From NCBI GenBank assembly GCA_002150815.3, contig NDFF03000006.1:1-64000 (forward strand): a stretch of 64,000 nt of DNA, in the 5' to 3' direction. A program made the position numbers and the translations under genes. Shown piece after piece: positions 1 through 64,000 of the stretch (positions are counted from its first letter, which is position 1; each line of letters opens with the position of its first letter). The notes under the pieces were generated by a model. The model saw nothing but the letters and a program-made list of their open reading frames with translations, did no database searches and was not told where the DNA came from. The DNA comes from Grammothele lineata. Taxonomy: Eukaryota; Basidiomycota; Agaricomycetes; Polyporales; Polyporaceae.

Positions 1-1700
1 GCTCGATACCAGCCGTTCGGTTCAAACTCCGTCGTGCCACTCCAGGAGTTTACCCAAACGGCTGGTCCAACTGGGCGTCGATTTGGCGGGGGTCCCAAAT
101 AAGGCAATCACGTGAGTTGGACTTAGAGAAATCGCGCATTGGCCTCCCAGGGAATACGAGTGACTTGGACCAGCCCTCCCGTGTTCCAACTCTCCTCCAA
201 GGGTAACACCCTTCATTTCTGCGTATTGACAGCCATCATCTTCGAGCGACGACTCTGATCCCCTCGAGGCCGCCTCCCGCGCGGTCACACGAGTAGTAGT
301 CTATGTAGACTCCCCTTCGTCCTGGAATCGCGGTGAGCACATCAACATAGTTCTTCGACCTCGTTGATGGTCACGGAAGATGGCATGTACTTGTACGTCA
401 TTTCGTTGAGACACGGCCCTTTACATAGTCCAGGAACGGCGATGGACCCCCGGCTACCAGGCATCCCCGCGGCGGGCTCAATCATGGACTCCTCGTAACG
501 ATGTCACTCCGGATGCTCGAGTACGCAATTGTCATCTACATGTAGTCCCAGTAGCATGTTTGGTCTCGCGGTACGCCCTCCCCTATTACATTTATACCCC
601 CAATATTCCCCGTCCCGTCGCGTCTACTCAACACACAAGATCGCGCATTTTCCGGTGCGGACAGATCATGCGGGTGCGCACTCAGCATGCTTTTTCGTAT
701 GACTCTGATGCTCAGCGACACCCGTTGCCTGTTACTCTACTCTAGCAGGCCGGGCGTGACTCTTCGCCAGTACTGACAGTCCCTGTCCCTCGCATACGTC
801 TGGTGTTCTCAGCATACCCACCGAGTAACCCTGATGAGCCCTACTACAGGTTGAATGATGCGCGTCTAGCAGTAACATTGTCGTTTCAAGGGAGTTTTCA
901 AAATCGCCGGCGCGAGAGAACGGAGCCAGTCGACCGCGCGCTCATAGGACCCGAGGCCGAGTCGTGTCCGTGCGCTCACTCCACCGCTCTGGTGGTCCAC
1001 TGGGCTCGGACGATGACGCGCATGCCGGAACGCGCCTTGTCTTCGCACCTTGGCTGCCGACCCCTGTCTGTTGTCGCTCGCGCGCACACGGACATGTCGC
1101 CCGACTTCCGCCGAGGGCTCCTCGCTGGGCAGCGTGAATCGGGGTCGGAGTGTCTGCTCTCCCCTCAACTCTCTCGCGCTGCTGCCAGGTGAGTGGTTTC
1201 GTTCCCTGCGCGCTGTACCCTTACTGACGAACTCTCTCGCGCTGCTGCCAGGCGCCTCTGTATCGTTTACGTTTCGAGCACCTGTGCTATACGACTCGCA
1301 GAATGACCTATCACGACCTCCACCTTGAACGTTCATCCGCATACCTAGCGAACTTCCCAAGCCCCTACCGAATTTCTCGTACTAGGCATGTAGTAGCCTA
1401 CAGAGGCGCACTCTTCCTGTAACAGCCCCGCCAGCATGTACTTACGATAAATATGCTATGGTTTTACTATCAGTTCCCTGAGAGCTGCTTCGGAGAGGCA
1501 GTACTCAACTTTGAACTTTCACTCACAAGCCCCAAGGGCCGAACGCGCGATTTTTCTAAGTCCAGCTCACGTGATTGCCTTATTAGGGACCCCCGCCAAA
1601 TGGACGCCCAGATAGACCAGTCGGTTGGAACGCGACCTGCCTTTCGATCTCCGCTCGCGTTCCGATCGACTGGTTCGAGTCTAGCCATCGCTGAGCCCCA
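1..1700. mobile_element. Probable non-autonomous DNA element with long inverted ends
   Basis: Bases 57-140 are repeated in inverted orientation at 1543-1624 with few mismatches; both copies contain the string ATAAGGCAATCACGTGAG or a near match. Each end also carries its own hairpin: arms 8-30 and 45-66 on the left, 1616-1635 and 1655-1674 on the right. No transposase-like protein is visible between the ends, so this looks like a non-autonomous or foldback-type element. Exact termini and target duplication cannot be fixed because the left end lies at the window edge. The interior also contains a dispersed repeat, listed separately. The many short open frames here overlap on both strands and none resembles a known protein. 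Confidence 0.5.
1050..1262 (-). repeat. Dispersed repeat, copy 1 (inverted relative to 24277-24500)
   Basis: The reverse complement of this segment aligns with 24277-24500. Both copies share the block GCTGCCCAGCGAGGAGCCCTC. Both also carry two internal direct copies of a CTGGCAGCAGCGCG-type motif (here at 1168-1189 and 1231-1252 on the opposite strand). The divergence suggests old copies of one repeat family. Confidence 0.7.
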
Positions 1701-2103
1701 CAACGGATGCAGGCCTTGACCTTCGCTCAGTCGTTCTCCGACGTTCGGACATACGTCTCGCTTCCTCCTTGGTCTACTTACGCGTGACGGCTGTCAGTAC
1801 CATCATCCTGAATACAGCACCGCATTCCCGCCCTGGTCAACTTGCCACCCGACGCGCCGAGCCACCCACAGATGGCTGTGCCGCCACTCCGGGCGTACGT
1901 GAGCGCGGCCGATGGATCGCAACGCTCGGTCACCCGGTGGCGGGCGAGTGGGAGCGAGCTGCACGCTGGGCGCTGGGCGTTGGTGTCCTGGGGCCTCGGG
2001 ACTCGGAGCTCGAGTTCTAGTGCATTAGTGTGTACTGCATGGTAGCTGACCTGTATGTATACCGTATGCCGAATCCTCGATCGCAATGACGCTGGGGAAC
2101 CCA
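1701..2103. other. No gene seen downstream of MTO1
   Basis: About 400 bases between the inverted-end element and the MTO1 stop codon. It would hold the MTO1 3' untranslated region. I see no coding signal or repeat in it. Confidence 0.5.
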
Positions 2104-5100
2104 CTATGCCTCCAACCCGGCAGCCCCCTCCGCTGCCGTACCAGCCTCCTGCCGTGACCCGAGCGTGTTCGTCCGTCGCGCGTGCTTCAGAAGCGCAACC
2201 ATCGAGGACGGCGTCATGCCTTCCATACGCTTCGCCGCGCCCTGTAATACACCGCCCCGTGCATCGTGTCAGCGCCGCCCGTACACCCAGAACGCAAAGA
2301 AAGACTCAGACTCGAAGAGACTCACGATACTCGCCGGCCGCACCCTCCCCAGCCGCTCGCGCACCTCCGCGCTCAAGCCCTCCACCGCGCCGTAGTCAAG
2401 GCGCGGGTCCAGCGCGAGCGCCTCGTCTGCGAGGAACGTCCGCACGTCCGCCGCCTGCCGCCGCAGGTGCGAGCTGTAGATCGCTGGGTTTCCGGACGGG
2501 CGGCGTTAGCGTGGGCGCGGGGAACGAAAGAGAGAGTAGAGGGCAGGGAGAACGGGGCTCAGGAAGGGCAAGGAGGGGATGGAAGGCAGGGAGGAAGACA
2601 CTCACCGTCGGTCTCGACGCGCGCGAGGACGTGCGGATGCACGTCCGCGAGCTCGGGAAGTACGGGCAGGAGCGCGGAGATGGGCACGTTGCGGTGGCGG
2701 AGGAGCTCGTATGCGCTGTTAGAAGCGTTCCCCGCCCCACCCCAGAGGCGCACACGAGCGATTCAGTCGAGTCGAAGAACGAACCCCCGAGTGAGTGTGT
2801 ACGTCAACGCGAGTAAATGGGAGCGTCCGGCGAAATGTCGACCATTCATTTCGCGCCGGGCGATTCACGGTCGAATGTGTGGGTTCGTCATCGATGGCGA
2901 ATCGTCGTCAGCAAGGCGAGCTCGCGGCCAAGCGAGCGAACGCGCAGAGTCACTCACCTCGTCAGGACCCCGTCCCGCCGCCTGTGGAACCCCAAGCTCT
3001 CCCATTTCTACAAACGCGGACGAATAAGCGCCCGATGTCGTCAGCGCACGCACTTCCCGCCGCGCGTCGCGTGCCGCCCCGCCTGGCCCCTCCCGCGCTC
3101 ACAGAGCGTAGAAGGGGCCGGATGGCGGAGCGGTTAATGCGTGACGCATGAGAGTGGCTGGGTGTGTGGGTGTGGGGGAGTAGCTTACCTGCGGGCTGAG
3201 CCTGCACGCTTGCAGCGCCTCGGTGACGCGCGCGAGTTCGTCGCGCGTTGCTCCGAAGCGCGCCCATCGTGCGTCCCCGACTGCCCCTGCGGCGCGGCCT
3301 TTGGGGGTGAGGCGGAGGTCGGCGTTGTCGCTGCGGAGCGTCATGCGGTATTCAGAGCGGGAGGTGAACATCCGGTCTGCACGGGCGTCGTCCGGAGTTA
3401 GTGATTGTATGGGGAGGGGAGGAGGGGGAGAGGACGTACAGGGCTCTTCTGCTCCTTTGACGATGAGGTCGTCTATCATGACCCCGATGAAGCCGTCCGC
3501 GCGAGTGACGACGAGGGGTGGGCGGTGGAGCGCGGCGAGGCCCGCGTTAATGCCTGCTATCACGCCTTGCCCGGCTGCTTCCTCGTACCCGGTGGTACCT
3601 AGCACGGCGTCAGGCTGAGCTCAATCTAGTGTAGCATTTCGGGCGTACCGTTGATTTGGCCAGCTAAGAAGAGGCCCTGAGGGAGAGTCAGCTGAGTATA
3701 GGGCAATGGCAGGCGTAGCATACCTTGATGCGCTTCGTCTCCAGCGTCGCTACAAAGGGTGTCAATACCCGCAACAAAACCCAAAAAGTGCGACTCACGT
3801 CCAAGCTCCCGCGCATCGATATGGTCATACTCTACCCCATACGCAGGACGCACGAGTTTCGCGTTCTCAAGTCCCGGGACCGACCTATACAGGATTTCCT
3901 GCACGTCTTCGGGCATGCTGCACGAGAGACCGTTGGGGTAGATGAGGTCGGAGTCGTAGCCCTCGGGCTCGAGCCAGACTGTATGCGCGGCCTTGTCCGG
4001 GAACCGGGTCACCTTCGCCTCGAGCGAGGGACAATATCGAGGTCCTATCGAACGCATGGATTAGGACGATATTAGACACGCTCAAGGAGGAGGCCGTACG
4101 CACCTTTTCTCGTCTCTTGAATATGAACACAGCGATGGATGTTATCCCGTATGATCTGATGAGTCTCCAGGGTAGTTTGTGTCTTCCAGCAGACCACCTG
4201 ATTCGCCTACTCATGCAACCGTCAGCGGAATGCGCCGCGGGGTTGAAGCGCGAGGACTCACCGAGTTGGCTACACGGTCGTTCATGAAGCTGAATGGCAT
4301 GGGATCTTCGTCCCCTTTGGCGACCTCGAGCTTCGAGAAATCGATCGAGTCCATGGCAATCCGTGCAGGAGTACCCGTTTGTAACCGGCCCAGTTTGAAG
4401 CCGGCTGCGTTCAATGACGCGGAAAGTCCCACTGAAGGGGCTTCGTTCATGCGACCTGCGGGGAAGTGCTTCATACCTACACCGTCGTGCGAGCTTCATG
4501 TAAGCGACTTGAGCTAATGTGTGAAACAGAGTGTGGAGACAAACCTATATGAATCTCTCCTGAGAGAAACGTCCCCGTACAAATGACGACTTGGGAACAT
4601 GTGATTACTTCTCCTGAATCTGGAGGCCGGGTCAGAAAATGTCAATTAAAATCTGCCTGACATATCCAACCTAACTTCACGCCCCGGATCTCAGATAGAG
4701 GAAGGTCGGTAGTAACGGACGGATTGCTGAGGACGAGGTCGAAGACACTGCCGGCTAGGATATCGAGGTTGGGGCAATTGTGAAGGGCTGCCTGCATGTG
4801 CTTCTTGTACAGTTTCCTATCTATTTGCGCTCGTGGACTCTGCGAACAGATCAGGAGAGGCACACGTAGAGATGCGGGTACGCTTACACAAACGGCGGCG
4901 CCTTTGGACCTGTTGAGCATCTGGAACTGGATTCCGGCTTCGTCTGCAAAACAGCACATTCAGCTATAAACACAACACAATAACAACACAGACACATACC
5001 CGTCACTCTGGAACAGAGACCGTCCAATGCGTCGACCTCGCGCATCATGGTGCCTTTTCCGACGCCCCCCATGGACGGGTTACACGAGAGTTCGCCGATC

Positions 5101-5349
5101 GTGTCGAGCTTTTGCGTGAGGAGCACTGTGCGCGCGCCAGTCCGGGCTGCACCGGCAGCGGCCTCACACCCTGCATGGCCGCCACCAATCACGCACACTA
5201 CGGAAACCACCTCCGTTAGCGCCTTGTGACCCGTAGTTGTGAGTCCGCTCACCGTCATAGTGTTGAGGATGAGGCGCCGAGCTCAGCGACGCATACCGCC
5301 TACGTTGAGCAAGACGGGAAGAAAATGCTCTTTTGAGACACCTGTGCAT
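2104..5349 (-). CDS. MTO1: MTO1/GidA (MnmG) family, mitochondrial tRNA U34 carboxymethylaminomethyl-modification enzyme
   Basis: FAD-dependent partner enzyme that installs the 5-carboxymethylaminomethyl-type group on the wobble uridine of mitochondrial tRNAs, acting with the MSS1/GTPBP3 GTPase. I read 16 exons: 5349-5253, 5197-5000, 4943-4888, 4839-4671, 4619-4545, 4476-4262, 4206-4104, 4044-3799, 3749-3724, 3676-3649, 3598-3440, 3376-3189, 3007-2958, 2715-2606, 2483-2326, 2241-2104. They sum to 2016 bases (671 aa), a normal length for the family. The N-terminus is Arg/Ser-rich like a mitochondrial presequence. The FAD-binding motif [12 protein letters not shown] is at about residues 35-46, the first GidA signature [11 protein letters not shown] at 305-315, and the second, [17 protein letters not shown], at 400-416. 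The C-terminus ends with [15 protein letters not shown], typical of the helical tRNA-binding domain. The donor at 4670 (GTTGGA) is weak. The gene is divergent from DPH3. Confidence 0.95.
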
Positions 5350-5651
5350 ACAGCAGGGGTGTACGTAGAGACACTTTGCCTCACGAAAGTCACACCACGA
5401 GCGTTGGTGGTGGTTGACTTGACGGTCCAGACGTGGTGGCTAGGCGCTTAGCTGCTCGCTGTCTCCGGGACGCTTACATAATACATTTTTCTCTACTCCG
5501 TCGATCACTCGTTGATCCGTCCGCTGACTCCGTCCCGCTCCTCCGCCCTCTGCTGCTCGCTCTCGCTTGGGTCTTTCTCATTTTTCTGTCTTTCGCACCG
5601 CAAAAGCTTCCACAGACTATTCAGGAGGATCACGCCACTTGCGAAGAAACA
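5350..5651. promoter_or_regulatory. Shared divergent promoter region of MTO1 and DPH3
   Basis: Only 302 bases separate the two start codons, so both promoters and both 5' leaders must lie here. There is no clear TATA box. A pyrimidine-rich stretch (about 5510-5600) precedes the DPH3 start, as is common in fungal promoters. Confidence 0.5.
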
Positions 5652-6052
5652 ATGGGAGCATACTACGACGAAATCGAGATCGAGGACATGGCTTGGGATG
5701 AGGAGAAGCGTGTATACCACTACCCGTGCCCATGTGGCGACCGTTTCGAGATCTCGCGCAAACAGCTCAAGAACTATGAGGACGTTGCGACATGTCCAAG
5801 TTGCAGTCTAATCATACGGGTCATCTTTGATCCAGTAAGTCGTTGTTGCACCCTACTGCCTACTCAAGCAAGGCACTGACTGCCCCGAAGCTGGACTTTG
5901 AGGATGACCCATCAGACGATGAGGAGGGCGCTTCTGCAAGCGATGAGGATGAGACGGAAGAGGAGGAGAGTGAGGAAGAGACTTTCGAAGACGCGATGGA
6001 GAACTTGAGCATCGCAGACGAGAAGCCCAGGCCAGTCGCGGTCGCGGCATAA
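5652..6052 (+). CDS. DPH3: DPH3/KTI11, CSL zinc-finger protein of diphthamide synthesis
   Basis: Small electron-carrier protein. In the known family it feeds electrons to the Dph1-Dph2 radical enzyme in the first step of diphthamide synthesis on EF-2 and, as Kti11, supports Elongator-dependent tRNA wobble-uridine modification. Two exons, 5652-5834 and 5891-6052, give 114 aa; the intron has a GTAAGT donor and a CGAAG acceptor. The four zinc/iron ligands are visible as CPC (C26, C28) and CPSC (C48, C51) within the typical [11 protein letters not shown]...ATCPSCSL frame. After residue 60 there is an acidic extension of about 50 residues rich in Asp, Glu and Ser, longer than in yeast. Confidence 0.95.
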
Positions 6053-7987
6053 AAGTGAGCCATATATCCACAGTTTTGCGATCTTCTCTGACCTTTCTGC
6101 GACATTCACCTCCAATGCCCATTCATATCATATTTACATACACCTTGTGCAATCTGGACCCAGTCCTTCGTTGCTTGCATCCGGTCTGCACCTACGCACC
6201 AGACTTTCCCCAGGAAGGACAATGTATCACGAGCTGTATCCACTAGTTAGTGAGTGCGATATCGTATCCTTCGTCTCTCTGGGGTCTACTGACGAAGTTA
6301 CGACTCAAGCCTCTCCATTTGTATCAGCATATCCTCACTGCGGTCAATTTACTCATCTAATCCCTGGCTCGCTGGCCCATCGACGTGACGTGTACGTAGC
6401 TATGCATCCATATAACCAATGGGTGCAGCCTTCTTTCATATGGATCAATGATCCGGTTCCGCTCGGATCGTAAGCCCCTTAGCGGGGTGGAGATGGTTCA
6501 CCGGAGACAGTTGTGCGCCTCGACGCTGTTACAAGAGATGTGCCTTCGTTGATCTTCGTGACGGCACCGATTAAGGCCCGCGGACGGATGGGGTTACCTC
6601 CGGAGGAAGTTACAGACAAGCCGTTGCAGAACGGACAGCGTGGATGACAAAAATGCTGGCCGCTGTCCATCGTTCCGTGACTTCGCGCCAGTCTCAAGCC
6701 AATCATCAAGTTGAAGTTGTACAACGCTCACACTCGGTTTACAACATAGCGGACATGGTGAAAATCCCTCGAGCTGCCAAATTAACCGCTAATGCTCGCT
6801 CTGTCATGGCAGTAGTAACGATACCATGCTCGTGCTATCTGACCACCGCGGCCATCGCCATCACAAGGGTGAATGCGATCGTGTCTTACCCGGAGCATTA
6901 CTGAGATACTACGTAAGCCCTCACCTCCCCCTATGAACGTGTCGTCATCTCTTCTCTCTTCGTTTTTTGTCTCCAGGTATGAGCCAATCCGCTGGGGATA
7001 CTTGACTGCTCTTACCTCGCCATGTCCCTCCCATCGAGGTGCATGGGCGGTCTTACCGGCGATGAATTCGTAATTCTCTCAACGGTCCCTACTGGCCGGC
7101 TGAACGTGCCATTCTTGAAGTCGTACCTCATTGAATCCCTCGCCGGCCAGGATGTTGGATGCTCAGGCTCCGAAGTCCTTTTCAGGCCCGCCTGAAATGT
7201 GTCCGGACAGCCTGCCTACGCGGGCTCGTGTGGTACACGCGGCCGCCAATTCGTTATCTTGGCAGTGGGAATGGAGACACGAGTGCTGCGTACCTTTATG
7301 ACAGTACCTTCGCAGAGAGGGCGCATCTGTCGTGCTTCCGGTATCATTCTTCTTTCGACAAGCTCGAAGCCATCCGTCCAACGGCATCCAGACGGTACCG
7401 AATCTACCTCAAACGCCTTGCTCAGCCACCTCTGCGCGGTACGTTACCGTTACGGACCTCCCGCAGCGTTGGACGTTTCGAGGCGAACTTACGGCCCCAA
7501 TACGGGCAACAGGATTGTGTATTTATGCTTCTACAGGGCAGCTCCCACAAACGACAGCGTTCAGGAAGCTCGATCTTCCGTAACGTGTCGAAACAGTTAT
7601 CGCTCCCACCGCCTTCTCGAAGCGTGGCATATGTCTCGCCCAAATTCCATATTCCGCAGAATGGATTCCTCGCGATTAGTGGTCGGTTGTAGGTCCCCAT
7701 GTGCATCGCGCGCGTTTCCATCAAGCTCACCGCCTCGGGGTCGAATCCCAGGCCTCCTATTGACCCCAAACACCCGGTCACGTGCAGATCGCACGTCAGC
7801 ATGCAACATCGTCGCGCAATCATCGCTCGAGGATTTGCGACACTCGAAACGACAAAACATTTCTGTTCATCGCCGCAAATGAGTCCAGTTGCGAGCCGGT
7901 CTTCGCCCTTGTCGCCCCGCCGAACCCTCCTCTCCTCTCTTCCACCTCGTCGCTGCCCAAACTCGCCTTGCGTGCCTCTTCCTCACC
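6053..7987. other. Gene-free stretch; nothing recognised
   Basis: About 1.9 kb between DPH3 and the first F-box gene. Open frames of 60-230 codons occur (for example 7199-7882 plus) but they overlap on both strands, have no recognisable domain, and I could not join them by plausible introns. The last few hundred bases would carry the promoter of the 7988 gene. Confidence 0.5.
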
Positions 7988-8965
7988 ATGCAGTCCCTCC
8001 CCCTCGAGTTGCATGCTCAGATCTTCGAGTTCGCGTGCACAGACGATGGAACCACCGCTCGCTCGCTCGCGCTCGTCTCGCACTACGTCCGCGAAGCCGC
8101 CGCCCCCTATCTCTACCAATCGCTTGCCGTTTCCGGCCTCGAGCAGATGCAAGACCTCATCGCGCGCCTCGAGCGCATCCCACCCCACCTACGCCGCGTC
8201 CGTCGCCTCTTTCTCTCCGACTGGATCGCCGACGCTGTGCGCACGCACTCCATCACCATCGCGCCTGCGGACATGGACCGCTTTGACGCCGAGCGCGCGG
8301 CCGCGACGCGCATCCTCGCCCTCGCCGCGCCAACGCTTGAGGCCCTTGCACTCGTCGTCTCCTGCCCATATTCCGCGCCACCCCTGATCGGCGAGCTCTT
8401 CGCGACACCCTATCCTCGACTTGGCGCCCTCGCCATCCACGGCTTCTACCCCTCCCCTCGCGGCGCCGACAACGCATCGCCCACCCTCCCAAAACTCACC
8501 CGCCTGCGCCTCTCGGGAAACCGCAATCCCCACGGTCTCTTCACGCTTGGAGGTCTCGAAGCAGCCGCGCCCGCGCTCACGCATCTGCGCGTGTCGGACC
8601 TGGCACTCGCGGCGCCATTCGCGCGCGAGCTGCACTCCGCGGCCCTGCCAAGCGCCGAGCAAGGCGACGCGCCTTCCGCGCAGAACGCCGCGCGCACGAC
8701 GTCTTTTGCCGCGGCGTTACCCTCGCAACTCCGACATGTGACTGTAGACGTTCGCCGGCTGCAGCCGCGCGTGCACTTCAAGGGCACGCTCACGCGCGGG
8801 ATGCAGAACACCCAGGAGAAGATGATCGCGCTGCTGCGCGAGGTAGAGCTCCGTCAGGCGGACTCGCGCTTGGAGTCGTTTGCGGTCTCAGAGGGCGATG
8901 GGTGGGAGATGTACGACGAGCTGAGGCGATCGTGGACTGAGGGCATGACGGAGGGGCACTGGTGA
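7988..8965 (+). CDS. F-box-like protein with leucine-rich C-terminus
   Basis: Single-exon gene of 326 aa. The open frame extends upstream to 7889, but the ATG at 7988 starts right at the conserved core LPLELHAQIFEFA, which matches the F-box opening LPxELxxxIFxFA. The region up to about residue 50, ending AAAPYLYQSLAVSG, fits an F-box of the fungal type that links substrates to a Skp1-Cullin-F-box ubiquitin ligase. The remainder contains leucine-spaced segments suggestive of degenerate repeats. Third codon positions are very GC-rich. The target is unknown. Confidence 0.7.
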   Translation: MQSLPLELHAQIFEFACTDDGTTARSLALVSHYVREAAAPYLYQSLAVSGLEQMQDLIARLERIPPHLRRVRRLFLSDWIADAVRTHSITIAPADMDRFDAERAAATRILALAAPTLEALALVVSCPYSAPPLIGELFATPYPRLGALAIHGFYPSPRGADNASPTLPKLTRLRLSGNRNPHGLFTLGGLEAAAPALTHLRVSDLALAAPFARELHSAALPSAEQGDAPSAQNAARTTSFAAALPSQLRHVTVDVRRLQPRVHFKGTLTRGMQNTQEKMIALLREVELRQADSRLESFAVSEGDGWEMYDELRRSWTEGMTEGHW

Positions 8966-9303
8966 TGAGGTTCGTCGTGTATCGATTCCTGCTATCCCCG
9001 TATGGATTCTCGTGGCTTCTGAGTCGGTCATTGTATATCACCTTAATCTTGCTCATGGACCATGCTCTCACATGATAGATCGTATCTTAGGACGGAGCCC
9101 CTGTAATCCTAAATTTATATTTGCTATTCCATCGAACGCTTGTCGTTGTGAGCGACGATATCACCCGCGGTGATGAATAATCAGGAAGACAGTCTCAGCA
9201 CAACACACTTGAACCTACTATAAGATCCGGCCCTATCGTCTCTTGAACAACAAGCAGCGTAAACGGTTGTCTGTCATACGAGAAGTGCCCCACAACTCAC
9301 TAG
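8966..9303. other. Gene-free stretch between convergent F-box genes
   Basis: About 340 bases holding the 3' ends of two convergent genes. It is AT-richer than its neighbours, with no other signal seen. Confidence 0.5.
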
Positions 9304-11172
9304 CTACCACCAGTGTTCATCGTCCTCTAGATCATAGTCCCGTTCGGGCAAGTGCACGTAATCCACCTCGTCCACCAAGGTCTCCATCAATGGAAGGAAC
9401 GCATCCCGCAGGCTTGCGTAGTTGTCGTCGCTCTCGTGGTAGAAGTACACCGTCAGTTCCTTCAGAGGTTGCGCGCCAAGGCGTGATCGCCTGAAAAGCA
9501 TGCGGAGTATCTGACGTAGTCTTCCAGCCCGCCCTCTGTACCATCCGTTCGCTGCCCCCAGAGTAAGCTGTCGAAGGCTGGGGAGGACGACCTGTTGTCC
9601 GGGATGGGTTGAGAGGGCGTCCGCCGTGTCCGATTCGTCTTCGTCGCTGGGCACGTCCTCATCCAGTTCGTTGTCGCGATAGTCTCTCCGATCCAGCTCA
9701 TCGTTCTCTCCAACGTCTCCCCTCTCTTCAACAAAACGGCTGCCCAGGACGTCCAGGACGTACGCAAACGAACTGCGCCCTGCGAGCGTGAGTGTCTGGA
9801 GGAGCGGGAAGGCCGTGAACACTCTCCGGAAGTGTTGCGCCTCGAAGTCCTTGTAGTCGACTATGATATCGAGCCGAGTCAGCGGAGAGCTGGATACAAC
9901 GTCCAGGAATCCCCGCAGGCCCGCTCGCGCAAGCAAGTGGAACGTGATTATGGTCGAATCGGCGATCTTCTGCGCGGCCAGTCCCATGTGCAGCTCAGAG
10001 CCACTCGGACCCTCGCAGTGGAGCTCTTGAGATCTGGTGCCGGGATATGGTAGGTAGTGTCTCTGAGAGTAGAAACTTGCCCTTTGGAACGCGTTACGCG
10101 GGGGTAAGACCGTGGCAAGGAACGGTTCTGGAGGGAGAACGGTAGAAAATGTTCTGCGCTCGCCAGCATGCTGAGCGATGTGATTCCGGCCGGCGGTCGT
10201 ATCGAACTCTATAAGGGACATGATCTGGATGGCAGGAAGGCAGATTTTGGACAACAATCCTCGATTTATTGAAGGGGGTTGTTTGAGGACTAGTGTCTTA
10301 AGCCTTGGTAATGTGATTCGCGACTGAATAGAAGATAGGAATTGGTCGGGGACGTGACTCGGAGATAGCACCTCAATCAATTCTAGACGCTCCAAATTAC
10401 TGAACATGGCGAGAATGGAACTGAACTGGGTCGATGATACATTCCAACTACAGCTGTCCAATTTGAGGCTGCGCAGCTGCCCATAGATAGGGCATAGACC
10501 GGGCGGGGGTATACTAGTCAGACTAAGAGCGACAAGGCAAGGAAGGGTCGCGTGGGCGTTGGAAAGTCCGTATTCCGAGTCGATGTTGACCTGCTCGGTA
10601 ACCGGCATCCACTGGGGTGAGAGGATGAGTTCTTGAATATTACTCAGGCCTTTCGAAAAAAGATCGCGCAAGGCGGTGATTTCATGGCCATGGATCGGCC
10701 TGAGAGTGTGGAATGAGAGGAGACGGATGCAGTCCTTGTATGGGAGCAAGTTCGAAGCCACTTCAGAGGCTGAAGAAGTGTTTTCCCAACCCGGGTGGAT
10801 GTAGACATCGACGGGTGAAGCGGCGGAGAGCGTGTGTGAGATGCATAGATGGAGCCACCCCCACCCTCGGTCTACGTTGATGATCCTCCAGAACTGCGTC
10901 GAACCACGTACGATATCGCTCCAGCGTCGGCAAACGGCGAGCAGGGTGATTAACTGAAGCCTCAACATCCTTTCAACAGCAGCGTGGAATTTCAATGACA
11001 GTGATCTCCAGCCGAAGGGGTCGTGCACATGCAAGAAGATCTCCAACAAAAGTTCATTCGGAAGACGGTGAAGAGGGGAGGAATCTGCGCCGGGAACCTC
11101 AGAGACAGCGTCGTAGAGGCCGGTTACGGGTTCCTGAAGGAAAGGAGGCGGCGGGGTAGTTGCATTGAGCAT
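9304..11172 (-). CDS. F-box domain protein
   Basis: Single-exon gene of 622 aa. An F-box is visible at about residues 33-105: LHRLPNELLLEIFLHV, then an insertion, then LLAVCRRWSDIVRGSTQFWRIINVD, the usual fungal F-box ending (VCRRWxxI...xLW). The rest consists of leucine-rich segments (for example LPSLRQLTLG near the C-terminus), as expected for a substrate-recognition region. An acidic loop (DELDEDVPSDEDESD) lies at about 500-515. Probable substrate receptor of an SCF ubiquitin ligase; the substrate is unknown. It sits beside two more F-box genes on the same strand. Confidence 0.85.
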   Translation of the reverse strand: MLNATTPPPPFLQEPVTGLYDAVSEVPGADSSPLHRLPNELLLEIFLHVHDPFGWRSLSLKFHAAVERMLRLQLITLLAVCRRWSDIVRGSTQFWRIINVDRGWGWLHLCISHTLSAASPVDVYIHPGWENTSSASEVASNLLPYKDCIRLLSFHTLRPIHGHEITALRDLFSKGLSNIQELILSPQWMPVTEQVNIDSEYGLSNAHATLPCLVALSLTSIPPPGLCPIYGQLRSLKLDSCSWNVSSTQFSSILAMFSNLERLELIEVLSPSHVPDQFLSSIQSRITLPRLKTLVLKQPPSINRGLLSKICLPAIQIMSLIEFDTTAGRNHIAQHAGERRTFSTVLPPEPFLATVLPPRNAFQRASFYSQRHYLPYPGTRSQELHCEGPSGSELHMGLAAQKIADSTIITFHLLARAGLRGFLDVVSSSPLTRLDIIVDYKDFEAQHFRRVFTAFPLLQTLTLAGRSSFAYVLDVLGSRFVEERGDVGENDELDRRDYRDNELDEDVPSDEDESDTADALSTHPGQQVVLPSLRQLTLGAANGWYRGRAGRLRQILRMLFRRSRLGAQPLKELTVYFYHESDDNYASLRDAFLPLMETLVDEVDYVHLPERDYDLEDDEHWW

Positions 11173-11581
11173 GTTATAGGTGCCAGAAGCTTCTCGATGG
11201 ACTATCGTTCAATGTGGTCCCTTCCTGCAAGAATATGCGATGAGCAGATGCGTCAAAGACATTGATACCGCACGCCGTACGTACCAGTACTATCGTGCTG
11301 CGCCCAGGTTAGCTGGCCGGCATGAGCCTGCCAGAACAGCGTCCGCCGGCTCGCAGATCTCTGAATTTGTTTCGCAAAGAGAGTGACCAATGGGACTATG
11401 TACCTAGGTTGGGAGGGATGTGTGCATACCCGTCAAGTAGTAGGCGAAGGAACGTAGGCACACCGCCGCGCAAGTTGGTGCGGGCTGATCTGGACTCCGA
11501 TAACATTACATAAGCACTAGTTCTACAATTGAACAACTCAACAAAGAATGGAGCAACACGAACGAGACGAGAACGTAACTA
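11173..11581. other. Intergenic between two F-box genes
   Basis: About 400 bases with the promoter of the 9304-11172 gene and the 3' end of the next F-box gene. No repeat or RNA seen. Confidence 0.5.
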
Positions 11582-13327
11582 CTACTCGAAGAACTCCTCG
11601 AAGACTAGCTCGCCCTCTCCCACCGCATCCGCAATCTCGTTTTCGTGTCGCTCGACCGTCTCTTCGAAGTTGGGCACACTATCGTCATCCACGTCGTGCA
11701 AGAACGACAACAGGAGCCGTCGAAAGCCCGCCCCGCGTGCTGTCCGCGCGGATGCGCACTTCACAATCGTGCTTGCAAATCCCTCTGACCAACACGGCCC
11801 GCTCAGGTCCAGCACTTTAAGTCTGGGACAAGGTACTGGAGCGGCGACGGCATCGCCATCGGAGCTGGACGGTCCTAGCGGAAGCGAAGTCGGCGCGAGA
11901 ACGTTAAACAGTGGGTGGATAGTTCCGCTTCTCTGGCCGAATACCGTGAGTGTCCGAAGAGCTGGGAAAGCTGCCAAGACGGCCCGCCAATCGGCTTCCG
12001 GGATGAAGTCTATGTCCCCAGTGATGTCCAGGACTCGTACACTCTTGGCCGCGTTACGGAAGATTTGAGCACATGCGCGGGTCGCATCTGGTAGCCACCG
12101 GTCATAGGGATTGTAATTTGGTAAGCTCCAAAGTTGAATCGTGAACGTAACCCCTTTCCGGCTTGCTATAATGTTCAAACCGTCATCCAATTGTGCTTGG
12201 ATTTCGATTCCGGTGGCTGAAGACAGGAGCGAGAAATGGGATGAATCCGGAGGTAGCAACGAAACGAAGGTAGACATCTGATCATCGGTGTCACCAAAGT
12301 CGCTGATGAGCGCCACGTTCACATTATCCGGGAATCGAACGTATGCGAAGAAAGTGGAGACAAAGAGGGGAGTGTCGTACACAGTGATGGTGGCCAGATT
12401 GGGGAGATGCACAATACGCCGAGAAATGCTAGTTGGCTCGTTCGATACTTGAGAGAGGATGCTGTACAGCGAGAGCGACTTGAGAGCCCGAGACTTGTCG
12501 AGGATGTCCAATATCACGCTGAACTCCGAGCGCGGTCCTGAGAATGTGCACTGATGTAGCTCAAGGGTAGTAAGCTGCGATATCAAGGGGGCTATGCCCC
12601 CAAGGTTGGGAAGATCCACTGCGGCAAGCTTGAGGATGCGCAAAGCTGGGAAATACTCAGTGGAGAGCGTAAGAAGCGAGGTCCGCTGAGGTATTTCGGC
12701 CATAGTGACGTATTCCATGTCTTCAGCAGTGATATCAAGCACTTCTAGCTGTTGCATAGGGAACAGGAATGCCGGAAGAGAGACCCGTTTGATGATGTGC
12801 ATGTACCTCTCTGGACATGGTGAACTTCGTGGGAACACAAGGCTTCTGACACGATTTCGGGCACCGGGGAATGTGAACATGGCACTTGCGATAGTGTCGG
12901 GCAGCGAGGAGAAGTGCAAGTCGATGGGGGCGGGATGGGAACGTCGAAGAGACAGATCGAACCACCGGAGGTTTTGGTAGACGTAGATATCTCGCCAGAG
13001 GAGTGGGGTAGAGGAGATTATGGAGAACCACCGACGACACACCAGTAAGAGCGGGAGCCAGGAAGGGTGAGGCTCGAAGAAACTTGACCTTCGTCGGGCC
13101 GTGTACGGAGTGGATAGAGAGACAATGCGAATGAATAGTTCGTTGGGTAACTTGCTGATAGGGAGGCCGTCGTTCCAGCGTGCGTCGATGTCTGCGAGCT
13201 TCTGCGCGAGTAAATCCATCTGTGCGAGGACAGAGGCACGAGCTGCGTGGTATTGCTCCATCTTCTGTACGATGCGCGGGTGTTGTGAGACGAGGACGGG
13301 GTTTGGGAGGGGTTCATACCAGTGCAT
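11582..13327 (-). CDS. F-box domain protein, coiled-coil subfamily
   Basis: Single-exon gene of 581 aa. Residues about 20-52 form a short predicted coiled coil (KMEQYHAARASVLAQMDLLAQ...), directly followed by the F-box LPISKLPNELFIRIVSLS...LLLVCRRWFSIISSTPLLWRDI (about 55-120). The long remainder contains repeated leucine-spaced strands such as FPALRILKLAAVDLPNL. The layout (coiled coil, WND spacer, F-box, the W-DLSLRRSHPAPIDLHF segment) is shared with the 14040 and 25462 genes, so these three are paralogues. Likely role: adaptor of an SCF ubiquitin ligase. A TATAAAG lies only about 20 bases upstream of the ATG, probably too near to be its promoter. Confidence 0.85.
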   Translation of the reverse strand: MHWYEPLPNPVLVSQHPRIVQKMEQYHAARASVLAQMDLLAQKLADIDARWNDGLPISKLPNELFIRIVSLSTPYTARRRSSFFEPHPSWLPLLLVCRRWFSIISSTPLLWRDIYVYQNLRWFDLSLRRSHPAPIDLHFSSLPDTIASAMFTFPGARNRVRSLVFPRSSPCPERYMHIIKRVSLPAFLFPMQQLEVLDITAEDMEYVTMAEIPQRTSLLTLSTEYFPALRILKLAAVDLPNLGGIAPLISQLTTLELHQCTFSGPRSEFSVILDILDKSRALKSLSLYSILSQVSNEPTSISRRIVHLPNLATITVYDTPLFVSTFFAYVRFPDNVNVALISDFGDTDDQMSTFVSLLPPDSSHFSLLSSATGIEIQAQLDDGLNIIASRKGVTFTIQLWSLPNYNPYDRWLPDATRACAQIFRNAAKSVRVLDITGDIDFIPEADWRAVLAAFPALRTLTVFGQRSGTIHPLFNVLAPTSLPLGPSSSDGDAVAAPVPCPRLKVLDLSGPCWSEGFASTIVKCASARTARGAGFRRLLLSFLHDVDDDSVPNFEETVERHENEIADAVGEGELVFEEFFE

Positions 13328-14039
13328 CAGCTAGGTTACGGCTTTATAAGTTCCGTCGAACGTACTGTATTCACCAATAATGACCACCCACGCCACTGAC
13401 CACCTCCTTCACGCTTGGGTGAAACCTGTGAAGGATCTCTCATGAATGCGTACCCATTGGACCCGACTTGCTAACACAAATATCCTGAGAGCCCGCCCAC
13501 TTTCACATCCGTAGACTCCCCTTTCCCAGAGAAACAGACGTATGCACAAGCGAGACGTACCGTTTCCGACTTCTGTATCTCCGGCGTAGGTTTGAACGCA
13601 AAGTTGGTGGCAATGTCCTTGGCGTCACCAAACTTGGGACGTGGGGGTGCGAGTGCCTGTCAGTCACGGCAAAGAGCACAACCAGGAACAGAGTTGTGAC
13701 GACGAAGAGGAAATGGCAGCTGTGGTCTGACTCAAAGCCTGCTAGGACGCGAGGACTGACCAGGGCCACGTGCGCGTGGCCACCGTGGCGCGTCCGGCTT
13801 TCGCGAGGTTTAGCGCGACGTCGCCCAGCCAGCTTTTCCTGCATCGTCGTCTAAACGTTTATCATGAAGTCGGATCCGACGTCTTTGATTCCAAGTACGC
13901 AAGATTGAACGTCTGGTCGGCCTTCAAGGATGACATATCACACAGTGAGCATATCGGTTACAACTCAGTCAACAACATCCATTACTTAATCATACGGCGT
14001 CGAACGCTGCCAAGTCCTCAAGCCCAACCAGCCCAGTAT
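13328..14039. other. Intergenic; possible gene fragment at 13520-13850
   Basis: About 700 bases between two F-box genes. On the minus strand, segments reading WLGDVALNLAKAGRA (near 13815) and PKFGDAKDIATNFAFKPTPE (near 13600) look like exons of some enzyme and are bordered by plausible splice signals. No start, stop or continuous gene can be built, and I cannot name the family. Confidence 0.3.
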
Positions 14040-15734
14040 CTAAACACCATTGGTGGCTGCTCCTCCTACCAAATATGATAAGTGACTCGTCGCTATATCG
14101 AGGTCCAGCACACCGCATCCACCCATTGCGTCTTCAATGATATTTCGGTAAAACTCCCGCGTCGGTTGAAGTTCCTCCATCTCCTTCCTCTCGCATGTGA
14201 GGTGCAACGTGAATTGTTCGATTCCGACTCCCCGCGCACGGCGCGCAGAGACACAACGCGCGACAGTGCCGATGTCAATGTCAGTCCAAGATGGCCCTTC
14301 TAATTTGAATAGGGAGAGTCGTGGGCAGAGTGGTGTGTCGAACGGCGGTGGGTGACCCGATCCCATTGGCGTGAGAGCCTTGAACAGACTGTCAAAGAAG
14401 GAGGTGCCGTAGGCGGACAGTCTCAGTTCAGAAAGGTTGTGAAACGTCGCAAATGTCGCCTGCCAATCGCTATAAGATACATGATCGGTGTTGCAGCGAG
14501 TTTCCAGGACCCGAAGGCAGTGGGCTGCGTCGCGAAATATGTGAAGGGATGCTCGAAGCGCGTCCGGGAAATACGGGTCCATCAGAGATGCATGCTCGTA
14601 CTCTGGATGCCAGGCGGTGATGGTGAGATAACCGCCACTATCTGGCTGTACTTTGATTTGAATGTGATCATTGTCTATTTCTGAGTCGATGGTGATCTTC
14701 GTTGCGGTAAAGTAGGCAGCAAGGTGAGAGGTGTCATCGGGCAGTAAAGACGTAATAGTCAGGCTTTGGTCGTCCTCGCCGCGAATGTCGCAAATGAGAT
14801 CGACCTCCGTTTCGACGGGAAAACGTAAGCATGTCAAGAGTGCGGAGACAAAAGGAGGGGTGTCGTGTACTGCAAGTTGGACTAGTTTTGGGAGGTGCGC
14901 GACAAGCCGAGGGAGAACTGACGGTTGCTTCGTTGCACGAGAGAGGACGCTGTGTAACGAGAGCTGTTCGAGTGCCCGAGACTCGCTGAGCATGTCGATA
15001 AGTGTCTCGAAGTCCACTCTTGGACTAGGGAAGAAGCACTGGTACAGGTCGAGCGCGCGTAACTTGACAATCACGGGGCGCAATTGGCATAGACTGGGTA
15101 TATTTACAACCTGGAGAGCAAGGGCTTGCAGCGCGGGGAATTGTTCGTTTGAGATGGGCATAGAGATGGGGATTGTACGTCCGGGATAGTAGGGATATAC
15201 TGGGCCCCAAAATTGATCGTCTGTAGTCTCGAGTTCCTCCAGCTGACGCATGACGTATGGCGTGGACGGAAAAGGTTGCATAAGAGCGAAGATATCTTCG
15301 TCGGACTCCAGCTCCCTCGGAAACGAAAGACTCTGGATACGAGAGGCAACAGCCGGAATGTGGAGGTGAGAAGCCATGGCAGGAGTCACCCTTGAGGTGA
15401 ATGCTAGATGGATTGGGGCAGGTGATGAGCGATGCAGACAGAGCTGGAGCCATTCTAAGCGATGTTTGACGTGAATCTTGCTCCATAGCAGAGGGGTTCC
15501 GGATAGAATAGAGTACCATCGACGACAAACTTTGAGGAGAGGGAACGAGCAATAGAGATAATATGGCGGCAGGTCCCAAGGATATAATGACGACGCCGCA
15601 ATCTGGACAAAGATTTCGTTTGGAAGCTTGCTGATTGGCCGAGTGTCGTTCCAATGCGAACCGAAATCTTGACCAGCAAGTGAGGGCCGCATAGGCGAAT
15701 GTGGCGGAGAAGGAGGGGTATGAGATTCCTCCAT
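14040..15734 (-). CDS. F-box domain protein, paralogue of 11582-13327
   Basis: Single-exon gene of 564 aa. The F-box PISKLPNEIFVQIAASSL...LLKVCRRWYSILSGTPLLWSKIHV is at about residues 33-95 and is followed by the family segment WLQLCLHRSSPAPIHLAF. It lacks the N-terminal coiled coil of the 11582 and 25462 paralogues and starts with a Pro/Ser-rich leader instead. Leucine-rich segments such as FPALQALALQVVNIPSL fill the C-terminal part. Probable SCF substrate receptor; substrate unknown. Confidence 0.85.
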   Translation of the reverse strand: MEESHTPPSPPHSPMRPSLAGQDFGSHWNDTRPISKLPNEIFVQIAASSLYPWDLPPYYLYCSFPLLKVCRRWYSILSGTPLLWSKIHVKHRLEWLQLCLHRSSPAPIHLAFTSRVTPAMASHLHIPAVASRIQSLSFPRELESDEDIFALMQPFPSTPYVMRQLEELETTDDQFWGPVYPYYPGRTIPISMPISNEQFPALQALALQVVNIPSLCQLRPVIVKLRALDLYQCFFPSPRVDFETLIDMLSESRALEQLSLHSVLSRATKQPSVLPRLVAHLPKLVQLAVHDTPPFVSALLTCLRFPVETEVDLICDIRGEDDQSLTITSLLPDDTSHLAAYFTATKITIDSEIDNDHIQIKVQPDSGGYLTITAWHPEYEHASLMDPYFPDALRASLHIFRDAAHCLRVLETRCNTDHVSYSDWQATFATFHNLSELRLSAYGTSFFDSLFKALTPMGSGHPPPFDTPLCPRLSLFKLEGPSWTDIDIGTVARCVSARRARGVGIEQFTLHLTCERKEMEELQPTREFYRNIIEDAMGGCGVLDLDIATSHLSYLVGGAATNGV

Positions 15735-16355
15735 TCCCTACAAAGGGCAGGACGTCAGGAAAGTGGGAGTGGACATTACGGTGCGCGGACGAGAGCGGAG
15801 TCCGCACCACTCGGTGGAAGAAGGATATATGCGCTAAGACCGATGGACAACTTACAAGATAGCGACACGAGAATGTAACCTACCCTGGTGGCGACACGAG
15901 TTCGTATCGGTGAAACTAGTTCCGACTCTGCAGATTTCTCCGGCTGCCTTGGAAGCAAGATGACCAGGGTTCAATTCGGGTCTTCTGAGCAAGGACTAGC
16001 TGGATTCAGAAGGTAATGGAGACAATTGTCGGTATGACCGACTTGACGACAGCCTTTGTGGGAGGACGGAGGGATGGGTGGAGCTTGCGCTTGACTCGAG
16101 AGGTACTGACGGTACTGGACGGCGGCGGGCGGCGGGCGCCCTGTGGGCGCTCCGGCAACGGCGTCGTGAGGTCGGGTCAAATCAAGGTTGGGCGACCTGG
16201 TGTGCGGTGCGGCCAGCGAAAAGGTATAGAATAGCAAAACGAACTACGGAAGTGCTAAGTTATTAATTTATCCGAGGCGGCAGAGAGCACCTCTCCTGCC
16301 AATATCCGACCCTAGAGCGAAGGGTCCGAGTACTCCTAAGGCCTAGAAACCGATC
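15735..16355. other. Intergenic; nothing recognised
   Basis: About 620 bases holding the promoter of the 14040-15734 gene and the 3' end of the P450-like gene. Short open frames only. Confidence 0.5.
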
Positions 16356-17555
16356 TCAACTACTAACACACCTTCCGACAACCTTCCAGCCCTCCCAGCC
16401 GTCGCGCCCGCTCGTCACAGCTCCTACGCCCTCTTCGACCTCAATGTCGGCCGCGAGAATGGACGCCGCGATGGCCGCCGCCGCGCCCGGCGCCCACGCG
16501 CTCGCGATGCACTTCAGCTTCCCATGCCCGAAGCTGAGCAACCGCGTCGCCCACTCTCCTTCCGGAATGCGCGCCCAACGGCGTGGGTCAAACGTGGTGG
16601 CGTCTGGTCCCCATATGGAGGAATCACTTTGTGCGGCTTCGATGTCGGCCACAGCGACTGTGGCGGGCGGTGCCGAAGAGCGCATGCTGGGGAAAAGGAA
16701 AGCGAATGAATTAGGGGAGCAGTCGCGAGGGATTTGCCGTGATATGCGACGGGTGGGCGGGTACAGGCGGAGGACCTCGTACACAATCTCCTTCGCGCTG
16801 GGCGCGTCCTTCGTAGAGTCGCGGTGGATGAACTGAGACGTAGTTGGGAGGGCGTTGAACGCAGCGAACACTGATGCAAAACTAGACTCTCGGCGGACGA
16901 GGGCCATTGTGATCGCGACGACGCGCCACATGGTCTCGTACGTTGGGATGATAATTTCGAGGGGGTTGTCGACATGAGAGACCCAGAGGCGGAGTTTCTG
17001 GTTGAGCTCGTGGAGGAGGTGAGGAGGGATAGGGGAGGGCGACTTCGAGAGCGTCCAGAGTTCGTTGAGCTTGATGGTAACGAGGTCCAGTTGCTCGAGA
17101 TCGAGGAGTGCGGGGTCGACCTCGAGAAAAGCCACGAGTACGACATGCAAGACAGTCGTTCGTACAATCATGTCGAAGGAGTAGGTTCTACCAGGCTTCA
17201 CGACAGTGCCGATAGCACTTGCGGTGACCTCGGAGATCCTTCTCCAGTCCGTCACAGCAATGAGGTCCTTCATGGACTTGACGAAGGCGCTGTGGACGGC
17301 TTGGGAAGACGAGGTGAACGTAGAGCGAATGCCGAACGCGCGCACGAAACGCGCATTGGCAGCCGCACGAGCCTGGAGGATGAGGAGGAGGGATGAACCG
17401 CGGGGAGAGAGGAGACGCGTGATTGAGGAGACGTCGCGAAAGTGGTATTGCCTCTTGTGAGAAGACGAGATGTGTGCCCTCCAAAACGTATAGGTGAGCA
17501 GGAGTGGGACAAGGGCGAGCAGGAGCGTAGACATGGTGCACATACCGTATGACAT
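16356..17555 (-). CDS. Compact cytochrome P450-like protein
   Basis: Single-exon gene of 399 aa (392 if the second in-frame ATG at 17534 is used, which starts directly at the membrane anchor). An N-terminal hydrophobic segment (TLLLALVPLLLTYTFW) looks like an ER anchor. The K-helix ExxR motif appears in EIVYEVLRLYPPTRRISRQ (about 255-275), FDPRRW follows, and the haem-ligand motif FGHGKLKC places the ligand Cys at about residue 349, followed by the usual Ala-rich L helix. The protein is about 100 residues shorter than a typical P450, and I cannot see the I-helix AGxxT oxygen-activation motif. Substrate unknown. It may be active, divergent, or a P450 with another role. Confidence 0.75.
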   Translation of the reverse strand: MSYGMCTMSTLLLALVPLLLTYTFWRAHISSSHKRQYHFRDVSSITRLLSPRGSSLLLILQARAAANARFVRAFGIRSTFTSSSQAVHSAFVKSMKDLIAVTDWRRISEVTASAIGTVVKPGRTYSFDMIVRTTVLHVVLVAFLEVDPALLDLEQLDLVTIKLNELWTLSKSPSPIPPHLLHELNQKLRLWVSHVDNPLEIIIPTYETMWRVVAITMALVRRESSFASVFAAFNALPTTSQFIHRDSTKDAPSAKEIVYEVLRLYPPTRRISRQIPRDCSPNSFAFLFPSMRSSAPPATVAVADIEAAQSDSSIWGPDATTFDPRRWARIPEGEWATRLLSFGHGKLKCIASAWAPGAAAAIAASILAADIEVEEGVGAVTSGRDGWEGWKVVGRCVSS

Positions 17556-18493
17556 TGGACACCGAGAGAGCTCAGTTATATGCTGAACCTGAGCTCGGCG
17601 CTGGCGGTAGTGCTCAAGGCTCTCGTATAGCGTTCTACGTGCTGTCCGCAGAGCGCATGGACCGAGATTACCGCAGTGAAGTAATGCTGCGGTAGCGCCG
17701 ATAGTTGGCGTAGCTTGCGCCGCCGCGCATGTCCGTATATAGTCGACGAAGCTCTCTCATTTGCGGAGATGGATTGAAACTTCGGTCATGGCTCGTTCTC
17801 TGTAGATCGTTGTGGTCGAGCCAGGTTGAAAACGCGAGGGTTCAGTCAGGACAAGAAGGGAGGTTGGCCTAGGGCTTACCGCAGACGTCACCGGGGCATC
17901 GCAGACGCAAATATGGCTGTACTTGATAGTTTGATGGAACCAGGAGAAGAGGTGAACCGTGTAAGCTGGCGACGTACGAGTCGCCGGTGTGGTGGCCGCG
18001 CGCCGTAGACCCAAGGACACTGCTTGCAGTCCTTGTTGGCTGAGATCTGCGTCTGACGTCGCTGTTCGCGAGGGCACAATATGATCTAGGTCTTCTGGCT
18101 CGTGCTGGAAGGCGAGCTGTGAAATAGGACATTTTATGGGCATGTATGTAAGAGTCTTTATGGTGATAAGCCGAAGTCAGATCACGTGTAATCACTCGTA
18201 AAGAACGCGTTCGCTTACCGAGGAGCATACAGATACCACGCGTGAATGTAGATATGGAAGTCAAATTTATCGTTTGTGGCTGTCAGACAATCCGTAAAGC
18301 GGGTCTATATTGGCATAATTGAACGCGAGTGACGTGCGAGGAAAACAATATTACGGATAGTCCTCCCCAACTCTCGAGTCGTCATCCCCGCGCGCACACG
18401 TATCCTGGAGAGCTCTACATACAAGCGCACTGTCAGCCCGTGATGTACGACAGATGTCAATTGTTCTACTTACTGGCAGCAGTAGTACGACGC
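17556..18493. other. Gene-free stretch
   Basis: About 940 bases between the P450-like gene and the small secreted-protein gene on the same strand. An open frame at 17757-18143 (minus) has no recognisable features. Confidence 0.4.
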
Positions 18494-18920
18494 TTAGGGT
18501 GCCGCCGTAATGACGGTCACGGTCGCAGTAGCACACGGCGTGTTAGAGCCGGCCGGGGAAACCTCCGTCACTGTCTTGGCTTCGGTGAGAACCTGACCGT
18601 TAGACGTAGTGACCTCCAGGATGATGACCTCAGTCGCGGTGGCGGAGCAGCCGGTGACCGAGGGGAGAGGGGCGCCGGAAGAGACTGTGATCGAAGAGAA
18701 CAGGTTGGCGTCCTGGGATTGTCAAGAAAGCGGAGTCAGAGGTGGGACCGTCGGCGGTGAGCTGAGGAGAAGAGCATACAGCGTAAGGGCCATTCCGGCG
18801 AAGCTCTGTCCCACTGCAGGGGCTATCAGGACCAGGGAATTGCGCAATCAGTGCAAAGATGAAGACCGTACCGTAGGAAAGGGCGCCAAGTGCGGTAAGC
18901 AGGATGCTGGACGAATGCAT
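18494..18920 (-). CDS. Small secreted Ser/Thr/Val-rich protein, copy A
   Basis: I read three exons, 18920-18872, 18805-18780 and 18712-18494, giving 97 aa. The first exon encodes a short hydrophobic leader (MHSSSILLTALGALSY). The mature part is rich in Thr, Ser and Val with two cysteines (GCSATATEV, TPCATATV). It is a clear paralogue of the gene at 28697-29189: both begin MHS, both contain the block SSITVSSGA at the start of the last exon, and both have an intron in phase 1 after the leader. The exon-2 acceptor is the less certain point; an alternative acceptor at 18822 (CCTGCAG) fails to keep frame with exon 3. Function unknown; probably a cell-wall or extracellular protein. Confidence 0.65.
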
Positions 18921-18967
18921 GTTTAGGACAGTCCTAGTGGGTGGTTGGGCCGGAGGGCGGCGGAGAG

Positions 18968-18976
18968 CTTAAATAC
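18968..18976 (-). promoter_or_regulatory. TATA-like box of secreted-protein gene A
   Basis: GTATTTAAG on the minus strand, about 50 bases upstream of the ATG at 18920. Confidence 0.45.
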
Positions 18977-20476
18977 CCAAGACAATTTCTCGAGTGACCT
19001 GTCCTCGGTCCGCGGACGAACATCTCCGGCTTGTCAGAGGCCGATTCATACGTGCATTCCAGGACGAGGGTATGTGCGAAGAGGATCGGTCCGCCCGCTT
19101 GCACACGACGGTCGTGCGGCCCACACGACTCGTGTGGGCCGTCCGCAAAGGACGCCCGCAGCTCCTGCTGTGCGGCAAAGTAAGAACGCTGATGATGGAC
19201 CGAACCATGGCCACCGCGCAGCAATGCGGTGGATAAGCACGGTCCTGTGGGGTCCACTCACCGTCTACCCGTACCATTCCGTCTTTGTCGTCCAGGGTGG
19301 TCGTGCAGAACGGCTTGAACATCTGGCGTGCGAGCGTGAACGCGGCCCCGGCGCATGTTGGCGTCGACCACATGCTACACGTCGTGTGCGAGATATAGAG
19401 GAAGAGCGACTCGCAAGTGGCCCAGTCGATATTGAACAGTGAGACAGAATGCTCGCCACAAAGGCACGCCGAAGAGGGCTGTCTGGAGATATGCGAAGAC
19501 AGAGAGGCCATGGTGTTGCCGCTGCTTGCTTGCGCTCGCGTGCGCCGAGATGACCATCATGTAGGCTTGAGAGGGTCGGAGGCGGAAGTTGAACCAAAAG
19601 GAGGTTACCCGTGCGTCGTGAAGCAATGTCGATCTTCACCAACACCCTTCATTCCAGTGTTTGAGAGGAAGTCTGATGGTTTCGTTGCAGATGCAGATAA
19701 TGAGGAAAACAGGTGCATATGGTGAAAATGAAAGGTAGTCTGAGAGAGCGCCCGCTCTAAGGCGCTTCGTCAGAGCCAGAAGTGCCGCTTACAACAGCTT
19801 ACAACTTGTTTCTAACGCCATCAGTACTCATCAGTACATACTCGCCACTGCATTTTTCCAACGGCATAACTTCGAAACCTCCGTTCGGAATCCATTCTCA
19901 CAGGCCGTCAGGTATGGTCATGCAAGTATTCAAACCACCTCTTCCTATACAGCTAGAGCTGGCGCGCGGAGGTGACACCTCTGCCGTGTTCAAGTTCCTG
20001 GGCCGCCGACTCGGAAGACCATGTAGAAGACGCGCAGTTAACAGACCGAGACCGAATGAATCACCAGCTCTCTTCCTAAAGAGTCGCCAATATTGGTTGA
20101 TTTCGACCCATTCTCAGCAATGACGTAGCACGGCATCCTGCCACCAGCATGCCAAGAAAGCCAATCAGATGAAGATTGAACTGGCGTTCATAGTTGACGG
20201 AGCACGAGGGTTTCCGCCTTTGGTTCATAATGTCGGGTATGGCAATACGGTGGGTGTATTCAGACTCACTCAAAGCCCGGGGTGCTCACGGCTCGGAGCT
20301 GACATGCACGTTGCAACCGCTATTGACGTCATCGTGTATCATAGAGTGAGTGTCTATTCCTGTCTGTGCACGTTGTTCGCTGTTTGGCCACCTCTACGAG
20401 TCTAACGTCTGTACCCCTAGGCATCTCGTTGCTCTTTGCTCTTCGTAACTACACGGACTCCTATTCGATTCTACAC
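18977..20476. other. Gene-free stretch upstream of copy A
   Basis: About 1.5 kb. A Cys-rich open frame on the minus strand (18969-19511, with a possible splice to a frame ending at 18934) could be a small gene, but it runs through the presumed promoter of copy A, so I do not call it. Nothing else recognised. Confidence 0.4.
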
Positions 20477-21887
20477 ATGGCCTCATACGGTATCCCCAAT
20501 GTCAACATCATCGACATGCATGCAAGTGCTGTGCCGAGGCCCGGTATGACTCTTCGCGACGACATCGTTGCAGGCCTTTCCAAGCCGCCAGGCGAGAAGA
20601 CAATCCCAATTGTTGTTGTCTACGACGAGCTAGGCCTGAAGCTGTACGATGATATGACGATGGGTTCGACCGAATACTACCTTTTTTCGGCCGAGGAAGA
20701 GATTCTCAAGACGAAGGCGGAGGAGATCGTGCAGGCTATCCACGCACTGAGTCCTTGCCTGGGTCCTGTTAAAGAAAATGTGGTAGAGCTGGGAGCAGGG
20801 TAAGTGCGTTAGTTCTGTTGAGAAGTTGTGGTTGACCGTGGCGACACATGGTACCCCTTCGGCCATTCCAATATGCACCTAACGTCTTCCGGACGGCAGC
20901 GCACTACGAAAGACTTCTTTGATCCTGCGCGCCCTTGCTCGTGCCGTCCTAGAAGTCTCCGAGCCTGCTCCTCCAATACGATTCCACGCCCTCGATCTCG
21001 AGAGACGGGAGCTTGAACGAACTATCGTTAACGTCCTGCAATCGGACATCGGCCCAGACCTCCGCGGGAAGATCTCAATGAATGGACTGTGCGGAACTTA
21101 CGACGAAGGCATACAGTTCATCAAGGCTGGCAATCTCGAGTCGTCTCAGGTTGCTTCCCCTCACGACGGCCTTCAGCCCATGGACCTCCCCGCTACTCGA
21201 CGACCTCTTCATATCGTCTTTCTTGGCTCGTCGCTTGGGCATTTCGAGCGGGGAGAGGATGCGGAGTTTCTAAAGTCGTTACCGCTCCGCGCAGGAGCCG
21301 GAGACACCCTTCTTCTTGGCCTCGACCATTGCTGCGACCCAGCATCGATCATCGCTGCATATAATGATGCCAAGGGCCTCATGCGTAGGGTCGTCATGAA
21401 CGGATTGACAAGCGCGGGTCGGGAACTCGGAGACGAGAATTTATTCGACCAGAGCAAATGGGAATACGTCGGACGGTATAATGAAATGCTCCGTGAGTTA
21501 TACCTTCATGACGGGCCTAGATGTACTCCGCATGTTACTGATGCTAGAATGGATGTACATACAGGGCGCTACGAGTTTTACTATAGGTCTATGTGCGAAC
21601 AGGTCGTGATAGACCCGAAGACAACGACGCGCTTCTCTTTCGACGAGGGTGAAGTTATCCGTGTTGCGCTCTCCCACAAGGTGTGATGTCTCACTGACAA
21701 TGGCCCGCTTGAGCTGGAGGCTGATATCATCCGATACCAGTACTCTGACCATGACATCGAAACTCTTTTCACGAAGGCGCATCTACAGCCAGTGCGCCGT
21801 TGGACGGACAGCTCGTCGCGGTACTCGCTCTGGCTTCTCGAGCGACAAGAGTCTACGTCGCGGGGTGTGTCGTCATACAGTGCATGA
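20477..21887 (+). CDS. EgtD/EasF/TrpM-type SAM-dependent amino-acid N-methyltransferase
   Basis: Three exons, 20477-20799, 20900-21680 and 21741-21887, give 416 aa. The family (histidine-specific methyltransferase domain) includes EgtD of ergothioneine synthesis, EasF/FgaMT of ergot alkaloids and the mushroom tryptophan methyltransferase TrpM. Seen here: the N-terminal YDELGLKLYDDMT...EYYLFSAE block, the SAM-binding motif ELGAGALRKTSLIL at about 103-116 (split by intron 1), GSSLGHF (near 235), the substrate-pocket region LLLGLDHCCDPASIIAAYND, and the C-terminal SHKYSDHDIETLFTKAHL...W motif. Ordinary fungal Egt1 fuses EgtD to a sulfoxide-synthase (EgtB) half; no such half follows, since the gene stops at 21887. 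It therefore more likely methylates an amino acid or alkaloid precursor than makes ergothioneine. Substrate cannot be read from the sequence. Confidence 0.85.
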
Positions 21888-22609
21888 TCAGAAGTGAAAA
21901 TTTGGAGGATTCAAGGTAGTTGGACGAGTACGGACGGCTTACGACGTGAGGGCTCTACCACTGCCAGTTGGGGATTGCCAGGGCGACGTTCGTGTTCTCA
22001 ACTTAGGGGATGTCCTGACCGTTAGCTCACCCCGAAATTGATAGCTTGAACTGGCACCCCAGAGTCCGTCAGGTTCCTGAGTGCATACCTTCTGGTTCGC
22101 GATGCTGTCATCGGACACTGTGCAAACCAGAAGCTCTCGCCGCGCCCTAGTCTTGCATCCACTCTAATCATGTGTATCCTTCATGTGTCTCCCTGGGGAA
22201 AAAGCGAAAGGCACTGGCCTGTCGCGCGTGTATGTATGATATGGCCCGCCCCGCGCGGCCTGAATTACATCGCGGGGAGGGTGCGCTTATGCCAGGGCGT
22301 AGTCGATGCCCTTCTCGCTCTCCTGCTGTCCAACATGTCGACGTGTTTTTCGACACCTCTTGCGGTTGAGGACACCTCTTTCACAGCCTGTAGATGGCCC
22401 AGAGCGGTCCACGAACATTTGTTTATAGTGGGTGCTGATCTCTCCTCGGCGTGAGGTTCGGAGTCAAATCAAGGCTTTCGTATATTTCGGAATACTCTCG
22501 CTAATGTGGATCGCTGGTTGAACAGCATCACGTCATCGATTGTGGGACTCTGCGGCCTGTACAGTGCCATGGTTTTACACGCGCCGATCTCCTATGTACG
22601 CCTCCCCTA
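21888..22609. other. Gene-free stretch between convergent genes
   Basis: About 720 bases between two convergent genes; nothing recognised. Confidence 0.5.
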
Positions 22610-23074
22610 CTATCTGAGGTAGTTCTTCAACCAGACGGCACGGTTCTCCTTGATGGGCCTCATGTACACATTGTTGTTCTTGTTGTGCTTCTGGCAGATG
22701 GGAATGATGTAGACGTCGTTCGAGCCGGCGGCCACGACCTGCGCCGTCTGGCCCAAGATCACATGGCCGCCCACAAAGTTCGTGGTGCAACCGAACCCGG
22801 TGGGAAAGTCGTAGGAAGAGCACTGGGTGATGGTGGCGGTGGGGTAGGTGCGCTTCCACAGGTTGATCCACGCTAAGCCGTCGACCTTGGGGTCGCTCGA
22901 GCTGCCGATGACGTTGGCGAAGTCGGCGGTCGAGGCGAAGGTGTATGTTCCTCCGTAAGTGGAGCGGACATCGCCGATTTGAATGACGTCGCCTACCCTG
23001 GGGGAGGCAGTTTCGTCCATGAGGTCCTCCGCCGTGTAGACTCGGACGGTGGGGGTCTCGGTGTCAGACGACAT
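22610..23074 (-). CDS. Conserved-looking small protein, possible treble-clef/HNH-like fold
   Basis: Single coding exon of 154 aa if the ATG at 23074 is used. The frame stays open to 23152, but a GTACTT...CTCTAG pair just upstream looks like a 5' untranslated intron, so the inner ATG is preferred. The first half (residues about 1-100) has no known motif. The second half has CTTNFVGGHVILG ... VYIIPICQKHN, where the GGHV and IIPxCxxHN spacing resembles treble-clef/HNH-like proteins, though one cysteine pair is not obvious. No signal peptide. Function unknown. Confidence 0.7.
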   Translation of the reverse strand: MSSDTETPTVRVYTAEDLMDETASPRVGDVIQIGDVRSTYGGTYTFASTADFANVIGSSSDPKVDGLAWINLWKRTYPTATITQCSSYDFPTGFGCTTNFVGGHVILGQTAQVVAAGSNDVYIIPICQKHNKNNNVYMRPIKENRAVWLKNYLR

Positions 23075-23207
23075 GTTAGCTTGATGTGCTAGAGGGGTGT
23101 AAAAGTCATGAGATGACCGCGTCCGAGACTCGTGAGCGGGGACAAGTGACAAGTACCTGAGTGGGGTGTAGAGCTGAGCTGTCGATACTGCCAGGACATG
23201 GCCAAGG

Positions 23208-23214
23208 TTTTATA
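23208..23214 (-). promoter_or_regulatory. TATA box of the 22610-23074 gene
   Basis: TATAAAA on the minus strand about 135 bases upstream of the chosen ATG, a distance that fits a leader containing a short intron. Confidence 0.5.
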
Positions 23215-25461
23215 GCTCAGAGGAGTCGTCTTTTACCGCTAACGCGGCGGTCGGAAACTTTGCGCAGCGGACGAGAACAAAGGAGATGACGATATTCTGG
23301 CTGCGTGTTGCACTCACAGCGTTAAGCTAGAACATGGAAGTGGAGTAATTGTTCAATTATTGAAGACGCCAGCACTGAAGGTGGTTCATGTTGGCGTAGC
23401 CACCTCGCCCATGACCGATCCCGCCGGCGTCATTTGTTGGTGTGCTCGTGTGCTTGTAATGCGCTTCCTCGACTCCTGTCCGCTGATAAGGCTCTCAGTA
23501 TGTACAGATTTTGATCGTTTCTCTCACCTCTATGCACACACGTCCTGTCTCTGTCTCAGTCGACTTGATCCTAGTCTTAACAGCATGTTCGAAATCTCTC
23601 ATTGAGGATTGAGCACGATTTTCAAGCCTGAGCTTCCCTAGTGATATCCTCAGGCCCGAGCCTTGCCGGTGCGCGGTTCCGACCCCGAGCCGCTATGGCT
23701 TCTGGAAGACCAGCATACTCGGGCACTCGCTCTGACGATGCTCGATCTGACGATACAAGCTGGAGATTCAAGTTTGCCGCCGCTCGAGTCAACAATGGGC
23801 CGCAGGCTGGAGCCTGGCTTGCGCCTGTGGAGCCCTGATATCGCCGCCGGCCTCTTCCAAGCAGCTGTCAGGTCAGAATAGCACCGTCGAGTGATGCCAT
23901 ACGGGATCTATCAAATTCAATGAATCGTCAGATATCCTGGCCATACTCGTGACGAAGCTTCAATGCATGAAGCTTGAAGACGTACCTACTACTGGTCATG
24001 TGCTTGCAGAACTGCCCCGGGCGCGAGCGGTCGATACTCCAATCCTTGCTGTTGCCGACATGCCAGTGGCGTTGGCGTAGAATGTTGCCGAGAACGCACC
24101 ATATTCAGCCCTCCATGGGCTCAACTCAGTCACTCCAGCTCTTCAGATGTTCGGGATACCCAGCAAGAGTGTCGAGTTTTCGTGAATGAGGCTACAAAGG
24201 GTACACAGCATATACTTCTACATGTGAGAGGAAAACAAAACACCGGGAGAGCGTAAGGGTAACTCGATAAACCGAATGATAGGGGCAGCTGGCAGCAGCG
24301 CGCGGGAGTTCAAGTTCGTCAGTGAGGGCAGCTACGCGAGGGACGGAACCCGGGACGGTCGCTCACCTGGCAGCAGCGCGAGAGAGTTGAGGAAAGCGCG
24401 GACGCTCCGAGCCTCAATTTTCGCTGCCCAGCGAGGAGCCCTCAGCGAGAGTCAGCGACGTATCCGCGCACACACTGGCACGAGCGACGGTAGATAGGGG
24501 TCAGCGACTGAGGAGGACGAGACGGTCCCGGAGACGAGGCTCACGCGCCCTGACGCGTCAGTGTTCGAACCCGGACCGTTCGAAGCGGCCGGAGCGAGCC
24601 GGAGCGGCGGTGCGGCTGCTTGGGTGTGTGCCAGGGCCTGTCTCAGGCTCGCGCTGGCACTGTTTCCCGTCGTCCCTACCTCCTTTTAGCATCTCTTTTA
24701 CCCTAATCGACCACGGACGTGTCGCGCGTGCCGGTATTCCATGTTACGAGCATGACAGTGTACACAATCGAGCTCAAGTTCTGGACGCACGCTGCCAACA
24801 GACTCGGACACAGACCCCCGGGGAATCCTCATCACGTGATTCTACGGTATCGTAAGCAACAGCTTTAGGCTCGTCAAAGAGTCAATCTTTCCTTTGTACG
24901 GACTCGAGCTGTCTGAGTCCGTAGCCCCCCCTCTCTTTCGAGCCTACCTTCACTCGCGAGTTGCATGTTGCGCTATCTTTACGACTCTACGCGGCAAGCT
25001 TCCTATTGACACGTTCCACAGCTCTCAGTTACGGCTCGCAAGACGTCTGCATTTGAACGCTCCTCGACTGGGAGGTCCGCGCCGAGGCCTTTGGGCTCGA
25101 GATTTAGGTGGATCTATTCGCTGCCTACAAGAAAGGTATGCAAGTGGTGCATTGCTTCGTGGAATCCCTTTCGTCCGTTCCAGTACCGTGGTGTATTGCG
25201 ACGCTGAGGTCTGGAGTACCCTACGTGAACCAGTGCGCGACACGCGATTCCCGGACGCGAGCCATTGGAACAAATACTACTCATAGATGCTGACGTAAAT
25301 GTTTTGCTTTACAGAATATCCTCTCACAGTAGTCAAAATCAACGTTCAGTGCCGGTGCGGAGAGCCCTCAGCTGGTGAGTTCCCTTTGTCCATCGTCTTG
25401 CCTCGACTGCACCACCACCTCACCCTCACACTCGCCACTTTCGTCTCTCAGCATTCAAGCA
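23215..25461. other. Gene-free stretch with dispersed repeat copy 2
   Basis: About 2.2 kb without a recognisable gene. It contains the second copy of the repeat found at 1050-1262 and, at its end, the promoter of the 25462 F-box gene. Confidence 0.5.
24277..24500 (+). repeat. Dispersed repeat, copy 2
   Basis: Aligns in inverted orientation with 1050-1262. It contains CTGGCAGCAGCGCGCGGGAG at 24289-24308 and CCTGGCAGCAGCGCGAGAGA at 24366-24385, the same internal duplication as in copy 1, then GCTGCCCAGCGAGGAGCCCTC. Confidence 0.7.
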
Positions 25462-27153
25462 ATGCATTCGCAACGATGCGAAGTGAACATGAATGCTTAC
25501 CATACAAAGCGTGCGACCCTCCTTTCTCAGATGGATGACATCGCGGAACAAGTTAGACAGCTAGATGGCCAGTGGAATGACGAGCTCCCAATTCACAAAC
25601 TCCCGGATGAAATCTTCGTCGACATCATATCTATGTCTCAGCCTCACCGACCGTATTTTGTTTACGTTTGGAAGTTTCCTCCTTGGCTTCCCGTCATATC
25701 CGTATGCCGTCGATGGCGCAATATCATCTACTCTACTGTCATTTTGTGGCGCAACATCGATGTTCACAAGAGAATTGAATGGTTAGATCTCTCTCTCCAT
25801 CGTTCAAGAAGGTCTATCGTCGACATCACATTCCATCATGGGTCAACTGTGGTTCCAGCTTTCGATCGAATCCTACTCGGCATTGCCAACCGTACTCGAA
25901 AGCTCGCCTTGTTAAATGGCCCAAATGACCGAGGAGCGTCCCTGTTAGTGATGCGTCGCCTCGGAGAGATGTCGCTACCGCGTCTTGAAACGCTCTACGT
26001 TCGTTCATCCGTACCGCAACCTTACCCGCCACTAGCGCTTCACGCGGTCCGTCTCTCTGCTTTAACCAACCTCTCCCTTTCGTCGGTTTCCATCCCCAAT
26101 CTTGATCACATACGTGACATCCTCGTTGGCCTCCATCAACTCGAGATTCAACGCTGTACCTTTACGACGCCACGTATTCTACCCAGCATGTTACTGGATA
26201 TACTGGAGGATTGCCGGCGCCTTGAAGAGCTCGCGTTCAGCGAAAGCGCGCTTTCCCATTCCTTGTCTATCGACCCTACCAACAACCGCAAGTCCGTACG
26301 CACTGTCTCGCTTCCCGCATTACGTCGGCTCGAACTAGACGATTCCTTCGAGCATGTTCATTGCCTCTTTCGTTCTCTCTTCCTTCGCCCCGACGCGAGC
26401 GTCTACCTGGTTGGAGAAACCAGGTACACGACATTCTCGTTCTCGATCTTCTTACCAACAGATCATTCGCTTCGCCGCGCCCTCTGCACCGCACACGAGG
26501 TCTGGATACGCCATTCCGATTATGTGTACGGTCTCACCATGGATGCATACACAAGTTCCGGAGCGACGATCCAGCTCACGCTCTTCCCATCGCCTTCGGT
26601 CCACCATGTGGACGCGGAGGCGTTCCTCTCCGTGGCTCTCGCTTCGTGTATGGAGATTTGCGCTGGCGCGCCTCTGAAGACGCTCACCCTGCAAGGTATC
26701 ACTGACTCGTTCTCGATCGAAGCCTGGGCCGCCGCGTTTCATGCGTTCCCCAAGATCGAATCTCTAAGCGTGCATGGCGAGAACGAGGCACAGATCGATA
26801 CTCTGCTAACCGCGCTCGCATTGCCAAGTCTTGACCGTCCCAGTTGTGAATCACAAGATTCCGAACGGGGTGCTGGACCTACTGGATCCGACAACATGCC
26901 CAACGTGGTCTGCCCATCCCTGGCTGAGCTCGAGTTGTTGGGCGCCCCAGCAGACGATGAGATCGTCGCCGCGCTTGCCGACTGCTTGCGCGCACGGGCT
27001 ACGAAGGGCGCACGAGGTCTCCAAAGGCTGTCCTTGGCGTTGGTGTTCGGTTCTGACGATGCGTTCGAGGCAGAGGAAAAGGAAATAAGAGAGCTCCTTC
27101 AAAAGGTAATCGGAGAGGCGGACTTAATATTGGGGAATCACCGCGAGCTATAG
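25462..27153 (+). CDS. F-box domain protein, coiled-coil subfamily
   Basis: Single-exon gene of 563 aa from the ATG at 25462; the open frame begins at 25375, but the paralogue at 13327 starts at the equivalent place. Residues about 12-35 form a short coiled coil (KRATLLSQMDDIAEQVRQLD), then WNDELPIHKLPDEIFVDIISMS...VISVCRRWRNIIYSTVILWRNIDV is the F-box (about 38-105). The family segment WLDLSLHRSRRSIVDITFH follows, then leucine-spaced repeats. It is a paralogue of 11582-13327 and 14040-15734, about 10 kb away and on the opposite strand. Likely SCF substrate receptor. Confidence 0.85.
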   Translation: MHSQRCEVNMNAYHTKRATLLSQMDDIAEQVRQLDGQWNDELPIHKLPDEIFVDIISMSQPHRPYFVYVWKFPPWLPVISVCRRWRNIIYSTVILWRNIDVHKRIEWLDLSLHRSRRSIVDITFHHGSTVVPAFDRILLGIANRTRKLALLNGPNDRGASLLVMRRLGEMSLPRLETLYVRSSVPQPYPPLALHAVRLSALTNLSLSSVSIPNLDHIRDILVGLHQLEIQRCTFTTPRILPSMLLDILEDCRRLEELAFSESALSHSLSIDPTNNRKSVRTVSLPALRRLELDDSFEHVHCLFRSLFLRPDASVYLVGETRYTTFSFSIFLPTDHSLRRALCTAHEVWIRHSDYVYGLTMDAYTSSGATIQLTLFPSPSVHHVDAEAFLSVALASCMEICAGAPLKTLTLQGITDSFSIEAWAAAFHAFPKIESLSVHGENEAQIDTLLTALALPSLDRPSCESQDSERGAGPTGSDNMPNVVCPSLAELELLGAPADDEIVAALADCLRARATKGARGLQRLSLALVFGSDDAFEAEEKEIRELLQKVIGEADLILGNHREL

Positions 27154-27293
27154 TCGAATACGAGTACGTTGTTCACGCGCTAGCGGAAGGTTGACGGGTT
27201 TAGGGCGTGTAACGACATGCTCTACCGCGTACGTTTCACAGCGTCGGTGGTGGTACATTCGAATTTGATAATGACATGCTCGCGAGCTTCCTG

Positions 27294-27997
27294 TTACAAT
27301 CCAAAGAGTGCCGCGCCCGACACCATAGCCAAGGCTACAGCCAACATACGCATGTCCAAGCATGCACTGCTTGTAGCGGCACCGCTAGGCGGCGATGTGG
27401 TCTGAGAGAAAGCCACGTGAGCATCGATGACGTCACCGCACAGTCACTGCGAGAAAACACTGACGTTCGAAGCGCCCGGTGCGGAGGACGTGCCCGAGCC
27501 CGAGCTGAGCGTGGACGCCGACTGGGAGTTGGTTGTCGCGCCGGAAGTGGAAACGATACCGCTCGATGATGTAGACGTGCTGGTTGTGGTCGTGACTGTA
27601 ACACCGATGCTGGTCGAGGAGGACGTGGACGGAGAGATCGAGGTGTCCGAGATGGGGCCGCCTGGTGAACTGCCTGTTATGACCGAGCCTGATGGCGTGA
27701 TGGCGACGACAGTCGTCTCCGTCTCGAGTCTAGTGCCACTCGAGGTCGTAAAGACGATTGTGGTCTGGCTGATGGGTGAGAACGAGAAGGTAGTTGCGGG
27801 GAGCGTTGACTCGGAGAGCGTCGTGGCCAGTGAAGATGTTGAGCTATCCTGGCGGGGAGCATTCGCCGCTGCAACGGTGAGTCCTAGAGGAGCACGTAGA
27901 AGTTCAGCGCCTCAAAGTTCTGTTTATGCGCTTTCAACGAGATCATACCCTGGGAGACGAGGGAAGCGAGAACAGCACGAGCTCCGTAGAAACGCAT
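27294..27997 (-). CDS. Secreted GPI-anchored Ser/Thr-rich protein
   Basis: Three exons, 27997-27949, 27883-27465 and 27401-27294, give 191 aa. Exon 1 encodes a signal peptide (MRFYGARAVLASLVSQG, continuing LTVAAANA). The middle is almost entirely Ser/Thr, typical of heavily O-mannosylated wall proteins. Exon 3 ends in a hydrophobic tail (MRMLAVALAMVSGAALFGL) after small residues, the layout of a GPI-attachment signal. Without the second intron (donor GTCAGT) the protein would stop at a TGA before that tail; splicing restores a full anchor and keeps frame, so I favour it. No enzyme domain. Confidence 0.75.
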
Positions 27998-28087
27998 GTT
28001 CGGCGATGGTAGACTTCCTGTATGATGGTGGTTGGAAACAACTGCAAGGGAGCGGGAGCGACCTGGTACGACCTGTGGAGAACCATG

Positions 28088-28095
28088 CATAAATA
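28088..28095 (-). promoter_or_regulatory. TATA-like box of the GPI-protein gene
   Basis: TATTTATG on the minus strand about 95 bases upstream of the ATG at 27997. Confidence 0.4.
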
Positions 28096-28696
28096 CCCCA
28101 CTCGCATAACGGGCGTTCGCTCACCCTAGCACGCGCTGGTGCAGGCCCGCAGCATCTGGTGCGCCAACGAAGGTGGGTTGGGTGGCGGTAGGCTGGTCAC
28201 GAGCACCGCTTACAGGCAGACAGGCGCGTTCTTGACGTCCGCGCCTTGCTGTATACGTACATGGCGGGCTCTCTCGCCCGCTCTGTATGCCACATTGCTC
28301 GCAGAGAAGACAGTGGAAATCACAGAAGACAGGTGGAGGTCGGGCGCAGCAGTGTACTGGACTGCTCCGCAGGATATATTTAGACCAAGTTAGACCGCGC
28401 GTCTCGAAGTAGGAAGGAACCTTCACTTACTACGAGCGTGAAGCCTGGAACCGGCAATTACGCGGAACGCACGCCGATATGGGTCATACAAGGCCAGTGG
28501 TTCATCATTCATTAACGAGGATCAGAGTCATAAGGATTCACTATGCCTTATTTCTAAATTGTCATACTTGGGAGCTTGAGACAGCCAAACAATATATGAA
28601 GTAGCACTCTCTAGCTAGCGTCCTCATCTATGACCTGAACGACAAGCAAAATATCAGCATCATCTCACGTAAAGGTCGAGTTCGCCACTCACACTC
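28096..28696. other. Intergenic; nothing recognised
   Basis: About 600 bases between the GPI-protein gene promoter and the 3' end of secreted-protein gene B. Confidence 0.5.
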
Positions 28697-29189
28697 CTAA
28701 CGCTGGATCGGGGAGGGTACCGCAGTAACAATAGTAACAATCGTAACCACACTAGGACACGAGGTGTCCGAGTACCCTGGGGCGACCGAATTGAGCGTCG
28801 TGACCTCCGTGATGACAGGGTTGTCGGACGTCGTGACCACAGGGGTGGCCGTGGCTGTCTTCGTCGCGCTCGCGGAGCAGCCCGGGCCCGGGACAGTGAT
28901 CGTGATCGTCGGGGGTGTGAGGATGGGACCCGTGATATACGTAGGAAGAGCCCCGGAGGAGACCGTGATCGAAGAGGGCGGATCGTCGGCCTGAAGAGAG
29001 CGCGAGGTCAGGTCAGGGGCAGCACGGGCTCAAAGAGGACGTACAGCGCGCGCATGGATCGCAGTGGCGATGCCTTGGCTGGCTGTTCGGAATAAGTATC
29101 AGTATCGCGATTCCGGAGACAACGTAGAAAGAAGTCTAACCATAAGCCAAGGCGGAAAGCAGAGCAAGAAGAGTGTTGAAGGAATGCAT
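28697..29189 (-). CDS. Small secreted Ser/Thr/Val-rich protein, copy B
   Basis: Three exons, 29189-29141, 29082-29045 and 28990-28697, give 126 aa. The leader MHSFNTLLALLSALAYASQG is a good signal peptide. A possible dibasic-like site (HARA) follows, then a Thr/Val/Pro-rich mature part with two cysteines (GCSASATK, SCPSVVTIV), the same arrangement as copy A at 18494-18920. SSITVSSGA is identical in the two. Copy B has an extra segment before the first cysteine (TPPTITITVPGP). There is no GPI tail, so it is probably released or wall-trapped. Confidence 0.75.
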
Positions 29190-29648
29190 GTGTGAACTAC
29201 AGAAGCTAATTGGGAGTGTACTGGTCACTTGCACAGACGAGAGTGCGCTTTTGGACCCAAGACTCGAAATCTATCCCGTAGGCAACTTTCTTCCTCGGTC
29301 CGACGTGAGGCGTTGGAAGAAGCTCTTGTACCCGGTTTTCGCGCATTCTGAGCAGCCACATGGTGTATCGGCGCGTTTCCCCGGCTACTCCGGGTCGAAT
29401 ATTGCGGTCATTGAGCCCGCCTGCGAACAGCGCCTTAGTATGCGGTTGCTGCAGAGTCGTTTCCATGCGTTTCGGGTGGCCGAAAAGCAAACAAACTTGA
29501 TGATGGACAGTAGGAAGGCGAGAACGCACTTCGAGGAAAACGGACGTGAGCATTGCCACTCTCTCCGGCGGCGTTGGCCTACCGGTTGCTAGTATACATA
29601 TGCGCCAAAACAAACAAATCAGGAAGGCGTTACAGGGCCTCAGGCCCA
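29190..29648. other. Intergenic; promoter of copy B and 3' end of the minus-strand dehydrogenase
   Basis: About 460 bases; no other signal seen. Confidence 0.45.
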
Positions 29649-30902
29649 TCACCACTTTTCGTGCGCGGGACGTACTGACATCCTCGCGTTCAGCGGTGTG
29701 TAAGGAAAGAAGCGAGGGATGGAGGAACTTACAATCCATCTCCCACGTCCATGCTGACCTCTCTTGCCCGACCAGATACAGGTACGCCTGTAACGCCACA
29801 CGAAACGCGTGAATGAACTGCATATACTCATAATAATAGAGAACCACGTACCGCTGCCACGCCTCTGGGATCAACACGCACATCTGGATTCTCGCGCCAG
29901 TCCTTGGAAATGTCACCGAAGTTGTTGAGTGCCCAGTCTGTCATAACCGCTGCGCGCCAAAAAGCTCTCAGGACGCGAGAGAAAAGAAACAGTCATGACG
30001 AAGACTCACGACCATCAATGACAACATGCGCGACCTGGAACGTAAGATAGTTTACTCAGAGCCGTACATACATAGGAGGAGGAACGTCACACTCACATGG
30101 ATATTCTCCTTCCCAAATTCCTTATTCAGGCTCTGGCTCAACGCCCTCAGCGCAAACTTGCCCGCAGAAAACGCGCTCGTGATCACCCCGCCCCTCCTGC
30201 TGCCCGTCGCGCCCGTGAATATCAGCGTCCCCCGCTTCCCCCTCTCGTCGAGCACGTTGTTCTTGAACGTTTCGACGACCCCGCGCGCAAACGCGAATGC
30301 GCCATGTACATTCGCGTCAACGACCCCTTGAACGTTCGTGGAGGAGACACGGAGGAAGGGCTTGCGGACGACCCAGCCGACGTTGTACACAGCGACGCGC
30401 AGCTCGCTGGGGGTGTTCGGAGAGGTGGGCCAGGTGTGGGCGAGAATGGTGGGGAAGAGGGCGGCCATGGCGTCGTAGGTGTACGTGCCGACGGGGAACG
30501 CGGCTGCCTGGGGACGTGGAGAATGACGGTATGGGCCGCGCATACAGACATTGGCAAGCCCAAGAGAGCATGGAATGGGTAGAGGTGCGTTCCATATGAT
30601 ACTACCAAACTCACCTCGGCTCCACTACTGTTCAGTTCGGCGACGAGCTTGCTCATGTCTCCTGCTGTCCGGGCAATCAGGGCGACTCGGTACCCCTCCT
30701 TCGCAAAAAGACGTCTACGTTGAGGAGACACATCAATATGGAGTCATTCACTCGAAAAAGAGAGGACATACGCGGTCGCCCCTCCTACGCCTACATGGAG
30801 AAGTCCCCAGCTTAGCCTAGCGCATACACCATGCTAACAGGCAAACTACTCGCCTGAGCCATTCCCAACTCCAGCAATGATGATGAGAGGCCGCGTAGAC
30901 AT
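29649..30902 (-). CDS. Short-chain dehydrogenase/reductase family protein, copy 1
   Basis: Eight exons, 30902-30854, 30790-30772, 30714-30615, 30507-30097, 30034-30010, 29949-29852, 29787-29733, 29674-29649, give 260 aa, the usual SDR length. The N-terminus LIIIAGVGNGSGVGGATA is the glycine-rich NAD(P)-binding loop; VYNVG corresponds to the NNAG block and FTGATGS holds the catalytic Ser. At the catalytic Tyr-x3-Lys position the sequence reads FSAGK, so Tyr is replaced by Phe, as in a divergent SDR subfamily with the HVAHVVIDG segment downstream. The first intron has a GC donor (GCGAGT) where copy 2 has GTGAGT. The gene is head-to-head with copy 2. Substrate unknown; activity uncertain because of the missing Tyr. 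Confidence 0.85.
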
Positions 30903-31973
30903 GCTGCTTTAGAAACTACCGACTCGTGAGGAAGAGCTGCATAGACGTTGGATTGCGATGGCAACTTGACATACCTCGGACGGAGTGCAAGTATGAGATA
31001 GACGAGAGTATGTTTTTATCCTCGTCTTCAGGTCTTGACAACTGTGCTCTACCATGCACCTCCGGGAGGTAGGAAACCGGAGATGCCGAGACCGAGGAGT
31101 CTGACCGAGCCCGAGACTCGGAGGAGCCCACGAGATCTTGAAGGGCGCTAACGCCGTTGCCTCACGCTCGATAGTTTGAGGATCCGACTTTCGACTTTGA
31201 GCATTTGGGAAAGCCTGTATGGAATGATAGGAGGAGAGAGCGGTCCAGAGTCAAGAGTGCACAGAGCCTGAGATACGCCAAAGGATCGAGTGCAGCATCC
31301 GAGCCTTCAGAAGTTCAACGTGAGGATGAACCGTTTTCAATCCGCGCACGATGACGTTTGATCACGTGGAAGACACGCGCCTATTCAAGCTGCAGCACTC
31401 CGACTAACTCGGACTGGAGGCTCTTGTCCGATAACTCTCACTACCACCAACTTCGCCAGCGTGAATTACAGCATGACTCATGCTTCATGTCGTTTTGGCT
31501 TTTTTAGGTGTGGGTTGTACTTGAAGATGCCCATGAATCTCCATTCGTATGCCAGCCAGACATCATTGGCACCTCTCTCGATTCTCGAACATGTCCGTGT
31601 CACCGTGAAGTTCCCCTTGGAAGTCATGCAGCAATACTAACCTCATGCACCTAGGCTTGTTCTCAAATTTCGGCTTCTCAAAACCCATGAGTGAAACTAC
31701 CTAGGTTCAGATGCAAAGCAAAGACAAGCAAGTCTAGCAACCTCCGATCCCGGCCCTCGGGTTCGGAGGCTCGGTGATTCGCAAACGCACCGCGTCGTGA
31801 GGGCTTTGTCAGGAAGAAGTGGCCAGGCCGACTTCTATACACAATGCGCGGTTGCGCAGAGACGGCGAAGGGGAGGATATTTGTATAAATACTGAAGAAC
31901 CGACAGCCAAGTCACAATCTGTTTCGTGAGATCCTCCCTCTTCCCTAAGTATTCCTTCGATCAGTTCTACGAC
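30903..31973. promoter_or_regulatory. Divergent promoter region between two SDR paralogues
   Basis: About 1.07 kb between the two start codons. A good TATA box serves copy 2 (31884-31891). No repeat or RNA gene recognised. Confidence 0.5.
31884..31891 (+). promoter_or_regulatory. TATA box of SDR copy 2
   Basis: TATAAATA, 83 bases upstream of the ATG at 31974. Confidence 0.6.
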
Positions 31974-33266
31974 ATGTCTGCGCCTCCCGTGATCGTCATA
32001 GCCGGTATTGGTGCAGGTGCCGGTGAGTATGGGGCCTCCTGACGTCCACCTTACACGTCGTAATGGCTGACACCCTCCCTCCGTGACAGGTACTGGTGGT
32101 TCGACGGTCGACCGACCGCGTGCGTACTCTATTTCTACTATGCGCGAAAAGGGACGCTGAACCTTGCCTTTCATTACCATGTAGACGTCTATTCGCAAAG
32201 GCGGGTTACCGCGTTGCGCTCATTGCCCGCGGCGTCGACAGCCTCAAGAAACTCGCAGAAGAAATCAACTCTAGCGGGGGAGAGGTGCGTCCCAGTACAC
32301 CGTTCCGGCACCTTCTCTAGTGCTAATCGCACAACCCTCCACACTCCTCTCTCCTCCAGGCCACATACTTCGTCGCCAGGTCCTACAGCTACGAAGACAT
32401 GACCGGCGCATTTGCCCCGATTTCCACCTACGCCTGGCCTTCGGGTGGGACCTCCGAAGTCCGCGTTGTGCTGCACAACGTCGGCTTCGCGAAACGCGGG
32501 CCTTTCTTCTCCGTCACTCCAGCGGACCTACGCGAGGCGATGGACGTAAACGTACACGGGGCATTCGCCCTTGCGCGCGCCGCGATCGAGGCGTTCCGCA
32601 CGAACGCACTCGACGCGAAGGGCAAGCGCGGGACGCTCGTGTTTACCGGCGCGACAGGGAGCCTGCGCGGGAATGTGACAACGAGCGCGTTCTCGGCGGG
32701 CAAGTTCGCGCTGAGGTCGTTGAGCCAGAGCTTGAACAAGGAGTTCGGGAAAGAGAATATTCATGTGAGTGTTGACATGGACCTCTTCGCACACTGGAAG
32801 TGGCATGCTAACGTGCACGACTTGTTGTGCAGGTTGCCCACGTGCGTGCTTGACGTTTAATTTTAGCGTTCAGATCATTGACTCAATGACGGACCCTGCT
32901 ACTTACAGGCTATCATAGACGGACGTAAGCGCTTTGTGTCGCGAGAGAATAACGCAGCTTACCGTCGTCTCAGCAATCATGACGCCCATGGTCCGGGGAT
33001 GGCTCCCCTCCGACATCACCAAGGACTGGGACACGAACCCGGATATCCGCCTCGACCCCGACAGCATCGCGAACGTGAGTTTCCTGACGTATGCGCTGCG
33101 GTCCAATCACGACTCACGCGAGTGGCAGAGCTACTTCTACCTGGTCAGCCAGGATCGCTCCGCGTGGACCTGGGAGCTCGATTGTGCGTACTGCCATCTT
33201 GGGATATCTGGATGATCATATCGTTGACGTGAGATGACAGTACGCGCCGCCCACGAAAAGTGGTAG
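31974..33266 (+). CDS. Short-chain dehydrogenase/reductase family protein, copy 2
   Basis: Nine exons, 31974-32022, 32090-32123, 32185-32284, 32360-32764, 32833-32841, 32909-32924, 32974-33074, 33129-33183, 33241-33266, give 264 aa. It is a paralogue of the minus-strand gene at 29649-30902: GIGAGAGTGG cofactor loop, VLHNVG, FTGATGS, SAFSAGKFALRSLSQSL, and the shared ending AHEKW. The usual catalytic Tyr is again Phe (F172) with Lys at 176. Relative to copy 1 it has one extra intron that leaves a 9-base exon (32833-32841, Val-Ala-His). The end of exon 2 is the weakest point: it yields an insertion VDRP absent from copy 1. Function and substrate unknown. Confidence 0.8.
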
Positions 33267-33977
33267 GTTTTCGCGAGGTGAGATACATGCCCTCCTCATG
33301 TCCGGACACCACGGAATTCGACGTATCATGGCAGAATGGCTATGGCGTAGTGGCATCTGCAGTCGACGTGCTGTACACTCTGGGCTATGTGAATGTAGGC
33401 TTTGTGACCCTGGATTATCGCACCGGCTCCCGAAAAGGAGTGCTGTGACTCATCCTATCGATCGACAGAGTGCATGTCTCGGGTGACGCACATCACTCGT
33501 GGCGGCCTGGTGGGCTTGTCAAAGCACGCTGCCAAGTGTGGGGAGTAATTAACCTTGAGAAGGGCGAGCCGCGCGCACATGATGTCAGCCATCCGACATG
33601 ACCGTCAGAGACGATAGCACGTCTCTTCGCACGTTCACTGACATTCTGTCTTGCGGCGGGGAGAACAGATCTTGCAAAGTCCGCCTGCATCCTCTACTTA
33701 GCTCCGGCGACTTGATCCGTGCTTCATTAAACTTGTCACTGCTTGAAGACGACGTTGTGGCACATCATCATCATGAGGGCCAGCGAGGGCACCCGGGTCC
33801 CGTATTGCCTCCTCACGAAGCGAACACAGCGGAAAATTGGCTCAGATGGTGGTGAACATTCGGCAGCGTCCCAAGCACAATGCGGAGGCCGAGCGGCGCA
33901 TTTGAGGCGTCAAGGCTGGTGGCTGGATGGGAGACGTCAATATCGGGCCATGGCGACAGGCGTCAGCGTGATCGACA
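33267..33977. other. Gene-free stretch
   Basis: About 700 bases downstream of SDR copy 2 up to the inverted-repeat element; nothing recognised. Confidence 0.5.
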
Positions 33978-33979
33978 TA

Positions 33980-35008
33980 CAGTTGCGGACAATCAAAGTC
34001 GACAAATCTAATATTGAGCGAAATCGAATTATTTTGGGGTGGCTGATGGTCAGAAAAGGGTCAGAGAGGTCCAAAGAGTCCAAAAAACGCACTCCGAAGT
34101 TTTTCCCACGAGGTTTTTGGGCACGCCAAAATTTTGGCCATTTTCAACGCCTCTCTCGCGGCCAAGCGCTCGTCGAGCGCCCGCAGGTGGGGTGAGAATT
34201 GGGCGCTTCTATCCCTCGGCGACGCATGACATAAGCGGCCTATAGGCGAGAGAGAACCTTCGTCTCGCTATCGAGCACCTCAGCTGCCTCTCCCCACCCA
34301 ATTCTCCATCGTGGATGCCGCGGGGGCCGAGCTCGTTTCATACGCGCTGTGTTGCATGTGTATCGATCACTGATTTCGACTGAATTAGTAGTGGGAATGC
34401 ATCTGACTGCGTTCCTATCCCGCAGATTCACTGACAAGTTGAGTACTAGTGACGCTACTGCTACCTCTTCAGATGCAATACATTTCACCTGTCTCAAACT
34501 TGATACCGCTACAATGATCTCTGATGCTACAGCATACGGGCTGGAAGCACGCCTCCCGTGCCATAGAGAGGCCATGACGTCGATATATTGTGATTTGAGG
34601 CAGACTGAGGAACTCCTGTTTGCGTATATACTCATTGTTCTTAAGAATTGTTCCCATATTAACCGTTCTATTCTATTTCAAGGGCATCTGTCCCTGGCTG
34701 ACGCCCGCATTGTACAATATTTTGACGCTGATCGGCTCGATAATTTCAGCTGGTTTTAACGGAATCATATGCAGCTCGACGAAAGGAGTCGATTGGCGTA
34801 TTTTTCGTGAATTTTAGGCGCCTTTTTAGGGTCATGCCAAATTTTCAGCCTCAAAAACAAAAAAGGCAATTTCCCGAGAATTGGCTCGTACAAATTCCTG
34901 TCTGACTATCTCAGGATGTACTACAAGGTAAAAGCGAACGTTTGAGGGTGTTTCCAGATCCCAGATAATTCGTGTGAAAAATTTGTCGACTTTGATTGTC
35001 CGCAACTG
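33980..35008. mobile_element. Non-autonomous Tc1/mariner-like element with perfect 28-bp inverted ends
   Basis: The left end (33980-34007, starting CAGTTGCGGACAATCAAAGT) is an exact inverted copy of the right end (34981-35008). Each end is flanked by TA (33978-33979 and 35009-35010), the target duplication of Tc1/mariner-type elements. The 1029-base interior is AT-rich and has no frame resembling a transposase; the longest (34349-34759, 136 codons) is unrecognised. Weaker inverted similarity continues inward. Perfect ends suggest recent insertion, so an autonomous relative may exist elsewhere in the genome. Confidence 0.85.
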
Positions 35009-35244
35009 TACCCGTTCGGGGAAGACAGCACAGCCCGCACGGGGCAAAACATTTAGCCGCCCTGTCTCTTGTCTCCTTCCGTACCCGCCATCAAAATGTC
35101 TTGCCCTGGATTGTTGCCGAGTCTCGACCTTATAATTGCCGCGAGTGTCGGTCAGGGCGCAAGGCTTCTTGCCCTCTTCCTTTCCCTCCCAACTTCTGAA
35201 CGTGTCCGCTGTCTGCCTCTCAACCAACGCTCGCAGTAATCGCC

Positions 35245-36143
35245 ATGTACGCTCGCGCCCTTGCTGTCGTTTCTGTTGCGCTCTTCGCTGGCCAGGGTAT
35301 GTTTTCGCTCCTTTCGCGCCTAGAACCGTTTCCTAAACGCCAACATACATACAGCGGCGGCTGCATCCGCTGCATCCGCTGTGTCGGCCCGTTCACTCTT
35401 GTCGAGGCAATTTGATAGCTCCGAGATCCCTGCCCAGGTCTGTCTCCTTCGGCATAGCAACACTTCCGCGATGGCTAACACTTCGATGAACAGTGCCAGT
35501 CGCAGTGCTCGTCGGTCCTCAACACCCTGAACGTGAGTCATTTGCTCGTTTTCTGTCGTATGATACGGTGCTGACAGCGGTAATCACACGGATAGACTTG
35601 CACTGAGATCAGCTGTCTCTGCACGTCCGACGTCAACAACGGCCTCTACTCCTGCCTCGAGTGCGCGCTCTCCATCGACTCAGCCTCCGCTTTCATCACC
35701 GAGGCACAGAGCAATTTGGACGGTACGCATTTGTTTCTTATCCTCTTTACCGCCCTGCCCTGTCACTATCTAATACACCCGATCCTCTCATAGCGTACGA
35801 AGACTCTTGCGCGGAAGTCGGTGCCGCCGTTTCCTCGCTGACGCTCACGGTTCCCCCGAGCTCCGCGGTCGCCTCGGCCACCGGCTCCGGCGCCGCGTCC
35901 TCTGAGACAGAGGTCCTCAGTATCCCCACCGCCTCGGGCTCTGCGGTGACCTCGGCGGCGGCGACTGCGGGGGCTACGTCGGCGAAGGCGGGGACGACAA
36001 CGACGTCTGCGGACTCCAGCGACTCGACCAGCTCGATCAGCGACCCGCTCAGTGCCTCCCGCAGCGGTGCGCGTGGCCTCGTAGTCACGTCGACCGTCGT
36101 GCTGGGCGCTGTTGGCGCGGTGTTCGCAGTGCTTGCGCTCTGA
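35245..36143 (+). CDS. Secreted GPI-anchored eight-cysteine (CFEM-like) protein
   Basis: Five exons, 35245-35296, 35355-35437, 35494-35532, 35596-35722, 35794-36143, give 216 aa. A signal peptide (MYARALAVVSVALFAGQAAA) leads to a cysteine-rich domain of about 75 residues with CQSQC, TCTE, SCLC, SCLEC and DSC, eight cysteines in all, as in CFEM and related fungal extracellular domains, though the exact CFEM spacing is not certain. A Ser/Thr/Ala-rich stalk follows, and the C-terminus (LVVTSTVVLGAVGAVFAVLAL) is a GPI-attachment signal. Likely a plasma-membrane or wall protein. It lies directly beyond the 33980-35008 transposon, whose right end is about 235 bases before the ATG. Confidence 0.8.
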
Positions 36144-37437
36144 TTTCTGCGACTAAGCTACTCCGTCTTTTCTTGTTGCTCCCTTTGTGGACAGTGTTTT
36201 CTACCTACCATACCCTCCGTTAAAATTCGACGTTCCTTTCATGGAAAGGTGGGAACTTCGTGTGATGGTAATCAGGGCGTCTTGGTCTTTCATTGGCGAC
36301 TGTGGCCAAATACAGTCGAAGTTACAGAGGCACATTAATCGGTTCATGGCAACCTAGTAAGTCTACGCAGCCCATGGTCTTCGCACCACTCGTTCTTATG
36401 ACTTCAGCCCAAAGAGTAAGCGCACGTCTACAGGACACGTACGTGACAGGCGTGAGATTAACTAGTTGAAAGCTCTGTCGAGCTACAATGAGATCTTAGC
36501 TTGACCCGGCCATGATTAAAGGTATTCCACGCTCGCCAAGCTTTTCCCTCTCTCACCTCAGACCTCAGACGCCGAGTCGATCACTTGGATCCCAGTTCGG
36601 CCTTAAGCCCTAGGCTAAGGGTCGACAATAGTCCGGGGCAGCTCTACGGCTCTCCCTTCGTGGCCATCTACTCGAGAGAACGCGCCAGTAGGTTCGAGGC
36701 ATTAGTGAGCATCAGAACATCCTAGACACAATGGAAAATACTAGTGGTATACAGTATAATGGCGACGTACTGGCAAAGTGTACGTTGGGATCGGGCGGAC
36801 CCCATCACTGTGGGATACGCGCATGGTGAAGTTCACCAGTGAGGAACCGGTATAATCTACCTCTACTCACCGTTAGAAATCCCTAGGTTCCTAGTGCAAA
36901 CCAACGGTAGACTAACGGTTGAACATCGACCGAAAAATGACACCCCGATAACCGTTGAAGTTGCGGTGGGTTTCGGCAGTCTACGCAGCATATCGGACAT
37001 ATAGGCTCGCATTCGGACCCTGCTAGCAATCTCACATGTACATAGCGCATATTGGTTCTCAGTCTAATGGGATACAGCTGGGAAACTCCATTACCCCGTG
37101 TCCGACATCGTACAGTACTGTAGAGATCAGACCATAGCGGCGCGTCACACGTCACAAGGCCCTCCGCCTGGCCGCTATTCGACTTTTGTCACCGGTCACC
37201 AGCCTCCCCGCCGGGTGTGACCGCCAGCCGGAACCGTTTTCGGTCGATCCGAGCCCCATATATAGAAAATTTTCGCCGCCTGCGGCAGCGCGTCACACCA
37301 CTACGGCCCCCCGGCCGCCCTGCCGGTTCAGCCACAGGGTGTCACACCCCCAACCCCCTTCCGCTATGGTCGAATCTCTACAGTATACTTAGCCGCCTCA
37401 GTGCAATCGTACACGTGCTACGTTAGGCGCTTATCGC
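36144..37437. other. Gene-free stretch; probable left end of the CACTA element
   Basis: About 1.3 kb. The last 300 bases (37140-37360) are GC-rich and repeat a GTCACAC motif in both orientations (near 37143, 37217, 37291, 37340), as subterminal repeats of CACTA elements do. I cannot fix the terminus. Confidence 0.4.
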
Positions 37438-38868
37438 TCAGCGGCGGCGGCGGAGGCGTTTCGCAGGCGGTTCTTCCTCTTCCTCCTCCTCCGCCTCCTC
37501 CTCTTCCTCCCCTGCTTCAATAGGGGTCCGGGAGCCTTCCTCCTTGTCGCTGTCCTCTCCTTCAAGCCCAAAGTCAAGACGACTCACCCCCGCAAACTCC
37601 TCTTCCTCTCCACTCTGTAGGCCTCCTTCACCTTGCTCCGAAGTCCCGCCAAGCTCATCTTCCGACCCGTTGCCTACAGCTGAAGAATCCCCCAGAATCG
37701 TCCGTGCAGCACGATATTTCTTCGAGGCTGCGTACTCGGCAAGGCGAACCAAACCTGCTCCAGGGCGATCAGTTGTAGTAGTGGCATCCTCATCCTCTTC
37801 ACGAGCCCGGCGGCGCGCACCCTTGCGGCGGTTGGAGAGATACTGGATGATGAACTGGTATGTAGCCCAGTCACCTTCAAACTTCTTGAGATACGGATAT
37901 TCCTGGCGCGCCTTAATACAACTGTGAGTAATGTCCACTCCGTATGTTATTAACACTGGATGTATCGAACTTACCACCTGGAATATGGCTCCCAACTTCA
38001 CAGGATCTTGCTTGGAGACTCGAACATCCATGTTGAGGTTCCCACGGACGCACAACTCGCGTACATATCCCTGGAAACTAGGTAAGCAGGAATTAATTAC
38101 AACTTGAGTGTGCATACCATGATTTCAACATAGAGCTTGCGGTTGTCTGCAAGCCCCATCTCCTCCTGCAAGCTCCAATCCTTCGACACCGTCCCCTTTG
38201 GCCTCTTGATGAGCCCGGGGGTATCCTCTTGCTCCTCAATTTCACGTCGTGCGTCTTGAAGCTCCCTTTCGACCTTCTTGCGCGCCGCCTTCTCTGCCTC
38301 AAGCAAGGCTTCGGAGTGTACCCCAGTGAGTGCAAGAACGGATATAAATGCACATATACTTACCCGTCATTCGTTCTAACTTGTCTGCTAGGTTCTTCTC
38401 TGCGCCTTCAGTGCGCTCAGTGTGCTGTTGCACTTGCGACCGTGCTCGAACCACCCGTGCGGTTGGGGCCGATGGCTTACTAGCTGCTGGCGTTGCGGAG
38501 CCGTGTTCTTTGGACGGTGTTCCCACGTTACGTGCATCCTTTCGACCACTGACCAGACCACTGGCAGGTGCTCCAGAAGCTCCCGGCGTTCCCTTCGACT
38601 GCGGGGATCAATATGAGCCTCGAACATCTGTCAAACACGACCACACCGCACCTTTCCTTTTGATGCTGTAAGTAGCAGTGAGTTGTTTAGAAGTTAACCG
38701 TGGTGCATAACACTTACACAATGTCTGGATAGAGCCACTGAGCTTGTGACCACCTGGCGTTTGCGTCCCTCGGCGCTCGGAATCACGTCGGGTGCTTTCT
38801 TGCGTAGTAGTGGGTCTACGTGCTGTACCCGGCGCGTCCTTTCGTTTCTTCAGTATTGGCGTTGACAT
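37438..38868 (-). CDS. CACTA-associated coiled-coil protein (possible TnpA-like accessory protein)
   Basis: Six exons, 38868-38718, 38665-38652, 38598-38364, 38308-38118, 38070-37975, 37911-37438, give 386 aa. The N-terminal 105 residues are Ser/Thr/Lys-rich and disordered. A clear coiled coil follows at about 108-160 (LADKLERMTALLEAEKAARK...). A compact region ends with ARQEYPYLKKFEGDWAT at 230-246, and the C-terminal 120 residues are acidic, closing with a basic tail KRLRRRR, a possible nuclear signal. It is divergent from the CACTA transposase with 231 bases between starts. In plant En/Spm the second protein (TnpA) binds subterminal repeats; whether this protein does the same is inference. 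Confidence 0.7.
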
Positions 38869-39099
38869 GAAGCTGGACTCTCGTGTTTAGGGTGTGTTGT
38901 GGTTGAGATGAAAGAGCGTACGAGAGGAGTGGCCCACTCAACTGCGATTCTCATTGTTTGTGGCCGGCCGCACTTCGGGCGCTTATTTACATCGTGGTCG
39001 GTCGTCGTGTTCGTACTTATCTTATTACCACACCTGTCCACTACACTATATCTATACAAGCCCATACTGCCACTCTGTCTCGCTACTGTGTTCCCAAGA
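38869..39099. promoter_or_regulatory. Divergent promoter inside the CACTA element
   Basis: 231 bases between the start codons of the coiled-coil gene and the transposase. No strong TATA box. Confidence 0.4.
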
Positions 39100-39725
39100 A
39101 TGGCCCGTCAACGCAAGAATAATCCATTGCTTCCGAAAGGTGCGTTCAATTGGCCAATCTTGGGATAGACCACCATGTTTACACTGACGAATATGACTCA
39201 GTACTCCAGCAAAAAACCAAGCAGACCCGGAAGCCATGTCCGTGCTGTAATCGTCTGCTCTCAAAGTCTCAGATTATCCGCCATCGAAAGAATCTCGCAC
39301 CACCACGCATACGCGCCACCCGAGCCTTTGAGGAGGCTGCAGCTACTCTCGTAGCAAAGTTGAATGGCCCCCCCGAGTCTGACCGCCTCGCTAGTGGTTC
39401 TGGGTCCATTAATCAAGAGGCTGGTGACGACTTCGGCTCTGATGTAGATGTCGACTTCGATATTGAGCCCGAGGAAACTTTCGAGTCGGCTTTTGCTGAT
39501 GCTGAGCCTACGGAATCTCACGAAGCCGAGCCCATGGAGACTGGGCTCGCGGGTTTGTCTGCCTCAACACCACCCATGCTCGATGGTAGCTTTGCAATTG
39601 ACACCACCTTCAATAACACACTCGTCGACAAAGTACTACGGCGGCATCCATATACATTCCGGACAGTCTCCGTTGAGGATGCCGAAGAGGAGGAAGAGCA
39701 GAGCGACTCGGAGCTCGAACCTAAC

Positions 39726-41980
39726 AGTACATCAGTAGTCCGTGCAATTACTTAATTGACCTTAAACCGACGTTTAAGGTCGTTAAGGGCACATTAAGCG
39801 CATGTAAGCGTGAGTTGTTAAGTATGGAGACTTTCTTAAGTTAGACTTAAGTAAGATCATGCACGGGCGGACACTTAAGCAGCTTAAGCAGACATTTAAG
39901 TGCATTAAGAAAGATAAGTAGAGCACCCGCAAGACGGCGCACACCTGGGCGGAAGGCAATGTCCGGCAAGTTAAGGTAATCTATTAGGCAGTACTACGAT
40001 ACATGCAGATGGGACAGGTTAGCAGATTGGATGAAGGGCTAAGGACGAAGGCGAGGAAACACATCAAGAGGGTGCGCATGCGCCCTCAGAGAGAGCTCAT
40101 GCGCTGCTGGTGAGATTCGCGCAGGCTGCGGGAGATTGACTAGTAAAAGGACAAGCTGGAACGGAGACGGGAACGCACCGTGTACAGCGGGCGAAGGGCC
40201 GTTCCAGGCCGTCCGCAACCCTTATCCGGGGAAGGTTTTCGCGAAGGCAGCGTAGAGCAGTAGGGGGAATACATCCATCAAAAGCTATGGACAAGGCTAG
40301 CGCATGATGGATAATTTTGCTGCTGTCCTTGATGAGCATAGAATATGCTCGCCGCAACTCATGCCAGCTGCAGAGCGCCGGCGGCTGAATGCACTTGTTT
40401 GGGAAGAAAATGGAAAGGAAAACATGCGTGACGAGGTGGGAGGCTTGGGTTGTCGGTGGAAGGGATGTGCATGAGGATGAAAGCGTGTGGGGATTCAAGA
40501 AGGATGCAGGAAGGGGCTCGGGGACGGGACTCACCGCTATTGCAACAATGCAGATGTCCCGGAAGGCGGGCGTAATCTCAGTCTAATCTCATATAGGTCC
40601 ACTGGTAAATAACTGGAGCCGTGATTCTCCGTGAGCATTCCAGAGGAGCTAATGCACAACTTACCGAGTAGTGCCCACGTCATTGGCGAGCTTGCAGGGT
40701 ACGTGAGATGTTGGAGCCCGAAGATAAGTGTTGTCAGACAGCTAGATGAGCGAGGAGGTGCATGACGAGAGAGGCGAGGAGGAGTTCGACAAGGGCAGTG
40801 GAGAGGAGCGTCATGAGAGCAAGAGCGACGTAGTGGGACAGAAAAGAGCTAAGTCCGAAGCGCCCAAAGCGCCGTCGCCAGCTGGCACCTCCGCGCGAGG
40901 GTTCAGCGCTCAGCGCTTCACTACTTGCTGCTTTCCTCCTACCTGCGACTCTACTTCTAGATCCCTGCGTTTGGGCTGCAACACAATCGATGGTGAAGAC
41001 GAATGTTCAACTCAACATGGATGCTCAAATGCCGTGAGGCTGTTTGGCAAATGGGTACGTCGGACAGGAGTGAACTAGATCTTGGATAGGTATCGAATAC
41101 CATACACCCGTGAGTTCTACATTCTCGGCGCTGGCGTGCACATTTTCGTCCTTGTCTACACTTGTAAATTAGTGTTCGCTTCCAGGCGTCGACGAACGGC
41201 GTCGATGAACGCTTCCAGGCGTCAACGAAGTTCTCAAAGGTGCGCAGCTATCCCCTTCTAACGGGTACATTCTCTTACCCGCCCCCCAAATCCTCTTGAT
41301 AATAGCGCCCCTTCGACTCATAGTCAAGCATGCGCGTTGACGAGTGTGGTAAGGAGTTCCAACGCCCGCATGCATACTCGGTACACGCTTGCCAATAGTG
41401 TCAACCCCAACAGCAACAAGCATAGTGGTGAGCCCCATATCCCCATCCATCCGGTCCCCCGCCTCTTTGGCATACTTCCCCGTCCCTGCCACCACCACCA
41501 CTGAGCCCCGGGCAGCAAGGTGCACATCTCTGGCACCGTCCCCGGTCCCGGGGTCGTCTGCGGCGCCTGGGCAGCACCGTGCTTGTTGCATGTGGCTCAG
41601 TCGATTCCACCATCGGATGTTTAAGTCGCTGGTGCGCGGTGTAGTCTTACCCTCAGCAGGCTCCAACGTCGATGAAGCTGACTTAGAACGGTCTCCTAGA
41701 AAAGTATTAGGGCATCATGAGTCTTCAATTTCGCTCTCGCTCTAGATATCAGTTCGTCCTGTTCACTTCGTGTACATATTTGTAACAACCGCCACTTGCA
41801 TTCAATGTGACCTGTAGTAAATTGTAGAATCTGCATTGCAAATGACGTCCTTACGGCCTCGAGTACTTAACGTACTTGCGTCCTTATGCCCCTTAAATCA
41901 CTTAGTGACTCTGTTAAGCACAGTAAGCAGCATTAAGCGCATTAAGCATATTAAGCAATTGCATGAAGTACTGATGTACG
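39726..41980. mobile_element. DNA transposon inserted in the CACTA transposase gene
   Basis: The left end starts AGTACATCAGTAGTCC and the right end is its inverted counterpart (CGTACATCAGTACTTC read inward); about 25 of the first 32 positions match. AAC flanks both sides (39723-39725 and 41981-41983), a 3-base target duplication, as CACTA elements make, although the termini do not begin CACTA. Both subterminal regions (39765-39920 and 41860-41960) are packed with TTAAG/CTTAA motifs. No transposase is visible inside, so it is probably non-autonomous. Open frames such as 41169-41666 (minus) are unrecognised. Confidence 0.75.
39765..39920. repeat. Cluster of TTAAG-type subterminal motifs
   Basis: About eleven TTAAG or CTTAA motifs in 155 bases, several as TTAAGC or TTAAGT. 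A sparser mirror cluster lies at 41860-41960. Confidence 0.7.
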
Positions 41981-44581
41981 AACCCAGGCGATGCTGAGAT
42001 GGAAGAAGACGATTTCGAGGATGATTTCGAAGTGTTCTCGTCTGAATTGACAGCCTTTGATCATCTTCGAGAGGGGTTTGAACAGGAAGTTGCGGCGATT
42101 AGTGCGTTCTAACGTCCCATCGCTCCTCTGTCTTTTACTTATGCATTCACCTTGCAGAAGACAAACTTCGGGAGGAGGACAAGGTATTCCTCCGTGCATT
42201 TGCGTACAAACTGCGTAACAACCTCACGATCTCAGCATTCGAAGACATCCCCAACGGTTTTCCTATCAACAACTTCCCATCCCTTGCAGTCATCCGATCT
42301 CGCATTGCCTTTCTATCTGGGCTTAAAGCTGAGCGATACGACTGTTGTATCGAGTCATGCATGGCCTACACTGGCCCCTTCTCTGATTTACAGACTTGCC
42401 TGTATTGTGAGTCCTCACGATACGATGACTACGGAAAATCACGGCAACAATATTCCTACCTTCCTCTCGAACCACGCCTCCTTGCCCACCGTCAGCACAT
42501 TGAGACCGCTAAGAAGATGGCGTACCGGGGCAACTTCAAGCCTAGTGCAGATGGTAGCCGTCAGGATATATTTGACAGCAGCCATTACCAATCACTTCGC
42601 AAGCGTCGTGTCATCGTTGACGGCTACGACACAGGACATACCTTTTTTGACGACCACCGTGACATCGCATTAGGACTCTCGACAGACGGCTTCGCTCCGT
42701 GGCGCCGGCGCAAGCGTTCTGCATGGCCAATCATTGCCTACAACATGAATCTCCCTCCCGAAATCCGCTTCCATAAAGAATACATCATCCCACTGACTGT
42801 TATCCCTGGACCGAAAAAGCTGAAGGATTTCGACTCCTTTCTGTGGCCCGTGGCTCAGGCACTCCTCCGCCTTGCAATCGGAGTGGCAGCTTACGATCCT
42901 TTGGCAGCATCGATGTTCATTCAGCGCGCATATGCTATTCTGGTCTCTGGCGACATTCCAGCAATATCCATGGTGATACACATGAAGGGCCACAACAGTC
43001 TGTGCCCTTGTCGTATGTGTGAGATCCGTGGCCTTCGGATCCCAAGTAACACTCGAGCCACAACCCACTACGTGCCTCTCGAACGCTCTCGCCATCCAAC
43101 TGTACGTGCGGATGCTTCTGCAATCAAAGCCTACAACCCATCCGCACTTCCTTTGCGCACACATGACACCTTTCTAGCACAGGGTCGTGCTGTCATGGAC
43201 GCCCCGTCAGATGCAGAAGCAGAACGACGTTCGAAGTCACACGGTATCAAGGGTGTTCCGCTTCTCAGCCACTTACCCTCCCTATCTTTCCCTCACTCAT
43301 TTCCGTACGATTTCATGCATCTCATTTGGGAGAATCTCATACCCAATCTTGTTCGCCTCTGGACTGGAACCTTCAAGGGACTAGACGAAGGCCAACACTG
43401 CTACAAGCTGGACTCGACTGTGTGGGAAGCAGTTGGTGAAGCCACCGCTCGTGCAGGCAGTACTCTTCCTTCCATTTTTGGACCTCGACTTGGGAACATT
43501 GCGCAAGACAAAGGGAACGCCGGAACAGCTGATGCATGGTCTGTATGGACGCTGTACATCTCCCCTGTGCTTCTTCGACAGCGATTCCACCATCAGAGGT
43601 ACTATAAGCACTTTGTTGAACTTATCAAGCTTCTCCTTCTCTGTTTACAGTTTGAACAGACAAAGGACGAGATCGAGACAATCCGACACGGATTCATCAG
43701 CTGGGTGACAAAATACGAACAGTAAGCAGTCGATCTATATATTCTTTTAACTCTGGAATCTGGCTCACTATCTCTCATATAGATATTATTACCAGTTCAA
43801 TCCGGAACGTGTCAGCACCTGCCCTGTGACCGTTCATGCGCTCCTGCACATTGCGGATAGTATTGAGCAGACAGGGCCGGTTTGGACTAGCTGGGCCTTC
43901 CCCATGGAACGTTTCTGTGGATCCCTCCAGCCAGCCATCAAAAGTCGACGTCACCCATGGGCCTGCATCGATAAACGGCTACTCAAAGTCGCTCAGCTCA
44001 CACAGTGCCAACTTCTGTATGACCTGCCTGAGCTCTCGCTCCGATCACCTCGTGCTGAGAAGTACCGCAACTCAGACAACGGACCACGTTCCCAACGGGA
44101 GCATAGTGTTTCTGGATGTGAGTGTTGGAGTGCTGTCACGCTCTTCTGACAAGTTGAAAATAGACTTGGAATGTGCTGATTGAGAGGCATAGATACGTCA
44201 ACATGTGTTCTAATAGAACCACGTTGTACGCCGAAATTAGGTTCCGGGGTACTCAACCTAATCATCGGATGCCTGGTGACACGATACGAAGTCTCGTCAA
44301 GACGTGTACGGGATGTCTTGCCCCCTGCAATCGAGCAATGGGCTGCGGTACGCATGCTAAATGGGGGAGACACAGTGTGTGCAGCTTCCATCAGCAATAA
44401 ATTCACAGCCCTTATTTTCGCTTGTGATCACCTTGTAGGCTCTTGTTCGCCCTTGTCTACATGTATGAAGGTTCAATATATAGGGAGAATATCTGAATCA
44501 GACTTAAGCTGTCTGTACCGGCCTGTTTTAGGGTTGAATGCAGGATGCTCAGAGTTTTTCAAGGCGGTTACAAGACCTTAG

Positions 44582-45782
44582 CTGGGTTATCATAGCTCAT
44601 CATAAGTCTTACCCAGAGATTCAGCACAGTGATATGTTCCAGCTGGGGAGGCACATCAGACATTCCATAGTGTAGACAGGTCATTAAGGTGACAAAGGAA
44701 TAAGAAATAATGGGTTAAGATCCTCAAGATATCCAAACTATATTGCAGCATAGTGTGACTTAAGGTATACAGAATGGTAATGCACAATAAGGTGTATCAG
44801 TGTTCAGATAAATAAGCAGTTTAAGGCGTTCAAAGATTTTGTATAAGTTCACATACATTTCATAATCCAGACCTACCAGCTTGTTCGAAGGACGCCCAGC
44901 CTACATGGACGTGTCTGGAATTCAGACCACCAAGACAATCATTAGACTAATGTGACTATAAGAGGGCCTTGAATAGAAGACATACTAAGACAGCTTCGTC
45001 TTCAGGACCCATCAGACTGCCATAGACAGCTAGGTCACATAAGAGCCTGTACAGGTACATTCAGACCTCATAGTAGTCCAGCCACACAGGTTGTTCAGAT
45101 GCATCCAGGCCACAGAACCACCGGTTCACACAGGCCGTTCGTATGCGTTCAGGCCGTTCGTATGCGTTCAGGCCGTTCGTATGCGTTCAGGCGCGTTCAG
45201 GCGTTTCAGGCGCGTTCAGGCGTTTCAGGCGTGTTCAGGCGTTTCAGGCGCACCGAACGCTTGAACAGAATAAATGACGGATGGGATACAGAAGAGCAAT
45301 GCGTAACCCATACAAACCAGCAAGCTCACAGAGCAACAGAGGATTGTTCAACTAGGGGGAGGGGACGAAAACAGAGGCGCGGCCTATCACAAACGGTTGG
45401 GCGGATACAACAGGGAGCAATGATACGGGATTCAAACTGATCAAGACAAAGGTATGAAAATATTGGGGGCAGGGGGAAGGGGGGCGATACAATGGGCACG
45501 GGGCAATGGCAATGCAGCGAGGACAGGCGTTCGGTAGCAGTGAGGGTAGCAATATGAGGGACAACGGGACCGATGGGGTATTGGCTCCTTGCAACGACGA
45601 CGGGCAGCGTGGTTGGCCGAGGCCCATGACGGCGTGCAGCCTGCAGCCGTTGGACCTGTCGACGGCATAGGCCACCGATGCATAGGCCGGTCGACCGCTG
45701 CCACAAGCAGGGGCCCGCAAGCTGGAGGGGAGGAGCGTCAGCGCAGCTGGGTACCGATATCCGCTACACCTACCGGCTGCGA
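44582..45782. other. Non-coding; probable right end of the CACTA element
   Basis: About 1.2 kb. TTAAG motifs (44690-44830) and many CAGAC-type motifs (44865-45090) suggest subterminal transposase-binding repeats, followed by the tandem repeat at 45130-45250. No gene seen. Confidence 0.45.
45130..45250. repeat. Short tandem repeats
   Basis: Three copies of a 19-base unit GGCCGTTCGTATGCGTTCA, passing into about three copies of a related unit GCGTTCAGGCGTTTCAG. Confidence 0.85.
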
Positions 45783-48700
45783 CTAGTCGTCATCGTCGGC
45801 CAAGTCTTTGAAGGTGAAGCCGCTAGGGAGCCAGGGTACCGTTGAGGTCGACGCCCCGGGATCAGCAGCGCCCGGGTTTTGGGGCCCAGCCATGCGATCG
45901 CGAGCCGCCTGGTAGGCCGCCTCGATGACGGCCGTCTTGCGCGCCTGGATGGACCCGACAAGATCCAACGTCTGTCGTGAAATCTCCGACCCACCGAATA
46001 TAGGCTTGGCGCCGGTTACGGGATCCTCCTGGACGACCCATCGCTGGTTACGCTTGGATTTCTTCTCGTGCTCAGGCTTCTCAGGCTTATAGACGAGATT
46101 GGAGGCCCAGAGACCGCATCCACGATTGCCCTATGCAAAACTTGAGCGGTTGAGGATACGGGCGGCAGGCAGTACGTACCGACACACCGGCGATGGCCAA
46201 TGCACCGATGGGGGCCTTCACCTTTTCTTCATATCCTGGGACAGGGAGCGCGCCTTTCGTCGCCTCGAGGTGTGCCATCAACGGGCCTTGCACGAACGGG
46301 CTCTTCAACATACCCTATAGCGACGGTCAGCAAGACATGATGCCGCACAAACGGGCATGCGGGTCAACCTGCCTTCTTCTTAGTCGACCAAGGGTCTTCG
46401 TAGAGGACTTGGTGCGACGTGATGAGCTGTGAAAGGAACGCCCGAGACTTCTCAGTGTTACGGAGCTTCGCGCTGTTGTTCCGAATCCAGTTCCCCGTCG
46501 CCTCAATGCCAGCATAGCCGATCTGTGATCGCCACTCGTACACCCGCTGCATGATCTGTGTAGGGTTTGACACAATTGAGGGGCGATCACGAAACGGCAA
46601 CGGGGCACTTACATGCTTGAAAAAGACATCACCTTCGACGATGACGTGAGGGATGGCCGGGCCGTGTGGACTACCATTGCCATACACCACATCCCACGCA
46701 GCCTGAGCCATCGAGACTGGGACGGGCTCCCAAGGGTTGTCCACCGTGCCGTAGATGGATAGGATGGTGGGAAGGAGCATGCCCCTCCACCTATTCCCGG
46801 CCTTGACGTTCTCTGGCAATGCACCGGGGTCGGCACCGCCCCCTGCGATTATGATGGGCTGGGGAATGTAACCGTTAGAGGGTACATGCCGTGGAGCAGA
46901 GCCTTACCTCATCCTGAGTGCCGGCCGCCATGACCCCCTCCGCGTTGAACTCGATCTCCTCGCCCTCACCCTCATACTCACCCTCGCCCTCGCCCTCGTA
47001 CTCCTCCTCGCCCTCGCCCTCGCCCTCGTACTCCTCCTCCTCCTCCCCCTCCTCCTCCCCCTGGTCCCCGTCTTCTTCGTCCTCCGCCTCGCCGTCGCTC
47101 TGACCCTCGACGTATTCCCCATCATCACCACCGGGCTGCTCGTCGCTCGACTCGTTAGAGATATCAATGACCCCAAGACTCCGGGGCGGTGCGGGATGTG
47201 GCGGGTCGACGTCCATATCATCCGCCTCAGCTGCTGTCATCAACTGTCGAGAACGATTCAGCTCTGCAGCCTCCGCAGCGAGGGCGGCGAAGCCGTTGAT
47301 ATGCCGCTCTGACACAGGGGCTGCCCTGCGCTTGCGAACGGTGCCCGGCGTCCCGGTAGTGGAGCGGCCGCGCCCCTTGCCAGCCGATGCGCTGGACGTA
47401 ACGGATTGGGCCCTGGACGGGGCGGGGGCGGAGAACACGTCCCGTACCGTAGCCCGGGATGGGCCTCGGGTAGGGGCAGGGGCCGACAATGAGGCATGGG
47501 CCTTGGCCTTAGCGATCTGCTTAGGGGCTGCAGATGCGGCCGGCTTCGAAGGAATCTTCTTTGGAGGGAGGGCGGGCTCAACCTCCTCGACCTTGATGAG
47601 GCCCTAAAACGACGTTAGTGCAACGAGACGCACAACGCAAATATGAATAAATACATACCATGGTCGTCGACGTGCGGGTAGGGGCAGGGACTGTGCCCTT
47701 ACCGGTCGAGGACGAGGGGGCGGTCTTGCGGGTCGGGGCCGAGACGGTGCCCTTGCGGATCGGAGTTGGGCCCGGGAGCTCGATCAGTTGAAAGGAATCC
47801 ACCTCTTCATCATCCCCCTCGCCTTCGGACTGCACGTACCCGCCCTCCGCGATGTCGATGAGCTTTTGGGATGACGAATCGTCCTTGGCCTTGGCCTTAC
47901 CCTTTTTCGTGCTGCTGAAAATATACGGCGTGAAGAGAACGATGGGCGTGGAGGGGGCGCGTCGTAGAGTAATCATGTCGGGTGGTGCAGATGTGGAACG
48001 GGTTGGCGTATGGGTGCTGTCGTTGTTAGCAAGATCGTAGACCAGCAGGCGGAGGAACACATACGTGGCTGATATCACGTGCCCTCCGGAGATGTCGGTC
48101 GACAACTCCGCGCGCGCTTGAGCCACCATGGTACGGATGTTGGGCTGAAGAACGTCAGCGGAAGGTGCAGCGTTGGGCTTCTTCTGACCGGCAGCGTTTC
48201 CTGCCTTTGGCTTGGTCTTCGTCTTCTTGGGAGGCGGCTTCACAGGGGACGCATTGATCCCGCCAGGCGCAGACTCATTGGAGTCAGCGTCCGAGCCATT
48301 CTGCCCCGGGCCGGGGGTTGGTGCCTCCTCGGGGATGTCGTCCATGGCGGGCTCACCACGTTTGCGTTTTGAAATCTTGTCCTTGCTCATGGTCGGAGTT
48401 TCGTTGCCATTGCCTGTCCGGACGAGAACGTCCATCAGCATCGAAGGGGGTTGAACCCCTGTGCGCGCGGCCTCTCGTGCGGCCTGAGCCCGTTGAATGC
48501 TGTCCTCCACCTCCGCTATCGCCAGGGCCCCTTCGTTCCTCGGAGCAGCGACCGCCTTAGCCCCCCTGCCCCTGCCCCTGCCTCTTCCCCTGCCCCTGCC
48601 CCCGCCCCGGGCCTTACCCTTCCCCACATCCCTATCGCCACCCGATTCCACCTCCATCCCCACCTCCGTCTCCGTTGCCTTCGCTTTGGCCTTAGCTTTG

Positions 48701-48816
48701 CCCTTGCCTCCTCCTTTGCTATTGCCGGCGGCCGCACCAGAGGCGCGGGTCTTCTGAGGCAGGTCGATTTCGCCCGGATGGGCGAGGCGCGAGGAGGCCC
48801 GCAGCTGCATGTTCAT
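45783..48816 (-). CDS. Large unknown protein of the Plavaka-TET element
   Basis: Six exons, 48816-47659, 47603-46908, 46858-46613, 46555-46373, 46314-46180, 46130-45783, all joined in phase 0, give 921 aa. The first 600 residues are low-complexity: a GRGRGRGRGRG run near 80-95, Lys/Ala-rich basic patches (KKTKTKPK), Ser/Pro/Thr stretches and a long Glu/Gly acidic run near 575-610. The C-terminal 300 residues look folded: GNRWRGMLLPTILSIYG, PHVIVEGDVFFKHIMQRVYEWRS, LYEDPWSTKKKGMLKSPF, AHLEATKGALPVPGYEEK. I do not recognise the family with confidence. Intron 4 needs a GC donor (AAG then GCAGGT) to stay in frame. It is divergent from the dioxygenase and transposase and shares their high GC content. 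Confidence 0.65.
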
Positions 48817-48894
48817 TGGCTCTATATGGGCGTTGGCAGAAAATGGGCGGAAATAGGCGGCGAGAGGCGAGATGGAATGACGATGGGGGGCGAG

Positions 48895-49062
48895 GGAGGA
48901 GGTGAGGGAGGCGAGAGTCGAGAGGCGAGAGGCGAGGCGAGAGGCGAGAGACGAGAGACGAGAGAAGCGAGACGAGAGGCGAGGGCTAGGGGCGAGAGAC
49001 GAGGGGCGAGGGACGAGAGACGAGAGACGAAGGACGCGAGACGCGAGACGAGGGGCGAGGGG
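48895..49062. repeat. Purine-rich GAGRCGA tandem tract
   Basis: About 165 bases made of GAGAGGCGA, GAGACGA and similar 6-9-base units on the plus strand; almost pure purine apart from the C. Confidence 0.85.
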
Positions 49063-49489
49063 CTCAAGATGTGCGGTGGGGGGTAATAAGGCTCAGTGCA
49101 TGCTGGCAGGGCGAGGCAAGGCAGAGCGTGGAGCAGGGACGAGGTAAGACGTACTGAAGTCTGACGCCAGCTAAGGACGCGACTAGTGCCCGACCGACGT
49201 CCTCATCGGTTTCAGGGCCTGGAGCGTAAGGTAGGACTCCCGAGATGTAGCGGATGCCTTGAAGGGCGTGTAGGCTGACAGGACACGCGAGTCAGCTTCT
49301 CTTTCGTTGGTACTCAAGGACGGATGCAGGGCATCAGGAAATAACGCTACAAAGAGCGGGGTCACGTTACCGCGATCGCGGTCGCGGTCACGTGTCTATC
49401 AACAAGGAGCGGATATACCCCCGCCCTTCCCGGCATGGGTGCTACCCTTTGCGCCCCCACTACTCGGCGGCCCCAGCGCACAAATCCCT

Positions 49490-49720
49490 CCCTCCATCCT
49501 CCTCAGTCGCGAGCGGCCGCACGTCGAAACGCGCCCCTGCCATCCGGCGGCCCGCTCGCGCTACCGTCCATCCTCCCATCCTCCTCAGTCGCGAGCGGCC
49601 GCACGTCGAAACGCGCCCCTGCCATCCGGCGGCCTGCTCGCACTACCATCCATCTCTCCACCCCCAATTCCCCCAAAGCGCGGGCGGACCTGCGTCGCAA
49701 CGCGCCTCTGCCATCCCCCT
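49490..49720. repeat. 82-bp tandem repeat, about three units
   Basis: CTCAGTCGCGAGCGGCCGCA recurs with an 82-base period (49502 and 49584); a degenerate third unit ends near 49715 at CTCTGCCATCC. Confidence 0.85.
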
Positions 49721-50064
49721 TCGTATGGCGTGGTGGTAGGAAAAGGGGGTGCACGCACCATGGGTGGGGGCCGACATATTCTGAACGACCGGCCGTCTTG
49801 ATCGGAAATTCTTGAGGGGCGAGCATAGCAGGATGCTAGGCGATGGTTGATGTACACGCCGAGATAGATATCAGCTGAGGAGGAGGAGGCGGAGGAGGAG
49901 GCGGCGGCAGTGGCGGCTTCATAGAGACGGGTGGCTTAATGGGAATAGCAATGGTACAATCCGGATCATAACCGCGGCCACCGGTGCTGATGGCACTAGG
50001 CATGGATTAGTTGAGGCAGGATTGAGCCAGACTAGTAGCGAGACGGATAGGATAGGTAGACGGG

Positions 50065-50103
50065 GCAGCAACTGAGGCGGAGGCGGAGGCGGAGGCGGAC
50101 GCG
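50065..50103 (+). repeat. GGCGGA hexanucleotide repeat
   Basis: Five or so consecutive GAGGCG units; a related GGA/GGC-rich tract lies at 49877-49918. Confidence 0.8.
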
Positions 50104-50605
50104 CTGACGCCGAGCGCCGAGTAGCCAAACACGGTAGCGCCTTGAGTCTCGTCGCGCACGCTAAGTCCGAATCATCCTCCTCTACAGCCCCACCCCTCCG
50201 CCCCGTCCCATCGCGTGCAGTACGACGTCTCGAGCAGGAATACCCAAGCGAGCGCGTTCCTCGGCGTCGCCCTCCCGTCAGTAATCCTGTACGTTCGCGC
50301 GACTAAAAGGGCTCACCTTGAATGCTATACTAGCCCGGCGTGCACCCGTGCAGCCTTCAGCGCAGGCCCCGGTATGCAGCTGCACACCTTCATCGTGCAT
50401 TCAGTGACATATAGGCATTCTAGACACAGCGCGGGACTCGCTCTGGCAAGACCTACTCCCCCTATGCCGAGTCCCCGATCTTGGTGAGCGAAGGCTTCGA
50501 CATCGACCCTCTGCTGGAGGCCGCCGTGCAAAGGCATCTCTCCGCGGATATAGGGAATGGGCGAGATGTATTTCTGGGGCCTGCGGACATGGAGAATACG
50601 GGTGC

Positions 50606-52168
50606 GTGACATACCGATATAATCACAGATCCCCTCCTTATTCCTTTCCTCCCCTTGCGCCCCTCAACGTTCGACAACCGTGGACGTCGCCGCTTGGCTC
50701 TCCTCAAACCCATCCCCATGCCATCCCGTCACCCTCTGAAGCAGACCCCGCCTCAGTCGCATCCGCGACGTCGAGTGCACCTCTTCCTGAGCGATCCGTG
50801 GCGCCGCCCGTAGACTTCTTCGCCCCAGCGGGCGGCATAGAGGCTGCACGATCCAAGAGCCGTAGCAAGCGCTATTTTCAGCAGAAGCGCGATACCAAAC
50901 GAGGGGCCAACCCCTCCAAGCCGAAGTATGCAGCGCTGCGTCGGGCCTGCGCGGCAGAGCCAATCGCTACAAACGTCTCAATTGGATGCCCGGTCGAACA
51001 GGGGGGATCCACCACAGAACCGCAGGCCTCCGCCGTTAGTCTCGACCGCCCCCATTTCCCTATCGCGAAGTCGTACTGGCAGGGCGTAAACCAGCCGCGA
51101 GAGTCCGACGGCGGGACGCTTGATCGACTGAGGGCTGAGGGCTTTGGTTACGTGGAATGGAAGGGGCAGTAAGTTCCCGTATTACTCTCCCCCCGCTGGG
51201 CTAAGCACTCTTTTGCTAGGGACTCGCATCCCCTGGTAGAGCGGACGTATGGCAAGATCATAGGGTGTCTGGCGGGCTCCCCAACCGGGAGCAGTTGGAC
51301 AGAGGTGCATAAGGGGGCCTGTAGCGACTTCAAAAAGGCCCGTGCCAGCCTTGATGTTATGGGATACAAGTATGACCATCGCCGTGGTCCATTTTGGGCC
51401 ATTGACTCGGGCGAGTCGTACGGTGCTGGGCAATCGGTAGGCAAATGTATTGCATCCCACCGTCGCCGGCCAGCTGAATCTAGCCAGGCTCCCAGCAACG
51501 TTCTTCTGAAAAAACAGAACCGTCAAGTGATGGACGGCCTTCTCAACAGCAACAACATCAAGCGCATCGCAGGCTTCCAGGACAGTAAGTTTGACTGCGA
51601 ACGTCTTCATCGGGCATTCCTGACCTTCGCTGTTATGCAAGGCGCCTTCAAACTGTGGGCCCCAAGGCTTCATCAATACTACGGCGACACGCTCGAAGAG
51701 CTCAATTCGCATCATCCCCAGCTCCGTCGCAACTTCGATCATTCAGTGTTCGCCGCTGCGACTGCTAACCTAGGCCCGCAGACCGTCACCCGACCGCACA
51801 TCGACCATCTAAATCTGCCAAACGGTTGGTGCGCCATCACAGCCCTCGGGCGATACGATCCGACGCGTGGAGGTCACCTTGTCCTCTGGGACCTCAAGCT
51901 CATCATTGAGTTCCCTCCCGGTGCGACCATCCTCATTCTGTCCGCAATCTTCAAACATTCGAACCTCCCTATCGCCGACGACGAGATGCGCTATTCGTTC
52001 ACACAGTATACGGCCGGCAGCTTGTTTCGATGGGTTTCCAACGGGTTCCGGTTCCAGAAGCTTTTGGACGCCGAGGGCCAGAAGTCCGAGAGCGGTGAGG
52101 CACGGTGGATGAAGAGTATGGACCTGTTCAGCACCATGGAGGAGCTGGCGCGGATGGCAGAGTTGTAG
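50606..52168 (+). CDS. TET/JBP-like Fe(II)/2-oxoglutarate dioxygenase
   Basis: Two exons are clear, 50606-51168 and 51220-52168 (503 codons). The first has no ATG, so the true start lies in an upstream exon I could not fix. The Fe(II)-binding His-x-Asp is HIDHLNLP (H381, D383 counted from 50606), the distal ligand is in IFKHSNLP (H434), and the 2-oxoglutarate-binding Arg is probably R445 in EMRYSFTQY. The spacing of about 50 residues between Asp and His, and the GGHLVLWDLKLIIEFPPGATILI strand pair, match the basidiomycete TET/JBP family, whose members oxidise 5-methylcytosine or thymine in DNA. A basic, disordered N-terminus (SKSRSKRYFQQKRDTKRG) may bind nucleic acid. The ligands are intact, so activity is plausible. 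It lies 315 bases upstream of the Plavaka transposase on the same strand. Confidence 0.8.
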
Positions 52169-52483
52169 GGTTCCTTCTTTCCATATCTAGACGCCCTTAT
52201 TGCAATTCAATACAACCTCCTTTCTCTTCCTCCGCGCGCCAGAAGCGGCCGTTCAATTCCTTGCACCATGCGTCCATTATACCTGTCAATTATGCCCCCG
52301 CCCTTCGGCCAACAGACAGAGCCATCAAGCGCACCGTTGCGTGCATGTTCACATGGCGGGTGAGCCTCACTTCATACCAGACGCCCGACGCACTACTTAT
52401 ACCCCAAGCAAAGCTGAGCAGCCCCATACAGCTCAACCCCTCTAAGCACCGACACCTCTTCTGAAACCGACGCCTCCTTGACA
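52169..52483. promoter_or_regulatory. Spacer between dioxygenase and transposase genes
   Basis: 315 bases holding the 3' end of the dioxygenase and the promoter of the transposase; a pyrimidine-rich tract lies near 52210-52240. Confidence 0.4.
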
Positions 52484-55400
52484 ATGAACCGCGCGCCATC
52501 GAACCGACGGATTCCTTGCCCCGTTCCCGGCTGCCTTCGGGTTTGCCGTATGGACACCGAATACATGCAGCATCTGCATTGCATCCACCCCAACGTCGAG
52601 GCCCCCCAGCCTCCTCAACTTGAGCTCATCGTCAGCGACGATGAAAACGATCGCCTCGACGGGGATGAAGATGATCCGGTGATCCATACGAGCCCATTGG
52701 TGCGACAGCGAGCCCTCGGATACAGCGAGGGGAGGCAGCCGCTCCCGCGCCTGTAAGCCCCCACTCGATTCCACACCAGACTGCCCTAACCCCAATTCGT
52801 GACAGGGAGATACTAGCCCAGTTGTCCCATCAACTGGACGATTCGGACAACGATGACGATTACGACTCGGACGACGAGCCACCGCCCCTGATGCCTGTGT
52901 CGGACTCGGAAAGCGACTACGAGGGAGACAACGATGACAACGACGACAACGACGACAACGATGGCGGCGACGGCGGGGGCGAGGGCAACAGGCCGCGGCC
53001 CGATGATGACGACAGCGACGTCGACGACGGTCCCCTGCCAGGTCCTGGATGGGGCTGGCGTTTTGCGGCTAGGGGCGGCCCTGGTGGACGTCGTCCTGAA
53101 CCTGCTAGGGCAGACGGCGGCTTGGCTGCCGAGACTGTACGCGAAACTCACCCAAAATTCACCGGTACGTACCTTCCTTGACGCCCCGTCCCTTGGCCAT
53201 TATAACTGAGTTTTTTTAGGTCAACCTTGCGATGCTACGGGACGGCCGCTGCCTCCCGATGCGCGTCCACCACCGCCCGCTGCAGAGCGAAGCAGTGATG
53301 ACTGGACGCCTTTCCGCGACCGCGTTGGCTTCGAGGCTGCCCATCTCATCTACTCCGAGGCTCAAATGTCTGCCCCGAAGATAGATCGCCTGCTCAATCT
53401 CTGGGCGGCCTCCCTGCTCCCTCACGGGGACGCCCCTCCGTTCCGTAATCACGAGGAGCTTTATGAAACCATCGACAAAACGCCTCTTGGAGACGTCCCA
53501 TGGAGCCAGGTCACAGTCTCCTATGACGGCCCTCGTCCGGAGGACGAATCGCAGACCCCATCGTGGATGACTGAGCAGTACGCCGTGCACTTCCGTGACG
53601 CCCACGCCGTCGTCCTGGAGCTCTTGAAAAATCCCGCCTTCAAGGACGATATCGACTTCGGTCCATTCAAGGAATCCCAGAACGGCGATAGAATCCTCCG
53701 CGATCTAATGAGCGCCGAGTGGGCGTGGGAGAAGGCGGTTCGTCCTTTCGCGCAGCGTGTCAGCTCGGTATTGACTTAGAACCGTGCAGGATTTTCTCGC
53801 CAACAAAGTTGATCAGCCCGAAGGCCTCTCCTTCGTCCCCATCATTCTCGGTAGCGATAAGACGACGGTCTCTGTCGCCACCGGGCAAAACGAGTACTAC
53901 CCTCTGTATTTGTCCCTAGGAAACGTTAGCAACAACGTCCGCCGAGCACACAAAGGCGCGGTGTGTGTTCTTGCGTTCCTCGCAATCCCGAAAGGTAAGC
54001 TCCGCCCACACTGGCATGGAACGCTTTTAATCCCTCGCCATAACAGCCACTCGTAAACACGCTAACAGCGTAGAATTCCGCAAATTTCGCCGGCAACTTT
54101 TTCATGCGTCACTGGCGAGAATTCTGCAGTCGCTGGGCCCGGGAATGGAGAAGCCGGAAGTCGTCCGGTGCGGCGACGGCCATTTCCGCAGAGTGCTCTT
54201 TAGTTTAGGCCCGTATATCGCCGACTATCCCGAGCAGACGCTTCTTGCTTGCGTCGTTTATTCCTGGTGCCCCATGTGTGTAACACGACCGTTCCCCTCC
54301 CCACGCTCTGAGTCTGACATCGAGTGTACAGCTGCACAGCATCCCGGAGTAACTTGGACAACCCGCCGAACCCACCGATGGATCGGACGAAGAAGCTCAC
54401 TGCAACGATCGCAAAGAATTGTTCTGCCAAGAGTCAGTGGGAGGACTGGGGCGTTGTTCCGGATGCAGTGGTGGGGCTGTCTCATCTGCGCTTCTAAATA
54501 ACATGTATTCATTGTCGCTCTACAATTAGCCCTTCACGGACCATTTCCCCTATTCGGATTCTATTCACGAACTCATTGCGCCGGATATACTTCACCAGCT
54601 GATCAAGGGCTGCTTCAAAGATCACTTGGTAACTTGGGTTGAGCAGTTCGTCAAGACTCTCCCAGAGGGAACTAAGAAGCTTGCACAGATTGACCGCCGG
54701 TGGGTGGGCTTCTACGTACGCATTGCATTACTACACTCACTCCGTCCCAATACCATTGATTGCAGCCTCGCCGTCACCCCTCCCTTCTCCAAGCTACGTC
54801 ACTTTCACGAAGGCCGTTCGTTCAAGCAGTGGACCGGCGACGACAATAAAGGATTGATGAAGGTGAGCAATCGATTGTATATCTACCTTGCTGCGTATAC
54901 ACTAAGTATGAACTGAATCTCAGATTTATGTTGGCTCAATTGACGGCGTCGTCCCCCGATACATGGTCCGCACGGTCAGAGCCTTTATCGAATCTTGCTA
55001 TCTCGCACGTCGCAGCTCTCAAAAGAAGATCTCACTCAAACAACTCCACGAGTCTCTAGAACAGTACTACATATACAGAGAGATTTTTCGTGAGAAAGGC
55101 GTTCGTATAGATAGGAACGGTATCAACGCCTACTCGCTCCCTAGGGGGCATTCGCTGAAACATCTCATCGAACGGCTTTGGAAATTCGGCTCGGCCAACG
55201 GTCTCTGCTCCTCCATCACAGAGTCCAAGCACATCAAAGCGGTCAAGGAGCCGTGGCGTCGCTCAAATCGTTACGAAGCCCTCGGTCAGATGCTTCTGAC
55301 CAACCAGCGGCTTGACAAGCTTTCTGCCGCGCAAGTTGACTTCGAGGAGCGAGGCATGCTGGACGGGGACTATCTTGCGTCACTGAGAAGCGAGCTGGGT

Positions 55401-56388
55401 ATGTCCTTCGTCGTGTTCTTTCGTCTTCCTCCCCTTCTTACGAGAATCCTGCCTTTTCAGGGGTTCCTGAGCCAAAACGGCGCGGCAGAAAGCCCAAGTC
55501 TAAGGGAAAATCCTCGGCATCCAACGCACCCGCTTCTCAGCACCTACGAGAGGATGGCGATGGCGCTGTGGAAGGACCGAGGACCCGTGGGTATGTTGAA
55601 ATGGCGCGGACCAGACGTAAGGCCTCTCTTGATTCGTATTTCGAAGCATTACTAGGTTCTGACGGACCTTCGCTACAGAGCGTTATCTACCGACCTCTGC
55701 CCAGGACTTGGGGCCGCGTTTTGGCATCCCCAACCTGCACACGCTCATTCGCCGATATCTCTTCCGCGTCAGTAGTACGCCCGACATCGAACACTTTAGC
55801 GACGAAGCACTCTACCGGGATGTGGAACTCTGCCCCCAGTTCGACTCGCCCCTCTCGGTTTTCTTCTCCGCCTCCGCCACATTCTATGCGCCAAGTGATC
55901 CGTGCGGGGCTGGCGGTATGCGCAGGGAATACATACGCGCCACTCCTATGTGGCGGAACGGCGCCCCTCGCTGGGACTGCATCTTCGTTTACCGGGACCC
56001 ATCCGTCCACGGGCTTCTCGGGATGCACGTCGGACGTGTACGTCTGTTTTTTTCATTCAAGCAGGGAGGAAAGTTGCACGAATGTGCAGCCGTACACTGG
56101 TTCTGGAGGACCGCCGACACCCCCGACGAGGACACCGGTATGTGGGTTGTGTGTCCGGGACGTCTTCCGAACCCCGATGCCATTGGGGAGCACGCTCCGT
56201 TCATCACCGTCATTAATATCAGCGAGATCATTCGCGCTGCTCATCTCTCTGGGGTTAATACTAACCTAGAGGTTCCGGAGAAGATGCGCAGCTACGAGAG
56301 TCTTGATACGTACAGGATGTTTTTCGTCAATAAGTTCATAGATCATCACGCGTTCGAGCTACTCCATCCCCTCCCGTCTTCCTCTTAG
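52484..56388 (+). CDS. Plavaka-type transposase, apparently intact
   Basis: Eleven exons, 52484-52752, 52806-53164, 53220-53737, 53790-53994, 54047-54275, 54332-54470, 54530-54699, 54766-54862, 54924-55398, 55461-55616, 55679-56388, give 1108 aa. The protein starts with a C2H2-like finger (CPVPGC...HLHCIH, about residues 12-34), then a very acidic spacer (about 90-150). The catalytic core shows the family blocks FVPIILGSDKTTVSVATGQN, YPLYLSLGNVSNNVRRAH, AFLAIPK, FRKFRRQLFHASLARIL, LGPYIADYPEQ, IHELIAPDILHQLIKGCFKDH, FKQWTGDDNKGLMK and LCSSITESKHIKAVKEPWRR. The C-terminal region has SVFFSASATFYAPSD, GGMRREYIRATP and VNKFIDHHAFEL. Donors at 54276 (GTGTGT) and 54471 (GTGGGG) are weak but keep frame and homology. 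Plavaka belongs to the CACTA-like RNase-H-fold transposases. Confidence 0.88.
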
Positions 56389-59300
56389 GTTACTGAGTAG
56401 CACGCTGTAAAGTTAGCTTCTGTCTCATTTTCCTGTAATGTAACGTGAAGTCGCAACAATCCGAAGCAGCGCATTCCTTCACTTGGTCCTCTAAGTCGGA
56501 CTTGAATCGAAGTCTATGAGCGCGCAGTATGTTAGGCGCGCCACAGCCTACCGCCTTGGCGGCTAAAGTCTTCCCCCGCTACCACCGCCTCCCAGCGACG
56601 ATGCCTCCCATTCTTCCCCTCCCTGGAGCCGTCACGTTTGCTATGTGGGCACCGGTACACTATGTTGCACGCCAAAGCAACAGAATCCCCATGATTACAC
56701 CAGACTGTGAATATCGCGCCTTTGGGCTTCGGATTCAGCTTATCGGTGAGTGTTAGGTTCGATCGATTGAGGCGTGCTGCTGACGGGGTAGCATGGGCAC
56801 AACGGAGTGGCCAAGGCATTGGAATGCAATACTCGTGGTGCGATACACCCCCATGGATGTTTTTGGGTCGATACACGCCCAGTCTCCTTCCTTCAACCCG
56901 TTTTCTGCAGGGGTAGGGTACGGGGCCTCTACGGTACCTCCCAACCGTCCAACGTGTACCATTCCGTGGCTGGTTTTGGGTCTATGGCGGGTTTTGAAGC
57001 GAGCCGTTAAGAGATGGGATGGAATAATCCGGGGCACAGGTGCGTTATCATTGCAAGCGGGAATCCGCGATCTCATCTAGCCCATTGCAGGGGGGCCTCA
57101 ATTCACACTCGCTAGGGCCATGTACCCATTTCTGACGGCGCCCTTGGGAGCTTCTATCCCCCCCGTATTCTCTGGTAGAAATAGCCCCGACTAATCCTCT
57201 CCCAGCATCCCCTTTATCCTTGCCATCTGCGCACACAGCTAGGCGTCTTCTACCGACCATCTTCCCTCGATATGTAACCCTATGAGGGGCCGTGGCTGTA
57301 ACCTGATGGTATGTGATTCTCCCACTTTCCCCGGTCAACCGACGAGACACCAAGCTATCTAGCTGCATGGGCACGGATGCTTGACTGGGAACGAACGTCT
57401 CGTCCGCTGGAACATCATGTTGGCGGAGGCGGGTGGCATATACGCCGCAGGAGATCGTGGGCGCATCGCGTCGTGGACGAGTGTTTCTATTTATCACAAT
57501 TGCGTTGTTCTTGCGTAAGGTCCTCGGTTCAAAAAGCATTCCCCGCGCGTCCGGTCTTTTAGCCTGCGCAGCAGGTGCAGGATCATATCAGCTCAGTGAA
57601 CGCGAGGGGAAGATATTCGTAATATGGGTGCCTTTATATTGCATGGGACTCACGCGTTCCATGCACTCACTCCTATGGGGACGATCGTTTTATCTCTTGT
57701 TCCTTCAGTTATCTTCAATATATATCGACCAATATATACTGACCGTTGTTTGATCCAGCTATGTGATGTGCGCGTCTCGAAGACCGCAGTTCAACCGGCC
57801 CATATCTTCTTAAGCAGGCCCATCGCACCCGAACGTTGCACTTCACGCGGATGGCTGAGAGAAACGGATCCTCTCCGGGAGGAGGGTGAAGATGGCGACG
57901 CGGCGGTTTAGCTGCTCCCGCTCACTCTTCTTTTGGATCAATAACCATCCACATATACCCATCCCCCGGTTTACCCACCCAACACATGCCCTGCGTCCTC
58001 CGCGAAACCCCCGTTCAAATCCGCTCCTCCCGTCCGAGACTCACGTCCGGAGATGATATATTTTCGGGATCGGAAGGATCCATCGTTCGCGAGATTGCCT
58101 CGGCCTCGAGTGGATGGTAATCCCTTATGCCCCGGTGTTTGACGCGGGGAGGCTGCTGTCTCCGTCGCCGTTCGCGCGTGGTTTGAGTCCCCCCACCAAA
58201 CCCTCGGTTGCTTCTAGAGGTATTCAATCTTCAACGAGAATACGTCGCACGCCTTGCGTTCGGGGCCTCGACGCAATCCCGTTCGTCATCCAGCTTAGAG
58301 AGGCATTAACTACAGCATCCGTACTAATATCGTCCGCACGTTGCGCTACAGGCTGCGCTCCCTCACATGGACGTGGGTTTTGCGCCGAACGCCCCTACAA
58401 GCCCCCTCACGTCAACGCTACCACTGGCTACATTGGATCCACGCCTATCTCAGTCTTCTCCCCTGCATCGAGCCACGATACGTTCCTGGAGATCTCACAC
58501 CTCATTGCCATGCAAGAGTCGTCATTTCTCTCACCCTCCGCGCCCACTCAGCCCTGCACTCGAAGCAACGTCGATGAATCCGGTGTTGCACCATCAACGT
58601 ACCATGCATCCGCGTGTCGCTCCCCTCCATGTCGATGTCCGCGGCCCAGCGCTCACCCTCTACTTCATTGGAATTTAAGGAAGGGGATTCAGAAATGGTG
58701 AGTCGTCTACGTGCACGCGCGGAACTCACTCAATCATCCACTGCCGCCCGTAAGGGGCACGTGCACATAGGGATCTAAGATCGCCGATCGCGTGCCAACG
58801 TTATCTCACATGGCCCAAAGAAGCCCCTAATCGAGCAGGTACTCTACGGGACATAGGGCGTCCTTAGCCAAGCTCGAGGCGCCGTATATTGTCCGCCGAA
58901 GAATCACTCGCTACGTTGCGGTAGCCATTCAACAGGAATTACATGCGCTCCCTGCGTTCCTTCGTGCCGCTCGATCCCCCGTCGCCCGCACCGGGCCCTT
59001 TATTCGAGCCGCCAAAAGAGGCCTGCCAGCCAGCCAGACGTTCGTTTTCTCTCCTATCTGTACACTGGTTTGTACGCCACATGCGCAAGAGCTAACGAAA
59101 GCCTTACCTCCCTTGCTACACCTAGGATGTTCATACTCCCTATAAGGGGCTATCAGGCGATCAGCATGGCGTTCAGGCCGTCAAGCGGTATACATACTGG
59201 GGTCCTCGGGCCTCGGAATGAGGCGCAGCCTCGGCATGAGGCAACGGAGCACAAACCAGAAGTTCTCGTGGGTTGGATCGAGCGGTTCAGCGCCGCCGAG

Positions 59301-59400
59301 CTTGGTGATTCTCCCCGTGGCGTAAGTATTGATTCCCTTGAGGCCCTCTGTGTACGGATGGATACTCAGACTCCGCTAATGTAGAAGGATAGCACTCACG
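56389..59400. other. Gene-free stretch downstream of the Plavaka transposase
   Basis: About 3.0 kb. Many short frames on both strands (for example 57048-57539 minus and 58114-58701 plus), none recognisable. The right end of the Plavaka element should lie here, but I could not find inverted partners to the 44.6-45.8 kb region by eye. Confidence 0.5.
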
Positions 59401-61220
59401 CATGTTCGTTCTCAGGCGTTTGGTATCTAGCAATGCGCCGACGAACAGAGTTAGAGAAGGATGCAGCAGGCGCCCGTCTACTTGCTTTTCCAAAACGGTG
59501 ACGAATACAACCAACGCTACCACCGCCATACGAAGACCACCCGCTTCTCCGCCATCCGCATGCCCCGCCCGCCATCTCCCTCGCCTTCACCCGGCTTCAT
59601 CCACTCCTGAAAGGCTCTCTCCCCGGCCCTCATTCCTACCGGCCCAGGTGGCACATCGTTGGAACGGATGCCCACGGCCGCACCACCGCTCGATGCAGAG
59701 CCGCTACAGATGGGTACAGCATGCGCCCTCACGGAGCTCGACCTCGAAAGCAAGACGAAGGGCTCGCACGAGCCTTCCGGCTGCCCTCAAGGGTCTCGTG
59801 CGAGCGACGGCGAGTACCTCCCTTCCCCTTCTTCGTGCCTATACCCGCCATCCTTCGATGCCCAGCAATGAACAGCGCGGCGGGCCCCTTCGCCCTCCTC
59901 GACTCCGTCACCCCGCGCAACACGCACGTCCCCACCTAGCTCCGCGCCGCCGCCGCGATCTTCGGGAAAGTCGGCCTCCCCGAGTGGACGATCGTCTGCG
60001 GAAACGCCTCCTCCGGATTCTCCGAGCGCAGGGGCGAGAAGAGCAGCCCTTCGTGCAGCTCAAAGCCGGACAGCGGCGCCGAGAACGCGATCAGGCCCGT
60101 CGCGGCTGCACGGTGCTTGGAGATGGAGGCGATATCGCGTGCCCAAGCAGGTTCAACAACTCGACGGGATCCAAGCCGACGGCGAGGCTTACGCCCAGGG
60201 CAGGAGGTACGCCGGATCCCCCTCAACGCGCTGCCCAATGCTGATCGTCTGTGATCGGGCACGATGCTCGCAGTGATTTTGTTATCGGAGCTCCAGGACT
60301 CAGTAAGGCCTGCAAGTAGCGCGTCCTGTCACGGATGCCGAGCTAACCCTGAGCGTCATCGCCGGACATGACGGGCGTGACAACTTCACGCTCGTGTGGT
60401 CGTCCTGGGCTACACCAAGTTGCTGGAGGAGCACGGGGATGCCGCGCGCGTTCCTCGACGGGGCAGTCTCGGTTGCAGCCGCTGCATCCAACGCGTCGCT
60501 GGAGGTGATGCAAGGGCTCGGCATGACGGTCTTGGAACCGGTGGACTCCTTGAACGTTGGGAACGTGGTGGCGCTGCTAAATAACAAGACGGTCGTGTTA
60601 AATATGGACTTTCAGGTAGGTACCGCGCCATATGTGCCCACGCGTACGTATGGTCTGGAGCTGAACCACCGTGTCCGAGTCTACTCTCGTAGCCGTCATC
60701 AACCCCCTGCATTTCCTGAACGGCTTCAATTCATTCGCCCCTCAGCCCATCCTCCCCGGGTCCCAGCCGTGGGTTCACATGAAGGCGTATACCGGTTCGT
60801 GCGTCGCACTCCCTCGCTCGAACCGTCACTAACTAAATGTGGGATCGCGTCCGGGTCGAACAACGTTTCGACCCTAGTTGCTACTGCTACGATGAAGCGG
60901 GATGACGCTTCAAGCAACTCGTTAACGAAGGCATGGGTGGACGCGAACAACCTCAACGCCGTAGATGTTGCGAAGCTCTTTCATTGGACAGAACGTTGGC
61001 TCAGCCAGATGAACGAGACCCAGGGACGCGCGCGAGCTAGACGATATCCTGCAAGCATGTCTTACAGGCGACGAGATACCCGCCAACTGTCTGGATGGTA
61101 ACAGAGAGGCTGTAGCATGGACGTGGTGGCAGTTGGCTTGACAGCAAAGCGAGGTCACGACGTTGAGGTGCTGGAAACTGTTGGAGAGGGCGACGTTCTT
61201 TAGGGAGCTTTGGGGTAGAA
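59401..61220 (+). pseudogene. Decayed gene, family not recognised
   Basis: Coding-like pieces appear in different plus-strand frames: AGHDGRDNFTLVW then FLDGAVSVAAAASNASLEVM and GMTVLEPVDSLNVGNVVALL (60360-60615); WVDANNLNAVDVAKLF...QMNETQG (60935-61025); then, one frame over, ARELDDILQAC...NCLDGNREAVAWTWWQLA (61028-61140), followed by a stop and further frame change. At least two frameshifts and stops break it. The repeated Asn-x-Ser/Thr sites suggest an ancestral secreted protein. I cannot name the enzyme family. Confidence 0.5.
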
Positions 61221-61700
61221 TTTCGCAGGCCAGAACTTCCGATCCCGCTTCTACTAGATCTACTGTTACAACATTCCTGCCCGGTATTTTCTTTTTCCTT
61301 TCTTATTCCTCAATGAGCGCAACCTCTGTACCATTTGGTCCCGCGGCGATTCAACATCGCTATTGTACGTACGACTCATTGTGACTCACTTGGAGTCATC
61401 GTCTCGCGCCCTTGTCCCTATTGTCTCGAACTCTCTCGCGATCGTCCATAGTCATTGTCCTCATGTACCTATATAGTCTAGGTCTTTCTGAGGACGCTCC
61501 TCAGTTTGACCTCCTTTTCCAATCGAGGCCTCTCTCCCCACAGAACCCCCGTGTGTCACTCGCCCTCTACCACAGTGCTCGACTTCGCCTCTTCGGCGTA
61601 CGTCTACCCAGATCCCTCGACCCTCGACCGCGTGCGCTCGTTGTACGTCCCATAGGCGCCCGCGCTGGCCTCGGCGTAACATTAGGTCAAACTCATCTAC
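61221..61700. other. Probable LTR/leader of the retrotransposon
   Basis: The 5' long terminal repeat and primer-binding site of the gag-pol element should lie here, but the matching 3' LTR is outside the window, so neither boundary nor primer site can be defined. Confidence 0.35.
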
Positions 61701-63377
61701 TTGCCGACTTCTTTAAGTCCAGGCGAACACCGAACACACACAGTCACCCTGGAGTGCACCAGCGAAAGCAGACACGTCTACGACAAGGAAGACGTCGCTG
61801 ACCGACACCTTCAAGAAGAACCCCGCGAGTGGAAAATCTGCAGTGAACAACCCTGCCCACACAGACTTAACTACTACCCAGAAGACGCAAGCCGACACAA
61901 AGACTTCGAGAAACCCAACGAAACAAACCGACAGAAGATCCACAGGAAACGTGGGTACCCTGTAGCATCTGGAGCCAGCAACGAACCTCCACTAGCAGAC
62001 CAAAGCGCAGACAGACCTCCCTCAGCATCGGACCTTCGCGACGAACAATGTTTCATCGGACTACGGGTTATCACCTGGTCGGACTCCTTAGGCTGGGTCT
62101 ACACCACAGGCAAGGACGGAGTCGTACTAGATCGTGTCCAACGAGTACGAAGGAGCGCGTGGGACTCCGGAACACCTGAAAACCCCAGACGTGTACCAGA
62201 ACCCCCGATCCCCACCTCAGCACCTCGCACCAGACCCTCATCCCGTCTCCCTACCCCAGTACCACGGCAGCCCACGCCAGGGCCTTCAAACACTAAGCCC
62301 ACTCCACAACCATCGGCACCAGGATCCCCAATCCTCGCTCCCCAGCCCATACTTCCTGCAAGGACTCCGCCTCCTCCTCCCTCACCAAGTCCACCGCCTC
62401 CACCGACCCTCATCACCACCATGTCAAACACTCCCAAGGTCTCTGAACGGAAGATCCGCCCTCCGCCAGACTTCAATGGAAACCGCGAAGAGGCAGACAA
62501 CTTCCTCAACTCGTGCAGGGTGTACCTGCGCCTCAACGCGCAATCCTACTCGACGGACGAAGAAAAGATCATCTTCATCCTGTCGTACATGATAGGAGGA
62601 TCGGCTGGACCATGGAAGGATGCATTTACGACCAAGGCGTTCTCTATCAACCCGACGACATCCCAGGAGCACGGTTTTGGCACGTTTACCGACTTCATAA
62701 AGGAGTTTAACAAATCCTTTGAACCGTTGAACCCGGTCGACAACGCCATTGCTAAGATGAAAGCACTGAAGCAAACCGGCACAGCCGACGACTATGTCGC
62801 CGAATTCCTTCCGCTAGCGGTCAGGTCAGGCATCGGGTCCGTGGCAGTTCTCTCGGACTACTTCCTCACCGGACTCAAGAAGGGACTGGTCAACAACATT
62901 ATGACAGTCGAGAACCTCCCCACTACCATGGATGGCTACTACACCCTTGCCTCCCGTTTGGACCTCCAATGGCGCAAAGGACAGGAACTCACCAAAGGAT
63001 CGTCGGAGAAGAAGTCATCGGACTCAAAAGGGTCGACGACCTCCACCCAGGGCAAATCTTCCAACGCCATCAGGCTGAGGAAACTCACGGACGAAGAACG
63101 AACCCGGTACAAGAAGGAGGGACGATGCTTTAGGTGTCGCGAACTCGGACATGGACAGTGGGACTGCCCCCAGAGGAACTCCAACCCCGCAAACCCCAGT
63201 CAAGGGACGACGACCACCCCTGCCTACCGCAAGATCAGAATTGCGGCCTCAGAACCCAACAACCCCGCTCCAGCGGAACCAGAAGCCCCAGTCTCTCGCG
63301 TGCGAGCTCTATTCCACACGTTCACACCCGCGGAGAGAGAAGAAGTCGTAAACATCGCGGAGGCAGAGGGTTTTTGA
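61701..63377 (+). CDS. gag: Gag polyprotein of a Ty3/gypsy-type LTR retrotransposon
   Basis: The frame is open from 61701, but the first ATG is at 62421 (MSNTPKVSERKIRPPPDFNG), giving 318 aa. The upstream 240 open codons (basic, then Pro-rich) may be leader or may be translated from an unseen start. From 62421: a retrotransposon Gag domain with DFNGNREEADNFLNSCRVYL, FILSYMIGGSAGPWKDAF and FIKEFNKSFEPLNPVDNAI; then a Ser/Lys linker; then a CCHC zinc knuckle CFRCRELGHGQWDC (63126-63167) that packages RNA. The stop (TGA, 63375-63377) follows a slippery heptamer. The frame looks undamaged. Confidence 0.85.
   Translation: MPTSLSPGEHRTHTVTLECTSESRHVYDKEDVADRHLQEEPREWKICSEQPCPHRLNYYPEDASRHKDFEKPNETNRQKIHRKRGYPVASGASNEPPLADQSADRPPSASDLRDEQCFIGLRVITWSDSLGWVYTTGKDGVVLDRVQRVRRSAWDSGTPENPRRVPEPPIPTSAPRTRPSSRLPTPVPRQPTPGPSNTKPTPQPSAPGSPILAPQPILPARTPPPPPSPSPPPPPTLITTMSNTPKVSERKIRPPPDFNGNREEADNFLNSCRVYLRLNAQSYSTDEEKIIFILSYMIGGSAGPWKDAFTTKAFSINPTTSQEHGFGTFTDFIKEFNKSFEPLNPVDNAIAKMKALKQTGTADDYVAEFLPLAVRSGIGSVAVLSDYFLTGLKKGLVNNIMTVENLPTTMDGYYTLASRLDLQWRKGQELTKGSSEKKSSDSKGSTTSTQGKSSNAIRLRKLTDEERTRYKKEGRCFRCRELGHGQWDCPQRNSNPANPSQGTTTTPAYRKIRIAASEPNNPAPAEPEAPVSRVRALFHTFTPAEREEVVNIAEAEGF
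63368..63374 (+). promoter_or_regulatory. Predicted -1 ribosomal frameshift site between gag and pol
   Basis: GGGTTTT is read as G GGT TTT in the gag frame, the canonical X XXY YYZ slippery pattern, and is followed at once by the gag TGA. The pol frame is exactly -1 and open from here to the window end. No downstream pseudoknot was checked. Confidence 0.7.
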
Positions 63378-64000
63378 AGCGGCCATCTGAATCGACGTCA
63401 GCATGGCCCCGTATCACGGTCTCTCCTGTAATACTAGCAAACGTCAGCAATCGATCTATGCGTATTCCAGTCACGATTGACCGAACCGTCGAAACCCCTG
63501 CCCTCATCGACTCTGGAGCCGGAGGAATGTTCATCGATGAACAATTCGCTCGGGACAACAACATTGCCCTCACCCCGCTCATTAACCACATACCGGTATA
63601 CAACGTCGACGGCACCCAGAACAAGCAAGGAGTGATCACACACTACGCTTGGAGGGAACTATCCGTCGCAGGCATAACCCGACGAACAAGGCTACTCGCA
63701 ACCTCACTAGGAAAGGAGGCCATAATCTTAGGGCTTCCCTGGCTTCGGCGAACCAATGCGAAAATCGACTGGCAAACCGGGAAGGTAGAATTTGAAGGAT
63801 CCTCTGAAGCGGAGTCACCAAAACCGCGACCACGAGCGACGGTAGCAGATGAACCTGAACCTATCGACCAAATGATTTCTTATCTGGACCCTTCCCTTGA
63901 CCATTGCTTGGAAGAAGTCAACGCCTGCGCCGCACAGCTCGCCGAACCAGACACAAACGAGCATCACTGCCCTCCACCCTCTGAGGAACCGATCGACCTG
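63371..64000 (+). CDS. pol: Pol polyprotein, N-terminal part with retropepsin (cut by window end)
   Basis: Open in the -1 frame relative to gag for 209 codons after the heptamer, to the last base. The aspartic-protease active site is ALIDSGAGGMFID, with Asp-Ser-Gly at 63509-63517. GITRRTRLLATSLGKEAII and ILGLPWLRR follow, the usual flap and C-terminal helix (xxLGxPWL) of Ty3/gypsy proteases, then NAKIDWQTGKVEF. Reverse transcriptase, RNase H and integrase should lie beyond the window. No stop or frameshift is seen. Confidence 0.88.

Follow-up and report, generated by a model that had tools for sequence, protein, structure and literature searches.

The window analysed, the first 64,000 bp of contig NDFF03000006.1 of Grammothele lineata, contains a Plavaka transposon, probably of the PlavakaB type, which, with near certainty, encodes a transposase, a dioxygenase of the TET/JBP fold and a divergently transcribed third protein, here called the partner, and inserts with 2-bp target duplications. 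The three genes make up one mobile unit. The features identified are reported below, in the order of their position.

44389..44404, plus strand: CATCAGCAATAAATTC, the left end of the Plavaka transposon; an identical 16 bp occurs at C125 12459 and C215 234781, and one change is found at C20 5131.
45131..45249: 19-bp subterminal tandem repeats, detected by TRF.
45783..48816, minus strand: partner gene, 921 aa, six-exon splice model; RG-rich and acidic N-terminal part, conserved C-terminal domain.
48908..49659: tandem arrays in the interval separating the divergently oriented partner and dioxygenase genes, namely a 7-bp array at 48908-49052 and an 82-bp duplicate at 49494-49659.
50606..52168, plus strand: gene of the TET/JBP-fold dioxygenase, with a single intron (51169-51219) ahead of the catalytic exon, which starts at 51220; 5' end tentative.
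52484..56388, plus strand: gene of the Plavaka transposase, whose 11 exons encode 1108 aa without interruption; a C2H2-finger-like motif is visible by eye close to the N-terminus.
56389..61260: right arm of the element, with no clear intact gene; similar to C125 in blocks 56373-57051, 58261-59706, 59913-60391 and 61116-61259.
61261..64000, continuing to C6 68499: Ty3-like LTR retroelement (LTR pair and gag match), at the point where the right end of the element is lost.

The gene models agree with the earlier note, which had placed the three genes together here: the partner was modelled on the minus strand, the dioxygenase and the transposase on the plus strand. For the divergent RG-rich and acidic protein, a model with six exons and five introns, one of them with a non-canonical GC-AG donor, yields exactly the 921 aa proposed. 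The dioxygenase frame ends at 52168 and the transposase ATG lies at 52484, which reproduces the 315 bp claimed between these same-strand genes. The description of the transposase as intact-looking was likewise borne out, as its 1108 aa are uninterrupted and match the Plavaka profile PF18759 over its whole length (positions 1-325 of 325; 410.9 bits, cut-off 26.3); the finger-like motif was not called by Pfam.

The association was evaluated over the whole Grammothele lineata genome (41.8 Mb, 252 contigs, the window being part of contig C6). The partner C-terminal exon of the window, used as a query, detected 5 loci (8 matches), and that of the C20 copy, at E up to 0.1, detected 6 loci (18 matches). 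All six partner loci found (C6, C125, C215, C7, C20 and C219) also hold a dioxygenase and a Plavaka transposase, always in the order partner (-), dioxygenase (+), Plavaka (+); an arrangement common to all partner loci found in 41.8 Mb indicates that the linkage is more than chance. The distance from the end of the dioxygenase domain to the Plavaka domain is 1.3-1.7 kb in the six copies, while the partner exon lies 4.5-6.6 kb from the dioxygenase in five copies and 25 kb from it in C219.

Searching the genome for the dioxygenase produced 26 matches, counted as at least 23 loci: the six with a partner and 17 others. For 8 of the latter a KDZ transposase match was found within 4 kb, and for 10 within 10 kb; in the same genome search, with the best candidates scored, none had a Plavaka match within 20 kb. 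KDZ elements of this genome thus carry relatives of the window dioxygenase, and these KDZ-linked loci gave no partner match in the genome search, which suggests that partner and Plavaka may belong together. The Plavaka search produced 69 matches, counted as at least 23 loci, with the enzyme present at 6 and absent at 17. The dioxygenase, Plavaka and partner counts are all lower bounds, only the best candidates having been scored.

The borders of the element were defined by its termini. The pattern CATCAGNAATAAATTC is found at 30 sites in the genome and its reversed control at 0, which implies that many other element ends exist. Termini of the form CATCA..TGATG were recognised at both ends of the C215, C125 and C20 copies and at the left end only of the window copy; a search for ends in C7 and C219 found none. 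The C215 copy, with its right end at 250376, is 15,596 bp long, its inverted repeats (CATCA..TGATG) are identical over 48 of 50 bp, and a TG target duplication lies on either side. The C125 copy, with its right end (TGATG, 1 mismatch in 16) at 31452, is 18,994 bp long and has AT on either side. The C20 copy measures 15,162 bp and has no recognisable target duplication at its ends. The terminal inverted repeats and target duplication anticipated in the earlier note were found in C215 and C125; the window copy keeps the left terminus only.

The C125 element splits a tnp2 gene. When its flanks are joined with one AT, no stop occurs over the junction and a tnp2-like protein is obtained (...NDMCPNSC/MAYTGPYVHM..., the slash marking the junction), which resembles the initial part of the tnp2 frame located at window position 42361 (Transposase_21). 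An empty site was searched for with the joined flanks of the window copy and with those of C125, and neither pair matched the genome as a joined sequence. Over 44382-57051 the window copy is colinear with the C125 copy, at 79-80% identity (BLASTN), and the left flanks of the two are without similarity to each other. The co-location at six of six loci, the termini with 2-bp duplications enclosing all three genes in C215 and C125, and the tnp2 frame restored once the C125 element is removed establish that a Plavaka element carries both the dioxygenase and the partner, as had been proposed. Neither of the contrary outcomes named beforehand, genes unlinked in the other copies or termini excluding them, was encountered.

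A span of about 44.6-59.4 kb had been suggested for the window copy; its start was corrected to 44389, and the element is recognisable to about 61.26 kb, the right terminus being absent. Similarity to C125 ends at 61259 and the first LTR begins at 61261; the two LTRs (61261-61681 and 68080-68499) are 90% identical. Comparison of the last 0.5 kb of C125 with the sequence beyond the retroelement gave no match above shuffled sequence. A right end at 57051-57055, where BLASTN similarity stops, was considered and dropped, because similarity resumes at 58261 and the TGATG end is located at C125 31452. Inspection of frames and Pfam matches in the right arm revealed no clear fourth gene, the best shared frame (58857-59381) being without a Pfam match over the cut-off. 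The right arm of C125 holds picked-up gene fragments.

The AlphaFold model of the dioxygenase (pLDDT 84.7) forms a double-stranded beta-helix that is most similar to those of TET/JBP enzymes; CcTet, NgTet and TET2 are its best PDB structure matches, ahead of every other fold. The Fe(II) and 2-oxoglutarate ligands reported in the earlier note are present (H165, D167, H218, R229 and S231). Among 120 listed of 759 relatives, H165 and D167 are each conserved in 119, H218 in 120 and R229 in 118. The metal-binding motif is HxD, not HxE, in the window dioxygenase and in 119 of the same 120 listed relatives (of 759), and D occupies this position in all 22 Grammothele lineata loci covering it. Asn170, at H+5, falls at the place of the TET2 Asn described as contacting 5-methylcytosine (PMC11040006), the equivalence being based on counting from HxD and not on a structural alignment. 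The pair found at H+5 and H+11 is Asn/Cys in the window dioxygenase, as it is in every one of the 120 listed relatives (of 759).

Pfam Tet_JBP (PF12851) did not match the window protein; of 32 relatives, 7 gave a match at E up to 0.1, the best being 9.5e-7. When PDB was searched by sequence, with either the single dioxygenase or its profile, no solved TET was matched. Identity to human TET2 and NgTet is 13-16%, the C-terminal and insert regions differ, and the window enzyme, unlike these, is transposon-borne. The AG-type TETs of Kyakuja and Zisupton (KDZ), of which CcTet is the solved relative, share with it the TET/JBP fold, the HxD..H ligands and a location on transposons of Agaricomycetes (PMC12730594, PMC11040006); however, CcTet is described as having Gly331 at H+5 and Asp337 at H+11 (PMC11040006), positions taken by Asn and Cys in the window family. 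An AG-type assignment was ruled out both by Asn/Cys in place of the Gly or Ser at H+5 and the Asp at H+11 that mark this type and by the presence of a separate CcTet-like family in the Grammothele lineata genome.

In the dioxygenase tree, built without three short loci (C56, C233 and C152), the six Plavaka-borne enzymes cluster with two metagenome proteins in a single group (92/96). A transposase tree was constructed exon-wise from 20 of the 23 Plavaka loci, leaving out the partial loci C65, C24 and C3. Five loci lacking the enzyme (TET-less) lie far apart and six others form one group, while the six carrying it (TET-plus) group with three TET-less loci (C29, C132 and C230). The TET-plus transposases are not a single resolved clade; the two trees built recovered them as one in 4% and 48% of bootstrap replicates.

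For the dioxygenase, dN/dS is 0.20 against C125 (287 codons), and 0.12 against C215 and 0.09 against part of C7, with dS near saturation (1.5) in the latter two comparisons; such values indicate purifying selection. Against C125, simple codon counts gave 0.05-0.16 for the transposase (three exons) and 0.05 and 0.28 for the partner (two exons). Judged by these codon ratios, constraint acts on all three genes.

The C-terminal domain of the partner, which the earlier note had called conserved-looking, is conserved among the six copies of Grammothele lineata; conservation did not extend to any named species in the protein-database searches. Pfam gave no match to the partner and hence no recognised domain, DNA-binding ones included. 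Residues 640-921, compared with the protein database at E up to 0.001, had no relative among 1748 candidates. A five-copy profile detected three metagenome fragments, in a search whose length limits may hide full-length relatives. One fragment is 100% identical to a piece of C125, and the others, by eye, resemble C20 and C7; as only metagenome fragments matched, the partner is known only from Grammothele lineata or close kin. Its predicted structure (pLDDT 43.1) is too poor for a fold search.

TET-plus Plavaka transposons were described in December 2025 by Kojima (PMC12730594) from two Agaricales, Agaricus bisporus and Gymnopus confluens. That paper assigns them to PlavakaB, gives Plavaka as a carrier of the PE (HxE) type and only Kyakuja and Zisupton as carriers of the AG type, and credits Iyer et al. 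with having earlier reported TET/JBP genes close to transposases of KDZ and Plavaka; in its account of Polyporales, only TET-plus Kyakuja is reported. Anti-silencing by transposon TETs is proposed there, their function being stated as experimentally unvalidated. Both the element class and the anti-silencing idea were therefore already known, and searches of a limited set of papers for Plavaka with a dioxygenase, or for Plavaka, TET and Polyporales, returned nothing beyond this source. The Grammothele lineata element resembles the published PlavakaB in its Plavaka transposase, CATCA..TGATG termini, 2-3 bp target duplications and TET/JBP-fold dioxygenase. Compared by description and not by sequence, the published dioxygenases are of PE type, with HxE, whereas those of Grammothele lineata have HxD; on the same basis, the Plavaka passages of PMC12730594 mention no third protein, whereas one is present at six of six loci here. 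As far as the papers covered go, two features look new: an enzyme of this type (HxD, TET2-like Asn) on Plavaka elements, and a third gene on such an element.

C5-methyltransferase matches were found in the host genome (6 matches on three contigs). CpG o/e is 1.00 in the window element, 1.01-1.10 in the five other copies (10 stretches) and 1.05-1.23 in 13 of 14 TET-less Plavaka loci, with only C29 depleted (0.37). CpG decay thus exists without tracking the enzyme, and CpG depletion was discarded as a mark of methylation escape, TET-plus copies being no different from most TET-less loci.

The explanation which best accommodates these data, and which is judged somewhat probable as a whole, adds to the element an enzyme acting on 5-methylcytosine and a DNA-binding third protein. 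The dioxygenase would oxidise 5-methylcytosine via a TET2-like base pocket (Asn five residues past the first Fe ligand). In a host methylating repeats, such oxidation would relieve the element's own promoters and ends of silencing, and the third protein would bind element DNA, either helping transposition or aiming the dioxygenase. The explanation is supported by the six co-locations, the C215 and C125 termini and duplications, the interrupted tnp2, the TET fold, the conserved ligands and Asn170, the dN/dS values of the dioxygenase, the single enzyme group and the host methyltransferase matches. Counted against it are the CpG o/e values, the 17 of 23 Plavaka loci without the enzyme, three of them in the nearest transposase group, the Tet_JBP result, the lack of a sequence match to a solved TET, a TET2 equivalence of Asn170 obtained by counting, and a partner without a recognised domain. 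The anti-silencing role of the dioxygenase is an inference, as the earlier note had marked it; transposon-borne TET genes may be selfish DNA with a methylation eraser. Transposon escape from silencing via TET-like enzymes is directly testable in this one species, whose genome offers an enzyme with the TET2-like Asn alongside a CcTet-like family, Plavaka loci with and without the enzyme that serve as natural controls, and a third gene not found apart from the other two.

A possible, if doubtful, reading is that the same element encodes a dioxygenase targeting something other than 5-methylcytosine, such as another DNA base, RNA, or a protein, for instance a chromatin factor; JBP acts on thymine, and CMD1 performs a glyceryl transfer. 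CcTet, NgTet and TET2, however, outscore all other folds, and Asn170 is found in all 120 listed relatives (of 759).

Oxidation of 5-methylcytosine by the element's enzyme could also take a self-directed form, which is considered unlikely: the partner would bind the element's own 19-bp, 7-bp and 81/82-bp arrays and recruit the TET2-like dioxygenase, and only copies of the same family would be freed of methylation. A 19-bp array also occurs at C125 13182-13251, and the corresponding interval between the two genes of C125 holds related arrays of 7 bp and of 81 bp (4.8 copies); none was found in the C215 left stretch. The arrays are candidate binding sites only. A similar system is VANDAL/VANC, where a transposon protein is proposed to undo the methylation of its own family and its targets often form tandem repeats (PMC5735166). 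In that account VANC is an anti-silencing protein with sequence specificity, whereas the Grammothele lineata candidate is a 2-oxoglutarate dioxygenase, for which binding is hypothetical. If true, such an epigenome editor would be an enzymatic counterpart of VANC, and its TET lineage would belong to neither of the published types AG and PE.

Quite unlikely, in turn, is an enzyme that oxidises 5-methylcytosine genome-wide without aim, its gain being a general rise in oxidised cytosine, and a partner that is a transposition accessory unrelated to it. The accessory would be comparable to TnpA of the plant CACTA (En/Spm) elements, which likewise combine a transposase with a second protein (TnpD, TnpA) and have subterminal repeats; the partner, though, has no recognised DNA-binding domain, and any relation to TnpA is hypothetical. 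Consistent with an unaimed enzyme, partner and dioxygenase are co-inherited while an interaction between them is hypothetical, and oxidised cytosines of C. cinerea and L. bicolor are reported also on retrotransposons (PMC12730594, PMC8889193). The KDZ-linked loci of the enzyme family, having no partner match, weigh against it, although they do not separate the aimed and unaimed models.

Finally, it is very improbable that the dioxygenase is a passenger that plays no role in the element life cycle and is kept by chance or because it benefits the host: many Plavaka loci are without the enzyme, and the C125 right arm indicates that the element does pick up gene fragments, but the enzyme is present at six of six loci of this element type, with dN/dS of 0.09-0.20.

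A pattern search of the G. lineata genome for the left-terminus pattern of the Plavaka element, CATCAGNAATAAATTC, returned 30 sites, the majority of which lie away from the six loci where the element carries the dioxygenase gene. Some of these ends flank Plavaka loci devoid of TET genes (contig C219, 77255; contig C231, 66231); others may correspond to non-autonomous copies.

Further features of the window
9304-15734 (-) and 25375-27153 (+): four F-box-like genes, 564-622 aa
20919-21686: histidine-specific methyltransferase domain (Methyltransf_33)
42361-43725: tnp2-family transposase (Transposase_21), directly left of the Plavaka element
61261-64000, reaching position 68499 of the contig (C6): Ty3-like LTR retroelement, LTRs 90% identical

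The Ty3-like retroelement is located at the exact point where the window copy loses its right end, and no matching target duplication was seen around it (window 61261 to C6 68499). A gene related to the tnp2 transposase on the left is the insertion site of the copy on contig C125. A fragment in the right arm of this copy resembles, at E 1e-13, the ATPase RPT1 of the proteasome (26S regulatory subunit 7). It lies at C125 30605-30860 (about 605-860 of stretch L090) and is probably a captured piece of a host gene. In the C219 copy (716116-744864), 25 kb separate the gene for the 921-aa partner from the dioxygenase, a wide spacing perhaps due to nested insertions.

The left subterminal stretch of the element (window 44251-45000) differs from the remainder in being AT-rich and CpG-poor, with CpG observed/expected ratios of 0.33-0.51 per 500-bp window. 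Strong CpG depletion (0.22) was found at a DNA C5-methyltransferase-like locus with in-frame stops (C101:180060-180422 and flanks, stretch L055), whereas the other methyltransferase locus, on C248, reaches 1.11; the depletion at C101 points to CpG decay at individual loci.

A second TET family, similar to the solved CcTet and distinct from the window type, is represented in the same genome by 17 PF12851 loci (e.g. C239:21927 and C164:99810), several of which share contigs with matches to KDZ transposons. The four F-box-like genes of the window possibly form a local family.
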